Origin: a virus
Strand: one strand, 5' to 3'
Virus record (IMG/VR): IMGVR_UViG_3300032325_000466
Location: 1-64,000 of that record
Length of the DNA stretch: 64,000 nt
Positions within the stretch are counted from its first letter, which is position 1. Each line of letters begins with the position of its first letter. Below the pieces are notes generated by a model. It made no database searches. It was given only the letters and a program-made list of their open reading frames with translations, and was not told where the DNA came from. Below are positions 1 to 64,000 of the stretch, in pieces. The position numbers were made by a program, and so were the translations under genes.

Positions 1-518
1 AGGTTTGTAAACCGATTTATTCCCAGTTCTTCGGATTCGTTTTCTCCGAAACTATAATCGTATTTTAATCCGTCTGCACATACGATGTTGCAGATTTTAC
101 CATTGACCTTAAACACAGCCTGCAATCCTGTTGATTGCCAATTTAACGGGATAGCATCACCCTCTAATATTTCGATATTTGGTTCTGTCTCGACCCCATG
201 CAATCTGCGAATGCACTCGATACAGTTATCTAACATAAGGTCTACACCATATGTAGTGTCCAATGCTTGTTCGTATGTAGAACCATGCTCCATTTTCTTG
301 ATGATGACTTCACTGAGGAACTGTCCATCACCACAGGAGTTATCTAGAAAAGTTTTAGTAGGATCTGTGAATTGGTCTTGGGGAATTTGGTTGAGTATTT
401 CCTGTACTAAGGGAGTGGGTGTGAACACTTCACCCGTTGCCTTGACTCGGGCTTTGTCACGCTCCACTCCTGACATATAGTCACGGTTGCGAAGATGGTT
501 GATTACCTCACTTAACAT
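1..518 (-). CDS. SAM-dependent DNA methyltransferase, 3' end outside window
   Basis: The first 172 codons of a gene that runs off the left edge. The ATG at 518 overlaps the end of the upstream methylase gene by 11 bases, suggesting coupled translation. A GEVFTP segment near residue 30 and an intact SAM-binding motif I (LDNSCGDGQFL, about 58-68) are typical of N6-adenine DNA methylases of the Eco57I/HsdM type. The catalytic NPPY-type motif would lie beyond the window. It is the fourth gene in the helicase-nuclease-methylase run. The family assignment is fairly sure; specificity and partner are unknown. Confidence 0.75.
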   Translation of the reverse strand, partial: MLSEVINHLRNRDYMSGVERDKARVKATGEVFTPTPLVQEILNQIPQDQFTDPTKTFLDNSCGDGQFLSEVIIKKMEHGSTYEQALDTTYGVDLMLDNCIECIRRLHGVETEPNIEILEGDAIPLNWQSTGLQAVFKVNGKICNIVCADGLKYDYSFGENESEELGINRFTN

Positions 519-1713
519 TGGCTTCGATATAGTCGATTTCTTCTTGGGTTAGATCAAAATGAGAATATATATCTGAATCTGTCCAAAGTTTACTATGGTC
601 AAGCTTAGGTAAATGTTTGATACCAGTATTATAACCACTAGTTTTTTCTGTTTCGATATAAAACCTAAACAATTTGCTAGTTAGATAACTTTTAATATTA
701 TTTCCTTCATCAATAGTATTGATTAGGATATGACACATTCCTTGCCCAGAATGGTCGGTTGTAATATAAATGTTCCTTTCTGGCTTCTTTGGGTCATAAT
801 AAGTGCCAGCAATAGTTAGCATCAACTTCAACTTATCTTTATCTCCAAATAGTCCTTTAGAAAAGTGAGTAGTGTTAGGAGTATACACTACTGGATACTT
901 ATATACTTGATTTCTATCGGTTGCCAGTTTACCTTCTTTCACCCATTTTGCCTGACTATTGTTGATATCTTCCCTAACGGGCAATTTTGGTGCAGGATAA
1001 TATTTTACTTTGTTAAGAATTCCTTTTGTCAATACGTCCTTTTCGCCGAAGACAGGATCGAACTTAACTGTCAAATTTTGTAATTCCACTGTGTTGTCAA
1101 ATTTTACTCTTGTCTTAACATTATGTTTTTCGGATTGCAATACAATACCGCAAATATCTTCCCCTACACTAAAATGTTTTGTGGCATCCATGTCCAAATA
1201 AAGTACAGTATTTTTTTCTACGATATTCCTAATAGCAGCCATTTTTTGGCCTGATCTTTTAACATACGAACTGGGAGTTAGAATTGCCATATAACCCTGA
1301 GGGTTGAGGAGTGAAAAAAATTTAATAAAAAATTCTTTCCACAATTTTTTTCCTTGTGTGCCTGGTAGTTCATAGGGGGGATTACCCACAACAATGTCAA
1401 ATTTCATATTTATATCCAAGCTAGTGATGACTCTCACTCTAAACTTCTGTGCCATCTTAGTTTTATTTATATGGTCAGAATAGAAGGTGATATTTTTAGC
1501 ATCTACTTTAAGAGTATACACTAGATTAATAACAAATTCAAGGTTGAACAAAACCAAAATCGTTTTACCGCCCGCAATATTAGGAATTTGATTACAAATT
1601 TCCACAACCAATTCTTTGGGGGTATAAATATTATGGCTACCTGAAAAACTACCATCAGTACAACGATCGGAAACATATTTATACAGATGATTACTAACTG
1701 CTTCTTGGTTCAT
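508..1713 (-). CDS. DNA methyltransferase-like protein with NPPY motif, degenerate motif I
   Basis: 401 residues. The N-terminus has IYTPKELV (about 29-36), as in N6-adenine methylases, and catalytic motif IV NPPY sits at 111-114. Where the SAM-binding DxxxGxG motif I is expected (about 50-62) the sequence reads ILVLFNLEF, so the usual glycines are missing. The C-terminal half could hold the target-recognition region. It follows the nuclease gene at 1772 and overlaps the next methylase, whose motif I is intact; the two may act as a pair. Alternatives are a specificity or accessory subunit, or a catalytically dead homologue. Its own promoter lies at 1747-1775. Confidence 0.7.
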   Translation of the reverse strand: MNQEAVSNHLYKYVSDRCTDGSFSGSHNIYTPKELVVEICNQIPNIAGGKTILVLFNLEFVINLVYTLKVDAKNITFYSDHINKTKMAQKFRVRVITSLDINMKFDIVVGNPPYELPGTQGKKLWKEFFIKFFSLLNPQGYMAILTPSSYVKRSGQKMAAIRNIVEKNTVLYLDMDATKHFSVGEDICGIVLQSEKHNVKTRVKFDNTVELQNLTVKFDPVFGEKDVLTKGILNKVKYYPAPKLPVREDINNSQAKWVKEGKLATDRNQVYKYPVVYTPNTTHFSKGLFGDKDKLKLMLTIAGTYYDPKKPERNIYITTDHSGQGMCHILINTIDEGNNIKSYLTSKLFRFYIETEKTSGYNTGIKHLPKLDHSKLWTDSDIYSHFDLTQEEIDYIEANVK

Positions 1714-1746
1714 AATATCGGTACCTGAATTTATTACAATAAATGA

Positions 1747-1775
1747 ATTATACTACAAAACCTATTTATTGTCAA
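1747..1775 (-). promoter_or_regulatory. sigma-70 promoter
   Basis: Minus strand TTGACA, 17-bp spacer, TATAAT, matching the consensus fully. It drives the methylase at 508-1713. The TGA stop of the upstream nuclease gene lies inside TTGACA, so the reading frames are packed onto the promoter. Confidence 0.85.
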
Positions 1776-2341
1776 ATTTGGACAATACCCATTTCTGCCC
1801 TAAATTGCCGCCAAAAGCTATGATTATCATTAATTAATTTACTAATTTCCTTAAAGGCAAGGGGTCGTACCTTATCGTGATACATATCTTCATTTACTCT
1901 TTTATCCAGGGTTTTTGCTGTAGTAAAAAGAGTCATACAAACTTTATCACCGTACATGGCTAAACTTTTAGCAACAAAGTTGCTAATATGGTCTTTATTT
2001 GCGGTTAGTTGTTGTGTAGGATCACTACGAAATTTTACCTGAATAGTATGGATAATACCCTCATGGGTATATCCTAAGCCATCAATTCCCATATCATTCC
2101 CGTCTTTTTTGGTATCCCAAGGACGATATTCAACAATGTTGATCCTCATATCAATAGGACTACAATTGATAAGTACCTCAACCAATGCTTCAAAACCATC
2201 TCCTCGGTAAGTCATAGGGTCCCATAATTCAGGACGTTCTTCGCTTTGCTTATTAAGCCGTTTAACAAATTCAGCCAAAGTTGTACATCCTTTAAGGAGC
2301 TTTTCGGGGTCGTAACAGGTATGTTTGAACCTATGTTTCAT
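1772..2341 (-). CDS. PD-(D/E)XK restriction-endonuclease-like protein
   Basis: 189 residues. A conserved acidic residue in GDGFEALVEVL (about 47-57), then DMGIDGLG (about 82-89), then IQVKFRS (about 98-104) give the E...D...QxK pattern of Mrr/PD-(D/E)XK nucleases, whose acidic and lysine residues hold the metal ion. It starts one base after the helicase gene ends, so the two are surely co-translated. With the methylases downstream it resembles a single-chain type ISP restriction enzyme divided into separate genes. Cleavage activity and target are inferred, not shown. Confidence 0.7.
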   Translation of the reverse strand: MKHRFKHTCYDPEKLLKGCTTLAEFVKRLNKQSEERPELWDPMTYRGDGFEALVEVLINCSPIDMRINIVEYRPWDTKKDGNDMGIDGLGYTHEGIIHTIQVKFRSDPTQQLTANKDHISNFVAKSLAMYGDKVCMTLFTTAKTLDKRVNEDMYHDKVRPLAFKEISKLINDNHSFWRQFRAEMGIVQI

Positions 2342-2342
2342 T

Positions 2343-3764
2343 TTAAGCGTTCTCCAGAATAATATCTAGTTGTTGGTCGATGCCATCAACCGAATAAACT
2401 TTTTCCCAAAAGTCATTTTTTTCGATTTCGTGCCAAAGATTTTCAATCATAAACAAACTAAGGTTTAATTTGATTTTGCCATAAGCGTCGTCGACATTTT
2501 CTTCGTCGCCTTGATGGCGGTCTTTTCCAGTTTCGTGAACCAATTCACTATTAATATCGAATCCGCCGGCTCGGATAGCTTCAATTACCGTACGAACATG
2601 TTCTTTGGTATCCTCATTACCATTTAGTACTGGAACACTTACCCAAGCTTGGCGTTTAACATTCACTCCATTTTCTTTATATAGCCGCACAGCACGTCCA
2701 ATTGTTTGTAGTAATTTTGCCAAATTTAGATTACGCATCAAGCAAACACCAGTAATTCCAGGAACATCAATACCTTCTGACAGAATATCATAATGAAAAA
2801 TTAGCGCATTTTTAGCGAGACGCAGCGATTCTAGGAAATTTTCACGCCTAACCTTTGTTCCGTTAACCTGCGCTCCCATTTTAGTATTACTCGTGATACA
2901 AAAAACATCATGGTTAGGTAGTTTTTCTTTAAATTTTTTGAGGTTGTCGTTAACAGTTTTTACGTCTTTAGTACCTTTCATAGCGAACAAGATTTTGCTG
3001 AAGCCCAATTCAGGTGCGGTCAGTTTATCCTGTTCGACCGCGAGTTCAATGACTTCATTGATAATAGATTTTTCTTCATCTTTAGTTTCACCGTACATAA
3101 GGTGTAATCTAGGGGCGACGATGAATCCCTTTTTAATTAGCTCCACAGGGCTAATTTGGTAAAGAAGTTTACCATAAAGACTTTCGTTATTTAGTCCCCT
3201 ACCTTTATTGCTAGCGGTATGGCGCTCAGTCGCCGTAAAAAATAGCTTTACCCGACCTTCAAGGTTCTTTATAGCACCATTAAAATTGTCACCCACACAG
3301 TATTGACTTTCATCTGCAATGATGGTATCAAACTTGATTCCTGCAAGTTTTGTAGCACTATGGTAAGTACTAAACACTACCAAATCAGTGCCCACCAACC
3401 TAGATTTTTTATATTCTTCAACTAGAATAGATACCCGAGTAGTGGCTAGTTCTTGCCACTTTATTGTTTCAGGTTCAGCCTCGTGACTACCGCTATGGAA
3501 CGCGATGGCTCGGTATTTTTTTCCACCATACTTACGATACTCTTCAATAAGTTGATTTGCCAGAACAATCCTAGGAGCCAAAACTAGATGAATTCCCATA
3601 TTATGGGTAGTTTGACTATCGATTACTGCGGCTTCCACAAAAGTCTTACCTGCGCCAGTAGGCATAACTACTCGACCTATCGCCGTACCATTACCTTGGG
3701 TAATAGCATTCTTGATTTTATCTAGTGCATCAAGCTGGTGCTGATGTAAAGTTACAATAGCCAT
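2343..3764 (-). CDS. superfamily 2 DNA helicase/translocase (type I/III restriction-like)
   Basis: 473 residues with the full helicase set in order: Walker A MPTGAGKT (about 34-41), Walker B variant DESQ (about 151), motif III-like FFTATE (about 175), and arginine-finger motif VI QTIGRAVR (about 357). This is the ATP-driven translocase fold of restriction enzymes and UvsW/RadD-like proteins. It is the first gene of the run helicase, nuclease, methylase, methylase, with a consensus promoter at 3806-3834. It could instead be a recombination helicase, but the adjoining nuclease and methylases favour a restriction or phage-exclusion role. Confidence 0.8.
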   Translation of the reverse strand: MAIVTLHQHQLDALDKIKNAITQGNGTAIGRVVMPTGAGKTFVEAAVIDSQTTHNMGIHLVLAPRIVLANQLIEEYRKYGGKKYRAIAFHSGSHEAEPETIKWQELATTRVSILVEEYKKSRLVGTDLVVFSTYHSATKLAGIKFDTIIADESQYCVGDNFNGAIKNLEGRVKLFFTATERHTASNKGRGLNNESLYGKLLYQISPVELIKKGFIVAPRLHLMYGETKDEEKSIINEVIELAVEQDKLTAPELGFSKILFAMKGTKDVKTVNDNLKKFKEKLPNHDVFCITSNTKMGAQVNGTKVRRENFLESLRLAKNALIFHYDILSEGIDVPGITGVCLMRNLNLAKLLQTIGRAVRLYKENGVNVKRQAWVSVPVLNGNEDTKEHVRTVIEAIRAGGFDINSELVHETGKDRHQGDEENVDDAYGKIKLNLSLFMIENLWHEIEKNDFWEKVYSVDGIDQQLDIILENA

Positions 3765-3805
3765 TTTAAGCCTTTTAAAAACCCGCTTTTTCAGCGTATA
3801 TGAGT

Positions 3806-3834
3806 ATTATACACCCAAACTGATTTATTGTCAA
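3806..3834 (-). promoter_or_regulatory. sigma-70 promoter with -10 dyad
   Basis: TTGACA-17-TATAAT on the minus strand, followed by the recurrent dyad GTATAATACTCATATAC across the -10 and start region. It drives the helicase-nuclease-methylase run. Confidence 0.88.
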
Positions 3835-3840
3835 ATCCAA

Positions 3841-4008
3841 TTAGGCGTCGTAATCCGCGCCATTAACCTGCTCTTCCCAAAATACACGGGCATCGGCTTC
3901 GTTGTCAAAAGTTTCCAACACATTCATACCACCAAGCGGATGTGGAAACCATACAGACCACTGTTCGCAGTCTGCGTCGTAGGTGCAAAGTAGTTCTACA
4001 GGTTCCAA
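3841..4008 (-). CDS. hypothetical acidic small protein, TTG start
   Basis: 55 residues, rich in aspartate, glutamate and tryptophan. The TTG start is chosen because GGAG lies six bases upstream and no ATG fits that frame early. Its stop sits just above the helicase promoter, and its own promoter is at 4040-4068. No family recognised; a DNA-mimic-like charge is noted only as an impression. Confidence 0.6.
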   Translation of the reverse strand: MEPVELLCTYDADCEQWSVWFPHPLGGMNVLETFDNEADARVFWEEQVNGADYDA

Positions 4009-4039
4009 TTACTGCTCCAATTCTTTAGTGTATGCCCAT

Positions 4040-4068
4040 ATTATACATGATATAGTAATTATTGTCAA
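4040..4068 (-). promoter_or_regulatory. sigma-70 promoter
   Basis: TTGACA-17-TATAAT on the minus strand, about 30 bases upstream of the TTG-initiated gene at 4008. Confidence 0.8.
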
Positions 4069-4098
4069 ATTTAAAATACATATAAAAATACTAAATAC

Positions 4099-4923
4099 AT
4101 GATGCGTATTATAGAAATTTTAACCGAACGTAGCCAAGCAGAAAGAAAGCGTGAAGCGGGGACAGTTCATGACCAATTTTTCACAAGGCCTGAAGTAGCA
4201 GCCCAGTTTGCTAATTGGGTAAAGAGCCATCCTTTCTACAAAGAAACAACCAAAATAATAGAGCCCGCAGCTGGAAACAAAGATTTGGCTAAACATTTTC
4301 CAAAAATAGAAATGTATGATTTAGATCCGCAGTATCCTGATATTGGCGCACAGGATTTCTTTCAATCACAACACCAGTATCAGCCTGGCTTTCTTACAGT
4401 AATGAACCCACCTTTTGGCAAAGCCAGTGATTTGGCTATTCAGTTCTTTAACAAAGCCGCTACATTCAGTGACTATATTGCCCAAATTGTTCCACGAACC
4501 TTTCGTAGGTCAAGTGTCCAAAATAGGTTGGCAGACAAATTTGAATTAGTAGATGAGTATATTTTACCTCGAGGATCTTTTTATTTACCATCTGAAGGTC
4601 CGAATCGTAAATATGATGTTCCTGCTGTAGCACAAATATGGAAAAGAACAGCAACCCCGCGTGTCAAAGAGCAACCAATACCAATGCCGCCGGGGGTCAA
4701 GTTTGTTAGACCTGACCAAGCTGATTTTGCTTTCCGCAGAAAAGGTCGTAGGGCCGGGGAAATCATCACTAAAGATTTTGAACAGGCTAATCCCAATAGT
4801 TTCTTTTTTATTAAAGGCGATGTAACGCCGTGGCAACAGGTAGATTGGCGTCAGTGGGGCAATGACATTATGGGATCAAGATCCATTAGCCAAACAGATA
4901 TAGCCCGCGCATTATCGTCTTAG
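4099..4923 (+). CDS. adenine-methylase-like SAM methyltransferase
   Basis: 274 residues, on the plus strand against all its neighbours. HDQFFTRPEVA (about 24-34), motif I-like IIEPAAGNKDL (about 53-63), acidic motif II YDLDPQ and catalytic NPPF (103-106) identify a small N6-adenine methylase fold. It lacks a clear Shine-Dalgarno; two adjacent ATGs begin the frame. It ends in UAG, with TGA fourteen codons further on in frame. Probably modifies phage DNA or competes with host enzymes; the target is unknown. Confidence 0.75.
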   Translation: MMRIIEILTERSQAERKREAGTVHDQFFTRPEVAAQFANWVKSHPFYKETTKIIEPAAGNKDLAKHFPKIEMYDLDPQYPDIGAQDFFQSQHQYQPGFLTVMNPPFGKASDLAIQFFNKAATFSDYIAQIVPRTFRRSSVQNRLADKFELVDEYILPRGSFYLPSEGPNRKYDVPAVAQIWKRTATPRVKEQPIPMPPGVKFVRPDQADFAFRRKGRRAGEIITKDFEQANPNSFFFIKGDVTPWQQVDWRQWGNDIMGSRSISQTDIARALSS

Positions 4924-4934
4924 GCTTTCTTCTC

Positions 4935-5261
4935 TTATTTTACTAAAGAGGAGACAATCTGCTGATTCCTAACATCTTGCTCTTTGCGGGCGATCTTTTC
5001 ATCATTGACCAATCCTAACATCATGTAATATGAGCGCATCCACCTTACACCATTCAACCAAATGTCAAGTTCGTCCAAATTACCAACAAATAACTCAGCA
5101 TCTCTGGCGTAGAGGGGTAGTGCATCGGCTTTAGCACCAACCGCTATTACATCTCGGTCAGCCAATTGGTATTGATATTTTGGGGCTCTTAAAATAAACC
5201 CCAGATCGTCACATTCTTTTTCCAATCTACGAATTTTTAGTATTGTATTGTATCCCGCCAT
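4935..5261 (-). CDS. hypothetical protein
   Basis: 108 residues, charged and soluble in character, no membrane segment. It begins three bases after the end of the gene at 5265-5660, in one transcript. No family recognised. Confidence 0.65.
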   Translation of the reverse strand: MAGYNTILKIRRLEKECDDLGFILRAPKYQYQLADRDVIAVGAKADALPLYARDAELFVGNLDELDIWLNGVRWMRSYYMMLGLVNDEKIARKEQDVRNQQIVSSLVK

Positions 5262-5264
5262 ATA

Positions 5265-5660
5265 TCACCAAGAAGAATTGTAAAATACTTTGAACTTAAA
5301 AAAGAGTTCGGCTTTGGCGTCTACACAAAATTTCAAGTCGTCATCATAGTAATGATCATCACTGGGTCGACCAAAAAAGAATCCTTGAGTATCCATCCTA
5401 GCCATTTTACCACTTCGAATATCTTGTTCTAACTGAACAATATCCTCATATGTTAGCTCAAGTTCTACACCGTTGAAATCTCCAGGTGGGTAGAGATTTT
5501 CTTTAAATTGGTCATCAGCGTAGAGTGGAATTCCTAGCTTCTTCAGCCACAACTTCTCCATCCAACCGTGTAGATTAGGATGCTTTCTTCGATAGGCCAA
5601 TTCGCGTGTATTCGAGTCCTGTGCCTTACTAGCGGCATACATGTATTGATCTAAACCCAT
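5265..5660 (-). CDS. conserved phage protein beginning MGLDQYMYA
   Basis: 131 residues. The opening MGLDQYMYA, a central HPNLHGWMEKLW (about 27-38) and GFFFG (about 94) belong to a protein family I have seen widely in large tailed phages but whose role is not known. It overlaps the small membrane-protein gene region upstream and is followed immediately by 4935-5261. Confidence 0.7.
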   Translation of the reverse strand: MGLDQYMYAASKAQDSNTRELAYRRKHPNLHGWMEKLWLKKLGIPLYADDQFKENLYPPGDFNGVELELTYEDIVQLEQDIRSGKMARMDTQGFFFGRPSDDHYYDDDLKFCVDAKAELFFKFKVFYNSSW

Positions 5661-5662
5661 GA

Positions 5663-5791
5663 TTATTTGGCCTGTTCAGTAGCTACTTGTTTGACCTTTT
5701 CCATACCAGTGTCTAGCATTTTAGCGACACCTGCAAATCCAACTGATGACACGATGATACCAAAGATCGTACCAAAAATAAAGTTACCCAT
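5663..5791 (-). CDS. small membrane protein
   Basis: 42 residues: a hydrophobic segment (about 3-24) rich in F, I, G and V, then a charged tail. AGGAG stands nine bases before the ATG. Its stop lies a few bases before the ATG of the MGLDQY gene. Likely a single-pass inner-membrane peptide; function unknown. Confidence 0.7.
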   Translation of the reverse strand: MGNFIFGTIFGIIVSSVGFAGVAKMLDTGMEKVKQVATEQAK

Positions 5792-5841
5792 TTTGATTCT
5801 CCTAAATTAAAAGTTAAAATTTACTGCCCAAAATAACCAAC

Positions 5842-6474
5842 TCATTTAATAACCTTTACACGATTGAGTTGGGTAATGTTGTCTCGGTGAGCCTTTACCG
5901 TGCCTTGAATCATCATCACAGTGCCAACCTCAGCCTGATTTTTCAGGGAGAAGAATGCCGGCTCGTCGTCAGTAGTAAGCACTGACGCAAAGTAACAATT
6001 CCATTGCATAGAATAGTGACACTTGATCACCTCGACAGTGCGAATAACCTTGTCACCCACTGCACCGATAAAGCCACCACTTGCCTGATTTAACCGGTTC
6101 TCGATTTGGTCGCGCTTAACCGACCGTTCATAGCAACTGGGCAGTGAGCAGACCACAGCCAAATCAAAGTTGCCACCAAGTCCGTCACGATTGGCAAGCA
6201 CCATGGCGTTGTTGTCAAAATCACTCAGCTTGAAACCTTGAAGGACCTTGAAAGTCTTGGCTTGGTAATACTTGCGAACCTTTGCTGCAAGTTCACGGTC
6301 GTCTTCGGTGATCGGGAGAAATTTCTCCAGTGCTTGCAGCATCAGCGATCGGTTGCTAGGCTTGGATTCAGTACCAAACTTGTCATAACCACCGTTGATA
6401 CGCTGTGCTGTAACAGCAGCAGCCCAAACATCATCGGCGTTATACATAGTTGGGGTCGCTTTAACTCGTGCCAT
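5842..6474 (-). CDS. hypothetical protein, possible OB-fold C-terminus
   Basis: 210 residues from the ATG at 6474, which has GGAG upstream. A longer frame from 6534 merely translates the promoter (its TTGACA read as a TTG codon) and is rejected. The last 40 residues (GTVMMIQGTVKAHRDN...) resemble an OB-fold nucleic-acid-binding strand pattern, but this is weak. Promoter at 6506-6534. Confidence 0.7.
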   Translation of the reverse strand: MARVKATPTMYNADDVWAAAVTAQRINGGYDKFGTESKPSNRSLMLQALEKFLPITEDDRELAAKVRKYYQAKTFKVLQGFKLSDFDNNAMVLANRDGLGGNFDLAVVCSLPSCYERSVKRDQIENRLNQASGGFIGAVGDKVIRTVEVIKCHYSMQWNCYFASVLTTDDEPAFFSLKNQAEVGTVMMIQGTVKAHRDNITQLNRVKVIK

Positions 6475-6505
6475 TTTTAACTCCGTTTTTTCAGTGTATA
6501 TAAGT

Positions 6506-6534
6506 ATTATACACCCGAATCCATTTATTGTCAA
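6506..6534 (-). promoter_or_regulatory. sigma-70 promoter with -10 dyad
   Basis: TTGACA-17-TATAAT followed by a dyad ending TATACACTGA and the shared leader ending CGGAGTT. Drives 5842-6474. Confidence 0.88.
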
Positions 6535-6535
6535 G

Positions 6536-6817
6536 CTAGTTTAGAACAGGCTTGACACCATCAAAGCCCCAAGCGTTAGCGGTGTCGTCATACCTGTGGT
6601 TGTAGTCCCAATCAGATCCATGCGGGGCATCATTGTGAAGGTAATCAAACTCATCGTTGCCAGCACGGTCAACACCATTTTGGTTGTACCCATAGCTATC
6701 GAAGCCTTCTGGGTCGTAGGGCACCCACATAGCATCGGTATCGCCTGAGTATTTGTCCCACCAATGCTTATCTGTCATGTAAGCACGGCTTACGGTTGGG
6801 CTGTATTTTCCACGCAT
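6536..6817 (-). CDS. hypothetical Asp/Tyr/Asn-rich protein, UAG stop
   Basis: 93 residues, strongly rich in D, Y, N and G, predicted soluble. It ends in UAG directly above a promoter; readthrough would add about fourteen residues encoded by the promoter before a TGA. No family recognised. Confidence 0.6.
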   Translation of the reverse strand: MRGKYSPTVSRAYMTDKHWWDKYSGDTDAMWVPYDPEGFDSYGYNQNGVDRAGNDEFDYLHNDAPHGSDWDYNHRYDDTANAWGFDGVKPVLN

Positions 6818-6850
6818 AGTATTTTCTCCACTATTTTAGTGTACAACTAT

Positions 6851-6879
6851 ATTGTACACAGAAACTTATTTAGTGTCAA
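6851..6879 (-). promoter_or_regulatory. sigma-70 promoter
   Basis: TTGACA-17-TACAAT on the minus strand with a dyad over the -10. The stop codon of gene 6876-7073 lies within TTGACA. Drives 6536-6817. Confidence 0.8.
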
Positions 6880-7073
6880 ACTGTGATAAGGTCGCCCTCG
6901 TCCAAGAGAATTCGGTCACGGAGTGTGCCGAAAATTTCAACAGGCTGAGCCAACTGAACGGTGTGCTGCACGGTACCGCCGTACTTTACGCGGCTGTTTT
7001 CCACAGTACCGATAACGGTAAATGACTTGAGATAGATACCAGCAACTTGTTGACCTTCACGATTCCAAGACAT
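6876..7073 (-). CDS. hypothetical small beta-rich protein
   Basis: 65 residues, alternating hydrophobic and polar, with pairs of glycines, suggesting a small beta barrel. ATG preceded by the shared CGGAGTT leader from promoter 7106-7134. Function unknown. Confidence 0.65.
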   Translation of the reverse strand: MSWNREGQQVAGIYLKSFTVIGTVENSRVKYGGTVQHTVQLAQPVEIFGTLRDRILLDEGDLITV

Positions 7074-7105
7074 TTTTCAACTCCGTTTTCTCAGTGTATG
7101 TGAGT

Positions 7106-7134
7106 ATTATACACCCATATTCATTTATTGTCAA
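7106..7134 (-). promoter_or_regulatory. sigma-70 promoter with -10 dyad
   Basis: TTGACA-17-TATAAT plus the dyad and the CGGAGTT leader. It overlaps the last codons of gene 7121-7711. Confidence 0.88.
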
Positions 7135-7711
7135 ATTCATCAGGATCGTATTCAGCATCTATATCTTGGTTAGATAATTCTTCCCAAAGCTTTGGATCGT
7201 CATATGCTTTATAGTAATCTTCGTTAGCTTGTAATATTCTAAACCAAATTTTTGTGTCATATTTAAGCATTAGCCAACTTAATTGTTTTTGATCCAACAA
7301 GTCACAAATAGTGTACTTACTACCACAATCACCATATAGTGTTTTGAATGGGCTATGTTTGATATTTTCTTCTTTAAGAATTTTTTCAAAATTACCATAG
7401 AATATGATACGGGTGATGCCCTTTTCTTGGTTTACAAGACGCACCCTATCGTGTAAATGTAATACACTTGCCGTGGCATTGTTTTCACTATCAATAGTGA
7501 GCAAACATTCTTTGATTTTGATAGCACCCTTTGTATGACTGTTGTCAGGGGTTTCTTTTGTTGAAAAAGGTATTAAACTAGTAAAATGATTTACATAGTA
7601 AGTCTGCCCTTTTGCTTTGACTACCCACATGGGTATATTTGGATCTTCTAAGTGCTTCTTGTTGAAGTGAAACACCATTTCTTTACATGCTAGTTCAATC
7701 TATGAATTCAT
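7121..7711 (-). CDS. hypothetical protein whose SD-served start has an in-frame UAG at codon 4
   Basis: The best start is the ATG at 7711: AAGGAG lies eight bases before it. Reading on gives ATG AAT TCA TAG and then an open frame to TGA at 7121. The next ATG at 7678 begins the uninterrupted 185-codon part but has no good ribosome site. With UAG decoded, the product is 196 residues. The amber-suppressor tRNA gene lies 64 bases upstream in the same direction, so tRNA and target are probably co-transcribed. The protein itself (charged, no motif recognised) is of unknown function. Alternative: reinitiation at 7678 after a three-codon peptide. Confidence 0.65.
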
Positions 7712-7732
7712 TTTTAATCTCCTTGTATAGAC

Positions 7733-7740
7733 TATTTATA
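7733..7740 (-). promoter_or_regulatory. possible late promoter motif TATAAATA
   Basis: TATAAATA on the minus strand between the suppressor tRNA and the amber-containing gene, 22 bases before the ATG at 7711. It matches the T4-type late motif but is isolated among early genes, so it may be chance. Confidence 0.3.
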
Positions 7741-7774
7741 ATTTATTTTCTATATTAGATTTTTTACTTATTGA

Positions 7775-7849
7775 TGGTGCGCTTGGTGGGAATCAAACCC
7801 ACTAATCAGAGGTTTAGAAGCTCCTGCTTATTCATTTAGCTTCAAGCGC
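7775..7849 (-). tRNA. amber-suppressor tRNA, anticodon CUA
   Basis: 75 nt with encoded CCA. Acceptor GCGCTTG pairs perfectly with CAAGCGC; T arm GTGGG/CCCAC; five-base variable loop; anticodon loop TTCTAAA with U33 and A37, giving anticodon CUA, which reads UAG. The anticodon stem has one C-C mismatch next to the loop. The D loop lacks G18G19 and the T loop has U at position 56, a pair of changes that can compensate each other. The amino acid inserted cannot be told from sequence. Confidence 0.8.
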
Positions 7850-7858
7850 AATACTAAT

Positions 7859-7864
7859 ATTATA
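7859..7864 (-). promoter_or_regulatory. extended -10 promoter of the suppressor tRNA
   Basis: TGATATAAT on the minus strand, ten bases before the first base of the tRNA; the -35 region is poor, as expected of an extended -10 promoter. A decayed TTGGCA-type box lies further upstream near 7915. Confidence 0.55.
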
Positions 7865-7921
7865 TCATACTGAAAATGTAATTAGCAACTGCGACTCACC
7901 CAAATTCATTTATTGCCAAAT

Positions 7922-8125
7922 TCAGGATTTTGGAGTAGCCAAAAATACAATGGCTTTCGCAAGAAGATGAACCACCACTAAAATGGTTACTAATGGCGCA
8001 AGCATAGAGAAAAACACTACTGAACCCAGTGGGTCTTTGCTCTTAAAGACAAACCTATTCAGGATAATACCCTGAGCCAGTGCGTATACAATGTAAGCCA
8101 GAACAATAAGCATATCCATATCCAT
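7922..8125 (-). CDS. small two-span membrane protein
   Basis: 67 residues with two hydrophobic segments (about 5-25 and 34-60) separated by a short basic loop. Probably an inner-membrane protein. Promoter at 8145-8173. Function unknown. Confidence 0.65.
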   Translation of the reverse strand: MDMDMLIVLAYIVYALAQGIILNRFVFKSKDPLGSVVFFSMLAPLVTILVVVHLLAKAIVFLATPKS

Positions 8126-8144
8126 ATTTCAGTGTATGTGAGTA

Positions 8145-8173
8145 TTATAAACCCAAATTCATTTATTGTCAAG
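8145..8173 (-). promoter_or_regulatory. sigma-70 promoter with -10 dyad
   Basis: TTGACA-17-TATAAT with the dyad; drives 7922-8125. Confidence 0.85.
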
Positions 8174-8180
8174 TCCAAAT

Positions 8181-8417
8181 TTAAACTTTATGATCCCAAA
8201 GTCCAAATTGTTCTTCAATTATAACAGCACAATTTTCAGCAGTAAGATCGTCATATTCGTGGGGATATTCTTCATGCAAAAATTTAGCATAGTCGCGCAG
8301 TCCTTGGGCACATTCTTGCACAATCAATTGTGCAAATTTTTCTGGATTAAATTGTGCAGGGCCAACTCCCTGTGGCTCCCAACATTGCGTTTCAAGGTCA
8401 CGGATTCGTTCGTTCAT
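8181..8417 (-). CDS. FAxLI-x2-EC family small protein 1
   Basis: 78 residues. It opens MNERIRDLE, carries the family core KFAQLIVQECA (about 27-37) and ends EEQFGL. The start at 8417 overlaps the stop of the Lar-like gene (ATGA). One of twelve paralogues between 8 and 21.5 kb; the predicted fold is two or three helices. Function unknown. Confidence 0.75.
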   Translation of the reverse strand: MNERIRDLETQCWEPQGVGPAQFNPEKFAQLIVQECAQGLRDYAKFLHEEYPHEYDDLTAENCAVIIEEQFGLWDHKV

Positions 8418-8668
8418 ACTCGTTTGTTCCATTTTTCAATTGCTTCCTCTTTAGAGTCAGCAGACATTTGGGCGCCGCATCCGCCGCTTATTGTGCTGCA
8501 ATGTAAACTCCAACACCATTGTTCTTTTGATTTTGATACGGCGGGAGCGCTTCCAAATCGATGATATACTCTACCATACTCTATATCTTCCCAAACAATT
8601 CCATTTGGGTATAGTGTATCTTCGTCATCGATATCAATTTCTTTACCGCAAAATGGACAAGGTTTCAT
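8414..8668 (-). CDS. Lar-like restriction alleviation protein
   Basis: 84 residues from MKPCPFCGKEI. A CPFC zinc knuckle, a second cysteine cluster (CSTISGGCGA, about 61-70) and the ending EEAIEKWNKR match the Lar family, which in prophages relieves or modulates type I restriction. It is translationally coupled at both ends through ATGA overlaps. Whether it acts on host restriction or on the phage's own cluster at 1-3.8 kb is unknown. Confidence 0.75.
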   Translation of the reverse strand: MKPCPFCGKEIDIDDEDTLYPNGIVWEDIEYGRVYHRFGSAPAVSKSKEQWCWSLHCSTISGGCGAQMSADSKEEAIEKWNKRV

Positions 8669-9009
8669 TGTGCAGTCACTACCATTGGACATTCACCGGT
8701 CAACGCAGCCGTATGACCTTTTGGACATGCTGCTTGTATTCTATCAACACCGCATTTGGGGCATACCCAACCTTTCTTTTCTACAATTTCAAACTGCTGT
8801 TTTATTTTTTCTACACAGGCTTCACGGGTAGAGTTTGAAATTTGATCACGGTAGTCACCATAACTTGAAGGTGAGTTCTCTACGATGCCAATACATTCCT
8901 TGACAATCAACTCGGCGAACTTTTCCATCATTAACTTTACATCAACATGGTCACCTTTGTTTGCTGACATTTCAGCCTGTTGGGCAAGTTCACGAATTCG
9001 TTTGTTCAT
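8665..9009 (-). CDS. FAxLI-x2-EC family protein with C-terminal zinc knuckle
   Basis: 114 residues from MNKRIRELAQQA. Core KFAELIVKECI (about 30-40), then a long insert and a C-terminal CPKC..CPKGH..CP zinc-binding module not found in the other paralogues. A fusion of the family domain with a zinc ribbon. ATGA overlaps join it to both neighbours. Confidence 0.7.
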   Translation of the reverse strand: MNKRIRELAQQAEMSANKGDHVDVKLMMEKFAELIVKECIGIVENSPSSYGDYRDQISNSTREACVEKIKQQFEIVEKKGWVCPKCGVDRIQAACPKGHTAALTGECPMVVTAQ

Positions 9010-9107
9010 GCTTCTACTCCTGTTGCTGGGCAATAAGGTGTGTGTCCATTCTTACCGGGGTTTCTGTAACAATGCCGACACCAATTATAATCTTTAGGTT
9101 GGTTCAT
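9006..9107 (-). CDS. 33-residue zinc-knuckle peptide
   Basis: Encodes a short Cys/His-rich peptide (WCRHC...YCPAT). Start and stop both overlap neighbours as ATGA, and the spacing is right for coupled translation. Probably binds zinc; role unknown. Confidence 0.6.
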   Translation of the reverse strand: MNQPKDYNWCRHCYRNPGKNGHTPYCPATGVEA

Positions 9108-9313
9108 TCTTCAACTCCAAAATGTTTTATCAGACCTTTTCCTAGTTCAGGTTGTCCTAGTTCTTCTGAGCGTTTGGCACATTCTTTGACAATCAACTGG
9201 GCAAAGTCTTCAAGAATCAATAGGTCTTCTCTGGGCCAACCACCAGGATACATTCGTAGTTTTTCTACATCAAACCCAGCTTCAGTCATCAATTTTAAAA
9301 TTCGTTCGTTCAT
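9104..9313 (-). CDS. FAxLI-x2-EC family small protein 2
   Basis: 69 residues: MNERILKLMTEAG opening, core DFAQLIVKECA (about 36-46), ending KHFGVEE. ATGA-coupled on both sides. Confidence 0.75.
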   Translation of the reverse strand: MNERILKLMTEAGFDVEKLRMYPGGWPREDLLILEDFAQLIVKECAKRSEELGQPELGKGLIKHFGVEE

Positions 9314-9465
9314 TTGTAATCCTTTTTGTTTTTAGGGTTATAGAAACACCGTTCAGGATTGTGTGGTCTGAGTACATTTTGTCCGTTTTCAACAGTCCAT
9401 GTCCATGCAATCTTACCACAATATGCACAGGGTTCTTTTGGAAGTAAACTATTTTGTTCGTTCAT
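9310..9465 (-). CDS. 51-residue Cys-containing small protein
   Basis: Begins MNEQNSLLP with a CAYCG knuckle (about 13-17) and a later lone Cys; basic C-terminus. ATGA overlap with the next gene. No family recognised. Confidence 0.6.
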   Translation of the reverse strand: MNEQNSLLPKEPCAYCGKIAWTWTVENGQNVLRPHNPERCFYNPKNKKDYK

Positions 9466-9692
9466 TATTTAACTCCAAAATGTATTCTAATATCTTCCGC
9501 GCAATGCCTAGGCTCTGTTGCGGGAATATTTTGTAGATTGTCGCAAATGTTAGCACATTCTTGCACAATTAATTGTACAAACTTTTCCATATCTTCAGTA
9601 ATGGGCAAATGTTCTAATTTGGAAGTATAAACTTCATTTTGTATAATATTAAATCCAGCCTTCTTGGCAAGTTTTTCAATTCGTGGGTTCAT
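9465..9692 (-). CDS. FAxLI-x2-EC family small protein 3
   Basis: 75 residues: MNPRIEKLAKKAG, core KFVQLIVQECA (about 37-47), ending IHFGVK. Its stop overlaps the next start by one base. Confidence 0.72.
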   Translation of the reverse strand: MNPRIEKLAKKAGFNIIQNEVYTSKLEHLPITEDMEKFVQLIVQECANICDNLQNIPATEPRHCAEDIRIHFGVK

Positions 9693-9895
9693 TCTTCAAC
9701 TCCAATTATCTTTAAATCACAATATAAATCTTCTATACCTTGTCCCGAATACTTACGCATCATTTCTTGTGTCTTGGCATGCTTGCGTTCATATAATGTA
9801 AGTGCTTTTTGGGCATCTTTCATTGTAGCGTAGTGTCCAATAACATAAGGTTTCTTTGCCTTAGAATGGGATACCAAAGTGTAGGGCTTTTTCAC
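9689..9895 (-). CDS. hypothetical protein
   Basis: 68 residues, basic, with a helical middle (KDAQKALTLYERKHA). It ends IIGVEE like the neighbouring family but lacks the core motif. ATGA overlaps on both sides. Confidence 0.6.
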   Translation of the reverse strand: MKKPYTLVSHSKAKKPYVIGHYATMKDAQKALTLYERKHAKTQEMMRKYSGQGIEDLYCDLKIIGVEE

Positions 9896-10110
9896 TTGCC
9901 AATACCAAAATGATGATTTAATCTTTCACTAACTAAATTCTTACCGTTATCTTCATTATTAACCCAATCGTCTCCTACAATGCCACACTCTTGGATAATA
10001 AGTTCAGCTAATTTTTCGATAGCCTTACGATCATATTCATCCATTTCGTCCCAACATCCTTGTGCTGTTAACCCAGCCCGATACATTAGGTCTTCAAATC
10101 GTGCGTTCAC
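9892..10110 (-). CDS. FAxLI-x2-EC family small protein 4, GTG start
   Basis: 72 residues. Starts at GTG (10110), whose first G is also the last base of the upstream gene's TAG stop (TAGTG). Opening MNARFEDLMYRAG, core KLAELIIQECG (about 33-43), ending HHFGIGK. Confidence 0.7.
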   Translation of the reverse strand: MNARFEDLMYRAGLTAQGCWDEMDEYDRKAIEKLAELIIQECGIVGDDWVNNEDNGKNLVSERLNHHFGIGK

Positions 10111-10259
10111 TATTTTAATCCAATAAATTTTTTGATACGATTATACCAACTTTTAGAATTATAACTTTCACCCTGTAGTGCAAGTCTAACGAAAACATAC
10201 AGTGCCATCACAATAGGTACACTGATAATCACCATTATAATATAGGCTAATGTAGACAT
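10110..10259 (-). CDS. 49-residue single-span membrane protein
   Basis: A hydrophobic segment (about 3-27, LAYIIMVIISVPIV) followed by a basic tail. It stops at TAG, with TGA as the very next in-frame codon, so any amber readthrough would add one residue only. Confidence 0.62.
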   Translation of the reverse strand: MSTLAYIIMVIISVPIVMALYVFVRLALQGESYNSKSWYNRIKKFIGLK

Positions 10260-10296
10260 TATTTAACTCAATGAAATAGTTTGTAAATTAGTGTGT

Positions 10297-10458
10297 TCAT
10301 CGTAATTCCTCTAATGCTCGCTTAATATGTTTCTTTTTGTAATGTGAAAAATGTTTTATAATTTCTTCATCAAACAAATAGTGGGGGTTGCTTCGTTCAT
10401 GATCACCTATAAATTCTTCAACCTCTTCTAATAATTTAGCAAATTTTTCTTCTTTCAT
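10297..10458 (-). CDS. small helical protein, short relative of the FAxLI family
   Basis: 53 residues from MKEEKFAKLLEEVEEF; charged, helical. It overlaps the preceding gene by 23 bases. The KFAKLLEE segment resembles the family core without its EC. Just beyond it (about 10266-10298) a ten-codon MNTLIYKLFH frame looks like a remnant family N-terminus. Confidence 0.5.
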   Translation of the reverse strand: MKEEKFAKLLEEVEEFIGDHERSNPHYLFDEEIIKHFSHYKKKHIKRALEELR

Positions 10459-10699
10459 TTTTAATTCCAAAATGCTGTTCAATCTGTTTATAAATTGGCA
10501 TACCATCTCCCAAATTATATTGTTCTGCCCACCATGCTTTGGCGGCACATTCACGCACAATAAGTTCGCAGAACCTTTCCTGAATCAACCATTTTACATG
10601 ATAGGAATCTGTATTGAGCCTAGATACATCACCCCCGGTATGTTCATCTGCTACAAGTTGTAAAGCCTCTTCAGACAGTTTACGAATTAGTGTGTTCAT
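10436..10699 (-). CDS. FAxLI-x2-EC family small protein 5
   Basis: 87 residues: MNTLIRKLSEEA, core RFCELIVRECA (about 42-52), then EQHFGIK and a basic extension NERRKIC. ATGA overlap with 10696-11100. Confidence 0.72.
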   Translation of the reverse strand: MNTLIRKLSEEALQLVADEHTGGDVSRLNTDSYHVKWLIQERFCELIVRECAAKAWWAEQYNLGDGMPIYKQIEQHFGIKNERRKIC

Positions 10700-11100
10700 A
10701 GTTCACCTTGGTAAGTTTTGTTATCTACGCCATCTTTCAAAATCAACCACACTTCCTCTTTACGAGAGAAGATCAGATGATGCCTTTCCAAAATCTCTCT
10801 ACGCTGCGATTCGGTAGTTGAGTCACACCAATTATTTACCGCATTATAGTTGCCCCATGCTTGTTTGGGCATAACATTGACGAGCCAATTTGCAAGACTT
10901 TTTAACGCATTTACAGAATTGCCAGGATGACTACACCCCATAGCAGACACAAAATCATTGGCTAACACCGCAGTGAAAAAACTTCCTGGTTTCCAGCCAT
11001 GGACCAAATAACAATAGATGGGGTCGGCAAATTCTGAAGGTACTTCCCAATCGTAGAAAGAATCCATCATACGGTTACTACTACATAGGGCAAGTTCCAT
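10696..11100 (-). CDS. conserved phage hypothetical protein
   Basis: 134 residues, with segments PIYCYLVHGWKPG (about 27-39) and FFTAVLANDFV (about 41-51) that look like a conserved phage family of unknown function. Soluble, Trp-rich. Heads a run of coupled small genes. Confidence 0.65.
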   Translation of the reverse strand: MELALCSSNRMMDSFYDWEVPSEFADPIYCYLVHGWKPGSFFTAVLANDFVSAMGCSHPGNSVNALKSLANWLVNVMPKQAWGNYNAVNNWCDSTTESQRREILERHHLIFSRKEEVWLILKDGVDNKTYQGEL

Positions 11101-11118
11101 TACTTCGTACCTGTAATA

Positions 11119-11244
11119 TTAAATATACTGTAACAAAGATTGAATGAGGGCAAGTGCGCCTACAACCGAGATTGTAGCAACAATTCCACCAAAGATAAAA
11201 ATTGGGATCCAATCAGCAAGATCATTCAAAAAGGCTTTCATCAT
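11119..11244 (-). CDS. 41-residue single-span membrane protein
   Basis: MM start (11244 or 11241) with AGGAG upstream; an amphipathic N-terminus, then a hydrophobic span (about 12-38). Function unknown; holin-sized but with no lysis context. Confidence 0.62.
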   Translation of the reverse strand: MMKAFLNDLADWIPIFIFGGIVATISVVGALALIQSLLQYI

Positions 11245-11258
11245 TTACTCCTAAATGT

Positions 11259-11423
11259 TTATTCAATCTCTGTTTCAAAAGTAGAAATTTCTTGATCATC
11301 TGTTAGGTCCAGACTCTCTAGTGCGGCATCTAGATTGACGCAGGATGCAAACACCCGAACAATTACATCGGGAATCTCACTGTCTTCGTTGAATGTTTGA
11401 ATAGTATAGCCGTAGACTTTCAT
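11259..11423 (-). CDS. hypothetical acidic small protein
   Basis: 54 residues beginning MKVYGYTIQTF and ending in an acidic tail. Start overlaps the stop of the paralogue at 11420 as ATGA. No family recognised. Confidence 0.62.
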   Translation of the reverse strand: MKVYGYTIQTFNEDSEIPDVIVRVFASCVNLDAALESLDLTDDQEISTFETEIE

Positions 11424-11659
11424 GATTCAACTCCAAAATGATCTTTAACTCTGGCTATGGCAGCAATTTTAGCAGTTTTATATGCGCCAGATGCGGAACA
11501 GTCTGTATCAGGAATAGCTTCATTAATTTGCGTAATGCACTCCCGCACAATCAACTCGGTAACGTATTCCAACATTTCAGGATCGGTCTCCCATCGGTGC
11601 ATTGGGACCAGCTTGCCGGCGACTGCTTCAATTGCGAGTTCTTTAGCTCGTTCGTTCAT
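11420..11659 (-). CDS. FAxLI-x2-EC family small protein 6
   Basis: 79 residues: MNERAKELAIEA, core YVTELIVRECI (about 31-41), ending KDHFGVES. ATGA-coupled at both ends. Confidence 0.73.
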   Translation of the reverse strand: MNERAKELAIEAVAGKLVPMHRWETDPEMLEYVTELIVRECITQINEAIPDTDCSASGAYKTAKIAAIARVKDHFGVES

Positions 11660-11868
11660 TCTTCAACTCCAAAATGTTTAGCGATAACTTCTGATGATTC
11701 CAAATGATCCCATTGCCCAGTTGGATTTTTAGGAAGGTCCGCAACACTCATACATTCTCGGATAATCAGTTCAGCAAACTTATCCATTGCACCATCTATA
11801 GACTTTTGATTAGCACAAGCATAATCAATAGACTGGGCCATAAGTTCTTTAATTCGCTTGTTCATCAT
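11656..11868 (-). CDS. FAxLI-x2-EC family small protein 7
   Basis: 70 residues (MM start; MNKRIKELMAQS), core KFAELIIRECM (about 31-41), ending AKHFGVEE. Confidence 0.73.
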   Translation of the reverse strand: MMNKRIKELMAQSIDYACANQKSIDGAMDKFAELIIRECMSVADLPKNPTGQWDHLESSEVIAKHFGVEE

Positions 11869-11982
11869 TTACTCCTTACCGTTTAATACATTATCTGCGG
11901 TTTGTAGTGCCTTTGCTGGGTTAATCAACCCAAGAAAAGCTACCGTGATGCCAAACAGAAAAACTCGGATTCGATTCTTCAT
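11869..11982 (-). CDS. 37-residue membrane or secreted peptide
   Basis: MKNRIRVFLFGITVAFLG opening is a basic N-region plus hydrophobic core ending near PAKA, as in a signal peptide; a short polar tail follows. Its TAA overlaps the next start region, with AAGGAG inside it serving gene 11656. Confidence 0.55.
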   Translation of the reverse strand: MKNRIRVFLFGITVAFLGLINPAKALQTADNVLNGKE

Positions 11983-11986
11983 CGTA

Positions 11987-12037
11987 TTATCTTCCTTGGT
12001 TCAAGAGTTCTTTTTTGAATTGTTCTTGGCGAGTCAT
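11987..12037 (-). CDS. possible 16-residue peptide
   Basis: First start codon downstream of promoter 12069-12097, frame MTRQEQFKKELLNQGR then TAA. Weak ribosome site; may be a leader peptide or chance. Confidence 0.3.
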   Translation of the reverse strand: MTRQEQFKKELLNQGR

Positions 12038-12068
12038 GATTTAATCCGTTCGTTCAGTGTATATAGAT

Positions 12069-12097
12069 ATTATACACTCTTACCGATTTATTGTCAA
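12069..12097 (-). promoter_or_regulatory. sigma-70 promoter with -10 dyad
   Basis: TTGACA-17-TATAAT; the -10 lies in a TATACAC...GTGTATA dyad. Appears to head the long run of coupled small genes from 12 kb down to 8.2 kb. Confidence 0.85.
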
Positions 12098-12103
12098 CCT
12101 AGG

Positions 12104-12373
12104 TTAGTTGTCCTCTTTATCGATATCATTTATATGTTTTTTTATAGTTTCAAGATTAGTTGAAATTTTTATAGCAAGATAGTTGAAAAAATCAGCAGGA
12201 GATAATATCTTTCGCATAGTTTCAAGTGTATCCTGAAACTCTCTAGCATGGGATTGTTGCTCTACAGTGGGTAGCTGAGTAATGAATTCTTCAAGCAATC
12301 GTGCTCTTTCTCTTTCAAAAGCATCTGGGTCAGTCAATGCTAATCGGGCTAATTTATCAAAATCAAAACTCAT
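12104..12373 (-). CDS. DUF3135-like protein
   Basis: 89 residues. The opening FDFDKLARLALTDPDAFE (about 3-20) followed by ERARLLEEFI matches the DUF3135 pattern of short bacterial proteins of unknown function. Mostly helical, no membrane span. Confidence 0.6.
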   Translation of the reverse strand: MSFDFDKLARLALTDPDAFERERARLLEEFITQLPTVEQQSHAREFQDTLETMRKILSPADFFNYLAIKISTNLETIKKHINDIDKEDN

Positions 12374-12428
12374 AATTTTTCCTCTACTTAGTTATTTTAA
12401 GCGTAGCTTCCCACTTTATTTAAATAGC

Positions 12429-12452
12429 AAAAACTGGGCCGAAGCCCAGTTA
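12429..12452 (-). terminator. rho-independent terminator of the sedolisin gene
   Basis: Minus strand AACTGGGC-TTCG-GCCCAGTT followed by TTTG: a perfect eight-pair stem with a UUCG loop, starting six bases after the stop at 12458. Confidence 0.9.
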
Positions 12453-12457
12453 GTTGA

Positions 12458-14002
12458 TCAGTTTGTTGACAGCGTTTCTAGAATTTTACCATTTGGGCTG
12501 CCCCAACCTGAGGGTGAGTCGAATCCTGGGGCACCTGAACACCAAGTGCATTTGCCATTTGCACCTGAATTCACATCCATAAAGCTACCACCAAATACAC
12601 CTAGCCCTGGCCCAAATTCTTGATAGAGTCGAGGACTAAACTTACCAAGAGGTGCTAGTTTTTTAAGCGCCCGCTTTGCATTAGCCACTGCTACGATACC
12701 TGACCATTGGGGTGAGCCAATACTAGTGCCTCCAAAGCTGTACCAAGCGGTTCTGTTGTTAGTCGGATTAGTGAAAGCAACATACTGCCCTGTCCACGGA
12801 TCAGCGTTAATCGTAACATCATTACCTACTCGGGCAAGTACCCTGGGCGTTGGCGCCGTTGCTGCCGTCAGTGCAGGACTGGGGGTTTTAATGTTGTTTT
12901 GCCACTGGGGCTTGGGAAAGTTAGCACTGTATCCACCGCCTGTCAGGGTCCAAACCGTTTCATTTCGAGTAACAGTAGTACCATTTACGGTGTAGCTATT
13001 CAGTGCAGTACCACCAACTGAAATAACCGACGGGGACATTGCGGGCCAATTAGCCTGCATTCCTGAATCGCCTGAGGCTGCGATATAAGTCATATCCTTT
13101 CCTGTAAAGATAGACTCATATGAAACTAGTGTTTTGGAGTCTGCTGTACCAAAACTCATTGATACGACACCTGGACCAAGGTTATTTGCAAGTTGGATCC
13201 CAGAAGCCAAAGCATTCGTTGATGCAGTTGGCGCCGCAATCAGTACGATTCGGGCGAGAGGTGCAATTGCGTGAGCCCACTGAGTGTCAAGAGCAATTTC
13301 TTGCGCCCAACTTCCATTGAATGCGGGAGGTTTTGTAGTCATCGATTGTCCGTTACCTAGATACACAACTGCAATTGTGCAGTTATCGGACAATTTGCCT
13401 GGGGGCAGTGTTTTGGTAGTTACTGGCACAACTGTTTGGGTACATGTTGGCAGATTAAAGGTTTTGCTGAACAGGTTAAGATCGGCAACTGTATTCGGGT
13501 GATTATAAGCATTAACGATATAAATCGTTTGACCTGCACCAAGTGAAGCGCGAACATCATCGGTTAGTCCATTGATATTAGTTGGCACCGGCGGAAGTCC
13601 ATATGCAGCGCGAATTTGTTGGGGATTATACACAACCGCTTTTCTTTTAGCTGCTGCCAATGGCTGCACATCATCCTTCAGAGCAATAACCAATCCTTCG
13701 TCAGTCAGCGCCTTGGTATCGGCGCCAGCGAGATTTTTTCCAACATCTACTTCTAGTGGGGTATCACCTTGGTCGGAGAGAGGAGTATCAAGTGTGACAG
13801 GCAGTCGATGAAAAGTGGGACCCGATTCCTGTGAGCCAGTTGCATTGTCTGGATTGGTTTCTGTAATACCTGCTACCATATATGAGGTAGTGTCAGACCT
13901 GCGGCTTTCGAATTCTGCTTGAGTTTCTGCGCTGCAACCTGCTAGCATTGCCGCTGCGATTGAGGCTGATAGAACGGTGAGCCTGATTCCTGCGTTTTTC
14001 AT
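12458..14002 (-). CDS. sedolisin (S53) serine-carboxyl peptidase, lipoprotein
   Basis: 514 residues from the ATG at 14002 (AGGA upstream; a longer frame to 14101 has no ribosome site). The N-terminus is a lipoprotein signal ending MLAGC with Cys23. Sedolisin catalytic residues are visible: EIALD (Glu235, Asp239), SGDSG (Asp312) and GGTS (Ser427), and a C-terminal DVNSG...DSPSGWG calcium-binding-like segment. Sedolisins are secreted acid-active endopeptidases; a propeptide of roughly 100 residues would precede the domain. A lipid anchor would place it on a membrane. Unusual cargo for a T4-like phage; own promoter and terminator make it a free-standing unit, perhaps acquired from a bacterium. 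Confidence 0.85.
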   Translation of the reverse strand: MKNAGIRLTVLSASIAAAMLAGCSAETQAEFESRRSDTTSYMVAGITETNPDNATGSQESGPTFHRLPVTLDTPLSDQGDTPLEVDVGKNLAGADTKALTDEGLVIALKDDVQPLAAAKRKAVVYNPQQIRAAYGLPPVPTNINGLTDDVRASLGAGQTIYIVNAYNHPNTVADLNLFSKTFNLPTCTQTVVPVTTKTLPPGKLSDNCTIAVVYLGNGQSMTTKPPAFNGSWAQEIALDTQWAHAIAPLARIVLIAAPTASTNALASGIQLANNLGPGVVSMSFGTADSKTLVSYESIFTGKDMTYIAASGDSGMQANWPAMSPSVISVGGTALNSYTVNGTTVTRNETVWTLTGGGYSANFPKPQWQNNIKTPSPALTAATAPTPRVLARVGNDVTINADPWTGQYVAFTNPTNNRTAWYSFGGTSIGSPQWSGIVAVANAKRALKKLAPLGKFSPRLYQEFGPGLGVFGGSFMDVNSGANGKCTWCSGAPGFDSPSGWGSPNGKILETLSTN

Positions 14003-14036
14003 TTTTAATCCTTTATTCGTAGAATAGAAAGTGTGA

Positions 14037-14042
14037 ATTATA
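14037..14042 (-). promoter_or_regulatory. extended -10 promoter of the sedolisin gene
   Basis: TGATATAAT on the minus strand about 35 bases before the ATG; the -35 is poor. Same design as the suppressor-tRNA promoter. Confidence 0.6.
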
Positions 14043-14069
14043 TCACACTGTGGATATTCAGTATAGCGT

Positions 14070-14147
14070 TTAGTTGCCCAAAAGCAAATAACAAAACACA
14101 AAACCTAATACAAAGATTGAGGTATAAAGCACCACACGATCTGCCAT
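14070..14147 (-). CDS. 25-residue membrane peptide
   Basis: MADRVVLYTSIFVLGFVF and a short end; one hydrophobic span. AGGA about ten bases upstream. It lies between the 54-residue gene and the sedolisin promoter. Tentative. Confidence 0.45.
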   Translation of the reverse strand: MADRVVLYTSIFVLGFVFCYLLLGN

Positions 14148-14164
14148 GAGATTTGTCCTAAAAG

Positions 14165-14329
14165 TTAGTCTTGGTATCGAGCACCCTCGACCAATACCGA
14201 GTCTACGGGACAGTCTTCGCCATATTGATGGTCGAACCTAGCCCAAGCCTCATCTCGGTCGCCAGCTTCGATTTTCACAATCAGGTCATGGCCTGAGGTG
14301 TCGTAAGTGTAAAATAGATAGGTTGTCAT
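14165..14329 (-). CDS. hypothetical small protein
   Basis: 54 residues (MTTYLFYTYDTSGHD..), acidic, with YDTSGHD and ARFDHQYG segments. Start overlaps the previous stop as ATGA. No family recognised. Confidence 0.65.
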   Translation of the reverse strand: MTTYLFYTYDTSGHDLIVKIEAGDRDEAWARFDHQYGEDCPVDSVLVEGARYQD

Positions 14330-14481
14330 TCCCAGCCCTTTGCGGTGTGTTTGGGTTTGCGTTGATAAGACATTTTGGATTTAACCGTCTTGGGTTTGAA
14401 GGGAAGGTCCCTGTCAAACAGGACAGCATGATTACGGGACTTGCTACGCTTTACTTCAAAAGAAAGAAATTCGCGCTTCAT
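14326..14481 (-). CDS. hypothetical basic small protein
   Basis: 51 residues, very basic (MKREFLSFEVKRSKSRNH..), possibly nucleic-acid binding. First gene after promoter 14517-14545. Confidence 0.6.
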   Translation of the reverse strand: MKREFLSFEVKRSKSRNHAVLFDRDLPFKPKTVKSKMSYQRKPKHTAKGWE

Positions 14482-14516
14482 TTTGGTTACTTGATTAAAC
14501 TAGTTACGATACAAGT

Positions 14517-14545
14517 ATTATAACATAGTGGGTATTTATTGTCAA
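14517..14545 (-). promoter_or_regulatory. sigma-70 promoter
   Basis: TTGACA-17-TATAAT on the minus strand; drives 14481-14070. The stop of gene 14542 overlaps the -35 box. Confidence 0.85.
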
Positions 14546-14796
14546 CCTTTGAATTTGGTATCAGTTCTTGAGAAAAGAACAGCATTGTTTCTTGATGCGT
14601 ATTCAACAGTTCTTTTAACCGATGCTTTATATTCCGAACTTACATGATCGTCAACAATATCGACAGGAACACTATATTTGTCTGCAATATTTTTTATTTC
14701 AGTTGTTATTGAAGTCAAATCTAATGGGTTGGCTGAAAAATATGCTTGGGCTTTTTCTCTAGCAAGGTTGAATACTGCTGATTGATAATCAGTCAT
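14542..14796 (-). CDS. hypothetical helical protein
   Basis: 84 residues from MTDYQSAVFNLAREKA; mainly helical with a basic C-terminus. Start at 14796 is favoured by overlap with the stop of the upstream gene (14789). Confidence 0.65.
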   Translation of the reverse strand: MTDYQSAVFNLAREKAQAYFSANPLDLTSITTEIKNIADKYSVPVDIVDDHVSSEYKASVKRTVEYASRNNAVLFSRTDTKFKG

Positions 14797-15028
14797 GCTG
14801 GGCTCCAATATAACCGATTGCAGATAACTCATCACCGCTAACTTGATAAACGCCGCATGGTAACACAACAACCACACAATTATCTTGTAGATCCACTGTC
14901 AGTGAATGCACTCTGTGATATTGTTTGGATAGAGAAATTCTAAGTTTAGTGTACATCGCATTTACCAAATTTTCTAATATTATCGTCCCATCGAAGTCTA
15001 CCGAACATTTTAAATTACGGTGCTGCAT
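14789..15028 (-). CDS. hypothetical protein
   Basis: 79 residues from MQHRNLKCSVDFDG; mixed alpha/beta, VDLQDNCVVVVLPCGVY near the C-terminus. No family recognised. Confidence 0.6.
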   Translation of the reverse strand: MQHRNLKCSVDFDGTIILENLVNAMYTKLRISLSKQYHRVHSLTVDLQDNCVVVVLPCGVYQVSGDELSAIGYIGAQHD

Positions 15029-15068
15029 ATAACACCTATTACTGTAATAGATAGTATTTATCTGGTTG

Positions 15069-15371
15069 TTAAGCCTCAGGTGTTGACAATTCAAACCCTA
15101 CTCGTTTTACTGAGTTAAGGGTAAAGCTACGCCAACCATTGTTGTCCAAATCATAAACTGGTATTGCTGTTTCTTGAGTAACAGGTTTACTTTCTTTCAG
15201 TTCAGTCTTATGTTCAACTTTAGGTAACAAGTCAGGTTGAAGAGTGCAACGCATTACACGCTCAGTACCATCTTTTTTGGTAAAGGTAAGTGTAATAACA
15301 TTAGTCTGTAGCATATCGGTTAGCCATTGGCTGAACTCGATCCATTCTTCAGCAGTCCATTCACTGTTCAT
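15069..15371 (-). CDS. DUF2693-like SH3-barrel phage protein
   Basis: 100 residues. The pattern EWIEFSQWLTDML (about 9-21), TFTKKDGTERVMRCTL (about 29-44) and IPVYDLDNNGWRSF (about 72-85) is that of a small family common in T4-like phages (DUF2693, predicted SH3-like barrel). Function unknown. It overlaps the AbrB-like gene by eleven bases. Confidence 0.7.
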   Translation of the reverse strand: MNSEWTAEEWIEFSQWLTDMLQTNVITLTFTKKDGTERVMRCTLQPDLLPKVEHKTELKESKPVTQETAIPVYDLDNNGWRSFTLNSVKRVGFELSTPEA

Positions 15372-15840
15372 CGCTTTTGCTATCCTTATAAGAAGTGAAG
15401 AAGTTTTTAATTTTTAGTTCTTCGTCCCAATCTTTTCCATATTCATTGTCTTGGTCGCACAGTTTTAGTGCTTCTTCTTTGGTTACTACACGATGACTTA
15501 CAATTTGTTCACCCAAATGTTCTTGGCTAAACTCTCGTGCTTCCTGCATAGTAACGGTATCCATTGCCCATTCACTTTTATCTCGGCCATATGCGTCGAT
15601 ACCAACAGGCACTTCAACCAAATAACGCATTCGGAATGTGCTTACTGCTTCAACCAATACCAGTTGTGTTTCTTCTACTACTTTCTTTTTGATAGAAAAA
15701 GTGCCATCTTCGTTTTCGGTCCAATCAAGCGTGTCACCAACTTCCCATCCTAGACTGTCACAAAGTCCTTCAGGGAAGGGTAGAATAAGATCGCCTGTTT
15801 CTGGATCTTCTTCTAAGCTAACTAAATATTTGTCGTGCAT
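15361..15840 (-). CDS. AbrB/SpoVT-type DNA-binding domain protein
   Basis: 159 residues. LPFPEGLCDSLGWEVGDTL (about 20-38) then a strand IKKK gives the swapped-hairpin AbrB/MazE DNA-binding signature. The remainder is acidic and unassigned. A possible phage transcription regulator; the recurrent dyad promoters offer a target, but no link is shown. Confidence 0.65.
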   Translation of the reverse strand: MHDKYLVSLEEDPETGDLILPFPEGLCDSLGWEVGDTLDWTENEDGTFSIKKKVVEETQLVLVEAVSTFRMRYLVEVPVGIDAYGRDKSEWAMDTVTMQEAREFSQEHLGEQIVSHRVVTKEEALKLCDQDNEYGKDWDEELKIKNFFTSYKDSKSDEQ

Positions 15841-15843
15841 ATA

Positions 15844-16155
15844 TCACCTGTAAAATAAGATTTTAATTAAACCAATGCCATCAATCGTAGTAATCAATAA
15901 GTAATTTAAAAACATTCCCATACTATTTCTAGTCCATGCGCTCCAAGCAAAAATCGCGCATTGAAAAATATAAAAAGGGTACAACCAATACATTGGGGGA
16001 TAGGGTGCAAATACTGCTACTGTAATCGTACATGCGATTGACACTACCCATGCTATTACTTCTAATATAAACCTATTACTGTTACTATGATAGTCTTGCT
16101 TGACCCAAGCCCAAGTAGCTGATAGCCCTTGTTTAATTCGGTGTGTGGAGTTCAC
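15844..16155 (-). CDS. three-span membrane protein
   Basis: 103 residues with three hydrophobic segments (about 30-52, 56-75, 82-100). Start overlaps the preceding stop as ATGA. Function unknown. Confidence 0.62.
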   Translation of the reverse strand: MNSTHRIKQGLSATWAWVKQDYHSNSNRFILEVIAWVVSIACTITVAVFAPYPPMYWLYPFYIFQCAIFAWSAWTRNSMGMFLNYLLITTIDGIGLIKILFYR

Positions 16156-16649
16156 TCAGCAGCTTCCATTGCCGTTCGTAATATCTGGTCTACCATTTGA
16201 TTGATAGTGATATCACGCTTATGAGCTTCCATGGCCAATTGCAAAAGAACCTCATCTTCTAAATCAAGTTGAACTTGGATTCTGGGATCGAAAGTTTTTC
16301 CATTAAAAATAGCTTGAGCCTTTTCTAAAAAATCTGCTGGCACTTCCAAATCAACATAACTGATTGTATCCAGAGCAATATTGAAGTCTGTGCCTCGTGC
16401 CGCACATTCAGCTTTATATGCTGGAAAGAATTCAGGATCAATCCAACGATAGATAGGAAGCTGAGAATCTTCAGAAGGCCAAATTTCGGCTTGATATACT
16501 CGCTGATCCTCAGTAGAGAATACTACGGACACTTGAGCATGGTCACTGGTATAATCCAAGAACCTACCATTTGGATAGCATGACCAACAATATTCACTAC
16601 CTTCAAAAATTTTATGGTCAAGAATTTCATTGATTTCTTTAATGTGCAT
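16152..16649 (-). CDS. hypothetical protein with ribbon-helix-helix-like C-terminus
   Basis: 165 residues. The C-terminal 40 (RIQVQLDLEDEVLLQLAMEA..ITINQMVDQIL) resemble a ribbon-helix-helix DNA-binding unit; the N-terminal part is unassigned. Promoter 16674-16702 upstream has an inverted repeat that could be its operator. Confidence 0.6.
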   Translation of the reverse strand: MHIKEINEILDHKIFEGSEYCWSCYPNGRFLDYTSDHAQVSVVFSTEDQRVYQAEIWPSEDSQLPIYRWIDPEFFPAYKAECAARGTDFNIALDTISYVDLEVPADFLEKAQAIFNGKTFDPRIQVQLDLEDEVLLQLAMEAHKRDITINQMVDQILRTAMEAAE

Positions 16650-16673
16650 CTTTTAACCTTTTGTATTTGTTTC

Positions 16674-16708
16674 AATATAACACAGTGATTGGTTTAAGTC
16701 AATCACTG
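16674..16708 (-). promoter_or_regulatory. promoter with perfect inverted repeat between -35 and -10
   Basis: TTGACT-17-TATATT on the minus strand. CAGTGATTG (16683-16691) is repeated inverted as CAATCACTG (16700-16708), overlapping the -35 and spacer. Either an operator or, as RNA, a hairpin after the RNA-ligase gene (no T-run). Confidence 0.65.
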
Positions 16709-16717
16709 TTTACCCAT

Positions 16718-17752
16718 TTACTTGTCCGTTTTCAGCAGGTACTGATTGCTTACCGCTTTCCAATGTGCCTGTCCACGAATCTCTTTGAACACCAAACCCT
16801 CACGCAGCTTGTTTGGGTTCAGTTGGCTTTGGCCATCAGCCATTTTGAGGATAGTTGCAACGGTGTGATTAGTAATAGTGAGTGCATCAGCAAAAACAGG
16901 AACATGATTCAGTCCAAGGTCTTTGCAAATTCGCTGCCTCTGTGGTGGGCTGACATATTGGGCAGTGTTTACATCATAGATAGCAAAGACATAAAAATCC
17001 TGACCCTTGATGCCATAATGATTGCCTTGAACTCCTTCACCAATCAGTTCACCCTGAATGATAAAATTGTCCATGCTCTGATTACGCATCTTGGCTTCGA
17101 TGTCATAGCGGCGAGCCTGTGCCCAAAAACTATTGCCCTCACTTTCAGCCAGATTCAAATTGCGACTGCACACAATGAACTCACCGCCGATCAGCCCCAC
17201 ACTCATCGAAGAGCCTTCAAGCTTTTCGGTTACTTCATATGCCGCGGTGCTGATTTCGTGCCATTCATTGGCCAAATTTTGGATACGCTCTTCGTCGGTT
17301 TTGGGGAACACTGAGGGAAAAGGTCCAGCTACGATGCCTGCGAGTTGGGCGGGGATGGGCGGCTCATATTTTTGAATGCCCAGTGCTTCAGATACATCGT
17401 CGCCTTCTTGGTACGGTGTAGCATCTGATGCCGACAACACAACCGTATCACCAAAACGCTCACCCACTCTGATGAGCAGGCCTTGGCTAACCTGACCACG
17501 CAACTTCACAGTACGCAGCCGTTCTCCCTTGACGCCATTGTACTCTCGGGGTTCATTGTCTTTGCTCAAAAATGGAGCAATAGTATTGGGGATCCAAGAA
17601 TCCACTTCACAGTAGACCGCCAAGTCACCTACAGCAAACTCATCCCGCTTGACGACTACTTGCCATCCACCAATCGTGGCCACTTCAATGGCATCAGCAT
17701 TTGGGATGGGAGAGATTGCATCGATTTTACGAACACTTGCCATTTTACGCAT
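16718..17752 (-). CDS. RNA ligase, DRB0094/Rnl5 type
   Basis: 344 residues. An N-terminal OB-like domain precedes the nucleotidyltransferase. Motif I KLEGSS has the AMP-accepting Lys177; motif III-like FIIQGELIGEG (about 230-240), motif IV EGLVFK (318-323) and motif V WKAVSN (331-336) complete the ligase core. Such enzymes seal 3'-OH/5'-phosphate breaks in RNA. In a phage with a large tRNA set it could repair tRNAs cut by host anticodon nucleases; that is inference. Start at 17752 or 17743. Promoter 17786-17814. Confidence 0.85.
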   Translation of the reverse strand: MRKMASVRKIDAISPIPNADAIEVATIGGWQVVVKRDEFAVGDLAVYCEVDSWIPNTIAPFLSKDNEPREYNGVKGERLRTVKLRGQVSQGLLIRVGERFGDTVVLSASDATPYQEGDDVSEALGIQKYEPPIPAQLAGIVAGPFPSVFPKTDEERIQNLANEWHEISTAAYEVTEKLEGSSMSVGLIGGEFIVCSRNLNLAESEGNSFWAQARRYDIEAKMRNQSMDNFIIQGELIGEGVQGNHYGIKGQDFYVFAIYDVNTAQYVSPPQRQRICKDLGLNHVPVFADALTITNHTVATILKMADGQSQLNPNKLREGLVFKEIRGQAHWKAVSNQYLLKTDK

Positions 17753-17785
17753 GATTTTTTATTCCGTTTCTTCAGTAGATAGTGT

Positions 17786-17814
17786 ATTATACACCCTTAT
17801 CCATTTATTGTCAA
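17786..17814 (-). promoter_or_regulatory. sigma-70 promoter with -10 dyad
   Basis: TTGACA-17-TATAAT; drives the RNA ligase. The upstream gene's stop overlaps TTGACA. Confidence 0.87.
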
Positions 17815-18212
17815 TGTGCCGTGATAAAGACACTAGCGAAAGCCCCAATATTCTGAGTACGGATAGCTGGATCAATGGTGATTTTTTCTATCTTACCCAG
17901 TGCTAAATTGTCGTGAATGTCTTTTGCTTCCTTCAATCCACAACCAGTTGCCATGCGAATAGCTCTAATACCTTCGACACGGTTGACAGTCTTGTCGTAC
18001 TTTGCCAAATCCAACCTAAGGGTCAGCTGGTCATTGTATTCACCCGTAAGTAGGGCAATGAAAATCTTGCCCTTGATATCGGGATCAAGTGTGCTGGCTA
18101 TAGCGTCCCAAAGCTTCATGCCTTCTTCCGAACCATAGGCTTCGGCGATGCTACGCATGAAGTGGATACCAGATTGCAGTACTTGGGGTTCGTGTTCTTT
18201 AGGAATCGTCAT
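17811..18212 (-). CDS. protein with ribosomal L7/L12 C-terminal-like domain
   Basis: 133 residues. VEGIRAIRMATGCGLKEAKD (about 79-98) follows the pattern of the L7/L12 C-terminal domain (helix-turn-helix with GLGLKEAK), which in ribosomes recruits translation GTPases. The N-terminal half is helical and unassigned. A ribosome-directed or EF-Tu-directed role is inference. Confidence 0.55.
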   Translation of the reverse strand: MTIPKEHEPQVLQSGIHFMRSIAEAYGSEEGMKLWDAIASTLDPDIKGKIFIALLTGEYNDQLTLRLDLAKYDKTVNRVEGIRAIRMATGCGLKEAKDIHDNLALGKIEKITIDPAIRTQNIGAFASVFITAH

Positions 18213-18238
18213 TTTATAGGCTCAGTAGTTTCAGATCT

Positions 18239-18244
18239 TATTAT
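18239..18244 (-). promoter_or_regulatory. possible promoter -10 for gene 17811-18212
   Basis: GGGTGTATAATA on the minus strand has the same -10 context as the promoter family but its -35 is degraded. Confidence 0.4.
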
Positions 18245-18255
18245 ACACCCAAAAC

Positions 18256-18594
18256 TCAGTCATTTAGGAAGCGGCCTGATTTTCCAAACTTCTTAGACAG
18301 GCGCTCAAATTCAGCCCTTTCACGGGCTTCGCGGTCATCACCCAGTGCTTTTTCTTCAGCAACACGGCTCTGATATTCTTCTTCAGTTTCTTCCCTAGAA
18401 ACTAAAATTCCAAATCGGGGAGAAGCTTCACTGGAATACGGCTCATAATGATGAGGATCATAATCCAGTCTGGCCTTTGACCCGTATGTTTTAATCAACG
18501 CCTTGACTTCTTTCAGAACGTCTTCCAGTGTACGCTCAAAGTCATAGGGTGAGAAAGTTTGAGCCGTGACAGTGATGATTTTGCGCTTATCCAT
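18256..18594 (-). CDS. hypothetical protein
   Basis: 112 residues; beta-rich N-terminus (KIITVTAQTFSPYDF) then a long charged helix (EETEEEYQSRVAEEKALG). No family recognised. Promoter 18627-18655. Confidence 0.65.
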   Translation of the reverse strand: MDKRKIITVTAQTFSPYDFERTLEDVLKEVKALIKTYGSKARLDYDPHHYEPYSSEASPRFGILVSREETEEEYQSRVAEEKALGDDREARERAEFERLSKKFGKSGRFLND

Positions 18595-18626
18595 TTTGTA
18601 ACTCCGTTTTCTTAGTGTATAACCAT

Positions 18627-18655
18627 ATTATACACTCTTACCCATTTATTGTCAA
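18627..18655 (-). promoter_or_regulatory. sigma-70 promoter with -10 dyad
   Basis: TTGACA-17-TATAAT; dyad TATACAC/GTGTATA variant. Drives 18256-18594. Confidence 0.87.
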
Positions 18656-18656
18656 C

Positions 18657-18977
18657 CTAGGCTATGATCCATGCTTCGTTGTCATAGAGTATAATACTTT
18701 CCATACCATCATATGATTCTATTCTAAATTTAGCACCTTGAGGAACCCAACAGATAACCAAATTCTTAAGGTCTCGGTCTGTATAACTATATGCCAAATC
18801 AGGAAATTTCAGCACCAAATAGGTCTTCAATTTTTCCCATTGTTTTTCTTTATGCAAACTAACAATGCCGGGATCAAATAATAGTTCAGGGATATCTGGA
18901 TACATACTAGACCAACCCAAACCGTACTCAGAATGAATCATTACTGCTACTTTCCCATCTACAATTACTTTTTCCAT
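18657..18977 (-). CDS. hypothetical protein, UAG stop
   Basis: 106 residues, mixed alpha/beta, aromatic-rich. Ends in UAG right against the promoter; readthrough would add fourteen promoter-encoded residues up to TAA. No family recognised. Confidence 0.62.
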   Translation of the reverse strand: MEKVIVDGKVAVMIHSEYGLGWSSMYPDIPELLFDPGIVSLHKEKQWEKLKTYLVLKFPDLAYSYTDRDLKNLVICWVPQGAKFRIESYDGMESIILYDNEAWIIA

Positions 18978-18985
18978 AATATAAG

Positions 18986-19210
18986 TTACCCTAGATCACC
19001 GTCACGTGGGACTCGTTTTCTTAAGCCGTTCATCCAATTTAAAACACTTTGATCAATCAGTGGCTCAAGCGTTTCATCTGCATTCTTGAATCCATCTTTC
19101 ATGATCTCTTGAATGTTATCGCGTAAAGCGTCATGGTCTTGGTGTGTGGCAATCAGTGCTTTAATCATAACACTCATTGCCACGAATTGTGCCGCACTTT
19201 TATCATCCAT
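18986..19210 (-). CDS. hypothetical helical protein
   Basis: 74 residues (MDDKSAAQFVAMSVMIKALI..), helical and acidic. Seven bases separate it from the paralogue at 19217. Confidence 0.6.
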   Translation of the reverse strand: MDDKSAAQFVAMSVMIKALIATHQDHDALRDNIQEIMKDGFKNADETLEPLIDQSVLNWMNGLRKRVPRDGDLG

Positions 19211-19216
19211 AGTTTA

Positions 19217-19417
19217 TTATTTAAAATGGTCTTGAATAATTTGACTGATAGATTTTGGATCGCTCGCTTGATAAGCTTGTGCGTTATGTTTCTCAACAGC
19301 GTGAATGCACTCATGCATGATTATCTGGGCGAACTTTTCAACACTTGGACCGACTTGGGTAAGTTCAGTGGGGAAGAAACCAGCCTCTTCGGCAAGTTGG
19401 TTAAGTCTGGGAGTCAT
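19217..19417 (-). CDS. FAxLI-x2-EC family small protein 8
   Basis: 66 residues: MTPRLNQLAEEAG, core KFAQIIMHECI (about 28-38), ending IIQDHFK. It overlaps the next upstream gene by 17 bases. Confidence 0.72.
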   Translation of the reverse strand: MTPRLNQLAEEAGFFPTELTQVGPSVEKFAQIIMHECIHAVEKHNAQAYQASDPKSISQIIQDHFK

Positions 19418-19670
19418 CGTTCAAACTCTCTTCAATAAGTTTTTCTAACTCTGCAAACCATTCTGGATTACGTTCAATGATCTCGTCAACCACATCATCC
19501 AAATCTGCCAAACTTCTAAGTTTGTTTTTTGGATTTTTCATGTGATGCATCATTTCATCAATGGTGTATTCTTTAGGAATATGCCTAGCATCAAAATAAC
19601 CTGGATGGGTACATGCACCTTCATTGCATTCACAATATGGACTTCTACATGGAAACAATTCTTCACTCAT
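19401..19670 (-). CDS. hypothetical Cys-rich N-terminus protein
   Basis: 89 residues; CRSPYCECNEGACTHPG (about 8-24) may bind metal, followed by helices (DEMMHHMKN..). No family recognised. Confidence 0.6.
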   Translation of the reverse strand: MSEELFPCRSPYCECNEGACTHPGYFDARHIPKEYTIDEMMHHMKNPKNKLRSLADLDDVVDEIIERNPEWFAELEKLIEESLNDDSQT

Positions 19671-19680
19671 TTGTCAACTC

Positions 19681-19845
19681 CTAAGATAGTTTATTGGGTA
19701 CCACTTCACATTCAATTACCCAATCGTTAAATTCAGTATACTTATTTACTACTACCCCTTGGTTCAGTGCTTCATTTACAAAATGTTGCAGCAACAAATT
19801 GTAAAGTTCGTCGGGCATTGTGTCTTTTTCAAATTTAATTTTCAT
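19681..19845 (-). CDS. hypothetical small protein
   Basis: 54 residues from MKIKFEKDTMPDELYNLL (GGAG upstream). Overlaps the next paralogue's stop as ATGA. Confidence 0.6.
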   Translation of the reverse strand: MKIKFEKDTMPDELYNLLLQHFVNEALNQGVVVNKYTEFNDWVIECEVVPNKLS

Positions 19846-20081
19846 TTTTGAACTCCAATTTGTTTTTCCCAAATAACTTTTTGGATTTGATTTTCTTCAT
19901 CTGTTAGCGTAACAGCCACAACTTCATCATTACTTTTAACAATGGTTATTTGATCGATAAAATTTGCCACAATCAACTCGGCGAACTTTTCTTTATCAAA
20001 AATCCAACCTTCACCACTGGTTGGTGTTGGTTCAATATAAGTAGTAGCCTGTTCGGCAAGTAGTTTAATTCTAGAGTTCAT
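19842..20081 (-). CDS. FAxLI family small protein 9 (EC replaced)
   Basis: 79 residues: MNSRIKLLAEQAT, core KFAELIVANFI (about 32-42) in which the usual EC is NF, ending KQIGVQK. A divergent member. Confidence 0.68.
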   Translation of the reverse strand: MNSRIKLLAEQATTYIEPTPTSGEGWIFDKEKFAELIVANFIDQITIVKSNDEVVAVTLTDEENQIQKVIWEKQIGVQK

Positions 20082-20443
20082 AATTTATTTGCCAATTCAA
20101 TACGCTGTTCATCGGTCATTTCATCACAACGGCTAGAACGGTCTGGCGCTCGCAACCAATCAACAGTACCTGATCGTGGGCCATATGCACTTTCGGCTGA
20201 ACGGAATACAAACCATGTAACAAATACCATACTGATAATAGCAATATGACCAATCATGTTGTAACCAATAGTCAATAGCTCACCAGCATAAAGCCCAAAT
20301 GCTAAACTCCAAAAACAACCTAACACGATACTGGTAAAATATCGGATGTATATAGGGGTATGTCGCAAGGGATTAATATTGGGATCTAGCAAGTTTTTAC
20401 CCGCACAAAACACACTATAGATAAATTTCAATAAACCAAACAT
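20078..20443 (-). CDS. multi-span membrane protein
   Basis: 121 residues with three hydrophobic segments (about 1-18, 32-55, 62-85). One-base overlap with the preceding stop. Function unknown. Confidence 0.62.
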   Translation of the reverse strand: MFGLLKFIYSVFCAGKNLLDPNINPLRHTPIYIRYFTSIVLGCFWSLAFGLYAGELLTIGYNMIGHIAIISMVFVTWFVFRSAESAYGPRSGTVDWLRAPDRSSRCDEMTDEQRIELANKL

Positions 20444-20643
20444 TATTCAACTCCATATAGTTTTAAAATTTCTGCTCTAAATTCGCCATTACGAAAGTTA
20501 TCAGCGATTTCGTATAGCATAGTATAACACCCCATTGCGGCAATTTCATTGTGTTCGGGCAAATGTTTAACACCAGCAAGTCCAGCGAACTCTGGACCCC
20601 AATGCTGCTTATTGTCTTCAATATATTTGGCTTTCATCTTCAA
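20443..20643 (-). CDS. hypothetical protein
   Basis: 66 residues, ending LKLYGVE, faintly like the family ending but without the core. No family recognised. Confidence 0.58.
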   Translation of the reverse strand: MKMKAKYIEDNKQHWGPEFAGLAGVKHLPEHNEIAAMGCYTMLYEIADNFRNGEFRAEILKLYGVE

Positions 20644-20657
20644 CTCTAAAATATTTT

Positions 20658-20882
20658 TTATCTTTTTAGTATGTCTGTCAATTCAGCATACTTTTCACTA
20701 TTCCATCTAGTAAGCCATGGAGTATTATCACATTCTTTGATAAAATCAAGTACAGCCTTCCTGCTACAACCTTCAATAGCTTCATACATACTAAGAGCCA
20801 TTACCTTAATACCTTGATACCTAATGACTATAGTCATATCTTCAGGATCTTCTATGTCCCAAGAGAGGTCTCTGGGGTTCAT
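20658..20882 (-). CDS. hypothetical protein
   Basis: 74 residues (MNPRDLSWDIEDPEDMTIVI..), mixed alpha/beta. Start overlaps the previous stop as ATGA. Confidence 0.6.
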   Translation of the reverse strand: MNPRDLSWDIEDPEDMTIVIRYQGIKVMALSMYEAIEGCSRKAVLDFIKECDNTPWLTRWNSEKYAELTDILKR

Positions 20883-21115
20883 TCACTAACTCCGAAATGT
20901 TGTTCAAACCGTGTCATAAACTTATCAAGTTCTGCACCACGAATATCCAAACCTTGTTCATACCAAACTTTACCAAAGTTCTCTTTACATTCCCCGACAA
21001 TAAGTTCGGCGAACTTTTCGATATCCAAATTGGTTTTATTAATAAAAATCCCACCAATGGTAGAAACTGATGCTCCTGCCTGTTCGGCAAGTTCAAGGAT
21101 TCGTTCGTTCATCAT
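20879..21115 (-). CDS. FAxLI-x2-EC family small protein 10
   Basis: MNERILELAEQAG opening, core KFAELIVGECK (about 34-44), ending EQHFGVSE. The ATGATGA junction with the upstream gene makes 21115 or 21112 the start. Confidence 0.73.
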   Translation of the reverse strand: MMNERILELAEQAGASVSTIGGIFINKTNLDIEKFAELIVGECKENFGKVWYEQGLDIRGAELDKFMTRFEQHFGVSE

Positions 21116-21318
21116 TGACACCGTCGGTTTAATTCAAAATGCTCTTGCAATAATTCTTCCATCCATTCATCGAACAGATACATGTCCAAATCGCCGTTTA
21201 CCAGTTCCCAATTTTCTTTAGACCCACCGCCAACTCTTCGAACTAGATTGTAGTCACAATGAAGGTACACAGTCATATACCAGTGCTGCTTGCGATATTC
21301 TACAGCTTCCAATCTCAT
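21112..21318 (-). CDS. hypothetical protein
   Basis: 68 residues, beta-strand pattern with aromatic residues (MTVYLHCDYNLVRRV). ATGA-coupled at both ends. Confidence 0.6.
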   Translation of the reverse strand: MRLEAVEYRKQHWYMTVYLHCDYNLVRRVGGGSKENWELVNGDLDMYLFDEWMEELLQEHFELNRRCQ

Positions 21319-21533
21319 TCACTAACCCCAAACTTATGTTTAACTGCCCAAGCCATTCTATGCTTGAACGAGGGATCAACATCTTGGTCTTCGATAACCT
21401 TAGCACAGGCACGAACCACCAATTCTACCAACCTAGTGGTATTTACCTCAGCAAAGTTACCACCTTCAGGATCACGATCACGATAAAAGTCGGTGCTTTC
21501 TTCAACCAACTGTTCAATTAATGTAGTGTTCAT
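21315..21533 (-). CDS. FAxLI family small protein 11 (divergent core)
   Basis: 72 residues: MNTTLIEQLVEES, core RLVELVVRACA (about 33-43) with E changed to A before C, ending KHKFGVSE. Confidence 0.68.
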   Translation of the reverse strand: MNTTLIEQLVEESTDFYRDRDPEGGNFAEVNTTRLVELVVRACAKVIEDQDVDPSFKHRMAWAVKHKFGVSE

Positions 21534-21715
21534 TCAATGACCTCAAAAGTCACCCGCACCTTTGAACCAAAAGGAATCTCAGTGACGAACTTGTAATATT
21601 CATCGGGAAGTGGATTCCTGACATCATCAAACATCAGTTCCAGTCGGTTTAGCAGCCGACCTTTTTTGCGAGTATCTTCGTCGTCAAAAAGGGTAAGATC
21701 AAAAGTGGTTTTCAT
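21530..21715 (-). CDS. hypothetical protein
   Basis: 61 residues, charged, ends in a strand KVRVTFEVIE. ATGA-coupled. Confidence 0.58.
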   Translation of the reverse strand: MKTTFDLTLFDDEDTRKKGRLLNRLELMFDDVRNPLPDEYYKFVTEIPFGSKVRVTFEVIE

Positions 21716-21888
21716 TTGTTAGGTGCCTGTGTTTGTGTAAATTGTTCGAAGGCCTGATCATATCCAGCCGCAAGTTTGGCGATACCAGAGGCATATGCCA
21801 TTTCGTATTGAAGGTTAGTAGTACGCCATTCAACCGTGTGTTCTTTTGGTTGGTTGAAACAAGATGCAATAAATTGGCTCGCAGTCAT
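21712..21888 (-). CDS. hypothetical protein
   Basis: 58 residues (MTASQFIASCFNQPKEHTVEW..), helical. Its stop overlaps the next start as ATGA. Confidence 0.6.
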   Translation of the reverse strand: MTASQFIASCFNQPKEHTVEWRTTNLQYEMAYASGIAKLAAGYDQAFEQFTQTQAPNK

Positions 21889-21907
21889 TTAGTAATATCC
21901 CGTAGAG

Positions 21908-22111
21908 TTAACCGTTGTTGAGCCAGGCAAATGAACCCGAGTCATTCATCTTGGGCGAGACAAAAGAAAGAAGATGCTGCTTTGCGGGCGGGATCGCAAG
22001 ACCAGAGTGAAAGTAAATCCAGCCTTCTTCGCAAATCGACTCAACCGTGTGATAGTCGGCCTTGTCGCCTTGAATTTTCAGCGTATCACCGGGGTAGAAT
22101 TCAGCTTGCAT
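21908..22111 (-). CDS. hypothetical beta-rich small protein
   Basis: 67 residues from MQAEFYPGDTLKI (ATG at 22111, shared leader upstream). Strand-rich, possibly an SH3-like barrel. A longer frame from 22162 translates the promoter. Confidence 0.62.
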   Translation of the reverse strand: MQAEFYPGDTLKIQGDKADYHTVESICEEGWIYFHSGLAIPPAKQHLLSFVSPKMNDSGSFAWLNNG

Positions 22112-22143
22112 TTCGTAACTCCGTTTCTTCAGTGTATAGTGAT

Positions 22144-22172
22144 AATATACAGCCAAAGCCATTTATTGTCAA
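22144..22172 (-). promoter_or_regulatory. sigma-70 promoter with -10 dyad
   Basis: TTGACA-17-TATATT on the minus strand; drives 21908-22111 and the coupled genes below. Confidence 0.83.
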
Positions 22173-22173
22173 C

Positions 22174-22461
22174 TTATGCTGACCAGTAAGATTCGCTAGC
22201 AGGATTGCAGGACCATGGTGTGTCGTGTTCAATTTGAACATCTTTGCCAGTCATTAAATTCTTTACAGTCTTCATTGTAGCAAAGAATTCGATGCGGAAG
22301 CCCTTGCTCACAGGCCACAGTTCGTATTGCAATTCACGGACTTCACGCTTCATCTCTGCCGCGTCACGGTTGCGCCAAACTGTGGTACTGACCAGGCGCT
22401 CACCGGACTTGGTACGCCGGTCTGCTTTGTAGATGTACATAGTGTAAGCTTGGGTCGTCAT
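22174..22461 (-). CDS. hypothetical protein
   Basis: 95 residues, basic, alpha/beta (AYTMYIYKADRRTKSGERL..). No family recognised. Promoter 22495-22523. Confidence 0.62.
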   Translation of the reverse strand: MTTQAYTMYIYKADRRTKSGERLVSTTVWRNRDAAEMKREVRELQYELWPVSKGFRIEFFATMKTVKNLMTGKDVQIEHDTPWSCNPASESYWSA

Positions 22462-22494
22462 CTGACTGTCCTTTATTTAACTGTCTATATAATG

Positions 22495-22523
22495 ATTATA
22501 CACCCAAAGCCATTTATTGTCAA
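22495..22523 (-). promoter_or_regulatory. sigma-70 promoter
   Basis: TTGACA-17-TATAAT on the minus strand upstream of 22461. Confidence 0.85.
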
Positions 22524-22528
22524 ATGTC

Positions 22529-22687
22529 TTATTCGACTTCCACTTCTTGGACGATGTATGAATTCTCCGGGTCGTGGTCACGGCAGAGATCGCGTTCGGT
22601 GAGAGCCTTCTCAAAAGTGCTGAACGCACCGATGACCTCGCTAGCTAGGCTATCACCGCTTTCCCTAATCAGCAAATAAACTTTCAT
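22529..22687 (-). CDS. hypothetical small protein
   Basis: 52 residues from MKVYLLIRESGDSL (ATG at 22687). The longer frame from 22747 is the translated promoter and leader and is rejected. Confidence 0.62.
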   Translation of the reverse strand: MKVYLLIRESGDSLASEVIGAFSTFEKALTERDLCRDHDPENSYIVQEVEVE

Positions 22688-22718
22688 CTGTAACTCCGTT
22701 TTCTCAGTGTATAGTGAT

Positions 22719-22747
22719 ATTATACACCCGAACCCATTTATTGTCAA
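22719..22747 (-). promoter_or_regulatory. sigma-70 promoter with -10 dyad
   Basis: TTGACA-17-TATAAT, dyad and CGGAGTT leader; drives 22529-22687. The stop of 22744-23166 lies in TTGACA. Confidence 0.87.
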
Positions 22748-23166
22748 CCGTGAACCAACTGTTGGTTAAATACCTTTACAGCGGGTAACATTAGGAATTG
22801 TGTTGGTGATTCAGTTAAAATAGATATGACTTCTAATTTCTCAGGATCCCACTCTAAATACTGTGCTGCATCATCATATGCGATTAGTGCAAGTATAGCA
22901 CCGCGAGCCAGTATCGATCCATATCCGGCGCCAGTACCAGCGCCTTCGTTGCCGACACCATAAAGAACTTCAAGCCAAGTCTTATATCTAGTCGAACTCC
23001 TAATTATGTTATCAGCCGTATGCCAAGCATCATGAAATCGAGGACGGTCCCAAAGCTCTTCATCAGCCATATAAATCTCTTTCCACATCTTTGGTTTAGA
23101 CCTTAGTGAGGACAATATACAGTCAATGTAGTGTGCGTTTGGCAAATAGCCCCATTCATTAGTCAT
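22744..23166 (-). CDS. hypothetical protein
   Basis: 140 residues; begins MTNEWGYLPNAHYIDCIL, Trp- and Ala-rich, predicted helical and soluble. Resembles T4-like conserved hypotheticals of similar length but I cannot assign it. Confidence 0.62.
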   Translation of the reverse strand: MTNEWGYLPNAHYIDCILSSLRSKPKMWKEIYMADEELWDRPRFHDAWHTADNIIRSSTRYKTWLEVLYGVGNEGAGTGAGYGSILARGAILALIAYDDAAQYLEWDPEKLEVISILTESPTQFLMLPAVKVFNQQLVHG

Positions 23167-23356
23167 TGAATTTCCTATGTTGGGGTTCGCCGTTTTTAAT
23201 GCCTACGATCAAACTCCCAGCACCCAAAATAACAACGATGATGATGCTTACCCAAAATGAATATTCGATTCTCATATCAGGTATGATAAGTTGCACTACC
23301 CAAATTGCTGCCATAGGTAAAAGAATAGAGAGCCCACAACCTGCTATGATAATCAA
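23159..23356 (-). CDS. two-span membrane protein
   Basis: 65 residues; hydrophobic segments at about 1-27 and 35-55, short basic tail. The start of the next gene overlaps its end. Confidence 0.62.
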   Translation of the reverse strand: MIIIAGCGLSILLPMAAIWVVQLIIPDMRIEYSFWVSIIIVVILGAGSLIVGIKNGEPQHRKFND

Positions 23357-23416
23357 AAATAAAAGAATGCAATACTTGGAATATCATTTTATCTTTTAAC
23401 AGAAAGTTAAAAAAGA

Positions 23417-23445
23417 ATGATACTTCATACTATGATTGTCGTCAA
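23417..23445 (-). promoter_or_regulatory. possible sigma-70 promoter
   Basis: TTGACG-17-TATCAT on the minus strand upstream of 23356. Confidence 0.5.
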
Positions 23446-23447
23446 GT

Positions 23448-23729
23448 TTAATGGAGAACTTGACCTATTGAGGTATTTAAGTAGAGTTTGATTTCTTTGC
23501 GTAGTTCTTTTTCAGTATAACCCATTTGACCCAATTGTTGCACTAACCATGCAAACAAGCTATGTGTAGCGAATCCTGACATATATTCTTCATCATCATT
23601 TTGGAATTCGAATTGAGTTAGTATAGGCAAGATACTTTCTTCAATAAATTCAGCGGCCATTTTCGCGCTGTTTTCTATTTGCTGATCATGTTCCGAGGAA
23701 GTTTCTAATTTTTTTTCAGTTTTAGCCAT
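23448..23729 (-). CDS. hypothetical protein
   Basis: 93 residues, acidic and helical (EHDQQIENSAKMAAEFIEES). The structured RNA at 23770-23845 is its 5' leader. No family recognised. Confidence 0.62.
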   Translation of the reverse strand: MAKTEKKLETSSEHDQQIENSAKMAAEFIEESILPILTQFEFQNDDEEYMSGFATHSLFAWLVQQLGQMGYTEKELRKEIKLYLNTSIGQVLH

Positions 23730-23781
23730 ATCATAACTCTCTCAGTAATGAACCCTGTTTAAAATAAACGAGTAGCGAATT

Positions 23782-23845
23782 CATTTATTTAAGGCCGGGT
23801 TCCCGCCTACCCTCGTAACGCAAGTTACGGTCCTAAGGGTGTTCT
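23782..23845 (-). ncRNA. structured leader RNA upstream of 23448-23729
   Basis: Minus strand: ACCCT...AGGGT encloses the perfect hairpin CGTAAC-TTGC-GTTACG, followed by a GC-rich AGGC...GGCCT hairpin. Thus about 60 nt of strongly paired RNA sit between two genes without a T-run. On the opposite strand ACGGTCCTAAGG equals a 12-base stretch of conserved 23S rRNA (the I-CeuI site region). A riboswitch-like or protein-binding leader is possible; no known class recognised. Confidence 0.5.
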
Positions 23846-24265
23846 TTACGCAACTTTACACTTATTTAGTATCTTGCTAAGTAGCATGAAATTACTAGCC
23901 ACATTGATATAAAATTCATCGGGTGGTCGCTGAGTATAAGCTAACTGATCATATGCTATCTGACCCAAATTAGCATAATATGTATTAGTGGGCCAGCGAT
24001 TTTTTGCTAACTCTAATCCATCTATCAATAGACATTCTTCTGCTGCACACAGTAATGTTGATTTCTTTTGTGCTGTGGGTAACTTAGCACCAGTCATCAT
24101 GCGAATACAAATTGGATCTTGGTTAATAAGGGGTTTGTCTAAATACCTAGCAAATAAATGCACCATATATGCTTCAGTATCATGTTCTAAATTGACCGAC
24201 AACTTGGCTTCTGCTTCAAGAATTACTTCGTAACTATGTTTAACATAAGTCAAGAAATGTTGCAT
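23846..24265 (-). CDS. hypothetical helical protein
   Basis: 139 residues, all-helical character (HSYEVILEAEAKLSVNLEHD..). Ten bases below the deaminase gene, so probably co-transcribed. No family recognised. Confidence 0.62.
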   Translation of the reverse strand: MQHFLTYVKHSYEVILEAEAKLSVNLEHDTEAYMVHLFARYLDKPLINQDPICIRMMTGAKLPTAQKKSTLLCAAEECLLIDGLELAKNRWPTNTYYANLGQIAYDQLAYTQRPPDEFYINVASNFMLLSKILNKCKVA

Positions 24266-24274
24266 GATGTATTC

Positions 24275-24757
24275 TTACAAAAAGGTATCTGCTATTCTTT
24301 TACAAAGCGAAACCAATTTTTTATTTTTGGTTTCTTGTGTATGAAATTTTTTATGTCTATGACTCTCGCTATCAACACCAGTTGGATCTTCATATCCACA
24401 ATATACTTTGCGTATACCTGTCGCATTAATCAAGTCTGTACAACTCTCACCCTCTCGGTCGCTCATTGGATAGCAGCAAGGGCTAAGAGTAGTTACTATT
24501 ATGCAACCATTGGGCACTTGACCATACTTCTCACTATAGTTCTCTAATGCGGCTCTTTCAGCATGTACATGCTTTCCCTTTTCATTTACATAGTTTATAC
24601 CATATACTCGGTTGTCATCGTGGTCTATAACACAGGCAGCAACTCGACCAAAAGCTTGGGGGTCTTTTTGTTGGCCAAGCATAACTAGTTGGCAGCAATT
24701 TGCCAATATACCATCTAACTTGGCGTGCTTGAAAATAGTAAAGTCATCAGATTTCAT
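24275..24757 (-). CDS. zinc-dependent cytidine/deoxycytidylate-type deaminase
   Basis: 160 residues. Zinc motif HAERAALE (His and catalytic Glu, about 66-73) and PCCYPM..GESC (about 93-106) define the cytidine deaminase fold. RibD- or dCMP-deaminase-like activity would feed dUMP for thymidylate synthesis, fitting the ribonucleotide reductase genes. The second cysteine lies further than usual from the first, with an insert; substrate uncertain. Confidence 0.75.
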   Translation of the reverse strand: MKSDDFTIFKHAKLDGILANCCQLVMLGQQKDPQAFGRVAACVIDHDDNRVYGINYVNEKGKHVHAERAALENYSEKYGQVPNGCIIVTTLSPCCYPMSDREGESCTDLINATGIRKVYCGYEDPTGVDSESHRHKKFHTQETKNKKLVSLCKRIADTFL

Positions 24758-24798
24758 ATAAGTATTTATTAAATTTTTACAGAGTTACCTAAATAGCC

Positions 24799-24827
24799 AA
24801 AAAAATAGGGCCCTAAGGCCCTATTTT
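24799..24827 (-). terminator. rho-independent terminator after the parvulin gene
   Basis: AAAATAGGGCC-TTAG-GGCCCTATTTTTTT on the minus strand: eleven-pair stem and T-run; also usable on the plus strand. Confidence 0.9.
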
Positions 24828-24839
24828 AGAATCCAATTT

Positions 24840-25106
24840 TTAAGCGGTGCGCTTGATAATATGAAAGCCAAACTGTGTTTGTACGATATCACTGATATTA
24901 CCAACATCAGTTGAGTGTGCAGCATCTTCAAACTCTTTAACCATTTGTCCACGGTCAAATTCACCTAAATCTCCACCAGCGCGGCCACTTGGGCAACGGC
25001 TAGCAATAAAAGCAATAGTGACAAAATCAGAACCATTTGTTAATAGTTCCTTAATAACTTGTGCTTGTTCTTGTGTTTCAACTAAAATGTGACTGGCTCT
25101 AATCAT
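24840..25106 (-). CDS. parvulin-type peptidyl-prolyl isomerase
   Basis: 88 residues, a complete single parvulin domain. ASHILVET at the start, CPSGRAGGDLGEF (about 38-50) and the ending FGFHIIKRT are family hallmarks. It isomerises proline peptide bonds and may help fold phage proteins in the cytoplasm; no signal peptide. Confidence 0.88.
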   Translation of the reverse strand: MIRASHILVETQEQAQVIKELLTNGSDFVTIAFIASRCPSGRAGGDLGEFDRGQMVKEFEDAAHSTDVGNISDIVQTQFGFHIIKRTA

Positions 25107-25136
25107 GTATATCTCCTATAATGTAGTTTGGTGATA

Positions 25137-25210
25137 TGGTACCTCGTGACAGGATCGAACTGCCGTCTGCGCCGTGTAAAGACGCGGCCCTACCATTAGA
25201 CGAACGAGGC
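25137..25210 (-). tRNA. tRNA-Val(UAC)
   Basis: Loop TTTACAC, five-pair anticodon stem, T arm GGCAG/CTGTC, CCA encoded. Cloverleaf complete with a G1-U72 wobble. Last (most downstream) tRNA of the array. Confidence 0.92.
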
Positions 25211-25216
25211 AAATTC

Positions 25217-25450
25217 TTATTTAATCTTTCGCAAATATTCTACACCGATACTGCCCTCTTGCACTTCTAATAGTGAGGACATACCGGTATGTACGTGGTC
25301 AATATCCATGTTACCACTGTTTCTATGTTGCTTACTTAGTTCTCTTGCACGGGCGGCGGCAATTAAAATAATTTCAAACCTTCCTACCCCAGCTTGTGTT
25401 ACGCATTTTTCAATATCTAAATTTAGTGCGCGGCTTAGTTTTTTTGCCAT
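25217..25450 (-). CDS. rpoZ: RNA polymerase omega subunit-like protein
   Basis: 77 residues from MAKKLSRALNLDIEKC. VGRFEIILIAAARARELS (about 21-38) and LLEVQEGSIGVEYL near the end follow bacterial omega (NRFELVL..AARRA, then an EIxxG segment). Omega clamps the beta' subunit during polymerase assembly. A phage copy could substitute for or compete with the host subunit; the many consensus sigma-70 promoters show reliance on host polymerase. Length matches the bacterial protein. Confidence 0.8.
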   Translation of the reverse strand: MAKKLSRALNLDIEKCVTQAGVGRFEIILIAAARARELSKQHRNSGNMDIDHVHTGMSSLLEVQEGSIGVEYLRKIK

Positions 25451-25451
25451 A

Positions 25452-25625
25452 TTATGCCTTTTTATCGTCAAGTGTTATTTTGTTTTTCACTGCTTCAAAG
25501 GCTTCATCCTCGGCCTTAGCATCTTCTACTATTCTGGGATCAGGCTTAGAAAAAATAGCATCCCAATTACTATCAAATGTAGTGCTATCTACACTAAACG
25601 GTCTTGGAGTGCTACCTTTGCTCAT
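25452..25625 (-). CDS. small conserved phage protein
   Basis: 57 residues, MSKGSTPRPFSVD..SNWDAIF, acidic tail. The ATG overlaps the TGA of the next gene up. I recognise similar short proteins in T4-like phages; role unknown. Confidence 0.68.
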   Translation of the reverse strand: MSKGSTPRPFSVDSTTFDSNWDAIFSKPDPRIVEDAKAEDEAFEAVKNKITLDDKKA

Positions 25626-25753
25626 TTTCCCTGTCCTCGATATTGTTTAAAACTACGCTTTTGATTTTTGTTCATTGTGCTAGTCTTAACCTGTCCACCC
25701 TGACTAGTACGCTTTATTACTGCTGTATGTTTGTTACCACTTAGTTTAGCCAT
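25622..25753 (-). CDS. small basic conserved phage protein
   Basis: 43 residues, MAKLSGNKHTAVIKRT..., very basic, ending RGQGK. Coupled to the gene below by ATGA. Possibly RNA-binding; role unknown. Confidence 0.68.
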   Translation of the reverse strand: MAKLSGNKHTAVIKRTSQGGQVKTSTMNKNQKRSFKQYRGQGK

Positions 25754-25779
25754 CTTCAGTTTCTCCTAAAAATATTGAT

Positions 25780-25857
25780 TGGTCTCGGATGAGGGATTCG
25801 AACTCTCGACCTCCTGCTCCCAAAGCAGGCATTCTAACCGGGCTGAACTAATCCGAG
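25780..25857 (-). tRNA. tRNA-Pro(UGG)
   Basis: Acceptor CTCGGAT/ATCCGAG, anticodon stem CCTGC/GCAGG with loop TTTGGGA, canonical T arm, CCA encoded. Confidence 0.93.
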
Positions 25858-25861
25858 TATA

Positions 25862-25935
25862 TGGTGGAGGTGGGGAGAATCGAACTCCCACGAAAAGCTT
25901 GCAAAGCTCCCAGGCTCCCATTACATCACACCCCC
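25862..25935 (-). tRNA. tRNA-Ala(UGC)
   Basis: Loop TTTGCAA; acceptor GGGGGTG/CACCTCC; CCA encoded. Its first two bases are the end of hairpin spacer 1. Confidence 0.93.
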
Positions 25936-26014
25936 ATATTGAAACACACTCTAATTCATTTCCATCATTTGCACTAACGGCATCAGTACTAGAAGTGAAT
26001 GTATTTCAATATGG
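25934..26014 (-). repeat. tRNA-array hairpin spacer 1
   Basis: 81 bp between tRNA-Ala and tRNA-Leu(UAG). Left arm CCATATTGAAACACACT, right arm ATGTATTTCAATATGG; arm differences are G-U pairs in the tRNA-strand RNA. The outer CCA belongs to the upstream tRNA and the closing GG to the downstream one. Confidence 0.8.
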
Positions 26015-26096
26015 TGCCCCGAGAGGGACTTGAACCCCCACCCCTTGCGAGACCAGAACCTAAATCTGGCGCGTCTGCCAATTTCGCCACCGGGGC
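26012..26096 (-). tRNA. tRNA-Leu(UAG)
   Basis: Class II tRNA; loop TTTAGGT between CCAGA and TCTGG; long variable arm; CCA encoded and shared with spacer 1. Confidence 0.93.
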
Positions 26097-26147
26097 CATA
26101 TTTCTTGCTAATATTTATACTACCTTGCAAGGTAGCTTTTTATTTAT

Positions 26148-26224
26148 TGGTGCCTCGACCTGGGCTCGAACCAGGGACCCCCGCCTTATCAAGACGGTGC
26201 TCTAACCAACTGAGCTATCGAGGC
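26148..26224 (-). tRNA. tRNA-Ile(GAU)
   Basis: Loop TTGATAA in stem CCGTC/GGCGG; acceptor GCCTCGA/TCGAGGC; CCA encoded. Confidence 0.93.
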
Positions 26225-26643
26225 ATTATGAATTTCAAGCGCCCAACTATCCCCACTGAGGGGACTCATTGGATTGTCTCAACAGTGCGAGTTTTTACAA
26301 ACCATATTCACGGTAAACTGTGGATGGCTAAGCCACCGCCGCTACTTGGGACTCAAGCCCTGCGTCTAGCTTGAAACTTGGAGTTAGCAGTTGATCACTG
26401 CCAACGATATAAAGTGCTTTCTCTTTGCGGCGGTAGTTATAGTACATCTTTAATGAGCGAGTTCTCGCATGACTGAGAAACTTTCCTCACTATGTTTACC
26501 TTCCACCCGCTTCCCGACCAAAAAGAATTATCGCATTGCCAGCGCCAGTTTGGTTAGACTAGAACCACCCGTCATTATCACATGACTTCTCATTGTGCGG
26601 GTCACACTATTGGCTGATTAGGCCAAACGTCCTTTAAAAATCT
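26225..26643 (-). other. 419-base gap with many hairpins, no gene found
   Basis: Between tRNA-Ile and tRNA-Ser. Minus-strand RNA can form numerous local stems, e.g. CCCC-TCAG-TGGGG, TTGGC/GCCAA, GCGAG-AA-CTCGC, and a domain closed by ACCGCCGC pairing with GCGGCGGT across about 95 nt. No open frame with a ribosome site, no tRNA, no clear RNase P or tmRNA. Perhaps an unrecognised ncRNA or decayed tRNA genes. Confidence 0.4.
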
Positions 26644-26734
26644 TGGCGGAGGGAGGCGGAGTCGAACCCCCAAGGCGCTATTAACGCTCAACTGTTTTCA
26701 AGACAGGTACCGTCACCAATCGGTTTGCCCCTCC
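26644..26734 (-). tRNA. tRNA-Ser(UGA)
   Basis: Class II; loop CTTGAAA; long variable arm; G73 and CCA encoded. Confidence 0.92.
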
Positions 26735-26747
26735 AAACATCCTATCA

Positions 26748-26906
26748 TTAAATCCTAACTACAGCCCATTTAACACCAAAGCTTTTTCCTGCTTCTTTGT
26801 GTTTAATGATCTTTGCAAACTCTTCATTACGAAGAGTTATTATAGCGGCTTGGTCATGTTCGACGCAAGCTTTATATACTCTTTTAACTAACTTTTTCTG
26901 TTTCAT
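26748..26906 (-). CDS. small basic hypothetical protein
   Basis: 52 residues, MKQKKLVKRVYKACVEHD.., strongly basic. Lies inside the tRNA array in the same direction. No family recognised; possibly RNA-binding. Confidence 0.55.
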   Translation of the reverse strand: MKQKKLVKRVYKACVEHDQAAIITLRNEEFAKIIKHKEAGKSFGVKWAVVRI

Positions 26907-26967
26907 TTTGATACTCTTTCATGAAAACAGTATTTAGTCGTTATTTATTACAGAAATATTACAACTT

Positions 26968-27219
26968 TTACCTAGCCTGTTCCCATGCCAGATATTTAAT
27001 ATGCTGTGGGTATAGAACATCGTGGTGACGCATCAGTCTGAAAATAGCATCACTGACTTCTTGGCTAAATCCAGCACGTTTGCCTTCCCTGCTATCAGTT
27101 ACGATTCGGTTGATAAAAAGGCTCATCTCAGGGTGGCCCCAAAAGATTTGGATACTTTTACCAATATGGGGGTGCATAGTATCGATAGTAATAAAGTTAG
27201 GGTTATGCTCAAGTTTCAT
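26968..27219 (-). CDS. hypothetical protein
   Basis: 83 residues from MKLEHNPNFITIDTM; mixed alpha/beta, IFRLMRHHDVL near the end. ATG at 27219 chosen because the longer frame reads into tRNA-Ser. No family recognised. Confidence 0.6.
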   Translation of the reverse strand: MKLEHNPNFITIDTMHPHIGKSIQIFWGHPEMSLFINRIVTDSREGKRAGFSQEVSDAIFRLMRHHDVLYPQHIKYLAWEQAR

Positions 27220-27264
27220 AGGATCATAGGATCCTCGCTGGGGGTTAAAAAAATTAAAAAGATT

Positions 27265-27361
27265 TGGCGGAGAGTGAGGGATTCGAACCCTCGAGCCCAA
27301 GTTTTTGCTCGGACTGTCTTCTTAGCAGGAAGGTGGTTTCAACCAGCTCACCCAACTCTCC
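27265..27361 (-). tRNA. tRNA-Ser(GCU)
   Basis: Class II; loop CTGCTAA; acceptor GGAGAGT/ACTCTCC; G73; CCA encoded. Confidence 0.92.
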
Positions 27362-27388
27362 TGAATACGGTTAAAAAAGATTGATATT

Positions 27389-27462
27389 TGGAGCATCCTG
27401 AGAGAATCGAACTCTCGACCGAGGATTGGAAATCCGCTATTTTACCATTAAACTAAGGATGC
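27389..27462 (-). tRNA. tRNA-Gly(UCC)
   Basis: Loop TTTCCAA; acceptor GCATCCT/AGGATGC; U73; CCA encoded. Confidence 0.92.
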
Positions 27463-27473
27463 GAATTTATATT

Positions 27474-27548
27474 TGGAGCGGGTAGTCGGGTTCGAACCGA
27501 CGACAGTCTCGTTGGCAACGAGATATTCTACCACTGAATTATACCCGC
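27474..27548 (-). tRNA. tRNA-Gly(GCC)
   Basis: Loop TTGCCAA in stem TCTCG/CGAGA; U73; CCA encoded. Confidence 0.93.
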
Positions 27549-27589
27549 ATTAAATCTATTTATACTACTATTGACTACTGTAAAAATAT

Positions 27590-27666
27590 TGGTGCCTCCA
27601 CCTGGACTCGAACCAGGAACTTACCGATTATGAGTCGGGTACTCTAACCAATTGAGTTATAGAGGC
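27590..27666 (-). tRNA. tRNA-Met(CAU), elongator or Ile2
   Basis: Loop CTCATAA in stem CCGA./TCGG; acceptor GCCTCTA/TGGAGGC; CCA encoded. CAU anticodon: Met or, if lysidine-modified, AUA-reading Ile. Confidence 0.9.
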
Positions 27667-27688
27667 GTAACTTATTGATAATACTATA

Positions 27689-27780
27689 CCATATTGAAAT
27701 ACACTATTGGACGCTTCTCAGTCGTTTAAGATTTGCCTCCAGCCTATGCCTGCAAATCTCCTAATGTATTTTCAATATGG
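27689..27780 (-). repeat. tRNA-array hairpin spacer 2
   Basis: Arms CCATATTGAAATACACT and ATGTATTTTCAATATGG (one extra base) enclose about 60 bases; right end is the CCA of tRNA-Leu(UAA). Confidence 0.75.
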
Positions 27781-28070
27781 TGCCCCGAGCCGGACTCGAA
27801 CCGGCACGCCTTACAGCGGAGGATTTTCTTACCACTATAGCTTTCGCTACCATTTCTGTTTGTGGTCTGGACTATACCTTCACCATTGCTCGCGCTTTAG
27901 GTGTCTGCCGTCTAGTCTCTACACCTTCAACAGTATTTCTACTGAAGCTTGGCTCGGTATTAGCATTTTACAGCCTTCACCGAATTTGACAGATTCTACT
28001 CCTAAGATTTCTCTCAGGGCACTCAAATTATCTATAAGTCCTCTACGTCTACCGATTCCGTCATCGGGGC
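27778..28070 (-). tRNA. tRNA-Leu(UAA) interrupted by a group I intron
   Basis: 5' exon 28070-28036 (35 nt, ends GGACTT), intron 28035-27828, 3' exon 27827-27778 (50 nt with CCA). Spliced, the anticodon arm is GAGGA-CTTAAAA-TCCTC, anticodon UAA, and the cloverleaf is a normal class II leucine tRNA with acceptor GCCCCGA/TCGGGGC. The break is after U34, the site of the cyanobacterial and plastid tRNA-Leu intron. Confidence 0.92.
27828..28035 (-). other. group I intron in tRNA-Leu(UAA), no ORF
   Basis: 208 nt. The 5' splice site follows U, which can pair with G in the guide GAGT (U-G wobble); the intron ends in G. The core has GAGACTAGACGGCAG (P7 5' strand region) and AAGGTATAGTCCAGAC (P7 3' strand), and near the 3' end GGTAGCGAAAGCTATAG, closely like the GTAGCGAAAGCTGC of the Anabaena intron from memory. 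Small and without an endonuclease gene. Self-splicing is inferred. Confidence 0.88.
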
Positions 28071-28086
28071 AATTTCTTTTTAATGT

Positions 28087-28195
28087 TTAGATCGAAATGC
28101 ACTCGCATCTGCTTTTCGAGCCGCGTGTTCTACACCCTTGATTCCTAGACTAGTACTAGGGGTGTGTGCCCATTTACACCAGCACTTCGATCTAA
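28087..28195 (-). ncRNA. leader hairpin of the tRNA transcript, spacer-like
   Basis: 109 nt between promoter 28242-28270 and tRNA-Leu(UAA). Arms TTAGATCGAAATGCACT and AGTGCTTCGATCTAA-type (one G-U) enclose nested stems ACACCC/GGGTGT and CCTAG/CTAGG. The arm resembles the CCATATTGAAACACACT box with changed but paired bases, so it looks like a divergent copy of the spacer hairpins. Confidence 0.6.
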
Positions 28196-28241
28196 CCACT
28201 AATTTTTAAAGAGCGCGGCTGATTTCTCAGCGTATATGAGT

Positions 28242-28270
28242 ATTATACTCTATATACTATTTCTTGTCAA
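28242..28270 (-). promoter_or_regulatory. sigma-70 promoter of the tRNA operon
   Basis: TTGACA-17-TATAAT with the dyad; first promoter upstream of tRNA-Leu(UAA) and the tRNAs down to 25.1 kb. Confidence 0.87.
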
Positions 28271-28482
28271 GCCACAAAATCAAATGCAAATTCTCTGCCA
28301 AGTTTAGCAATTTGAACCTTGCCAGTACCGTATACACTTGACAGTTTATGAAATACTGATCGAGCAGTTGCTTCACTGCTTGTGAGAAAAAGAGTACCTG
28401 CTTGGAATTTAGCAGTATCAGGATCCCTAAGAATCGGGTCGATCAAGACAAGCACTTGGCCTTCAAATTTCCAATCAACCAT
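28267..28482 (-). CDS. hypothetical protein
   Basis: 71 residues (MVDWKFEGQVLVLIDPIL..), alpha/beta. CGGAG before the ATG; promoter 28514-28542. No family recognised. Confidence 0.62.
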   Translation of the reverse strand: MVDWKFEGQVLVLIDPILRDPDTAKFQAGTLFLTSSEATARSVFHKLSSVYGTGKVQIAKLGREFAFDFVA

Positions 28483-28513
28483 GTTTTGCTCCGTTTCTTC
28501 AGTGTATATAGAT

Positions 28514-28542
28514 ATTATACACTACTGCCCATTTAATGTCAA
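28514..28542 (-). promoter_or_regulatory. sigma-70 promoter with -10 dyad
   Basis: TTGACA-17-TATAAT; drives 28267-28482. Confidence 0.85.
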
Positions 28543-28563
28543 CCTGAGTAGAGTGCGAGAATT

Positions 28564-28770
28564 TTACTCTACAAACTCACGCACCCACTCAAACTTAGCT
28601 TCGCTGGCTTTTACCCATTTGAAGCTATGCTGCGTCCTCTTAGAGCGTTCAAAGTCGAAACAGATAAAGATCCAACCACACTCAGAAGAAAAGCCAACCG
28701 TTTCAGCGAACCTGACGATTTGAACGATTTTGCCTGAGCCGCTTTTTTCAATAAATTTAGCGATAATCAT
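28564..28770 (-). CDS. hypothetical protein
   Basis: 68 residues, basic and aromatic (GWIFICFDFERSKRTQ). GAAAGGAG before the ATG. No family recognised. Confidence 0.62.
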   Translation of the reverse strand: MIIAKFIEKSGSGKIVQIVRFAETVGFSSECGWIFICFDFERSKRTQHSFKWVKASEAKFEWVREFVE

Positions 28771-28809
28771 TGGGGCTCCTTTCGTATCAATTTTTCAGTG
28801 TATGTGAGT

Positions 28810-28838
28810 ATTATATACCCAAATCTATTTATTGTCAA
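28810..28838 (-). promoter_or_regulatory. sigma-70 promoter with -10 dyad
   Basis: TTGACA-17-TATAAT; drives 28564-28770. Confidence 0.85.
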
Positions 28839-28999
28839 CCTGAACTTATATAGGTGTTGATAGAATCGACTGGGGCATGATTTACAAAGTCTGCATTTTT
28901 TTCATCCAATCTATCTATCAACTTTATCTTAAATTTAGAATCGGCTGGGCCAAGCACCGATACGCGATGCCTGCGCAAAGTTTCATCCAGCATACTCAT
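28835..28999 (-). CDS. possible small hypothetical protein
   Basis: 54 codons (MSMLDETLRRHRVSVLG..), stop TGA inside the downstream promoter as for its neighbours. No clear ribosome site, so tentative. Confidence 0.45.
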   Translation of the reverse strand: MSMLDETLRRHRVSVLGPADSKFKIKLIDRLDEKNADFVNHAPVDSINTYISSG

Positions 29000-29018
29000 C
29001 TATTTTGTATCTACATTA

Positions 29019-29110
29019 TGGCTGTCGGTTTCGATACGACACTGGGGCATTTGTTTGCCTACTCCACTTGCGTGTCTCGGACTTCCCCCGCACTACCTTT
29101 ATGCTAAGCC
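29019..29110 (-). ncRNA. tRNA-like sequence, defective
   Basis: 92 nt ending CCA, with D-arm-like GCATAAAGGTAGTGC and a T-arm-like TGTCG/CGACA stem with a nine-base loop. The acceptor pairs in only four positions and the anticodon loop lacks U33. A decayed or atypical tRNA. Confidence 0.4.
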
Positions 29111-29233
29111 ATATTGAAACACACTGCTTGAAGTCGTCACTCCTGATATGGTTAGGAATCGAACCTAACATTACCGACGGATCTCGTCGTCGCTCTACCA
29201 ATGGCGTTCATATCACAATATGTTTCAATATGG
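29109..29233 (-). repeat. tRNA-array hairpin spacer 3, containing a tRNA-like core
   Basis: Arms CCATATTGAAACACACT and ATATGTTTCAATATGG; differences G-U compatible on the minus strand. Interior includes the tRNA-like RNA at 29145-29214. Five bases separate it from spacer 4. Confidence 0.75.
29145..29214 (-). ncRNA. tRNA-like RNA with five-base anticodon loop
   Basis: T arm TTAGG-TTCGATT-CCTAA is perfect and acceptor GATATG/CATATC pairs, but the anticodon arm is CGACG-AGATC-CGTCG (five-pair stem, five-base loop) and no CCA is encoded. Unlikely to be decoded on ribosomes. Confidence 0.45.
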
Positions 29234-29238
29234 TGAAG

Positions 29239-29334
29239 CCATATTGAAGGACACTATAGCTTCCTCTTGAGGCTTGCTAGACATTTCGCTTCGTAGCACC
29301 GAGCCTTGTACTCGGATAATATCCTTCAATATGG
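29239..29334 (-). repeat. tRNA-array hairpin spacer 4
   Basis: Arms CCATATTGAAGGACACT and ATATCCTTCAATATGG: the usual AAC/GTT is replaced by AGG/CCT on both sides, a covariation. Right end is the CCA of tRNA-Phe. Confidence 0.8.
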
Positions 29335-29407
29335 TGCCAAGAGTTGGAATCGAACCAACCACACCCGATTCTTCAGACCGGTGCTCTACCAACTGAGCTA
29401 TCTTGGC
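29332..29407 (-). tRNA. tRNA-Phe(GAA)
   Basis: Loop CTGAAGA; acceptor GCCAAGA/TCTTGGC; canonical D and T arms; CCA encoded. Confidence 0.93.
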
Positions 29408-29415
29408 ATCTAACT

Positions 29416-29492
29416 TGGTACTAGGAAGATGGAATCCAACCATCTATTGCCGTCAGTAGCTGACGAAGGCTTGGTCATTAGCCGATCCTAGT
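29416..29492 (-). ncRNA. tRNA-like RNA with all stems intact but altered loops
   Basis: Acceptor ACTAGGA/TCCTAGT, D stem GGCT/AGCC, anticodon stem and T stem all pair, CCA encoded. Yet the anticodon loop AGCTACT lacks U33, the D loop lacks G18G19 and the T loop TTGGATT has G at 56, opposite a C in the D loop. Apparent anticodon CUA is unreliable. Confidence 0.5.
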
Positions 29493-29500
29493 ATATAACC

Positions 29501-29575
29501 TGGGGTGTAGGACGGGATTCGAACCCGCATCCTCCGGCAATAAACCCGGACTCTAACCATTGAGCTACTTACACC
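29501..29575 (-). tRNA. tRNA-His paralogue with abnormal anticodon loop
   Basis: Closely similar to the tRNA-His beside it (same T arm, C73, G-1, CCA), but the anticodon arm is TCCGG-GTTTATTG-CCGGA, giving an eight-base loop and no GUG. Could be inactive, or a frameshift-type tRNA; anticodon not assigned. Confidence 0.55.
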
Positions 29576-29590
29576 ATTGTATTATTAACC

Positions 29591-29666
29591 TGGGGTGTAG
29601 GACGGGATTCGAACCCGCATCAACCGGCTTCACAATCCGGGGCTTTACCATTAAGCTACCTACACC
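29591..29666 (-). tRNA. tRNA-His(GUG)
   Basis: Loop TTGTGAA; extra G-1 opposite C73, the histidine identity pair; acceptor GTGTAGG/CCTACAC; CCA encoded. Confidence 0.9.
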
Positions 29667-29677
29667 ATTGTATTATT

Positions 29678-29753
29678 TGGCGCCCCGTAGGGGTTTCGAT
29701 CCCCTTACCTCAGCAGTGACAGTGCTGTGCTCTCCCGATTGAGCTAACGGAGC
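29678..29753 (-). tRNA. tRNA-Asp(GUC)
   Basis: Loop CTGTCAC in stem CAGCA/TGCTG; G73; T loop ATCGAAA (unusual A54); CCA encoded. Confidence 0.9.
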
Positions 29754-29763
29754 TTATAAAATT

Positions 29764-29843
29764 TGGCGCATCCGAAAGGATTCGAACCTTCATGTATCCA
29801 GTTAACCTTTCAACTGGTTCGTAGCCAGAGGGTATACGGACGC
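29764..29843 (-). tRNA. tRNA-Asn-like with insertion in anticodon loop
   Basis: Acceptor GCGTCCG/CGGATGC, canonical T arm and G73 with CCA. The anticodon region reads CCAG-TT-GAAAG-GTTAA-CTGG: removing GAAAG leaves a normal Asn loop TTGTTAA. The D arm is also replaced by a tight stem. Probably non-decoding unless processed. Confidence 0.5.
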
Positions 29844-30007
29844 TAAATTTGTAGCCGGTGTAGACACATCGGGACATCACTCCTTCCCGCTACTCCGTTT
29901 ACCAAGAAGGCTTTTCGATAATTGTCTTGTGATAGAAGACTTTCTCTACTTTGTTTTTACAGGCCTCTGATTGTCTCTCCCACTAGACTCTGCTCCTACT
30001 ACAAAAC
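29844..30007 (-). other. 164-base gap, no gene seen
   Basis: Between two tRNAs. No open frame with a ribosome site and no tRNA cloverleaf; a few short stems only. Confidence 0.5.
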
Positions 30008-30084
30008 TGGTGGTGATGAGTGGATTCGAACCACCGCGCATTACCTTATGAGGGTACCGATCTACCAGGCTGAACTACATCACC
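30008..30084 (-). tRNA. tRNA-Met(CAU)
   Basis: Loop CTCATAA; acceptor GGTGATG/CATCACC; CCA encoded. Elongator Met or AUA-reading Ile2. Confidence 0.88.
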
Positions 30085-30173
30085 ATATTGAAACACACTA
30101 CCCGCATGTTATCCGGCATATCTACAAATATGTCCAACTGTTGTAGCAGTCAATGCAATGTGTTTCAATATGG
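30083..30173 (-). repeat. tRNA-array hairpin spacer 5
   Basis: Arms CCATATTGAAACACACT and AATGTGTTTCAATATGG around about 55 bases; left end is G1G2 of tRNA-Met. Arm differences are G-U compatible. Confidence 0.8.
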
Positions 30174-30279
30174 TTGCCGGTTACGCGTCCGGCTTGCAAG
30201 TGTTACGCAACGCTAAATTAATTCACGATCATGTCGGGCACAATCCGAATAACCGACCTGTCTACAGGTTTCGCCTTCA
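30174..30279 (-). ncRNA. multi-hairpin RNA between spacers 5 and 6
   Basis: Minus strand contains ACCTGT-AG-ACAGGT, TCGG/CCGA and a T-arm-like GCCGG/CCGGC stem ending ACCA. The flanking boxes can also pair with each other (15 pairs), closing the domain. Not a cloverleaf; function unknown. Confidence 0.4.
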
Positions 30280-30393
30280 CCATATTGAAACACACCACCA
30301 AGCATTTCGATTGCTAATGCCGGCGCCCTTTTTTACTTTCGGAGTTGAACCGAATACCAACCCAACATGTTGGAGTAATGTGTTTCAATATGG
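30280..30393 (-). repeat. tRNA-array hairpin spacer 6
   Basis: Arms CCATATTGAAACACACC and AATGTGTTTCAATATGG; three differences, all G-U compatible. Interior has a T-arm-like TCGG-TTCAACT-CCGA. Confidence 0.78.
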
Positions 30394-30466
30394 TGCCCAC
30401 CCTGAGGATTCAAACCTCAGCCTAAACAGACAAATTCTGCTGACCAGTCACTGGATCTCAGCGGGC
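30391..30466 (-). ncRNA. tRNA-like RNA without usable anticodon loop
   Basis: 76 nt with CCA. Acceptor GCCCGCT/GGTGGGC, D stem GATC/GGTC and T arm TGAGG-TTTGAAT-CCTCA pair, but the anticodon arm is GCAGA-ATTTG-TCTGT (five-base loop) and the D loop lacks GG. Confidence 0.45.
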
Positions 30467-30482
30467 ATACTTTACTACATCA

Positions 30483-30615
30483 CCATATTGAAACACACTG
30501 CAATCATCGCTTGCTGGCATCGGTACGACCCGAGCGTATCCAGTAGTTCGTGACGAGCCGATCCTTCCAACCACTGTCGGCCACCCCTTGGGTAGGACAA
30601 TATGCTTCAATGTGG
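30483..30615 (-). repeat. tRNA-array hairpin spacer 7
   Basis: Arms CCATATTGAAACACACT and ATATGCTTCAATGTGG around about 97 bases. Three of four arm differences are G-U compatible. Confidence 0.7.
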
Positions 30616-30698
30616 GCTCACAACTTCTACGCCAGTTCGTCACCGGTAGCCCCTTGGCTAGCAGACGCTGTAATCATCTGAGGGGTTTATGGTCTAGA
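30616..30698 (-). ncRNA. hairpin-rich segment between spacers 7 and 8
   Basis: Minus strand TAGCC-AAGG-GGCTA and other short stems, ending GAGCCCA. No cloverleaf; possibly a degenerate tRNA. Confidence 0.3.
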
Positions 30699-30833
30699 CC
30701 ATATTGAAACACACTTCACAATACACAGACGATCCATATGTCTTTACGATATCGTTCTTCGGGCAGAGTAAAGGCTCGTTGGCCCGATTATGTATTCTTT
30801 CTGTTACTAGCCAAGAAATATATTTCAATATAG
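30699..30833 (-). repeat. tRNA-array hairpin spacer 8
   Basis: Arms CCATATTGAAACACACTTC and GAAATATATTTCAATATAG; all four differences are G-U compatible on the minus strand. Confidence 0.75.
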
Positions 30834-30841
30834 TAACCCAC

Positions 30842-30901
30842 TGTGGGGTGGACTTCGAAACCACCAACTCGCCGCGCTTTTCCTGTTAAGCTACATACAC
30901 C
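30842..30901 (-). ncRNA. tRNA-like fragment lacking an anticodon arm
   Basis: D arm GCTT/AAGC and T-arm-like GTGG/CCAC are separated by only about ten bases. Apparently a tRNA gene with the anticodon arm deleted. Confidence 0.35.
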
Positions 30902-30912
30902 GACCTTCACCG

Positions 30913-30970
30913 ATGCTGGGAGGAATCGAACCCCATCTCTCTGCGTTTTACCTTAAACTACCACGGGTCC
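30913..30970 (-). ncRNA. second tRNA-like fragment lacking an anticodon arm
   Basis: D-arm-like TAGTTTAAGGTAAAAC and T arm GGGG-TTCGATT-CCTC lie nine bases apart; acceptor does not pair. Confidence 0.35.
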
Positions 30971-31016
30971 TCGGAGTCATGACTTCCGAGAATGATAATG
31001 GTTAATTACTCCTTTA

Positions 31017-31145
31017 CCATATATAAACACACTGCCGATTATGACACCGTTGTCCGTGTCTTACTCTAGTCATATACTATCCGTTAAGATAGTATCGTTA
31101 ATTGAGACTGCAATCAATACAACTAAACAATGTGTTTGTATATGG
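31017..31145 (-). repeat. tRNA-array hairpin spacer 9
   Basis: Arms CCATATATAAACACACT and AATGTGTTTGTATATGG: both sides depart from the usual TTGAAAC/GTTTCAA together. Right end is the CCA of tRNA-Lys. Confidence 0.75.
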
Positions 31146-31218
31146 TGGGGGCAGGGGGATTCGAACCCTCCAACTTATCGGTTAAAAGCCGAGTACTCTA
31201 CCATTGAGTTATACCCCC
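31143..31218 (-). tRNA. tRNA-Lys(UUU)
   Basis: Loop CTTTTAA in stem CTCGG/CCGAT; acceptor GGGGGTA/TGCCCCC; CCA encoded. Confidence 0.92.
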
Positions 31219-31272
31219 ATGGGTTTACCACTCTTATCACTAGCCATAACAGGCTCTCCTTTTAAAAAAATT

Positions 31273-31347
31273 TGGTACACCCACGGGGAGTCGAACCCCG
31301 CTTTCCGGCGTGAAAGGCCAGCGTCCTAACCGATAGACGATGAGTGC
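31273..31347 (-). tRNA. tRNA-Glu(UUC)
   Basis: Loop CTTTCAC in stem CTGGC/GCCGG; acceptor GCACTCA/TGGGTGT; CCA encoded. Confidence 0.92.
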
Positions 31348-31353
31348 ATAGCT

Positions 31354-31431
31354 TGGAGTAGGGAGTCGGATTCGAACCGACGAATCAACTGGGTTGCGAC
31401 CAGTGCCATTAAGCCTCTTTGGTATCCCTAC
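31354..31431 (-). tRNA. tRNA-Cys(GCA), unusual C33
   Basis: Stem ACTGG/CCAGT with loop TCGCAAC: anticodon GCA but position 33 is C rather than U. Acceptor GTAGGGA/TCCCTAC, U73, canonical T arm, CCA encoded. Confidence 0.82.
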
Positions 31432-31438
31432 ATAAATT

Positions 31439-31523
31439 TGGTGGAGCGTACTGGGATCGAACCAGTCGTGCCCGAAGGCGGCGGATTTACAGTCCACTGC
31501 ATCACCATTGATGCTTCCACTCC
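31439..31523 (-). tRNA. tRNA-Tyr(GUA)
   Basis: Class II; acceptor GGAGTGG/ACGCTCC, D arm GCAT/ATGC, stem GTGGA/TCCGC with loop CTGTAAA, variable arm with TTCG, CCA encoded. Confidence 0.9.
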
Positions 31524-31616
31524 GTTATTTTTGACTTATGTTTGCATACTGTATTGATTGATATGCAGAATGAGTCTTTCCTTTGATCGGCCCTGAATTT
31601 ACAGCTAGCGCGAATT

Positions 31617-31704
31617 TGGTGGGTAGTGATGGTAACGCTCCACGAGGCAACTTCCTGACTCATTATGCCGTCGGTTTTACAGACCGATGTCAGGGGCACC
31701 ACCC
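31617..31704 (-). tRNA. second tRNA-Tyr(GUA)-like gene lacking a D arm
   Basis: Acceptor GGGTGGT/ACTACCC, anticodon stem TCGGT/ACCGA with loop CTGTAAA, CCA. Only ten bases separate acceptor and anticodon stems, so no D arm; those bases (CCTGAC) can instead pair with GTCAGG in the enlarged variable region. T loop AGCGTTA is atypical. Confidence 0.5.
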
Positions 31705-31725
31705 ATATTCTTTATTAAACTAAAT

Positions 31726-31802
31726 TGGAAGCGGGTAATGGAATCGAACCATTCTTTACTGGCTTATGAGACCAGTCAGTTCTACCAGAACTGTAACCCG
31801 CA
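31726..31802 (-). tRNA. initiator-like tRNA(CAU)
   Basis: Loop CTCATAA in CTGGT/GCCAG. The acceptor leaves positions 1 and 72 unpaired and the D stem has an A11-U24 pair, both features of initiator tRNAs. CCA encoded. Confidence 0.75.
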
Positions 31803-31812
31803 ATTGTTTTTT

Positions 31813-31889
31813 TGGCGACCCCTGATGGATTCGAACCACCGACACGCGGCTTTGGAGACCGCTGTTCTACCAGGCTGAACTAAGGAGCC
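31813..31889 (-). tRNA. tRNA-Trp(CCA)
   Basis: Stem GCGGT/GCCGC with loop CTCCAAA; G73; CCA encoded. Confidence 0.92.
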
Positions 31890-31899
31890 AATTAAAATA

Positions 31900-32018
31900 C
31901 CATATTGAAGTACATTGCAACTTTGGCAAAGACGTTATATTACGCCAATTAGTGAGGCACCGTCATCGTGCATTCCTAGGAGCACTTTCCAATCTTAAGG
32001 CAATATACTTCAATATGG
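31900..32018 (-). repeat. tRNA-array hairpin spacer 10
   Basis: Arms CCATATTGAAGTACATTGC and GCAATATACTTCAATATGG: AGT/ACT replaces AAC/GTT on both sides (covariation); one G-U difference. Confidence 0.8.
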
Positions 32019-32163
32019 TAGCAGGACTCGAACCTGCGCTGGAATAGTCCGTCGCACTAGCTATTCCGATCGGTTGCTGCCATGAGTGCGGACTCAGCAT
32101 TTTACTGCTGACTGCCATCCATAATAGGCTCATCCTCGACCGTGTTACCAACTGCACCATACC
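32016..32163 (-). ncRNA. tRNA-like domain closed by neighbouring spacer boxes
   Basis: Minus strand: box-derived TATGGTA pairs with TACCATA as an acceptor; D-arm-like GTG-CAGTTGGTAA-CAC and a perfect T arm GCAGG-TTCGAGT-CCTGC follow. Between them about 100 nt fold into stems such as TCAGCA/TGCTGA and GGAATAG/CTATTCC. No anticodon arm, no group I core. A tRNA-ended structured RNA of unknown role. Confidence 0.4.
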
Positions 32164-32238
32164 ATATTGAAACACACTGACCAATCTGGGTAGTTGTGTC
32201 GTGCCACTGATCCGCGCAAACAGTGTGTTTCAATATAG
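32162..32238 (-). repeat. tRNA-array hairpin spacer 11
   Basis: Arms CCATATTGAAACACACTG and CAGTGTGTTTCAATATAG, 17 of 18 paired and the other G-U; interior 41 bases. A second hairpin AGTGTCTT/AAGACACT (32237-32255) abuts it. Confidence 0.82.
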
Positions 32239-32273
32239 TGTCTTTTTAAGACACTAAAAACTAGGATTTTTCT

Positions 32274-32359
32274 GTCTCACAAGAGAGACTCCATCCTCTA
32301 GCCCGACCGTTCGTCCATGTTTTAAGTGCGGACTAGGACCTCGTTTCCTATGCACACTT
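32274..32359 (-). ncRNA. structured leader RNA, copy A
   Basis: Downstream of promoter 32385-32413. Minus strand AAGTG/CACTT encloses TAGG/CCTA, followed by GTCTC/GAGAC. It aligns with copy B at 35774-35857 (shared AAACATG, GAGTCTCT and TGTGAGA), with inner-stem bases changed on both sides. Both precede a spacer-type hairpin and tRNA genes. Confidence 0.6.
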
Positions 32360-32384
32360 ACTGCTAATTTCACACTATACTGAC

Positions 32385-32413
32385 ATTATATCACCTAGAT
32401 GATTTATTGTCAA
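32385..32413 (-). promoter_or_regulatory. sigma-70 promoter of leader RNA A
   Basis: TTGACA-17-TATAAT on the minus strand; transcribes leader A and probably the tRNAs from 32.2 kb downward. Confidence 0.85.
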
Positions 32414-32560
32414 TCTCAGTTTTACGGTACTGAGAAACGTCATGCCTGTCAGCTATCAGGCTGCTTTGCTACTTACTATGAAAATAGAGTATCATTTTCC
32501 ACCGTTTTTCGCTATTGCTACTCGGGCAGTTGATTTCTTCGTTTTTCACAGCATACAAGC
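32414..32560 (-). other. 147-base leader region, no gene seen
   Basis: Between promoters 32385-32413 and 32561-32589. Contains hairpins GCCTG/CAGGC and CTCAGT/ACTGAG; no plausible open frame with a ribosome site. Confidence 0.4.
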
Positions 32561-32589
32561 ATTATACATCAATAACCATTTATTGTCAA
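32561..32589 (-). promoter_or_regulatory. sigma-70 promoter
   Basis: TTGACA-17-TATAAT; the UAG stop of gene 32592 lies three bases above it. Confidence 0.83.
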
Positions 32590-32591
32590 AC

Positions 32592-32774
32592 CTAGAAACT
32601 TTTACCTCTCGTGAAGCTTTTAAGTTGCCAAAATCTTTGCCATTTAACCGCTTGCTTAGTTTTATGCGTATACCTATATAGCCTAATGCCATCAATCAGT
32701 TTAAAGTAAGGCTTGGGTTTTGGCATACCTCTAAGTAATCTAGCAGCAGTTCTTTCGTATTCTTTTGTAATCAT
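32592..32774 (-). CDS. small very basic protein, UAG stop
   Basis: 60 residues, rich in K, R and aromatic residues (LYRYTHKTKQAVKWQRFW); AAAGG before the ATG. Likely nucleic-acid binding. Ends in UAG, with TGA two codons later. Confidence 0.6.
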   Translation of the reverse strand: MITKEYERTAARLLRGMPKPKPYFKLIDGIRLYRYTHKTKQAVKWQRFWQLKSFTRGKSF

Positions 32775-32792
32775 ACTAGACCTTTAGAAAAT

Positions 32793-32868
32793 TGGCGCGA
32801 CTGGAAGGATTCAAACCTCCGACCAATCGGGTAGAAGCCGATGGCTCTATTCACTGAGCTACAGTCGC
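32793..32868 (-). tRNA. tRNA-Arg(UCU)
   Basis: Stem ATCGG/CCGAT with loop CTTCTAC; acceptor GCGACTG/CAGTCGC; G73; CCA. D loop has AA where G18G19 normally stand and T loop TTTGAAT has U56, so a 19-56 A-U pair replaces G-C. Confidence 0.9.
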
Positions 32869-32960
32869 AATATAAAGAGTATACTATGTGTTGGATTTAT
32901 TGTCAAACACTACTAAGAAAAATGGATACGAAGAAAAATCTTTATATCCATTTGTAACTT

Positions 32961-33032
32961 TGGCTCCGCGATTAGGAATCGAACCTAACTTGCTTTCGCA
33001 CAGATTAACAGTCTGCTGCCACACCTTGCGGC
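32961..33032 (-). tRNA. tRNA-Asn(GUU)-like gene lacking a D arm
   Basis: Anticodon arm GCAGA-CTGTTAA-TCTGT and T arm TTAGG-TTCGATT-CCTAA are canonical, G73 and CCA present. The acceptor is imperfect and only about nine bases link it to the anticodon stem, so no D arm; the variable region has a TGC-GAAA-GCA hairpin. The only candidate here with a normal GUU loop. Confidence 0.6.
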
Positions 33033-33047
33033 TCTCACGGAATATTT

Positions 33048-33122
33048 TGGTGCCCCCTGAGAGATTTGAACTCCCGACCTTCGGTTTACAAAACCGCTGC
33101 ACTACCACTGTGCTAAAGGGGC
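33048..33122 (-). tRNA. tRNA-Thr(UGU)
   Basis: Loop TTTGTAA in stem GCGGT/ACCGA; acceptor GCCCCTT/AGGGGGC; CCA encoded. Confidence 0.92.
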
Positions 33123-33177
33123 TTAAAAACTTTTATAAAACTATTTATCGCTATACTACACTATAAAAACTTTTTTG

Positions 33178-33366
33178 TCAACCGAATATTGTGATCTCAC
33201 CGCGCCAAGACCATTCATGGTCTCCACCTTTTTCCCAAAGTGCTTTATAATATTCAGCCGATTCTAGGGTAGTGAATAGTTTAGTGTCACAGGGAGCAAG
33301 TCGCTGGACGCCGGCTTCGTATTCAGTAATGACAACTCTATAAAGAGTACCTAGTTGAGCTTCCAT
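33178..33366 (-). CDS. hypothetical protein
   Basis: 62 residues, acidic, Trp-containing; AAGGAG before the ATG; promoter 33403-33431. No family recognised. Confidence 0.62.
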   Translation of the reverse strand: MEAQLGTLYRVVITEYEAGVQRLAPCDTKLFTTLESAEYYKALWEKGGDHEWSWRGEITIFG

Positions 33367-33402
33367 TTCACACTCCTTCTGTTTATCAGTTTCAATACAA
33401 GT

Positions 33403-33431
33403 ATTATACTACTATGCCCATTTATTGTCAA
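33403..33431 (-). promoter_or_regulatory. sigma-70 promoter
   Basis: TTGACA-17-TATAAT; drives 33178-33366 and probably the tRNAs below. Confidence 0.85.
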
Positions 33432-33509
33432 CCGAGCAATAATCTACTATGTTTTGGGATACTTTTTATGTTAAAAATTACATTCTCTACACGCTGCATA
33501 AATATTACA

Positions 33510-34289
33510 ATGAATACTAAAATTTACACTATATATCGGGCTACCAATATAATTAACGGTAAGGTATACATCGGATTCGACTCTAATTGGCCAAAAAGGA
33601 TGAGTGAGCATATTTGGGCTGCATTACGAGGTGATCAATTAGTATTTTATAATGCCATTCGCAAATACGGGACAAACAATTTTGTATGGGATATACTTTA
33701 TCAATCAACTGACGGTTCTCACACGAAAGATATTATGGAGGGGATTTTCATAAAAGAATATAACTCTCATATTCATTTTGAAAATAGTAACGGATACAAT
33801 ATGACCTTAGGCGGTGACGGTACTCTAGGTTATAATCACTTACAGATTACCAAGGATAAAATTAAGGAATTCAATATTGGCAAGAAGGCAAGCGAAGGAA
33901 CATGCGAAAAAATTTCAAATTCTAAAAAAGGAAAAACACTTAAACATTCTGGATCATTTCAACCGGGCCACACACCCTGGTGTAAGGGTAAAAAAATGTC
34001 TGTTGAATTTTCTAATAACTGTTCTGTAGGTCAACAAAAAAGATTTGAAAGTGCAGAAGAAAGAAATAAACTAAATCAGGCTAGAATTAAAGGTAGAGCC
34101 GCTCATAAAGAAAAGGCAAAAATTAAAATTGTATTCCCTGACGGAAAAATTGAGATCATGACTCCAGCAGACTTTTCCAAAAAATATAATTTTAATGAGC
34201 GAACAGTTTACTGGAACCTAAAAAAATACAAAGGTAATCTCATACCGTCTGGTAAATTAGCGGGATTCACTCTAGCCTCTAAGTCGTGA
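33510..34289 (+). CDS. GIY-YIG homing endonuclease with NUMOD3-type repeats
   Basis: 259 residues from ATG at 33510. IYTIYRATNIINGKVYIGFD (about 4-23) is the GIY-YIG core; a conserved Glu lies in IMEGIFIKEY; C-terminal motifs such as KISNSKKGKT and GHTPWCKGK are NUMOD3-like DNA-binding units. Plus-strand gene inserted among minus-strand genes and free-standing, as typical of T4-like seg genes. Its end overlaps the end of the HNH gene. Confidence 0.85.
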   Translation: MNTKIYTIYRATNIINGKVYIGFDSNWPKRMSEHIWAALRGDQLVFYNAIRKYGTNNFVWDILYQSTDGSHTKDIMEGIFIKEYNSHIHFENSNGYNMTLGGDGTLGYNHLQITKDKIKEFNIGKKASEGTCEKISNSKKGKTLKHSGSFQPGHTPWCKGKKMSVEFSNNCSVGQQKRFESAEERNKLNQARIKGRAAHKEKAKIKIVFPDGKIEIMTPADFSKKYNFNERTVYWNLKKYKGNLIPSGKLAGFTLASKS

Positions 34290-34832
34290 ATACTTAGGAA
34301 TTCCGGACATTAAAAAATCCATTTGATCGGCTAATATATTTCTGTGCTGAAGAATCATATTTTCCCAATGATTGGGTACATATGGAATATACAACAATTC
34401 CATTTTTGCCTCCTTCAGAGTCTTGCTGCCCTTAGCAGAGTTACAGGTTTTACATGAAGTGATACAATTAAGCCAAGTATTTTGTCCACCGCGACTTTTA
34501 GGTACAATATGGTCACGGCTAAGAACATTGTGATTGGCAAAATGAGCACCACAGTAAGCACAGATATTTCTATCACGACCAAACAGTGTTCTATTGCTAA
34601 GAGCAACTTGAGCATGTTTTTGTGGATTGAATCCAGTACCTTTGATGGCGATAATGCTAGGAGTTTCAATGTAGCTTAGTGTTCCATCTTGCTGAACACC
34701 ACCACGATATTTAGCCACAACTGTGCCCATAGACCAAGCTACAGATTTGGTAGCCCAGTAAGCGATTGCATCGTCATAGCCGATCCATTGTCTTGGTGTG
34801 CCTGAAATATCTAGTGCTAACACTACTGCCAT
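34272..34832 (-). CDS. HNH endonuclease
   Basis: 186 residues. A long N-terminal part, then CAYCG (about 94-98), SRDHIVPKSRGGQNTWLN (His-Asn metal centre, about 108-125) and CKTCN (about 130-134): an HNH nuclease with a zinc-binding cysteine cage. AAGGAG upstream. Homing or packaging-type nuclease; convergent with the GIY-YIG gene. Confidence 0.85.
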   Translation of the reverse strand: MAVVLALDISGTPRQWIGYDDAIAYWATKSVAWSMGTVVAKYRGGVQQDGTLSYIETPSIIAIKGTGFNPQKHAQVALSNRTLFGRDRNICAYCGAHFANHNVLSRDHIVPKSRGGQNTWLNCITSCKTCNSAKGSKTLKEAKMELLYIPYVPNHWENMILQHRNILADQMDFLMSGIPKYSRLRG

Positions 34833-34879
34833 TTTCTTACTCCTTTGTCAAGTCTTGATACTACTATTTAGTTGCTTAC

Positions 34880-34954
34880 TGGCGGGTCCTGCAGGAATCG
34901 AACCCGCATCCTTTGGTTCGAAGCCAAAAATTCTATCCATTGAAATAAGGACCC
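34880..34954 (-). tRNA. tRNA-Arg(UCG)
   Basis: Stem TTTGG/CCAAA with loop CTTCGAA; acceptor GGGTCCT/AGGACCC; G73; CCA encoded. Confidence 0.92.
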
Positions 34955-34992
34955 TATGTAGCATCATACATTAAAGATCATTTAATGTAAAG

Positions 34993-35172
34993 CTATTTTT
35001 GAACTACTTCTTTTCTAAGCGCATCTTTCCTCATCAGCATACTACGCTGAGTTCCTTGACGATGCACTTTGATATATTCTATGCCCTCGATTAGCTGAGG
35101 TTGTTTGAGGTCTTCAACGAAGCATTCAAATTTTTCTTTATTGAAAACATTTTCGAATTTAACTACTTTCAT
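34993..35172 (-). CDS. small hypothetical protein, UAG stop
   Basis: 59 residues from MKVVKFENVFNKEKFE (AAGGAG upstream; the longer frame enters tRNA-Leu). Basic C-terminus. Ends in UAG with TGA five codons on. Confidence 0.62.
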   Translation of the reverse strand: MKVVKFENVFNKEKFECFVEDLKQPQLIEGIEYIKVHRQGTQRSMLMRKDALRKEVVQK

Positions 35173-35199
35173 GTTTAATGCTCCTTGTTGTAAATAACG

Positions 35200-35277
35200 T
35201 GGTACCCTAGGAGAGATTCGAACTCTCAAAAAACCAGTACCTTAAACTGGCGCGTCTGCCAATTTCGCCACTAGGGT
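35200..35277 (-). tRNA. tRNA-Leu(AAG)
   Basis: Stem CCAGT/ACTGG with loop TTAAGGT, anticodon AAG; acceptor ACCCTAG/CTAGGGT; class II arm; CCA. A34 in a leucine tRNA is rare in bacteria and would need inosine conversion or read CUU only. Confidence 0.82.
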
Positions 35278-35281
35278 AAAA

Positions 35282-35575
35282 TCAGATAACTAATCCAATT
35301 AAATGAACAATTATCATGCCTGCAATACCACCAACACATGTTGCTACAATGTCTGCAAATTCAACATGATGGGGAGGTGCTAGCCATTTCTTTTCAGCTA
35401 TTTTATTAGTGATGTAGTCATACATTTCTTTACCGATAGCCGCTATCAATACTGCGCTGGTTGCGGCTATGATTTCATATCCCATTCCAATAAGCGAACT
35501 TACTGCATAGGTGATTAAAAATATAACCGCGCCGGCTATGATATGCTTAATTTTATCTTGTGCTAAGTTTAACAT
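35282..35575 (-). CDS. three-span membrane protein
   Basis: 97 residues, hydrophobic spans at about 11-30, 33-50 and 75-97. AAGGA before ATG. DKIKHIIAGAVIF and FADIVATCVGG segments resemble small phage membrane proteins; a holin role is possible given the SleB-type enzyme at 37 kb, but unproven. Confidence 0.62.
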   Translation of the reverse strand: MLNLAQDKIKHIIAGAVIFLITYAVSSLIGMGYEIIAATSAVLIAAIGKEMYDYITNKIAEKKWLAPPHHVEFADIVATCVGGIAGMIIVHLIGLVI

Positions 35576-35622
35576 ATTACATTCCTTTATAGTAGAATAT
35601 AATATTTATGCACATAAGAATT

Positions 35623-35697
35623 TGGCGGGGGTATCAGGATTTGAACCTGAACTGCTTCAGTCAAAGTGAAGTGTGCTGCCAGTTACACCATACCCCT
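35623..35697 (-). tRNA. tRNA-Gln(UUG)
   Basis: Stem CTTCA/TGAAG with loop CTTTGAC; weak first pair in the acceptor, as often in tRNA-Gln; G73; CCA encoded. First tRNA of the array. Confidence 0.9.
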
Positions 35698-35703
35698 ATA
35701 AAT

Positions 35704-35742
35704 AATACTGAAAAACACTGTGTACCAATGTTCTTTAGTATT
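35704..35742 (-). repeat. tRNA-array hairpin 12, short-loop variant
   Basis: Arms AATACTGAAAAACACTG and CAATGTTCTTTAGTATT with a five-base loop; the box resembles the ATATTGAAACACACTG consensus. Directly upstream of tRNA-Gln. Confidence 0.65.
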
Positions 35743-35773
35743 GCTAGAGCCTTCCTCTAGCTGCCAATCTTTC

Positions 35774-35857
35774 ATCTCACATAAGAGACTCTATCCTGGA
35801 CTCCGCCCTTTTTCAGCATGTTTATAGTGCGCTGTGAGCCCGCGTTGCTCAACACTT
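35774..35857 (-). ncRNA. structured leader RNA, copy B
   Basis: Homologous to copy A (32274-32359): outer AGTG/CACT stem enclosing TGAGC/GCTCA (TAGG/CCTA in A), then (G)TCTC/GAGA. Followed downstream by GCTAGAG/CTCTAGC-type pairing, the short hairpin and tRNA-Gln. Lies just after a terminator with no obvious promoter of its own. Confidence 0.58.
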
Positions 35858-35861
35858 AAAA

Positions 35862-35899
35862 ACAAAAAACCCTGAGAACTTTTTAGTTTCCCAGGGTTT
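35862..35899 (-). terminator. rho-independent terminator
   Basis: Minus strand AACCCTGGGAAACT/AGTTCTCAGGGTT with TTTTTTG tail; ends transcription of the 36-kb small genes. Confidence 0.88.
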
Positions 35900-35919
35900 A
35901 GATAAGTTAATGTTACACT

Positions 35920-36057
35920 TTACCTGTCGCCTGGGGTACCTCTTTGGTCATTCATCCCACGAATACTTGGTGTATAGGTTGGCGCAAACAACGCAAAGAC
36001 TGATAACAGCCATTGCTCAAGATGTTTGGATATATAATAACAAGTAAAGTTTTGCAT
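35920..36057 (-). CDS. possible 45-residue protein
   Basis: MQNFTCYYISKHLEQW...GTPGDR, ending just before a terminator. No good Shine-Dalgarno. Promoter 36091-36119 upstream. Tentative. Confidence 0.42.
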   Translation of the reverse strand: MQNFTCYYISKHLEQWLLSVFALFAPTYTPSIRGMNDQRGTPGDR

Positions 36058-36090
36058 GGTTAATTTGTATTAAGTAAGTTATTTATCAGT

Positions 36091-36119
36091 ATTCTACAAT
36101 AAGTGTCGAATATAGTCAA
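36091..36119 (-). promoter_or_regulatory. sigma-70-like promoter
   Basis: TTGACT-17-TAGAAT on the minus strand, without the dyad seen in the others. Confidence 0.6.
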
Positions 36120-36145
36120 ATTTCGTTTACCCAAATAGTTTATCC

Positions 36146-36304
36146 TTATTTTATAGGCGTTATAGGCTTAGAAACGGTGTGTAGGTTCTGTTTTGTACCT
36201 AGTGCTTCTTTTTTTGGGCTTGCTGACACGATCTTTGATTTATCAGTGGCTACTATCTCATGTATTAGTTGCTTACCCGTATTAGTTTGTTTTGAGGTTG
36301 TCAT
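36146..36304 (-). CDS. hypothetical basic small protein
   Basis: 52 residues, MTTSKQTNTGKQLIHEI.., basic, probably disordered. A few bases after the 38-residue gene. Confidence 0.55.
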   Translation of the reverse strand: MTTSKQTNTGKQLIHEIVATDKSKIVSASPKKEALGTKQNLHTVSKPITPIK

Positions 36305-36307
36305 AGT

Positions 36308-36424
36308 TCATTTACTCTTTAGCATATCTAATACTTTTGCTTGGATGTTTTTCGCATATGCGGGTTGTGGGAAGTTCCAACCAATAAATGCACCTATAGC
36401 TAACCAAAATAGTGTTTCTAACAT
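36308..36424 (-). CDS. 38-residue membrane-anchored peptide
   Basis: MLETLFWLAIGAFIGWNFPQP then a polar tail; resembles short conserved peptides of T4-like phages. AAGGAG upstream of the ATG. Confidence 0.65.
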   Translation of the reverse strand: MLETLFWLAIGAFIGWNFPQPAYAKNIQAKVLDMLKSK

Positions 36425-36440
36425 AGTGTTCTCCTTTACT

Positions 36441-36998
36441 CTATTTAGTCACGGCATATACTACCCAGCCCAGTTTAAATAAATCTTGGCGGATTTCATC
36501 GGTTATACAGCCTTCGCCCACATATGCTTGACTTTCTTTATATCTCATTAGTTCATCTAAATTTAGATGATCAAGTTCTTCTTGATTAAGTGGGTCGTAG
36601 TTTGAACCAGTGCAGTACCAATCTAGATAGTCACCTTCTTGTCTTATGTTAGCAACGATTCCGCCTGCATATCGCCAAGAACAACTCCAACTCTTATCAA
36701 GTAGAATAGTCCAAACTTCATTTTTGATGAACTCATTATTGCAAAGAGCAGCGTATAGATTTTGTGCATAAACACGATCTAGGCACTTTTCTGCTACCCA
36801 GTCAACCGTGCGTAGATCGTATTCTAAGTTGTTTTCAGCCCAGCGGGGATCGCTTTCTCGTTGCACAGTGTTTGCCTCTTCATCTGCGTAGTATTTAACC
36901 CTTAGGTTAAAATCTTCATCGGTTAGTTGTCCCCGTTCTTTTTCCCGAGTTAAATTATCTAGTAGAAATTTTAAGTTACTTGGGCTTGATCTAAGCAT
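36441..36998 (-). CDS. hypothetical protein, UAG stop
   Basis: 185 residues from MLRSSPSNLKFLLDNL; charged helical N-terminus, Trp- and Cys-containing middle (SWSCSWRYAGG). Ends in UAG; readthrough would continue out of frame with the next gene for about 40 codons. No family recognised. Confidence 0.62.
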   Translation of the reverse strand: MLRSSPSNLKFLLDNLTREKERGQLTDEDFNLRVKYYADEEANTVQRESDPRWAENNLEYDLRTVDWVAEKCLDRVYAQNLYAALCNNEFIKNEVWTILLDKSWSCSWRYAGGIVANIRQEGDYLDWYCTGSNYDPLNQEELDHLNLDELMRYKESQAYVGEGCITDEIRQDLFKLGWVVYAVTK

Positions 36999-36999
36999 T

Positions 37000-37614
37000 T
37001 TAATTTCTCTTACTTTTTCCCTTAGCGTAAAAGATATGATTACCAATTCTCTTTACTTGTTGATATGGCCAAAGTGGGTTATCAATAAATGTGCTATGAA
37101 AGAATAGCGTAGATTTAGGTAGTACATCTGCATAAGCATCATGCGCTAGAATATCATATGCAATTTTTTCTGCTGTTTTATATTTGGGATGATTTTTAAC
37201 ATAATCACCCTTGCCCTCACATACCCAACTAAACTGACACACTTTAACCTTAGTAACTTCCCCATCTTCATCTACTTTAGTTATCACATTTGCTTGGTAA
37301 ATTACTTTGCAGGGATTGTTACCAAACCCATGTCGTACTCTGTTCATTACTACTCTGGCAACAGCTACTTGACCTAAAAATGGTTCGCTACCAGCTTCGT
37401 ATATGATATTTTTAGCCATGCAGGCTAATTGTACAGGATCTACCACTTTAGCTACAGGTTCGATAGGTGCAGTTACTGCCTTTGCAGCATTAGCTAAAAT
37501 TTGTCTTTCTTTTTCTGTAAGTTCTGCATGACCTAGATTATTATAAAGGGATAATCCAAGCCCTAATATTAGGAAGCCGGTGCAAAGCTTCATCAATGAT
37601 GTTTGTAAAATCAT
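37000..37614 (-). CDS. SleB-type cell-wall hydrolase with N-terminal membrane anchor
   Basis: 204 residues. N-terminal hydrophobic segment (about 8-29) could be a signal-arrest anchor. The catalytic domain shows LACMAKNIIYEAGSEPFLGQ (about 73-92, with the catalytic Glu) and CQFSWVCEG, hallmarks of SleB/CwlJ hydrolase_2 enzymes that cut the glycan strand. Likely the phage endolysin. AAGGAG upstream. Confidence 0.82.
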   Translation of the reverse strand: MILQTSLMKLCTGFLILGLGLSLYNNLGHAELTEKERQILANAAKAVTAPIEPVAKVVDPVQLACMAKNIIYEAGSEPFLGQVAVARVVMNRVRHGFGNNPCKVIYQANVITKVDEDGEVTKVKVCQFSWVCEGKGDYVKNHPKYKTAEKIAYDILAHDAYADVLPKSTLFFHSTFIDNPLWPYQQVKRIGNHIFYAKGKSKRN

Positions 37615-37636
37615 CTCAACTCCTTAAAAAATTATT

Positions 37637-40237
37637 TTAAACTAGTGTCCAACAATCACAGTTGCATCTAATAACTTCGTCAAGTGCTTCTTGGGGTGAA
37701 TAAGTTGAAGGTAATAATGTATTTGAAGTATACAGAGTATTTAGCTCGGGAGGAACTATATTAGTATACTGCGATCCTGCTAAACTTCCTAGTACTATGG
37801 GTTTACCAACGGGTACAGGTGACCCATTTACTATGTAACTTTCATTTACTGGGTTATAATATCCATATGGGCTAAAATTACTAGGTGAATTAGCGATTAA
37901 TATGGATGTATCTTTTCTATTTAAAGTAGCGGGTATAGTGTTATCTATGGGTATTCCTGCTTCGGCTAATCTTGCCTGATTGCGAAATTCACGCATTAGA
38001 GCAACTATACTTTGTCCACCTTGAGTATCCAAATTAGAGATAGCTTCTAGTGTTTGGGCATACATATTTGGTTTAGTATTTAGTGCGTACCCAGATATAC
38101 TATCTACGAAATTAGTTTGAGTGACTGGAGTAGATGCGATTACATCTTCTCTAGGGGTAGGTAATGGGGGTTGTAGCCCTTTTTCTCTAGCTCTTTGTTC
38201 TATTGTTAACTGTGTACCAGTGGCATTCCAAGCATCATTTAGTGCGGTAGCTCGCTCTAGGCTAGTAGCAAAAATTCTTGCTATCTCAGCGTTGGCCTGA
38301 TCTATTAAATTTTGTACGGTGGTATTCATACTAGGCCAGCCAGAGCCCGGGGGAGGATCAATGATTAGTATTGGTTGATCGATTGGTGGTACATCATTAT
38401 TCGGACCAGTCGGTGTATAAACTACTGGCACACCCGGACTAGTAAGTTGTAAATCATATACTTTACCGTATGTAGTGGCTATATCTTGTGGATTGGTACT
38501 AATTTTGCAAGTTGCAGTTGCCCCCGATCCGCCGGTAATAGATACTGATGGTACCGACCCATATCCGCCACCGCCATTTGTTAGCGACACTCCAGTAATT
38601 TGATAATACCAAATACCAGCTGCTTCATATGTAGAGTATGATACTGTTCCTGTAGCGTTAGCCCAAGACGCCGCCAAATACAAGTCAAGATAAATTCTAC
38701 TTAGAGTATCTGTACCCAGTGCTAAGAGTTGTTCTTCAATTATACCAAATAATTTATTATAGGGTGTACCTGACATGCTACCAAAAAAGTCACCCATTGT
38801 ATAAGTACCTTGTGGGCCACTACCCAGTGCTAATAGTGCTTTACCTTGAGCTTGTAATTCTGCATTAGTAGGGATATCAGTACCATTAATATTCAGTCCC
38901 CTAATAGTTTCTAAGTTTGTAACCAGTTGAGCAAACTTTTCTATAGGTACATTTACAATATTTTTTATCTGTCCCATAGATGCTGCAAATGCTCCCGCTG
39001 CGATAGCGACATCAGTTGGTAAAATACCAAATACATACGCACCTAATCCTTCTTTTAATGTTTGCACATTAATAGTACCCAGTGCGTTATTTTCAGTAGA
39101 AGTAGGAATAAAAGAAGTAGTATTAGCAAACTGGCTAGTAACTGCAGGTGAAGTTAAGCGCATATTAATGCCGCCATTTTCATATATTGGATAATAAGTT
39201 TTGCTATTAGTTATTTGAGATGAAGCATTGTAAACGGGTACAGTTAGAGTTTGATAACTACTGGGAAACATTTTTTTAATATTTAACAAGTCTACTAGTG
39301 ATTCTAGTCCTTGTGTATTACAATTCAGGGGTATCAATACACTCTGTAAGTCATTGGCTAAAATAACACTAAAAGCCCCATATAGTTTGCGCTCTTGGTC
39401 GATTGTAGGCGGGGCGGCATTATTTAACAGTGAACTAAATTCAGACACAGTTATGCCACTAGATAATATAGCCAAGCTTACTGCTTTTGTTATACCGTTG
39501 TTTAATTTTAAAGTATCTAATAAATTAGAAGGTAAGCCAAAAGAGTTTATATAAGTTAAATCTAAAGCTTTACCTAAATTGATTAAATCTTGTCCAAACT
39601 GTATAGTAGCCAAACTGACTCCGGTAACATCACCTGTTATCATATCGTTCATGTTACTATAAGTTCCCTGCATGAACTTAGCAGCATTATCAACTGAAGT
39701 GATAGTGGGATTAGTATAATCAATAAACCCTGATACTGTACCAAATGATGCTAAGAAGTCAGAATAGTTAGGCAGGGTATTGTTATAATTGAATTCATTA
39801 TATGCTTGGTATGCAAACAGTCTAATATAGCCCCAACTGGTAGCTTCATTGCCTGCGGTATATTGTGCGCCTCCCCAACCTCTGGGTGCAGAAGTAAGAC
39901 CTATACCATATGGTCCAGGTGCTTGATCCCAAGTAAAAGTTGGTGCTCGTGCATTGCCTAGTGCTGGTATACTAGTGCTACCTATTGAGATTAAGTTATT
40001 GTATACTTCATCGGTAAGGTTCTTGGTTGGAGTATTGTTAAGATAGCCTGCCCTGATAGCGTATGTTAATGCTTTTAGAACGGTGTTGTTACATATAGAA
40101 CCCAGTGTGTATTGAGCTAAACTAGTACTGCTACCCATATAGCCAGTAGCTACTGAATTAATATTCAATCCAGTATTGGTAAGTAATGAGCCTAAGACAT
40201 TGACTCCCAGTGGACTTTGCGTAGCTGTAGTAGTCAT
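37637..40237 (-). CDS. large putative virion structural protein
   Basis: 866 residues, low in charge, rich in Asn, Thr, Ser and Gly, without signal peptide. A strand-rich insert GGGGYGSVPSVSITGGSG (about 553-570) looks like a repeat found in phage surface proteins. Its stop is next to the SleB gene; upstream it overlaps the PAAR gene (ATGA), pointing to a baseplate or tail role. No family recognised. Confidence 0.65.
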   Translation of the reverse strand: MTTTATQSPLGVNVLGSLLTNTGLNINSVATGYMGSSTSLAQYTLGSICNNTVLKALTYAIRAGYLNNTPTKNLTDEVYNNLISIGSTSIPALGNARAPTFTWDQAPGPYGIGLTSAPRGWGGAQYTAGNEATSWGYIRLFAYQAYNEFNYNNTLPNYSDFLASFGTVSGFIDYTNPTITSVDNAAKFMQGTYSNMNDMITGDVTGVSLATIQFGQDLINLGKALDLTYINSFGLPSNLLDTLKLNNGITKAVSLAILSSGITVSEFSSLLNNAAPPTIDQERKLYGAFSVILANDLQSVLIPLNCNTQGLESLVDLLNIKKMFPSSYQTLTVPVYNASSQITNSKTYYPIYENGGINMRLTSPAVTSQFANTTSFIPTSTENNALGTINVQTLKEGLGAYVFGILPTDVAIAAGAFAASMGQIKNIVNVPIEKFAQLVTNLETIRGLNINGTDIPTNAELQAQGKALLALGSGPQGTYTMGDFFGSMSGTPYNKLFGIIEEQLLALGTDTLSRIYLDLYLAASWANATGTVSYSTYEAAGIWYYQITGVSLTNGGGGYGSVPSVSITGGSGATATCKISTNPQDIATTYGKVYDLQLTSPGVPVVYTPTGPNNDVPPIDQPILIIDPPPGSGWPSMNTTVQNLIDQANAEIARIFATSLERATALNDAWNATGTQLTIEQRAREKGLQPPLPTPREDVIASTPVTQTNFVDSISGYALNTKPNMYAQTLEAISNLDTQGGQSIVALMREFRNQARLAEAGIPIDNTIPATLNRKDTSILIANSPSNFSPYGYYNPVNESYIVNGSPVPVGKPIVLGSLAGSQYTNIVPPELNTLYTSNTLLPSTYSPQEALDEVIRCNCDCWTLV

Positions 40238-40515
40238 GGAACAAATACATCAGGTGAACCCTCAACGATACTATGACCGCAAGAATTCCCTGATCCTACT
40301 TTAAGTACAGGTTTCCCATCTGCAAAAACAGTAGAGCTACCACTAGTAGTTTTAGCATTAGTATGCCTTTTGTTCTTCTTATTATTAGGTGGGTGAGGGG
40401 TGATAGAACTTTCATGTATGCCAACTGGTTTACCATTGGCAAGCACGGTGCTAGCACCTTTCATAATCTTTCCGCCTGCTTGATTAGCGTCACCCACTCT
40501 ACTTAGTTTTGGCAT
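40234..40515 (-). CDS. PAAR-motif tail spike-tip protein
   Basis: 93 residues. RVGDANQAGGKIMKGASTVL (about 6-25) and two VxANGKPV-type turns match PAAR proteins, which cap the membrane-piercing spike (T4 gp5.4 counterpart). The length is normal for the family. Coupled by ATGA to the large protein below. Confidence 0.85.
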   Translation of the reverse strand: MPKLSRVGDANQAGGKIMKGASTVLANGKPVGIHESSITPHPPNNKKNKRHTNAKTTSGSSTVFADGKPVLKVGSGNSCGHSIVEGSPDVFVP

Positions 40516-40517
40516 TC

Positions 40518-40823
40518 TTATCCTATGATCAATTTTTTGCTTGGTACTGTAATGCCCGAAGTTGCTTCTAAATATTTAGCTTTTACATTTTCTTCGGTTA
40601 GTGCAAAAATAGCAATACTCAGAGTATTTAGCTTAATTGTAGAGTCAGGATTTGCAGTAAACAAGCTGGGAACTAGTCCCATACCCTGTGGTCCTGGTGC
40701 TACACTGACTGGATTAGAGATGTTGACATAACCATCGCCCGACGCACTTGGTTTTATTTTAGCAATTAACTCTTCCCCTGAATTTAATTTTATAGTGTAT
40801 ACTTCGTTTACTGTAAATAGCAT
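40518..40823 (-). CDS. small Sm-like beta protein
   Basis: 101 residues. VYTIKLNSGEELIAKI..YVNISNPVSV resembles the first strands of Sm/LSm-like domains seen in small T4-like phage proteins. Function unknown. Confidence 0.55.
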   Translation of the reverse strand: MLFTVNEVYTIKLNSGEELIAKIKPSASGDGYVNISNPVSVAPGPQGMGLVPSLFTANPDSTIKLNTLSIAIFALTEENVKAKYLEATSGITVPSKKLIIG

Positions 40824-40824
40824 A

Positions 40825-41052
40825 TTATTCCTTTGTTAGTTTTTGTTTAAGTTCGGTGTATCCTCCCACATACTCTTCACCCATGAAGATTTGTGGTACT
40901 GTGCGAGCCGATGGTACTGCTTCTAATAATTGTTCTTTTGTCCAATCTATTCCAATGTTTCTTTCTTCATACTCAATGCCCTTATTTTTCAATAAAGCCT
41001 TTGCTTGATCGCAATTAGGGCAATTGGGTTTAGTCCATACTATAAATTTCAT
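40825..41052 (-). CDS. glutaredoxin
   Basis: 75 residues. Active site CPNC (about 11-14), TVPQIF with cis-proline (about 51-56) and GGY (about 63-65) are the glutaredoxin signature. It would reduce the ribonucleotide reductase encoded next to it, like T4 NrdC. Confidence 0.92.
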   Translation of the reverse strand: MKFIVWTKPNCPNCDQAKALLKNKGIEYEERNIGIDWTKEQLLEAVPSARTVPQIFMGEEYVGGYTELKQKLTKE

Positions 41053-41069
41053 ACTTAGTCGTCTCCCGA

Positions 41070-42170
41070 TTATAACTGAGGCAAGTCATCATAGTTAATG
41101 TCTCCACCTAAAACTCCTATTACATAATTTGTGCTTTCTGTTTCTTGTAGAGCGGCTTGTTTGTTAGAAGTATTGGAATGCTTGTTAAACCATGGTATAG
41201 GAGTAGACTTTGGTGCCGGGCTATTATATCGTATACCAATTTCTTTAAGTGCTGCCACTGCTGTATAATCAACGAAGTCTTTTAATACAACTGCGTTTAA
41301 ACCAATAACCGGGCCCTTTTTAAACAGATAATCTGCCCAAGCTTTTTCTTCTCTAATCACATCCATATAAAGCGCATATACATCAGCTTCGCATTCTTGT
41401 TTAGCTTTGGCAAACCTAGCATCTTCTTTTACTACTTGGTTGATCATCCAAGCTGTCCACTCTTTATGTAGTAACTCATCTTGCAGAATTAAACTAATGA
41501 TGTTACCATTGCCAATAAAGATTTTATTCTCTACCATTGCTAAACTTGTAGCAAAACTAACCATAAATCTAAAGGCTTCTAGCGCATAACTAGCATGTAA
41601 TGCCATCCAAACTGCACGAATATGCACTTCTTCAGGTACTGATTCTCCTAACTCTTTTGCACAGTTGATAAGATGTAGTTCATCATAATACTTGCCCACA
41701 GAGCTTGCCATATTAACGATTTCTTCTGTATCGTGAATTGAATTAAAGATTTCTTTTGGCACATTATAAATGTTGCGAATAATGTGGCTATAGCTGCGAC
41801 TGTGTATATTTGTTTCAAAGAATGACCAATTATACATGAGTGCTTCTAATTCAGGTAAGCTAATACAGGGAGTAAAAACTTGTGCTGGGCCTCGACCTTG
41901 TAAACTATCTAGTGCAGTTTGTCTTAGTAAATTGCTAGTAAAAATATGTTTGACTGCATCACTAGAATCTTTAAAGTCATTGGCATCTTTGGTCAAAGAG
42001 ATTTCTTCAGGAATCCAAAAGAATCCCCTTGCTGTTTGTTCTATTTTTTGTATCTTAGCATACTTTACTTCTTCAAATCTCTGAACAGTAACTGGCCCCG
42101 CTGGGTCAAGAAACATCTTTCTGTTCAGGTAATCTGTCTTTGTCTGTAGGTTGTATTGTAGTTTGGACAT
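41070..42170 (-). CDS. nrdB: class Ia ribonucleotide reductase beta subunit
   Basis: 366 residues, normal length. Iron-ligand segments WIPEEISL, EALMYNWSFFETNIHSRSY and LLHKEW (EXXH-type) are visible. It makes the tyrosyl radical used by NrdA. Start at 42170 overlaps the CDGSH-like gene by 65 bases; an internal start at MFLDPAG is possible. Confidence 0.93.
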   Translation of the reverse strand: MSKLQYNLQTKTDYLNRKMFLDPAGPVTVQRFEEVKYAKIQKIEQTARGFFWIPEEISLTKDANDFKDSSDAVKHIFTSNLLRQTALDSLQGRGPAQVFTPCISLPELEALMYNWSFFETNIHSRSYSHIIRNIYNVPKEIFNSIHDTEEIVNMASSVGKYYDELHLINCAKELGESVPEEVHIRAVWMALHASYALEAFRFMVSFATSLAMVENKIFIGNGNIISLILQDELLHKEWTAWMINQVVKEDARFAKAKQECEADVYALYMDVIREEKAWADYLFKKGPVIGLNAVVLKDFVDYTAVAALKEIGIRYNSPAPKSTPIPWFNKHSNTSNKQAALQETESTNYVIGVLGGDINYDDLPQL

Positions 42171-42291
42171 TTTTTTTCTCGTAAATTTTTTTAACTTTTG
42201 CAGCTAAGGTAGCATATTCTTCGTCTGATAACCAATGTGAGCTATCACAAAAAGGTGGTCTAAAGGTTCTACCGCAAGTGCATTTGCTCAT
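42106..42291 (-). CDS. CDGSH-type iron-sulfur protein
   Basis: 61 residues from MSKCTCGRTF. CTCGRTFRPPFCDSSH fits the CDGSH signature CxC-x2-T-x3-P-x-C-D-x-S-H, with the usual Gly replaced by Ser; three Cys and one His would bind a 2Fe-2S cluster. It sits between the reductase genes and overlaps nrdB, so a redox link is plausible. Confidence 0.7.
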   Translation of the reverse strand: MSKCTCGRTFRPPFCDSSHWLSDEEYATLAAKVKKIYEKKNVQTTIQPTDKDRLPEQKDVS

Positions 42292-42296
42292 ACCAA

Positions 42297-42941
42297 TTAG
42301 TATTTTCCTGATGCCAGTACTATTTTGCAAACATGTTCGAGGCGTTCTATGTGTTCATATGCACGCCAAGGGCTAGTATCTATAGAAACAATACCATGAC
42401 CCTTGATGCCTACTATATCATACAGCATATTTCCACTAGAGTCAAGCCCTAGCTGTTCATGGCAGTTGGTACCCAATTCTTCAGAGATTGGTGCTACTAC
42501 TCCAACACTTGGTGCTACTCGGGTATAGCGACTTAGTTCTGGGAAGTCTTTAACTAGTTCATCTAATTTTATACCCGCATGCATAGCAGCAACAATATAA
42601 GTTGGATGCAGATGAACTACTACCCTTATATCATGCTCGCCCATTTCTTTTTGTAGTCCAAAATGCAGTGGCAATTCACCACTGGGCTTTAAGTTTTTAC
42701 TGATATCGGTGTAGGGTTCATCAGTCCAATGGTAGTTGAAGCCATTGGGACCAGATAGTATAGCCCGCTCGATACCAATTTTTTTAAATTGGTCAGGTTG
42801 TAGAGTTTGTTTTCTAACACCACTGGGAGTAATGTAAAAATAATCATGAGCGCGATCACGCATACTGATATTACCGTCACGACTAGTAATCCAATTTCTA
42901 CTGTAAGCATCTACTAATATTTCGCAAATAGTTTCTAACAT
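42297..42941 (-). CDS. class II aldolase/adducin-family protein
   Basis: 214 residues. GNISMR, ITPSG, PSGELPLH and the zinc-binding VHLHPT with a later GHG are the class II aldolase pattern (fuculose-phosphate aldolase, ribulose-phosphate epimerase, MtnB). Substrate unknown. AAGGA serves its ATG, which is in frame with nrdA 13 codons after the nrdA UAG stop, so amber readthrough would fuse the two. Confidence 0.82.
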   Translation of the reverse strand: MLETICEILVDAYSRNWITSRDGNISMRDRAHDYFYITPSGVRKQTLQPDQFKKIGIERAILSGPNGFNYHWTDEPYTDISKNLKPSGELPLHFGLQKEMGEHDIRVVVHLHPTYIVAAMHAGIKLDELVKDFPELSRYTRVAPSVGVVAPISEELGTNCHEQLGLDSSGNMLYDIVGIKGHGIVSIDTSPWRAYEHIERLEHVCKIVLASGKY

Positions 42942-42980
42942 TATTGAGTCCTTAAAATAGTTATCATAACTTACAAGTAT

Positions 42981-45299
42981 CTACAATTTACAACTTTCAC
43001 AATTTTCTTCGTCATCAAAATCTGTTGAATCTAACATTGTCGGTGCCTCTTCTGCTACTTGTTTACTACCAGCTTTATTGATTAAACTATAATAAAAAGT
43101 TTTTAGTCCCCATACATGCGCTTGCATTAAGTTTTTAGCAATTAATGTAGTGGGAACTTTACGATCAGCAAAATGAGCAGGGTTATAAAATGTATTAGTA
43201 CTTATACTTTGATCGATGTATGCTGCTAAAACTGCCGCTGTTTTTAGATATGCGTCACAATCACGCTGTTCCCACATTAGCTGATATTTATTTTTTAGCT
43301 TATGGTATTCTGGTACAACTTGAGTAAAGCTACCTGCTTTACTTTCTTTAACGCTAATTAAACTCATGGGCATTTCAATACCATTAGTGCTATTAATCAC
43401 TACACTAGAACTTTCAACTGGGGCGATAGCACCGTTAGTAGCATTACGCACACCTGATATTATCATGCGGCCGCGTAGAGGTTCCCAGTCTAGTTCTGGG
43501 GTAAAATCAGCAAGTTCATTAACGCCCTTTGCTCTAAGTTCCCAAGGGAAAATACCTTTACCATAGCGTGTATGATCGCTGCCTAGACATTTACCACGTT
43601 CTTCAGCAAGTTCTACACTCATTTCAGTTAAGTAAAACGCTTGGTGTTCCATCCAACTTTTAACTTCGGCTAGAGCATCACGCTCACCATACTTAAGTCC
43701 TCGTTTAGCATGCCAATAAGCTAAGTTAGTAATACCAATACCAAGTGGGCGAATTTCATCATTACTTAGTTTAGACTGGACAGAAAGAAAGTCTTGATAG
43801 TCAAGTATGTTATTAAGACTGCGGTGTAGAATACGGCAAGCTCTACGCATATCTTCTGGATTACGGAAAGCTCCCCAATTTATGGACCCAAGTGTGCAGA
43901 GGGCAATACGGCCATTTTCATCATCTAATCGTTTGAAAGACTTAGTGGGTAGTAGTATCTCGCAGCATAAGTTACTTTGATAAATTGTGTGATATTCAGG
44001 GTCGAATGGGCCCTGATTCTGTACATTGTCTACAAATACTAAATAAATTCTTCCTGTATCTGTACGCTCTTTAAGTATGCCACCTTTGAATACTTCTTCG
44101 GCCGAGATTACTTTTTTGCGTAGATTAACTTGCTTTTCATACTTTACATATAGTTCTTCAAAGAGTTGAGTATTCTTATAAAATGCTTCATATAAATCAG
44201 GAACTTCATTTGGGTCGAATAGTGTTATGTTTTCTTTGTTTTTAAATCTGCGCCAGAAGAAAGCACTAAGCACAACCCCATAATCCATATGACGGACACG
44301 AGTTTCTTCTGTTCCTTGATTGTTCTTAAGTACGATAAGATCATCAAACTGATGATGCCAAATAGGATAAAATACAGTAGCACTAGCATTACGAATACCT
44401 CCTTGACTACAACTACGCAAATCACCAAACCATTTCTTTAGAAAAGGTATCATACCAGTGTGCATAATCTCGCCACCCCTGATAGGGCTGCCTAAAGGGC
44501 GCAATCTGCCAATTTCCAAACCAATGCCAGCTCGTTTGCTGGCATACTTGGCCATCATTTCCCCTGAGGCGAAAATACTGTCCAAATCATCATCCGAGCG
44601 AATAAGAACACAACTACTAAACTGTTTTGTAGGTGTACCAAGCCCCGCCAACACTGGCGTAGCAAGTGTGAAAAGACCATCACTGGCCGCTTGGTAGTAT
44701 TCTTTGATGTAGCGCATTCTTGCACTATTGGGTTCTTCTTTGTGAAAGACTGTGGCAGCAGCGACCATATAGCGAACTTGGGGAGTTTCATATATTTCCT
44801 TTGTAGCACGATTACGAACCAAATATTTTTCAATCAACTGCTCAATTGCAGCATAGCTATATGTTTCATCTTTGGTATGGTCGATGATTGTGTCCATTTT
44901 GTTCCAATCATCTTCGGTATACCATTGTAGTAGTTCAGGGGTATAAAGACCAACTTCAACATTCTTTTTAACAATTTGATATAATGTGGGTGGATCATAT
45001 GATCCATATACATCTTTTCTTAAGATACTAACTCTAAGTTTCCCTGCAACATACTGATAGTTTGTGTGTCCAATATCTGTGTGTGACTCTACGTCGATAA
45101 GATCAACGATTGCTCTAAGAGTAATTTCATCAATTTGTTTTGTTGTGATTCCATCATAAAAATGTAGTTGTGATTTGATTTCAATCATTGATGGACTAAC
45201 ATCTGCTATTCCACTACATACTTTTGCTACTTGATTTTGCCATTTTTCTAGAGTGAGTGGTTCCCTGTCTCCGTTTCTTTTAACAACAGATATTTTCAT
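42981..45299 (-). CDS. nrdA: class Ia ribonucleotide reductase alpha subunit, UAG stop
   Basis: 772 residues. Active-site SSCVLI (about 222), NLCCEILLPT (about 425) and ALCTLGSINWG, plus the C-terminal redox pair CESC, define NrdA. A partial ATP-cone lies at the N-terminus. Reduces NDPs to dNDPs. Ends in UAG; see the aldolase entry for the in-frame continuation. Confidence 0.95.
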   Translation of the reverse strand: MKISVVKRNGDREPLTLEKWQNQVAKVCSGIADVSPSMIEIKSQLHFYDGITTKQIDEITLRAIVDLIDVESHTDIGHTNYQYVAGKLRVSILRKDVYGSYDPPTLYQIVKKNVEVGLYTPELLQWYTEDDWNKMDTIIDHTKDETYSYAAIEQLIEKYLVRNRATKEIYETPQVRYMVAAATVFHKEEPNSARMRYIKEYYQAASDGLFTLATPVLAGLGTPTKQFSSCVLIRSDDDLDSIFASGEMMAKYASKRAGIGLEIGRLRPLGSPIRGGEIMHTGMIPFLKKWFGDLRSCSQGGIRNASATVFYPIWHHQFDDLIVLKNNQGTEETRVRHMDYGVVLSAFFWRRFKNKENITLFDPNEVPDLYEAFYKNTQLFEELYVKYEKQVNLRKKVISAEEVFKGGILKERTDTGRIYLVFVDNVQNQGPFDPEYHTIYQSNLCCEILLPTKSFKRLDDENGRIALCTLGSINWGAFRNPEDMRRACRILHRSLNNILDYQDFLSVQSKLSNDEIRPLGIGITNLAYWHAKRGLKYGERDALAEVKSWMEHQAFYLTEMSVELAEERGKCLGSDHTRYGKGIFPWELRAKGVNELADFTPELDWEPLRGRMIISGVRNATNGAIAPVESSSVVINSTNGIEMPMSLISVKESKAGSFTQVVPEYHKLKNKYQLMWEQRDCDAYLKTAAVLAAYIDQSISTNTFYNPAHFADRKVPTTLIAKNLMQAHVWGLKTFYYSLINKAGSKQVAEEAPTMLDSTDFDDEENCESCKL

Positions 45300-45306
45300 A
45301 TATAAC

Positions 45307-45747
45307 CTATTTTAATTTTTTCTTTAGTTCTTGTACTGGTAGTTTTGCAGTAATCGTAAAATCTTTTAATGATGTACTTATAACCGACTGGGGCCAATAA
45401 TTCATAACATATTTAGCGCGGTCGACCAGGACTAATGTAACATCTTCGTCATTATCGTCTTTTCCTTGGCAAAAGTCAACATCATCTACGCCCAATAATA
45501 ATAGTGTATAGCACATGCCCAAACCACGAGCTATGGTGCAGTAGTTATTATCATAGATTAAATCCCAAGGTCCTGGCCAGTTTGCAGTATCTTTTGGGTG
45601 AAGGTAGTGATTGACTAGTGGTGCATATTGCCACCATCGATCAATCTCTATACATTTGGTTTTGGTGTCCGAACTTTCTAGTTTTTTTCTAAGTTCGTAC
45701 CATTCTCTAAGTCTAGTTTCGTAACCTAATTGGAATATATTCATCAC
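45307..45747 (-). CDS. conserved hypothetical protein
   Basis: 146 residues, aromatic-rich (IDRWWQYAPLVNHYL, about 45-59; NYWPQS near 117). Directly upstream of nrdA. Not assigned. Confidence 0.65.
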   Translation of the reverse strand: MMNIFQLGYETRLREWYELRKKLESSDTKTKCIEIDRWWQYAPLVNHYLHPKDTANWPGPWDLIYDNNYCTIARGLGMCYTLLLLGVDDVDFCQGKDDNDEDVTLVLVDRAKYVMNYWPQSVISTSLKDFTITAKLPVQELKKKLK

Positions 45748-45800
45748 TGTATACTTATCTAAAATAAAAAAGTTATTTTAAAAAATACACAGTGATTATA

Positions 45801-48800
45801 TTAAGAGTTTTTTAAGTTGTTGACTTCAGCTTGTAATTGTGTAACTAGGGCAGTTAATTCCTTAACTGATGCTACCAAAGTAGCGACTACAAGTGATGTA
45901 TCAACCCCTTGATAGCGCGGATTACCTTCTTCATCAACGGCATCTTTTGTTCCTGATACAGCATCTGGAATAACTGCTTGTAACTCATGAGCAATAAAGC
46001 CTTGCCCCGATGATCCGTCGCTTTTCCATGTATAAGTAACTGGATTAAGCGACAATATTTTTGCAAGGGCGCCAGTCATAGGCTGAGCATTTTCTTTTAG
46101 GCGATAATCAGACACTGAGCCGTAGGTTGTAACGGATCCGTTCGTATTAATAAAGCCCACTTGTCCATTTGGGTTGTAGAACACGATTTGATTTGTTTCT
46201 GCCGTGGTATTGCGAGAAATAACCTGATATCCGATCCATTTCCACGATACGCTATCATATGCAACGTTCGCTGATGATGAGCCAATTAAGAAATTTCTGT
46301 TAGTATCAAACCGCGCTGCTTCTGCGCCAGTATCCCCAACCGCAAACGTCAAGGGTAGCGATGAGCCAGATCCAGTTCTGCTGCTAACTAACCTTGTGCC
46401 GCCAGCCAATACATCAATAGCAATATACGCGGCGTTTGTCGGATTGGAGTTGTTAAATGCAACCCACCCAGAACTAGTGGCTGTTCCATTTGGAAGTGCC
46501 CATATGCCGGTGTCGGAGTTTGTTGCGCTAGTTTGAAACGCCGTTCTACTTGCTAATGTAACGTTACTAAAATCACCAAAAATTCGCTGACCAGTACCTG
46601 AGAAAGTAGTATTACCTGATATATTTAGAGTGCCAGTTAAATTAGCACCAGTGCTAGTAACTACCAATCTGTTAGCGCCAGTGACTGCAATAGCCACGTT
46701 AGCATTAGCAGTAATAGATACATTACTGTTACCGTTTTGTAATAAACCACTGTTTATAGTAGTGATGTTACCTGTTGTGATAACTGCGGTTGTTGTACCT
46801 AAGTTACCTACGTTAGCGTTACCTGTTGCATTTAGAGTGCCAGCAACATTAATACCAGTACTAGTGATTACTATTTCGTTAGGTGAACCAGCAGCAGAGA
46901 TATTAATATTGCCATTTGCAGCTGGAATACTAATACTACTATTACCGTTTGCAAAAATACCAATTAAATTGCCGCCAGTGATGTTACCTGATACAGATAG
47001 AGAAGTTAGTGTACCAACTGAAGTGATGTTTGGTTGTGCGGCAGTTGTTACCGTACCGGCAGTACCTGCCGTTGCCACATTCAAATTCGCTACTTGAGTA
47101 GTAGAAGTTACAGTGAAAGGTGCTGTACCAGTTGTTACTGTTGAAATTAACCTAGATGATGAGACTATACCAGTAGTGTTTAAATTACCACCACCTATAT
47201 TACCTGTTGCTGTTATTAAGCCGGCAGTGCCTATGTTACCTATGTTGGCGTTACCTGTAGCACTTAGAGTACCAGTTATATTAGTACCAGTACCTGTTAC
47301 TACTAATATGTTTGCATTACCTGCTGAACTGAGATTGATGTTACCATTTACTGCAGGGATGCTTACATTGCTTGTACCATTTGCAAGACTTGTAGCTGTA
47401 GTGATGCCAGTTAGTTGAGAACCATTACCTATAAAGAAGTTACCGGTGATGTTACCTGTTGCGGATAGTGTACCAGCTATGTTAGCACCAGTGCTAGTTA
47501 CTACTAAGACATTAGCAACACCTGCTACCGTAGTAGTTACGTTACCATTTGCAGATACAGAAACATTAGAGTTACCTGATTCTAGTGCCAATCTTCCAGT
47601 ATCATCATTTCTAATAGTAAAGTTATTGGTGCCGGCAGAACCAAACCCCATCCAACCAAATCGGGTCGTATTACCACGCGGATAAAATTGTACATATGCA
47701 TGATCCGTGCCCTCAACATTTATAGATTGACCGTTTTGTTTTACATGTAGTGCAACTGCTGGAGTAGAAGTACCAATACCAAAATTACCTGCTATGTAGT
47801 TATTAGCAGTACCATCCATATATAGATTAAAGCGATTAGCACCAGATGCAATTGAACCACGGAAACCATAGTTATTTGTGGCACCTGTAAGTGTACTATC
47901 AGCTACGAAGCCTGATTGAGTTGTTACTACTGAATTTAAACCAAAAGTACCTTGTACAGCTTGGTTATAAATTAGATTAGTTAGCGTAAAGGTAGCTGCT
48001 TGTGTCTGTCCAACTACACGATTAAGAACTGCACTTGTTGTAACATCAGAGCCAATCGTTCCATCTGACACGAAGTTGAATGCAGTAGTTCCTCCAGTCA
48101 ATGATTTTGAAACTCGCATGTTTATTGCACTTAGGCTAGTGCTTCCAATACCTAAACTTCCTGCCATATAGTTGTTAGCAGTACCAGTCATGTATAAGTT
48201 AAAAGTACTTGCTGCTGATGCTAGTCCACCGTAGAAACCATAATTAGTTGCACCTGTGTTTGCGCTAGCGTCTACATAATACGCAATATGAGCAGTTACA
48301 GTAGTGTTAGCACCAATAGTTCCGCCATATGTTGCGTATCCCACTAAGTTATTAATAGTGTAAGGTGAAGCACCCGCTGCTGTGCTTAATGAAGTTCTGA
48401 CACCCAATGCTGTTGAAGTTACATCTGTTTGTACTGTAGGGTTTATTAATATAGAGCCAGCAGTAGTAGCACCAGTGGTTTGTTTTGCTATTCTTAGTGC
48501 ATAACCAGTAGTACCAGAACTAGAACCAATAGCACCATATCCATTAGCATCAAAGCTTAACATTACTATACCATTAGCTGCTAGTGCTACGCCGTAGTTA
48601 GCAAGTTCAGCTTGAAGCTTAATTATGTTACCATTTTCATATACTTTTCCTACAGTAGTACCAGCATTAGCTAAAAAATATCCTAATAGACTGTTTGCTG
48701 CTGTATAAGAGCTTGCAGTGACCGCACCTGTTACAGATAGTAATCCGCCAGTGATTAAGTTACCGCCAGTGATATTACCAGTTGCTGTTATTAGTCCACC

Positions 48801-51443
48801 TGTACCTAAATTACCTACGTTAGCATTACCGGTCGCACTAAGAGTAGTTGCAAATACACCAGTGGTTAATGTATTACCTGACCTTGTATTAGCTAAAGAA
48901 GTGAATGTAACTACTTCATTTGTAATTGAAACATTTGAACCAAATGCTATTTCTGCGTTGCTTACATCCCAGCCCATGAATGCTATTTTTGCTGCTGTAT
49001 CATAATAATTAAGAGCAGTACCTACATCTTTACCTGAGTTGGCGATAGGAGCAGCACCATTAGCTCCTGTTTGTAGTTGAATAATTGGATCTTCAACTGC
49101 TACTGTTTCAACATTTAGGTATGTTAAGTTTCCATTAACAAACAAATTGCCATTTACAGTTGCATTACCGCTAAAGCTTGCAGTCGTACCGTTTACCACA
49201 CCTAGATTTGCTGTTCCACTTACTGATAGACTTGTTAGTGTACCAACTGATGTTATATTTGGTTGTGCATTAGTGGTTACTGTTTGTGCTGTAGTTGCTG
49301 TTCCTGCTGCAACACCTGTTAATTGACTACCATTACCTATAAAGAAGTTGCCAGTGATATTGCCTGTTGCTGTTATTAGACCTGCTGTACCTAAATTACC
49401 TACGTTAGCATTGCCTGTTGCATTTAGAGTACCAGCAATATTAATACCGGTACTAGTGATTACTAGTTCGTTAGGTGTGCCACCAGCAGAGATATTAATA
49501 TTTCCATTTGCTGCGGGGATACTTATGTTACTATTGCCATTTGAAAAAATACCAATTAAGTTACCAGCAGTGATGTTACCTGCTAGAGATAGCTGACCAT
49601 TTGAGTCAAATACCATTGTATTACTGCTATTAGATGCGGTTATTGTTAAGCCACCTGCATCGGTGCCTGGAGTAGCTAGCGTGTAAAGTGGGTAATATGC
49701 AGTGCCATATGAACCTGCATTACTACCAATTGCTATTGTTGGTATAGTAGAGGTGTTTAACTCTGATTCTACATACCAGTTATAAGAGTTAGTATTTTGA
49801 CCTATTACTAGCGAAGGAGTGCCTGTAGTAGTATCAAAATACCATTGAAATGCAAATGCGCTGGTTTTATCAACTACTGCTTCGTTAACATAAAAAGTAG
49901 CATTTGCTCCACTTATATTACCTACTCTACTTAACTTAAAGGTAGTTTGGCTTCTGGGTCCACCGGGGTTATCAAATTGTCTAATAGCGTAGACCTTAAG
50001 GACACCACTGTACATTCCATTCACTGTGGCAGGAGCGGGCATAGTTACAACTACGCGATTTCCAGCTACTGCATTTGCATTGTCTAAGAAGGTAACCGCA
50101 GAATATCTAGTGAACACACCAACAGTTTCTACGTTTCCAATAGAAATATTATTAGCAGTGACATTGCCTGTTACTGATAGAGAAGTTAGAGTTCCAACGC
50201 TTGTAATATTAGGTTGTGCTGCTGTAGTTAGTGTACCTGTTACTGATGTACCAATTAAATTACCACCAGTGATGTTACCAGTTGCTGAAATCTCACCTGA
50301 TGCAAATATGGCGTAGTTATTTGTGCCAATAGTTGGAGCACTTGCATAAACACCGTATGCGTTATTGATTGTACCATTACCTGTTTTAGACCAACTTGCT
50401 CCGTCGGAGAAAACTCCGTAGAATGTTAGACCAGTTAGACCTGTTGTTCCTGTATTTGCAGTACCAAGTCCAGTAGCGTATCCAAACAATTGGTCACTAT
50501 TTGCCTGTGCTGCAAGAGTACCTCTACTCAAGAAACCATATGCAGTTCCTGATCCTGAAGCATTGACAGTAGCCTCTTGCCAAAAAGCAGGCGATTGTGC
50601 GATATCACTAGTTTTAAACGTCAACGCTTGTATATTAGCACCAATTGTGTTGCCTGATATATTTAACGTACCATTTATGTTAGCCCCAGTACCAGTTACT
50701 ACTAAGACATTTGCATTACCTACTGCTGAAATATTGACGTTGCCATTTGCTGCGGGGATACTAATATTACTATTACCATTTGCAAAAATACCAATTAAGT
50801 TACCAGCAGTGATGTTACCTGACACTGATAGAGAACTTAGAGTACCCACACTTGTTATGTTTGGTTGTGCTGCTGTTGTTAGTGTACCAGTAAAGAAGTT
50901 TGCACTTACTAAGTTAGCACCTGTTATTGTACCTCCGGTGCCAGCGCCAGTAGTTATATTACCAGTTGAACTTATGTTTCCTGTGGTTAGATTAGCACTA
51001 TCAGCATTACCTGACACTGATAGAGTGCCGGCAATATTAGCACCAGTACCTGTTACTACTACAATATTTGCGTTACCTACTGCTGAAATATTGATGTTTC
51101 CATTTGCTGCGGGGATACTTACATTACTATTGCCATTTGCTAAACTACCACTAAAATTACCTGTTACATTACCTACCAAGTTACCTACAAAATTATTTGC
51201 AGTGATATTACCTGTAGCTGAGATTGTTCCACTAGTAGACAGCGTATTCGCTATATCATTATTAATCGCCAATAATTGGCCAGCCGATCCCGAAAAAGCA
51301 ACTGTGCCGCTATTGTTTGGAGTAACGGTAAGCGTTATATTTTGTGCGCCGGTTGTAGCATTAGCGCCCGAAAATACAATATTTGGGTCTGATGCAGAAC
51401 CATTGTTTGGGGTTATAACAATATTTTTATCTGTGTTTGCCAT
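45801..51443 (-). CDS. giant repetitive tail-fibre protein with S74 chaperone domain
   Basis: 1880 residues. Long runs of near-repeats ([36 protein letters not shown]) suggest a trimeric beta-helical shaft. The last 110 residues hold SDYRLKENAQPM and the SGQGFIAHELQ segment of a peptidase-S74 intramolecular chaperone, which trimerises the fibre and cuts itself off, ending in a coiled coil. Late motif TATAAATA at 51464. Probably the distal receptor-binding fibre. Confidence 0.85.
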   Translation of the reverse strand: MANTDKNIVITPNNGSASDPNIVFSGANATTGAQNITLTVTPNNSGTVAFSGSAGQLLAINNDIANTLSTSGTISATGNITANNFVGNLVGNVTGNFSGSLANGNSNVSIPAANGNINISAVGNANIVVVTGTGANIAGTLSVSGNADSANLTTGNISSTGNITTGAGTGGTITGANLVSANFFTGTLTTAAQPNITSVGTLSSLSVSGNITAGNLIGIFANGNSNISIPAANGNVNISAVGNANVLVVTGTGANINGTLNISGNTIGANIQALTFKTSDIAQSPAFWQEATVNASGSGTAYGFLSRGTLAAQANSDQLFGYATGLGTANTGTTGLTGLTFYGVFSDGASWSKTGNGTINNAYGVYASAPTIGTNNYAIFASGEISATGNITGGNLIGTSVTGTLTTAAQPNITSVGTLTSLSVTGNVTANNISIGNVETVGVFTRYSAVTFLDNANAVAGNRVVVTMPAPATVNGMYSGVLKVYAIRQFDNPGGPRSQTTFKLSRVGNISGANATFYVNEAVVDKTSAFAFQWYFDTTTGTPSLVIGQNTNSYNWYVESELNTSTIPTIAIGSNAGSYGTAYYPLYTLATPGTDAGGLTITASNSSNTMVFDSNGQLSLAGNITAGNLIGIFSNGNSNISIPAANGNINISAGGTPNELVITSTGINIAGTLNATGNANVGNLGTAGLITATGNITGNFFIGNGSQLTGVAAGTATTAQTVTTNAQPNITSVGTLTSLSVSGTANLGVVNGTTASFSGNATVNGNLFVNGNLTYLNVETVAVEDPIIQLQTGANGAAPIANSGKDVGTALNYYDTAAKIAFMGWDVSNAEIAFGSNVSITNEVVTFTSLANTRSGNTLTTGVFATTLSATGNANVGNLGTGGLITATGNITGGNLITGGLLSVTGAVTASSYTAANSLLGYFLANAGTTVGKVYENGNIIKLQAELANYGVALAANGIVMLSFDANGYGAIGSSSGTTGYALRIAKQTTGATTAGSILINPTVQTDVTSTALGVRTSLSTAAGASPYTINNLVGYATYGGTIGANTTVTAHIAYYVDASANTGATNYGFYGGLASAASTFNLYMTGTANNYMAGSLGIGSTSLSAINMRVSKSLTGGTTAFNFVSDGTIGSDVTTSAVLNRVVGQTQAATFTLTNLIYNQAVQGTFGLNSVVTTQSGFVADSTLTGATNNYGFRGSIASGANRFNLYMDGTANNYIAGNFGIGTSTPAVALHVKQNGQSINVEGTDHAYVQFYPRGNTTRFGWMGFGSAGTNNFTIRNDDTGRLALESGNSNVSVSANGNVTTTVAGVANVLVVTSTGANIAGTLSATGNITGNFFIGNGSQLTGITTATSLANGTSNVSIPAVNGNINLSSAGNANILVVTGTGTNITGTLSATGNANIGNIGTAGLITATGNIGGGNLNTTGIVSSSRLISTVTTGTAPFTVTSTTQVANLNVATAGTAGTVTTAAQPNITSVGTLTSLSVSGNITGGNLIGIFANGNSSISIPAANGNINISAAGSPNEIVITSTGINVAGTLNATGNANVGNLGTTTAVITTGNITTINSGLLQNGNSNVSITANANVAIAVTGANRLVVTSTGANLTGTLNISGNTTFSGTGQRIFGDFSNVTLASRTAFQTSATNSDTGIWALPNGTATSSGWVAFNNSNPTNAAYIAIDVLAGGTRLVSSRTGSGSSLPLTFAVGDTGAEAARFDTNRNFLIGSSSANVAYDSVSWKWIGYQVISRNTTAETNQIVFYNPNGQVGFINTNGSVTTYGSVSDYRLKENAQPMTGALAKILSLNPVTYTWKSDGSSGQGFIAHELQAVIPDAVSGTKDAVDEEGNPRYQGVDTSLVVATLVASVKELTALVTQLQAEVNNLKNS

Positions 51444-51463
51444 ATATCAGTCTACTTTAAATT

Positions 51464-51471
51464 TATTTATA
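51464..51471 (-). promoter_or_regulatory. late promoter TATAAATA
   Basis: T4-type late -10 motif on the minus strand 21 bases before the start of 45801-51443. Confidence 0.75.
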
Positions 51472-51477
51472 TTTTGG

Positions 51478-59183
<7,706 letters not shown>

Positions 59184-59202
59184 TTTTAAAGTTTCCTTTT
59201 GT

Positions 59203-59210
59203 TATTTATT
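59203..59210 (-). promoter_or_regulatory. late promoter AATAAATA
   Basis: NATAAATA-type late motif 20 bases before the start at 59183. Confidence 0.6.
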
Positions 59211-59235
59211 AAGTATTTAACATGTCTTACTATTC

Positions 59236-60498
59236 TCAATCTGCATATACTATTATTGAAAGCTTATAAGTTATAGTATTAGCAGCTTTAGGGGAAACTA
59301 AAAGTTGTATAGTATTTGGCGAACCAGCAACATAGGCAACTTGAAAGTTTCCCACATCCCCATTTATATACAATCCAGAATATTCGTTAAACTGGACCTC
59401 ACTACCTAGAAGTACCGATGCTAGTTTCACTGATTGTCTTATATTTGCAGTATTATCTGTAGCTATAATGTTAAAATCTACACCAGAAACTCCCGTTACA
59501 GGCAAGCTGTAAAGGATTTGATTCGGTACAGTATTTATCGTAAAAGCAGTTAATCCAGACAAAGTAGCTACATTATTACTACCTGTACTTACCTGTACGG
59601 AGTCTGCTATAAGACTGCCTGCAAGCGTTAAAACATTATTACCAGTGTCAAAAGTTAAATTAGCACTTCCATCAAACGCACCCGCATTATTAAACTGAAT
59701 TTGGGTAGTATTCCCTCCTGGATCGGTTTGTGCACCTGTTGCCCCTGGGAGGCCCGTTGCACCTGTCGCTCCATCGAAACCTGTAGCGCCTACATCACCT
59801 GTAGCGCCCGTTAAACCTGTTGATCCTATCGAACCTGTTGCACCTATTTCACCAGTTGCCCCTGTTGCACCACCTGGATCACCTTGTGGACCAGTAGCAC
59901 CAATAGGGCCAGTTGCACCTTCAAGTCCAGTACTACCAGTAGCACCATCTGCGCCCGAGCTACCTGTTGCACCAACAAGACCAGTAGCACCAATTACACC
60001 GGTGGCACCTATCTCACCAGTAGCTCCAGTTACACCAGTAGCTCCTGCGGGGCCTGTTGCTCCAGTTGGACCAGTAGCTCCGGTTGCCCCTGTAGTACTG
60101 CTAGCAGCCCAACTTAAATTACCTGTACCATCTGTAGATAGAACATATCCAGCAGTACCACCAGTGATTTTTACATTACCAACAGTGCCTAGTTGTGTAA
60201 TGCCCTGTACGGTGATATTAGTGATTGTTAATAAACTGTTAGCACTGTTAAAGGTAAAGTTTGCGCTAGCGGCAAATTCACCATTGCTATTAAATTGAAC
60301 TTGAGTATTAGAACCAGCGGCGCTACCACTAATAGGAGCACCATTGCTGAAATAATAACTGTTTGCATAAACAGTATTGGCAACAACATTAGCAGCTACT
60401 AATCTACCAGTGGTAACATTTCCATTAACATCTATGACTTCAATTGGGGGAATATTTACACTAAAACCACCCGCTGAATTGAATTTTTCAAATGCCAT
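59236..60498 (-). CDS. collagen-like tail-fibre protein
   Basis: 420 residues from [15 protein letters not shown] (a longer frame has no ribosome site). One collagen-like Gly-Ala-Thr tract (about 150-260) and a C-terminal globular domain. Shares its first 30 residues with 54981-59183 and 51478-54969. Confidence 0.8.
59730..60100 (-). repeat. collagen-like coding repeat, tract 3
   Basis: Gly-Ala-Thr type triplet repeats within 59236-60498, less regular than tracts 1 and 2. Confidence 0.75.
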
Positions 60499-60527
60499 TA
60501 TTCTGCCCAATAATAATTGTAATAATA

Positions 60528-60535
60528 TATTTATC
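60528..60535 (-). promoter_or_regulatory. late promoter GATAAATA
   Basis: NATAAATA-type motif 30 bases before the start at 60498. Confidence 0.55.
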
Positions 60536-60618
60536 AATATAAAATAATAATGCCGCGTATTCGACGGAATAAAAAATTAACACGGGTGTCTTTTTACACG
60601 ATCAAACTAAATATAAGA

Positions 60619-61317
60619 ATGAATTATCGTGAAGCTACTATATATTGGATACATCTTACCACTCATACTGATATAGCAACTCAGGGATTTATAGGTGTAT
60701 CTACCAATTACTTAAAAAGATACAAAGTTCATCGTAATGCCAGCATTAAAAATACGCACACCAATCAACAACTAGCCACAGCTTTTAATACTCACACTGA
60801 TATAGTAGTTGATGTGTTTATGATGGGTACCAAATCATTTTGTCATCAAATCGAAGCTAAATTGAGGCCCACAACCAATATAGGATGGAACGTGGCACCT
60901 GGTGGTCGAGTAGGACCGGGATGGGCTAAGGGTAAAAATGTTGTAGGTGGTAGGCGATCTATTGCTCACCAACCCAATCGTCCTTTTTGCAAACTGTGTA
61001 AATCAGCCCTGGCCAAAGCCAATGGTGTTACTAAAAATAAATTCAAAAAATGGCACAAATATTGTTCGGGTTGTGCTAAGGCAGCGTATAACCCAAAATA
61101 TGGACACCTTTTACATAAAAAGCCCCAGTGTGAAGCGTGTGGATTTATAGCAGCAGACAAATGTCAACTAGATGTAGTATATCGTGATGGAAATAAAAAG
61201 AACAAAGATAAAAGCAACATAAAAACACTGTGCGCTAACTGTAATCGATTGATGAATAAAAAGTTAAAGACTAAATCTATTATGGATATAACAATTGACA
61301 GTGATGTACGAATTTAA
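60619..61317 (+). CDS. GIY-YIG-like endonuclease with C-terminal HNH-like zinc module
   Basis: 232 residues from MNYREATIYWIHLT. N-terminal ATIYWIHL...GFIGVSTNYLKRYKVH with Glu in IEAKLRP and GWNVAPGG follows a GIY-YIG fold; the C-terminal half has CEACG...LDVVYRDGNKKNKDKSN..CANCNRL, like an HNH zinc cage. A plus-strand, free-standing homing-type gene between fibre genes, with its own terminator. Confidence 0.7.
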   Translation: MNYREATIYWIHLTTHTDIATQGFIGVSTNYLKRYKVHRNASIKNTHTNQQLATAFNTHTDIVVDVFMMGTKSFCHQIEAKLRPTTNIGWNVAPGGRVGPGWAKGKNVVGGRRSIAHQPNRPFCKLCKSALAKANGVTKNKFKKWHKYCSGCAKAAYNPKYGHLLHKKPQCEACGFIAADKCQLDVVYRDGNKKNKDKSNIKTLCANCNRLMNKKLKTKSIMDITIDSDVRI

Positions 61318-61327
61318 TTTTAGCCAA

Positions 61328-61361
61328 ACAAAAAGCACTTGTGAGTGCTTTTTGCTTTTCT
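61328..61361 (+). terminator. rho-independent terminator
   Basis: AAAAAGCACT-TGTG-AGTGCTTTTTGC then TTTTC; ends the plus-strand endonuclease gene and works on the minus strand too. Confidence 0.85.
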
Positions 61362-61456
61362 TCCCATCCCTTAAATTCTATTAGTATTTAGCCAGTTAAT
61401 TTGTGTATTATATGATACTATATTACAAAAATGTTACTTTGGTAAAAAATATTTTT

Positions 61457-62260
61457 TTAAGCGCCTACATTAGTTGAAGGGAATTGTCTAGTTGTGCCTG
61501 GCCAAACTATGCGTACTGCGCCGGTGCCTGTGGTGAAAGTGCTTGGTAGACTGCCGTAGCGGCCACCGTCGCCTACTATAACCTGAATTGTTTGTCCTGG
61601 AGTAACACTTATATTATTAGCCCAAGCTGCTGCGCCACCGCCTCCGGAAAGTCCACCGCCTCCGTAGTTGCCGCCTTTTGAATTGCCACCTGTTTGACCG
61701 GCTACACCGCCTGATCCGCCTCCGCCACCGGTACCATTTGATGGTCCCCCGGCAGCGCCGCCTCCGCCACCTCCACCGTTAGTACCTGCAGTACCTGGCT
61801 GACCGTAAACCGATGTTCCACCGGCGCCCGACGCACCAAACCCCAAAATGCCTACACCGCCTCCGCCGCCTGGGTACGCACCACCACCGGTGCCACCTCC
61901 ACCACCTCCATAATTTCCGCCTCCTCCTCCTCCTGCAGATCCGCTGCCGCCGGCTCCGCCTGAACCGCCAGTTCCATAAATAACGGTACCACCTGCCCCA
62001 CCAGTTGCACCAGTTGGATTTTTTCCACCACCTGCTTTACATGTAGTTCCATTAAAAGAAGAATCCTCTCCGGCGCCAGTGGCGGGACCTGGGGAGAAAC
62101 AGCCTCCCCCACCAATACATAGTACTGAAACGCTTGTAACTCCATCGGGAACTGTCCAACTATATGTTCCTGGGGTAGTGTAAGCTTGAGCACCGGTTGG
62201 TGGAGGTTGACCGGAAAGTGTGATACCAGAAAGAGTGATATTTTCAAATATAATTGGCAT
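61457..62260 (-). CDS. glycine-rich adhesin-like protein
   Basis: 267 residues. After YTTPGTYSWTVPDGVTSVSV (about 28-47) comes a long poly-glycine region with many GGGG runs, then a short C-terminal strand domain with IRIVWPG. Such glycine-rich domains form polyglycine sandwiches at the tips of phage fibres (compare gp38 of S16-type phages). Probably binds the host receptor. Late motif at 62284. Confidence 0.75.
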   Translation of the reverse strand: MPIIFENITLSGITLSGQPPPTGAQAYTTPGTYSWTVPDGVTSVSVLCIGGGGCFSPGPATGAGEDSSFNGTTCKAGGGKNPTGATGGAGGTVIYGTGGSGGAGGSGSAGGGGGGNYGGGGGGTGGGAYPGGGGGVGILGFGASGAGGTSVYGQPGTAGTNGGGGGGGAAGGPSNGTGGGGGSGGVAGQTGGNSKGGNYGGGGLSGGGGAAAWANNISVTPGQTIQVIVGDGGRYGSLPSTFTTGTGAVRIVWPGTTRQFPSTNVGA

Positions 62261-62283
62261 TTTAAAAATCCTGTATTAGTTTA

Positions 62284-62291
62284 TATTTATC
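62284..62291 (-). promoter_or_regulatory. late promoter GATAAATA
   Basis: NATAAATA-type motif 24 bases before the start at 62260. Confidence 0.6.
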
Positions 62292-62325
62292 TCATTTTGA
62301 ATATACTCTATGATATAGCTTTAAC

Positions 62326-63090
62326 TCAACGCTTTTTACAGTTGTCTCCGTGCCACCTTGTGTAGTTACTTGGACCTACAACTATTCCACAATGTTCACA
62401 TGTCTTTTGTAAATCAGGTCTACGATTTGGATTATTTTCAGAAAATTCTTTCTTCATTCTTTCAGCCATTCTATCTCCAAATCCTTTTGGTTTTTTAACT
62501 CCTTTTAATTTCACAGACCTTATTTGTTTTTGTTCTTCGCTCATTGGGCCTTTAGGTTTACCCTTCGAGGCTAGTGACATTAGTTTTTTAGTTTCATCAC
62601 TTCTTTTTTGTCCTGTGACTTTATCAATTCTTTTTCTTTGTCCTTCAGCTTGTTTAACAGGATCTATTTTTCTATTACGAGTTCGTTCTCTATGCTGTTC
62701 TAAATCTTCGCCTTCTAATTTTAGACCTTTGTTCCAAGCTTTGCGGCCCTTCATTTTTTTACTATGGTTCTCTGCATGTTCTATTCTATACTTTTCATAC
62801 ACTCTTGCTGTTATTTTTGTATGATAACGTTCTTGATATCTATTTTCTGCTTTCATTCCATTGAGTGCATATAGCATCTTACTTCTGTCATCACCTTCAG
62901 TCATCTTAATAAGTAGCCAATGACATATAAAGTGTTCTCTTGCTGTTAGATCCACTAAGTTTTCTTTGTCATTACTACCACCTAATGATTGTGGTATAAT
63001 ATGATGCGTTTCGGTGTAACCCTCTGTAATGCGTTGTTTGGCATTAGAAGTTATTCTATAATAGCGTTTGGAGTATTTGTTAGTAAGCAT
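62326..63090 (-). CDS. HNH homing endonuclease with NUMOD-type repeats
   Basis: 254 residues from MLTNKYSKRYYRI (63114 is an alternative start). ETHHIIPQSLGGSNDKENLV (about 24-43) is the HNH core; basic KGRKAWNKG and KGKPKGPMSEEQK segments are NUMOD3-like; the end has a CEHCG..HGDNC zinc knuckle. TATAAATA overlaps the region just upstream (63096-63103). Sits between capsid and adhesin genes. Confidence 0.85.
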   Translation of the reverse strand: MLTNKYSKRYYRITSNAKQRITEGYTETHHIIPQSLGGSNDKENLVDLTAREHFICHWLLIKMTEGDDRSKMLYALNGMKAENRYQERYHTKITARVYEKYRIEHAENHSKKMKGRKAWNKGLKLEGEDLEQHRERTRNRKIDPVKQAEGQRKRIDKVTGQKRSDETKKLMSLASKGKPKGPMSEEQKQIRSVKLKGVKKPKGFGDRMAERMKKEFSENNPNRRPDLQKTCEHCGIVVGPSNYTRWHGDNCKKR

Positions 63091-63136
63091 AATTTTATTT
63101 ATACATAATAACATCTTTCAGTGATTTTAGATACAG

Positions 63137-63160
63137 AAATGGGCACCAAAGTGCCCATTT
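63137..63160. terminator. bidirectional terminator after the capsid gene
   Basis: AAATGGGCAC-CAAA-GTGCCCATTT, with T-run stronger on the plus strand; lies 43 bases beyond the capsid stop. Confidence 0.75.
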
Positions 63161-63202
63161 TTATTTGCTTCAAAATTCAGTTTATCACTGAAAAGTGAAA
63201 TT

Positions 63203-64000
63203 TTATTGGAATGTAAGGTTCTGAACTGCAATTTCTCCCACATAATCAGCCGCATTACCAAAACTGCTTGCGGTGTTAGTGAGTTCTATGTAGCCATATC
63301 TTGTCATAAAGCTAACTACTGGTTCGAAGGTGTTAGGATCTAGAACAACACCACTGCTCATTAGAGGAATATATGGGCAATAGAAAGCTGCCGCATCTGT
63401 CTCTGATGAACCCTTATAACCAACTAGTACTGGCTGTGTGTCAGGAGCGTAAGAGTTAACGAATACACGCATTGCACCGTTTAGTGTACCAACGAACTTG
63501 GTGTTTGTTGGAGCTTCGAATGTACCTTCTGTTGTACGAGCAAATGCTGATGTTGTAGCACTTTGTAGAACAGTTAGTGAAGCTGGTGAAACAACGGCCC
63601 AATTACCTGCACCGCGACGAGTACGCTGTGCGATTAGGTTAGCAACACGATTGATTAGAACTGCTAAAGCAGCATGTTCGTCACCAACGTATGTAGCTGT
63701 ACCTGATACAGTAGCTTGGTTGAATGTGTATTCAGTTGAAGCTAGAGTAGCTAGAGATAATAGAATCTCTTGGTCAATTTCAGCAGTAATTTCTTGAGCT
63801 AGAGCAGCCATGATTTCTGCTTCAACGTCGATGCCATGTTGTGACTGAGCATCTTGTGCAGCTTCGAATGTCCAACGAGCTTGTAGCTTGCGTGACTTAG
63901 CTTCGACAGCTTGACGTAGAATTTGTACTGAAATTTGCTTACCGCCATTGCCTTCAAGAACAGCAGTATTATTACCAGTGTAACCACTAGCAGTACTACT
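63203..64000 (-). CDS. T4-type major capsid protein, 5' part outside window
   Basis: The last 265 codons of a gene open to the right edge. KSRKLQARWTFEAAQD, HGIDVEAE, RRGAGNWAVVSP, FVGTLNGAMRVFVNSYA, GYKGSSETDAAAFYCPYIPL and FMTRYGYI track T4 gp23 from its middle to its end. It forms the icosahedral shell after prohead protease cleavage. An internal ATG at 63811 is not the true start. Confidence 0.93.
   Translation of the reverse strand, partial: SSTASGYTGNNTAVLEGNGGKQISVQILRQAVEAKSRKLQARWTFEAAQDAQSQHGIDVEAEIMAALAQEITAEIDQEILLSLATLASTEYTFNQATVSGTATYVGDEHAALAVLINRVANLIAQRTRRGAGNWAVVSPASLTVLQSATTSAFARTTEGTFEAPTNTKFVGTLNGAMRVFVNSYAPDTQPVLVGYKGSSETDAAAFYCPYIPLMSSGVVLDPNTFEPVVSFMTRYGYIELTNTASSFGNAADYVGEIAVQNLTFQ

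What the first reader, a model, noticed from the sequence alone, without database searches (positions are those of the whole stretch)
7121..7849. Amber-suppressor tRNA next to a gene whose SD-served start has UAG as codon 4
Seen: the tRNA at 7775-7849 has loop TTCTAAA, anticodon CUA. The next gene downstream has AAGGAG eight bases before ATG AAT TCA TAG, followed in the same frame by the open 185-codon part. The alternative ATG at 7678 lacks a ribosome site. Known: suppressor tRNAs occur in phages, usually with genome-wide recoding; here UAG is still used as a stop elsewhere. Inferred: the gene is switched on only when the suppressor tRNA accumulates, a self-contained amber switch that could delay or gate expression.
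Basis: partly seen in the sequence, partly recalled or inferred. Interest (0 to 1): 0.9.

Follow-up and report, generated by a model that had tools for sequence, protein, structure and literature searches.

The report
Phage gene gated by suppressor tRNA
Many large phages carry a gene with a stop codon a few codons after its start, together with a phage tRNA whose anticodon matches that stop codon, so the protein is probably made only when the phage's own tRNA is present; this may be the missing target of the 'orphan' suppressor tRNAs reported in several phages.

Summary
The window phage (191 kb, standard code) has a tRNA-CUA (7849-7775) 63 nt upstream of a gene that starts SD-ATG-AAT-TCA-UAG. 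I collected 160 phage records with this gene family or its operon. All carry a start-proximal in-frame stop: 141 have UAG on the family gene, 18 a stop on an upstream PTH2/PTH2-like (peptidyl-tRNA hydrolase) gene, one UAG in a leader ORF. tRNA-CUA was found in 141 of the 157 records with a UAG-gated gene; all 136 copies in held stretches lie on the gene's strand. Two independent lineages (Atu_ph07, contig L120) use UGA instead; both carry tRNA-UCA and no tRNA-CUA was found. The same gate sits on PTH2-like genes of cultured phages XacN1, RAS14, ME3, CBB, XbC2, Arash and pT24, all with tRNA-CUA; RaK2 has the gene ungated and no tRNA-CUA was found. The XacN1 authors could not identify a target for their suppressor tRNAs; a candidate now exists. 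Suppression-dependent expression is very likely. Its purpose is unproven: I favour a feed-forward (AND) gate on a peptidyl-tRNA/translation-maintenance function. No experiment has been done.

The parts
7859..7888 (-). Promoter-like site (TTGCTA, 18 nt, extended TATAAT) ending 9 nt before the tRNA 5' end
   Evidence: consensus scan, 10 of 12 matches, TG before -10; a consensus match only
7775..7849 (-). Suppressor tRNA, anticodon CUA at 7815-7817, encoded CCA end
   Evidence: Rfam 46.7 bits; family of 65 tRNAs with compensatory changes in 17 of 18 pairs; 19-56 pair covaries
7719..7724 (-). Shine-Dalgarno AAGGAG
   Evidence: sequence; SD-like motif before the start in 82 of 87 non-redundant relatives
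7700..7702 (-). The gate: in-frame UAG as codon 4
   Evidence: UAG in 141 of 141 records in which the family gene is the gated gene
7121..7711 (-). UAG-gated gene: 196 residues with UAG read as one residue, stop TGA; family unnamed, function unknown
   Evidence: translation; relatives 43-86% identical; AlphaFold mean pLDDT 90.1 but no confident PDB fold match

Best explanation
A two-part translational gate: a phage-encoded suppressor tRNA and a start-proximal stop codon of the same kind together make one gene's expression depend on the tRNA. In the window a promoter at the tRNA 5' end probably makes one transcript of tRNA plus gene (inferred: no terminator-like site between them). Processing frees the tRNA and the host charges it (inferred). 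Without it, ribosomes that start at the ATG stop after three codons; with it they read UAG as an amino acid and make the 196-residue protein (inferred from conservation and covariation). Because message and charged tRNA are both needed, the circuit is a coherent feed-forward (AND) gate that suppresses leak and delays the product. The product probably serves peptidyl-tRNA or translation maintenance (weaker inference: the same gate sits on PTH2 or PTH2-like genes in the same operon or in other phages), so the gate may also report how much stop-codon suppression, or how little release, is going on. The residue inserted, the timing and the activity of the window protein are unknown. Confidence given is for suppression-dependent expression; for the stated purpose it is about 0.35.
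For: UAG invariant in 141 records while the string from ATG to UAG has 36 versions in 87 non-redundant genes; codons after it conserved as protein with synonymous third positions. tRNA-CUA found in 127 of these 141 and in 14 of 16 UAG-gated PTH2 records, 136 of 136 on the gene's strand, next commonest anticodon 26. UGA-gated Atu_ph07 and L120 carry tRNA-UCA, no tRNA-CUA found, and are separate in the PTH2 tree across a 100/100 branch. The gate moves to PTH2 where PTH2 precedes the family gene. Independent PTH2-like family in cultured phages: gate plus tRNA-CUA in XacN1, RAS14, ME3, CBB, XbC2, Arash, pT24; RaK2 ungated, no tRNA-CUA. tRNAs structurally maintained. Window promoter and no terminator between tRNA and gene.
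Against: No tRNA-CUA seen in 14 gated family records: mostly fragments or contig ends, but also L193 (298 kb) and L128 (150 kb). The tRNA is sometimes kilobases away or downstream, so co-transcription is not general. Charging, readthrough and timing are untested. Record counts are not independent events, and only the best-scoring relatives were held.
Confidence: 0.87

Rival explanations
1. The ATG-few-codons-UAG is a minigene or leader: ribosomes terminate there and the protein is made by reinitiation or from a cryptic start after the UAG; short peptidyl-tRNAs made at the minigene are the signal, as with phage lambda bar minigenes, and the tRNA is incidental.
For: Mini-ORFs of 1 to 4 codons before the UAG, and linkage to PTH2, whose substrate is peptidyl-tRNA. 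Early codons are drop-off sites and hungry codons promote drop-off (PMC10192219).
Against: The stop is never UAA and is UGA only where the phage has tRNA-UCA. No conserved start codon after the UAG: the next codon is ATT in 51 of 65 but also ATC, GTA, ACT. Conservation starts at the codon after the UAG.
Confidence: 0.06
2. Drift: once a phage has a suppressor tRNA, stop codons in genes become tolerated and then lock the tRNA in (constructive neutral evolution); no regulatory benefit.
For: Mimasvirus HD genes next to the gated PTH2-like gene carry a further internal UAG, as tolerance would predict. Acceptor stems and discriminator base of the tRNAs vary.
Against: UAGs are not scattered: in the window genome only this gene is gated. 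The position is always start-proximal, in one functional group of genes, and reappears on PTH2 when absent from the family gene.
Confidence: 0.1
3. Autogenous sensor of termination or suppression rather than a timing switch: as in prfB, product is made when release at the gate is weak or suppression strong, and the PTH2-like product relieves the consequences. Same parts and same readthrough step, different purpose.
For: Gated genes are PTH2 or PTH2-like in many phages. Two lineages sense UGA instead of UAG with matching tRNA.
Against: The window protein is not PTH2-like and its activity is unknown. No data on release-factor levels.
Confidence: 0.3
4. Sequencing or assembly error, or a broken gene with a pseudo-tRNA.
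For: The window is one metagenomic virus record, and default ARAGORN misses the tRNA.
Against: Same stop in 141 records and in cultured phage RHph_I1_18, with protein conservation after the stop; tRNA tertiary pair kept.
Confidence: 0.01

Closest known systems
Synthetic suppressor-tRNA coherent feed-forward loop ('leak dampener', Ho et al. 2020, PMC7969014)
   Same: Suppressor tRNA plus stop codons in the regulated gene, so output needs both; built with amber and also opal stops, as the phages appear to do.
   Different: Engineered in E. coli; here natural, conserved, one start-proximal stop on a specific class of phage genes.
Phage stop-codon recoding (genetic code 15, crAss-like phages and others; PMC9523058, PMC10607447)
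   Same: Phage suppressor tRNA-CUA reads UAG in phage genes.
   Different: There many genes carry in-frame UAG and UAG is reassigned; here TAG remains a stop and the window genome has one gated gene.
Orphan phage suppressor tRNAs (XacN1 PMC5852040, Summit PMC9022506, RsoM2USA PMC8504454, Atu_ph07 PMC6102473)
   Same: Standard-code phages with a suppressor tRNA; XacN1 and Atu_ph07 are members of the pattern found here.
   Different: Targets were reported as unknown or unspecified; a target is proposed here for XacN1 and Atu_ph07. Summit and RsoM2USA were not tested; the Summit relative DLP_5 gave no clear candidate.
prfB (release factor 2) autoregulation by an early in-frame UGA
   Same: An early in-frame stop makes expression of a translation factor depend on termination strength (general knowledge).
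   Different: prfB uses a +1 frameshift and no suppressor tRNA; here the frame is unchanged.
Lambda bar minigenes and Pth
   Same: Very short ATG-codon-stop units linked to peptidyl-tRNA hydrolase biology (general knowledge).
   Different: bar minigenes are not the start of a longer conserved protein and have no suppressor tRNA.

Membership tests
Genome-wide UAG recoding (genetic code 15) | Many genes with in-frame UAG and UAG avoided as a stop | tested here: not met
   14 of 161 ORFs of at least 100 aa end in TAG; only one plausible start-gated gene in 191 kb; internal UAGs far from starts were not searched for systematically
Genome-wide UAG recoding (genetic code 15) | Phage-encoded tRNA-CUA | tested here: met
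Suppressor-tRNA-gated gene (feed-forward design) | Stop codon in the gene matches the anticodon of a suppressor tRNA of the same genome | tested here: met
   UAG with CUA in 141 of 157 gated records; UGA with UCA in 2 of 2
Suppressor-tRNA-gated gene (feed-forward design) | Output needs the tRNA | not testable with these tools
   needs a reporter or mass spectrometry
Pyrrolysine system | tRNA-Pyl shape (short D loop without GG, 6-bp anticodon stem, 3-nt variable loop) | tested here: not met
   the alignment shows ordinary cloverleafs, GG or GA in the D loop, ordinary variable loop; the 'tRNA-Pyl' label is ARAGORN's name for any CUA anticodon
Pyrrolysine system | pylS and pylBCD genes | not tested
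   not searched
Peptidyl-tRNA hydrolase PTH2 (gated genes of Phosso, Atu_ph07, L118, L120, XacN1 ORF364) | Pfam PTH2 profile above cut-off | tested here: met
   59 to 90 bits for the jumbo-phage genes, 25.3 for XacN1 ORF364, cut-off 23
Peptidyl-tRNA hydrolase PTH2 (short gated genes of L056, L151, L186) | Pfam PTH2 profile above cut-off | tested here: inconclusive
   15 to 20 bits, below 23; profile-profile match of their family to PTH2 96.9%
Peptidyl-tRNA hydrolase PTH2 (for the window gene itself) | PTH2 profile or fold | tested here: not met
   no Pfam or PHROG match above threshold; no confident PDB fold match

The most novel reading that the evidence does not exclude
A widespread natural regulatory device, a dedicated suppressor tRNA plus a matching start-proximal stop codon, controls a peptidyl-tRNA or ribosome-maintenance function in large phages that otherwise use the standard code. 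It lets the phage time that function or sense termination capacity, and it accounts for many orphan phage suppressor tRNAs.
Probability: 0.55. Interest if true: 0.95.

Novelty: new variant of a known kind. Interest (0 to 1): 0.9.

Why it matters
Suppressor tRNAs occur in many standard-code phages, and papers on single phages say the target is unknown (PMC5852040, PMC9022506). Here a target is proposed, with predictions that can be tested in cultured phages (RHph_I1_18, XacN1, RAS14, ME3, CBB, XbC2, Arash, pT24, Phosso, Atu_ph07). If confirmed it would be a natural counterpart of a synthetic-biology circuit and a distinct way for viruses to control a gene through the genetic code. It would also explain why gene callers start these genes too late or miss them.

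Tried and rejected
Internal initiation at 7678: rejected (Met in 3 of 65 relatives). Pseudo-tRNA: rejected. Pyrrolysine: tRNA shape does not fit. Genome-wide recoding: not met. Function of the window protein: no Pfam or PHROG family, no PDB sequence match, no confident PDB fold match; a weak WW-domain likeness (E 0.13) was not pursued. A scan of bacterial genome contigs found no relative. My intermediate reading that L056, Phosso and Atu_ph07 lack gate and tRNA was wrong: the gate is on PTH2 and the tRNA lies further away. A TAA copy of the gate before an endonuclease in L187, L194, L197 and L200 has no tRNA-UUA in the stretch, probably a decayed copy. DLP_5, a relative of Summit: no convincing gated gene.

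Full report
Observation. On the minus strand the window carries, in order, a promoter-like site (7888-7859), a tRNA with anticodon CUA (7849-7775), a Shine-Dalgarno AAGGAG (7724-7719) and the start ATG AAT TCA TAG (7711-7700), after which the frame stays open to TGA at 7121. The tRNA scores 46.7 bits against Rfam's model. It looks degenerate (C31-C39 mismatch, no G18G19), but its 19-56 tertiary pair is A-U, as in the only two other aligned relatives with A19, while the 62 with G19 have C56. The window lies in a 191,027-base virus record. There TAG is a rarer but normal stop (TAA 92, TGA 55, TAG 14), and this is the only plausible start-gated coding gene.

Relatives. IMG/VR scans found 289 relatives with the family alignment and 385 with a domain alignment; the best 80 of each were held. 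With the PTH2 loci, three cultured phages and the window this gives 160 distinct records. In 141 the family gene starts with a start codon, a short variable string and UAG, never UAA or UGA. Among 87 non-redundant genes the UAG is mostly codon 3 (49) or 5 (16), and the string has 36 versions. Codons after the UAG are conserved as amino acids with synonymous third positions. So the region beyond the stop is translated in this frame from its first codons, and the stop itself is under selection.

The tRNA. tRNA-CUA was found in 127 of these 141 records and in 14 of 16 records with a UAG-gated PTH2 gene. All 136 copies in the held stretches lie on the gene's strand; the next commonest anticodon there has 26 copies. 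Upstream is usual, but in RHph_I1_18, L033, L085 and L086 the tRNA is directly downstream. The set shows compensatory changes in 17 of 18 predicted pairs. Acceptor stem and discriminator base vary, so the gate rather than one particular residue seems to be what is kept (inference).

The gate moves and changes type. In Sinorhizobium phage Phosso, Agrobacterium phage Atu_ph07 and contigs L110-L121 the family domain is part of a longer ungated protein. The gate sits on a PTH2 gene upstream, which GenBank starts after the gate in Phosso and Atu_ph07. In L056, L125, L151 and L186 again the PTH2 or PTH2-like gene is gated and the family gene is not. Atu_ph07 and L120 have UGA instead of UAG, carry tRNA-UCA, and no tRNA-CUA was found in them; the Atu_ph07 authors also report a UCA suppressor (PMC6102473). 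A PTH2 tree separates the two across a 100/100 branch, and their tRNA-UCA sequences differ. Two independent changes of stop codon matched by the anticodon are the strongest evidence that the tRNA decodes the gate.

Wider occurrence. The XacN1 authors found two CUA suppressor tRNAs per terminal repeat and could not identify targets (PMC5852040). A scan of 320 kb of XacN1 for gated genes gave, among many non-coding hits, ORF364: AGAGGA, ATG AAG TAG, then 283 residues ending in a PTH2 domain. Its homologues in RAS14, ME3, XbC2, CBB, GAP32, BF, Kaldavass, Arash and Tenacibaculum phage pT24 have UAG at codon 3 or 4 of the inferred start. tRNA-CUA was found in XacN1, RAS14, ME3, CBB, XbC2, Arash and pT24; the CBB copy has a poorly paired acceptor stem. 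GAP32, BF and Kaldavass were not searched for it. RaK2 has the gene without a gate, and no tRNA-CUA was found there. Ordinary PTH2 genes of other phages (phiM12, Baka, SCTP-2, XacN1 ORF295) are ungated. PTH2-like and PTH2 profiles match at 96.9% (hhalign).

Mechanism. Shown by sequence: gate, matching tRNA, covariation of stop and anticodon, conserved frame. Inferred: co-transcription in the window (promoter-like site, no terminator-like site between tRNA and gene), charging, readthrough, dependence of the product on the tRNA, and the benefit. Such a circuit is a coherent feed-forward loop like the engineered one of Ho et al. (PMC7969014), which needs both message and suppressor tRNA. As to why peptidyl-tRNA hydrolases: early codons are where peptidyl-tRNA drops off, hungry codons promote it, and Pth recycles it (PMC10192219). 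A gate placed there could report suppression or termination capacity. This is plausible but untested, and the window protein has no identified activity.

Exceptions and limits. No tRNA-CUA was seen in 14 gated family records, mostly fragments or contig ends, but also L193 (298 kb) and L128 (150 kb); L160 and L161 have a tRNA with an odd anticodon loop in the usual place. Virus records may be incomplete. Relatives were taken by best similarity, so distant ungated members may be missed, and records are not independent events. The 14 genomes without the tRNA leave room for a host suppressor or for a gate read another way.

Novelty. In the held literature I found whole-genome stop-codon recoding and orphan suppressor tRNAs without targets, but no report of a conserved start-proximal gate with its own tRNA. 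The library lacks most subscription papers and preprints, so this is not proof of novelty. Because suppressor-tRNA-dependent phage genes are a known kind, I file it as a new variant of that kind.

Noticed in passing
L058:4329-4997, L158:4211-4978, L189:3119-3793, L187:1576-2256: Endonuclease-like genes (NUMOD3 motif or HNH) sit directly in front of the gated gene and begin with a copy of the gate (ATG GCA TAG; in L187 ATG TCG TAA), as if homing elements inserted at the start and duplicated it.
   Followed up: partly
L176:4797-5016: Family gene ungated, but between tRNA-CUA and gene lies a short leader ORF ATG ATG TTA AAA GAG CAC TAG whose readthrough frame runs across a terminator-like hairpin (-18.6 kcal/mol): possible antitermination version of the gate.
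   Followed up: partly
L272, L273, L333, L334 (XbC2, CBB, GAP32, Kaldavass): The HD-domain gene after the gated PTH2-like gene has a second in-frame UAG at one conserved place (ELDTG-UAG-GD), so its GenBank annotation is in fragments.
   Followed up: partly
L275:2316-2390 (Salmonella phage Arash): GenBank annotates this tRNA as tRNA-Phe; ARAGORN reads anticodon CUA.
   Followed up: yes
L160:4726-4802, L161:1539-1615: In the usual place of tRNA-CUA lies a tRNA with an odd anticodon loop (TGCCCTAACA); its decoding is unclear.
   Followed up: no
L193 (298-kb contig), L128 (150-kb contig): UAG-gated family genes with no tRNA-CUA found among the contig's tRNAs.
   Followed up: partly
window 8172-8144 and 7134-7106 (-): Repeated perfect sigma-70-type promoters (TTGACA-17-TATAAT within TTGACAATAAATGAAT...); a diverged copy lies near 7920.
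   Followed up: no
L266 and L267 (Stenotrophomonas phage DLP_5): Annotated suppressor tRNA-CUA at 50270-50342 of the record, but no convincing start-gated gene in the scan; its target is still open.
   Followed up: partly
window 25137-35697 (-): Cluster of 26 ARAGORN-called tRNA genes; the suppressor tRNA lies about 17 kb away from it, next to its gene.
   Followed up: no
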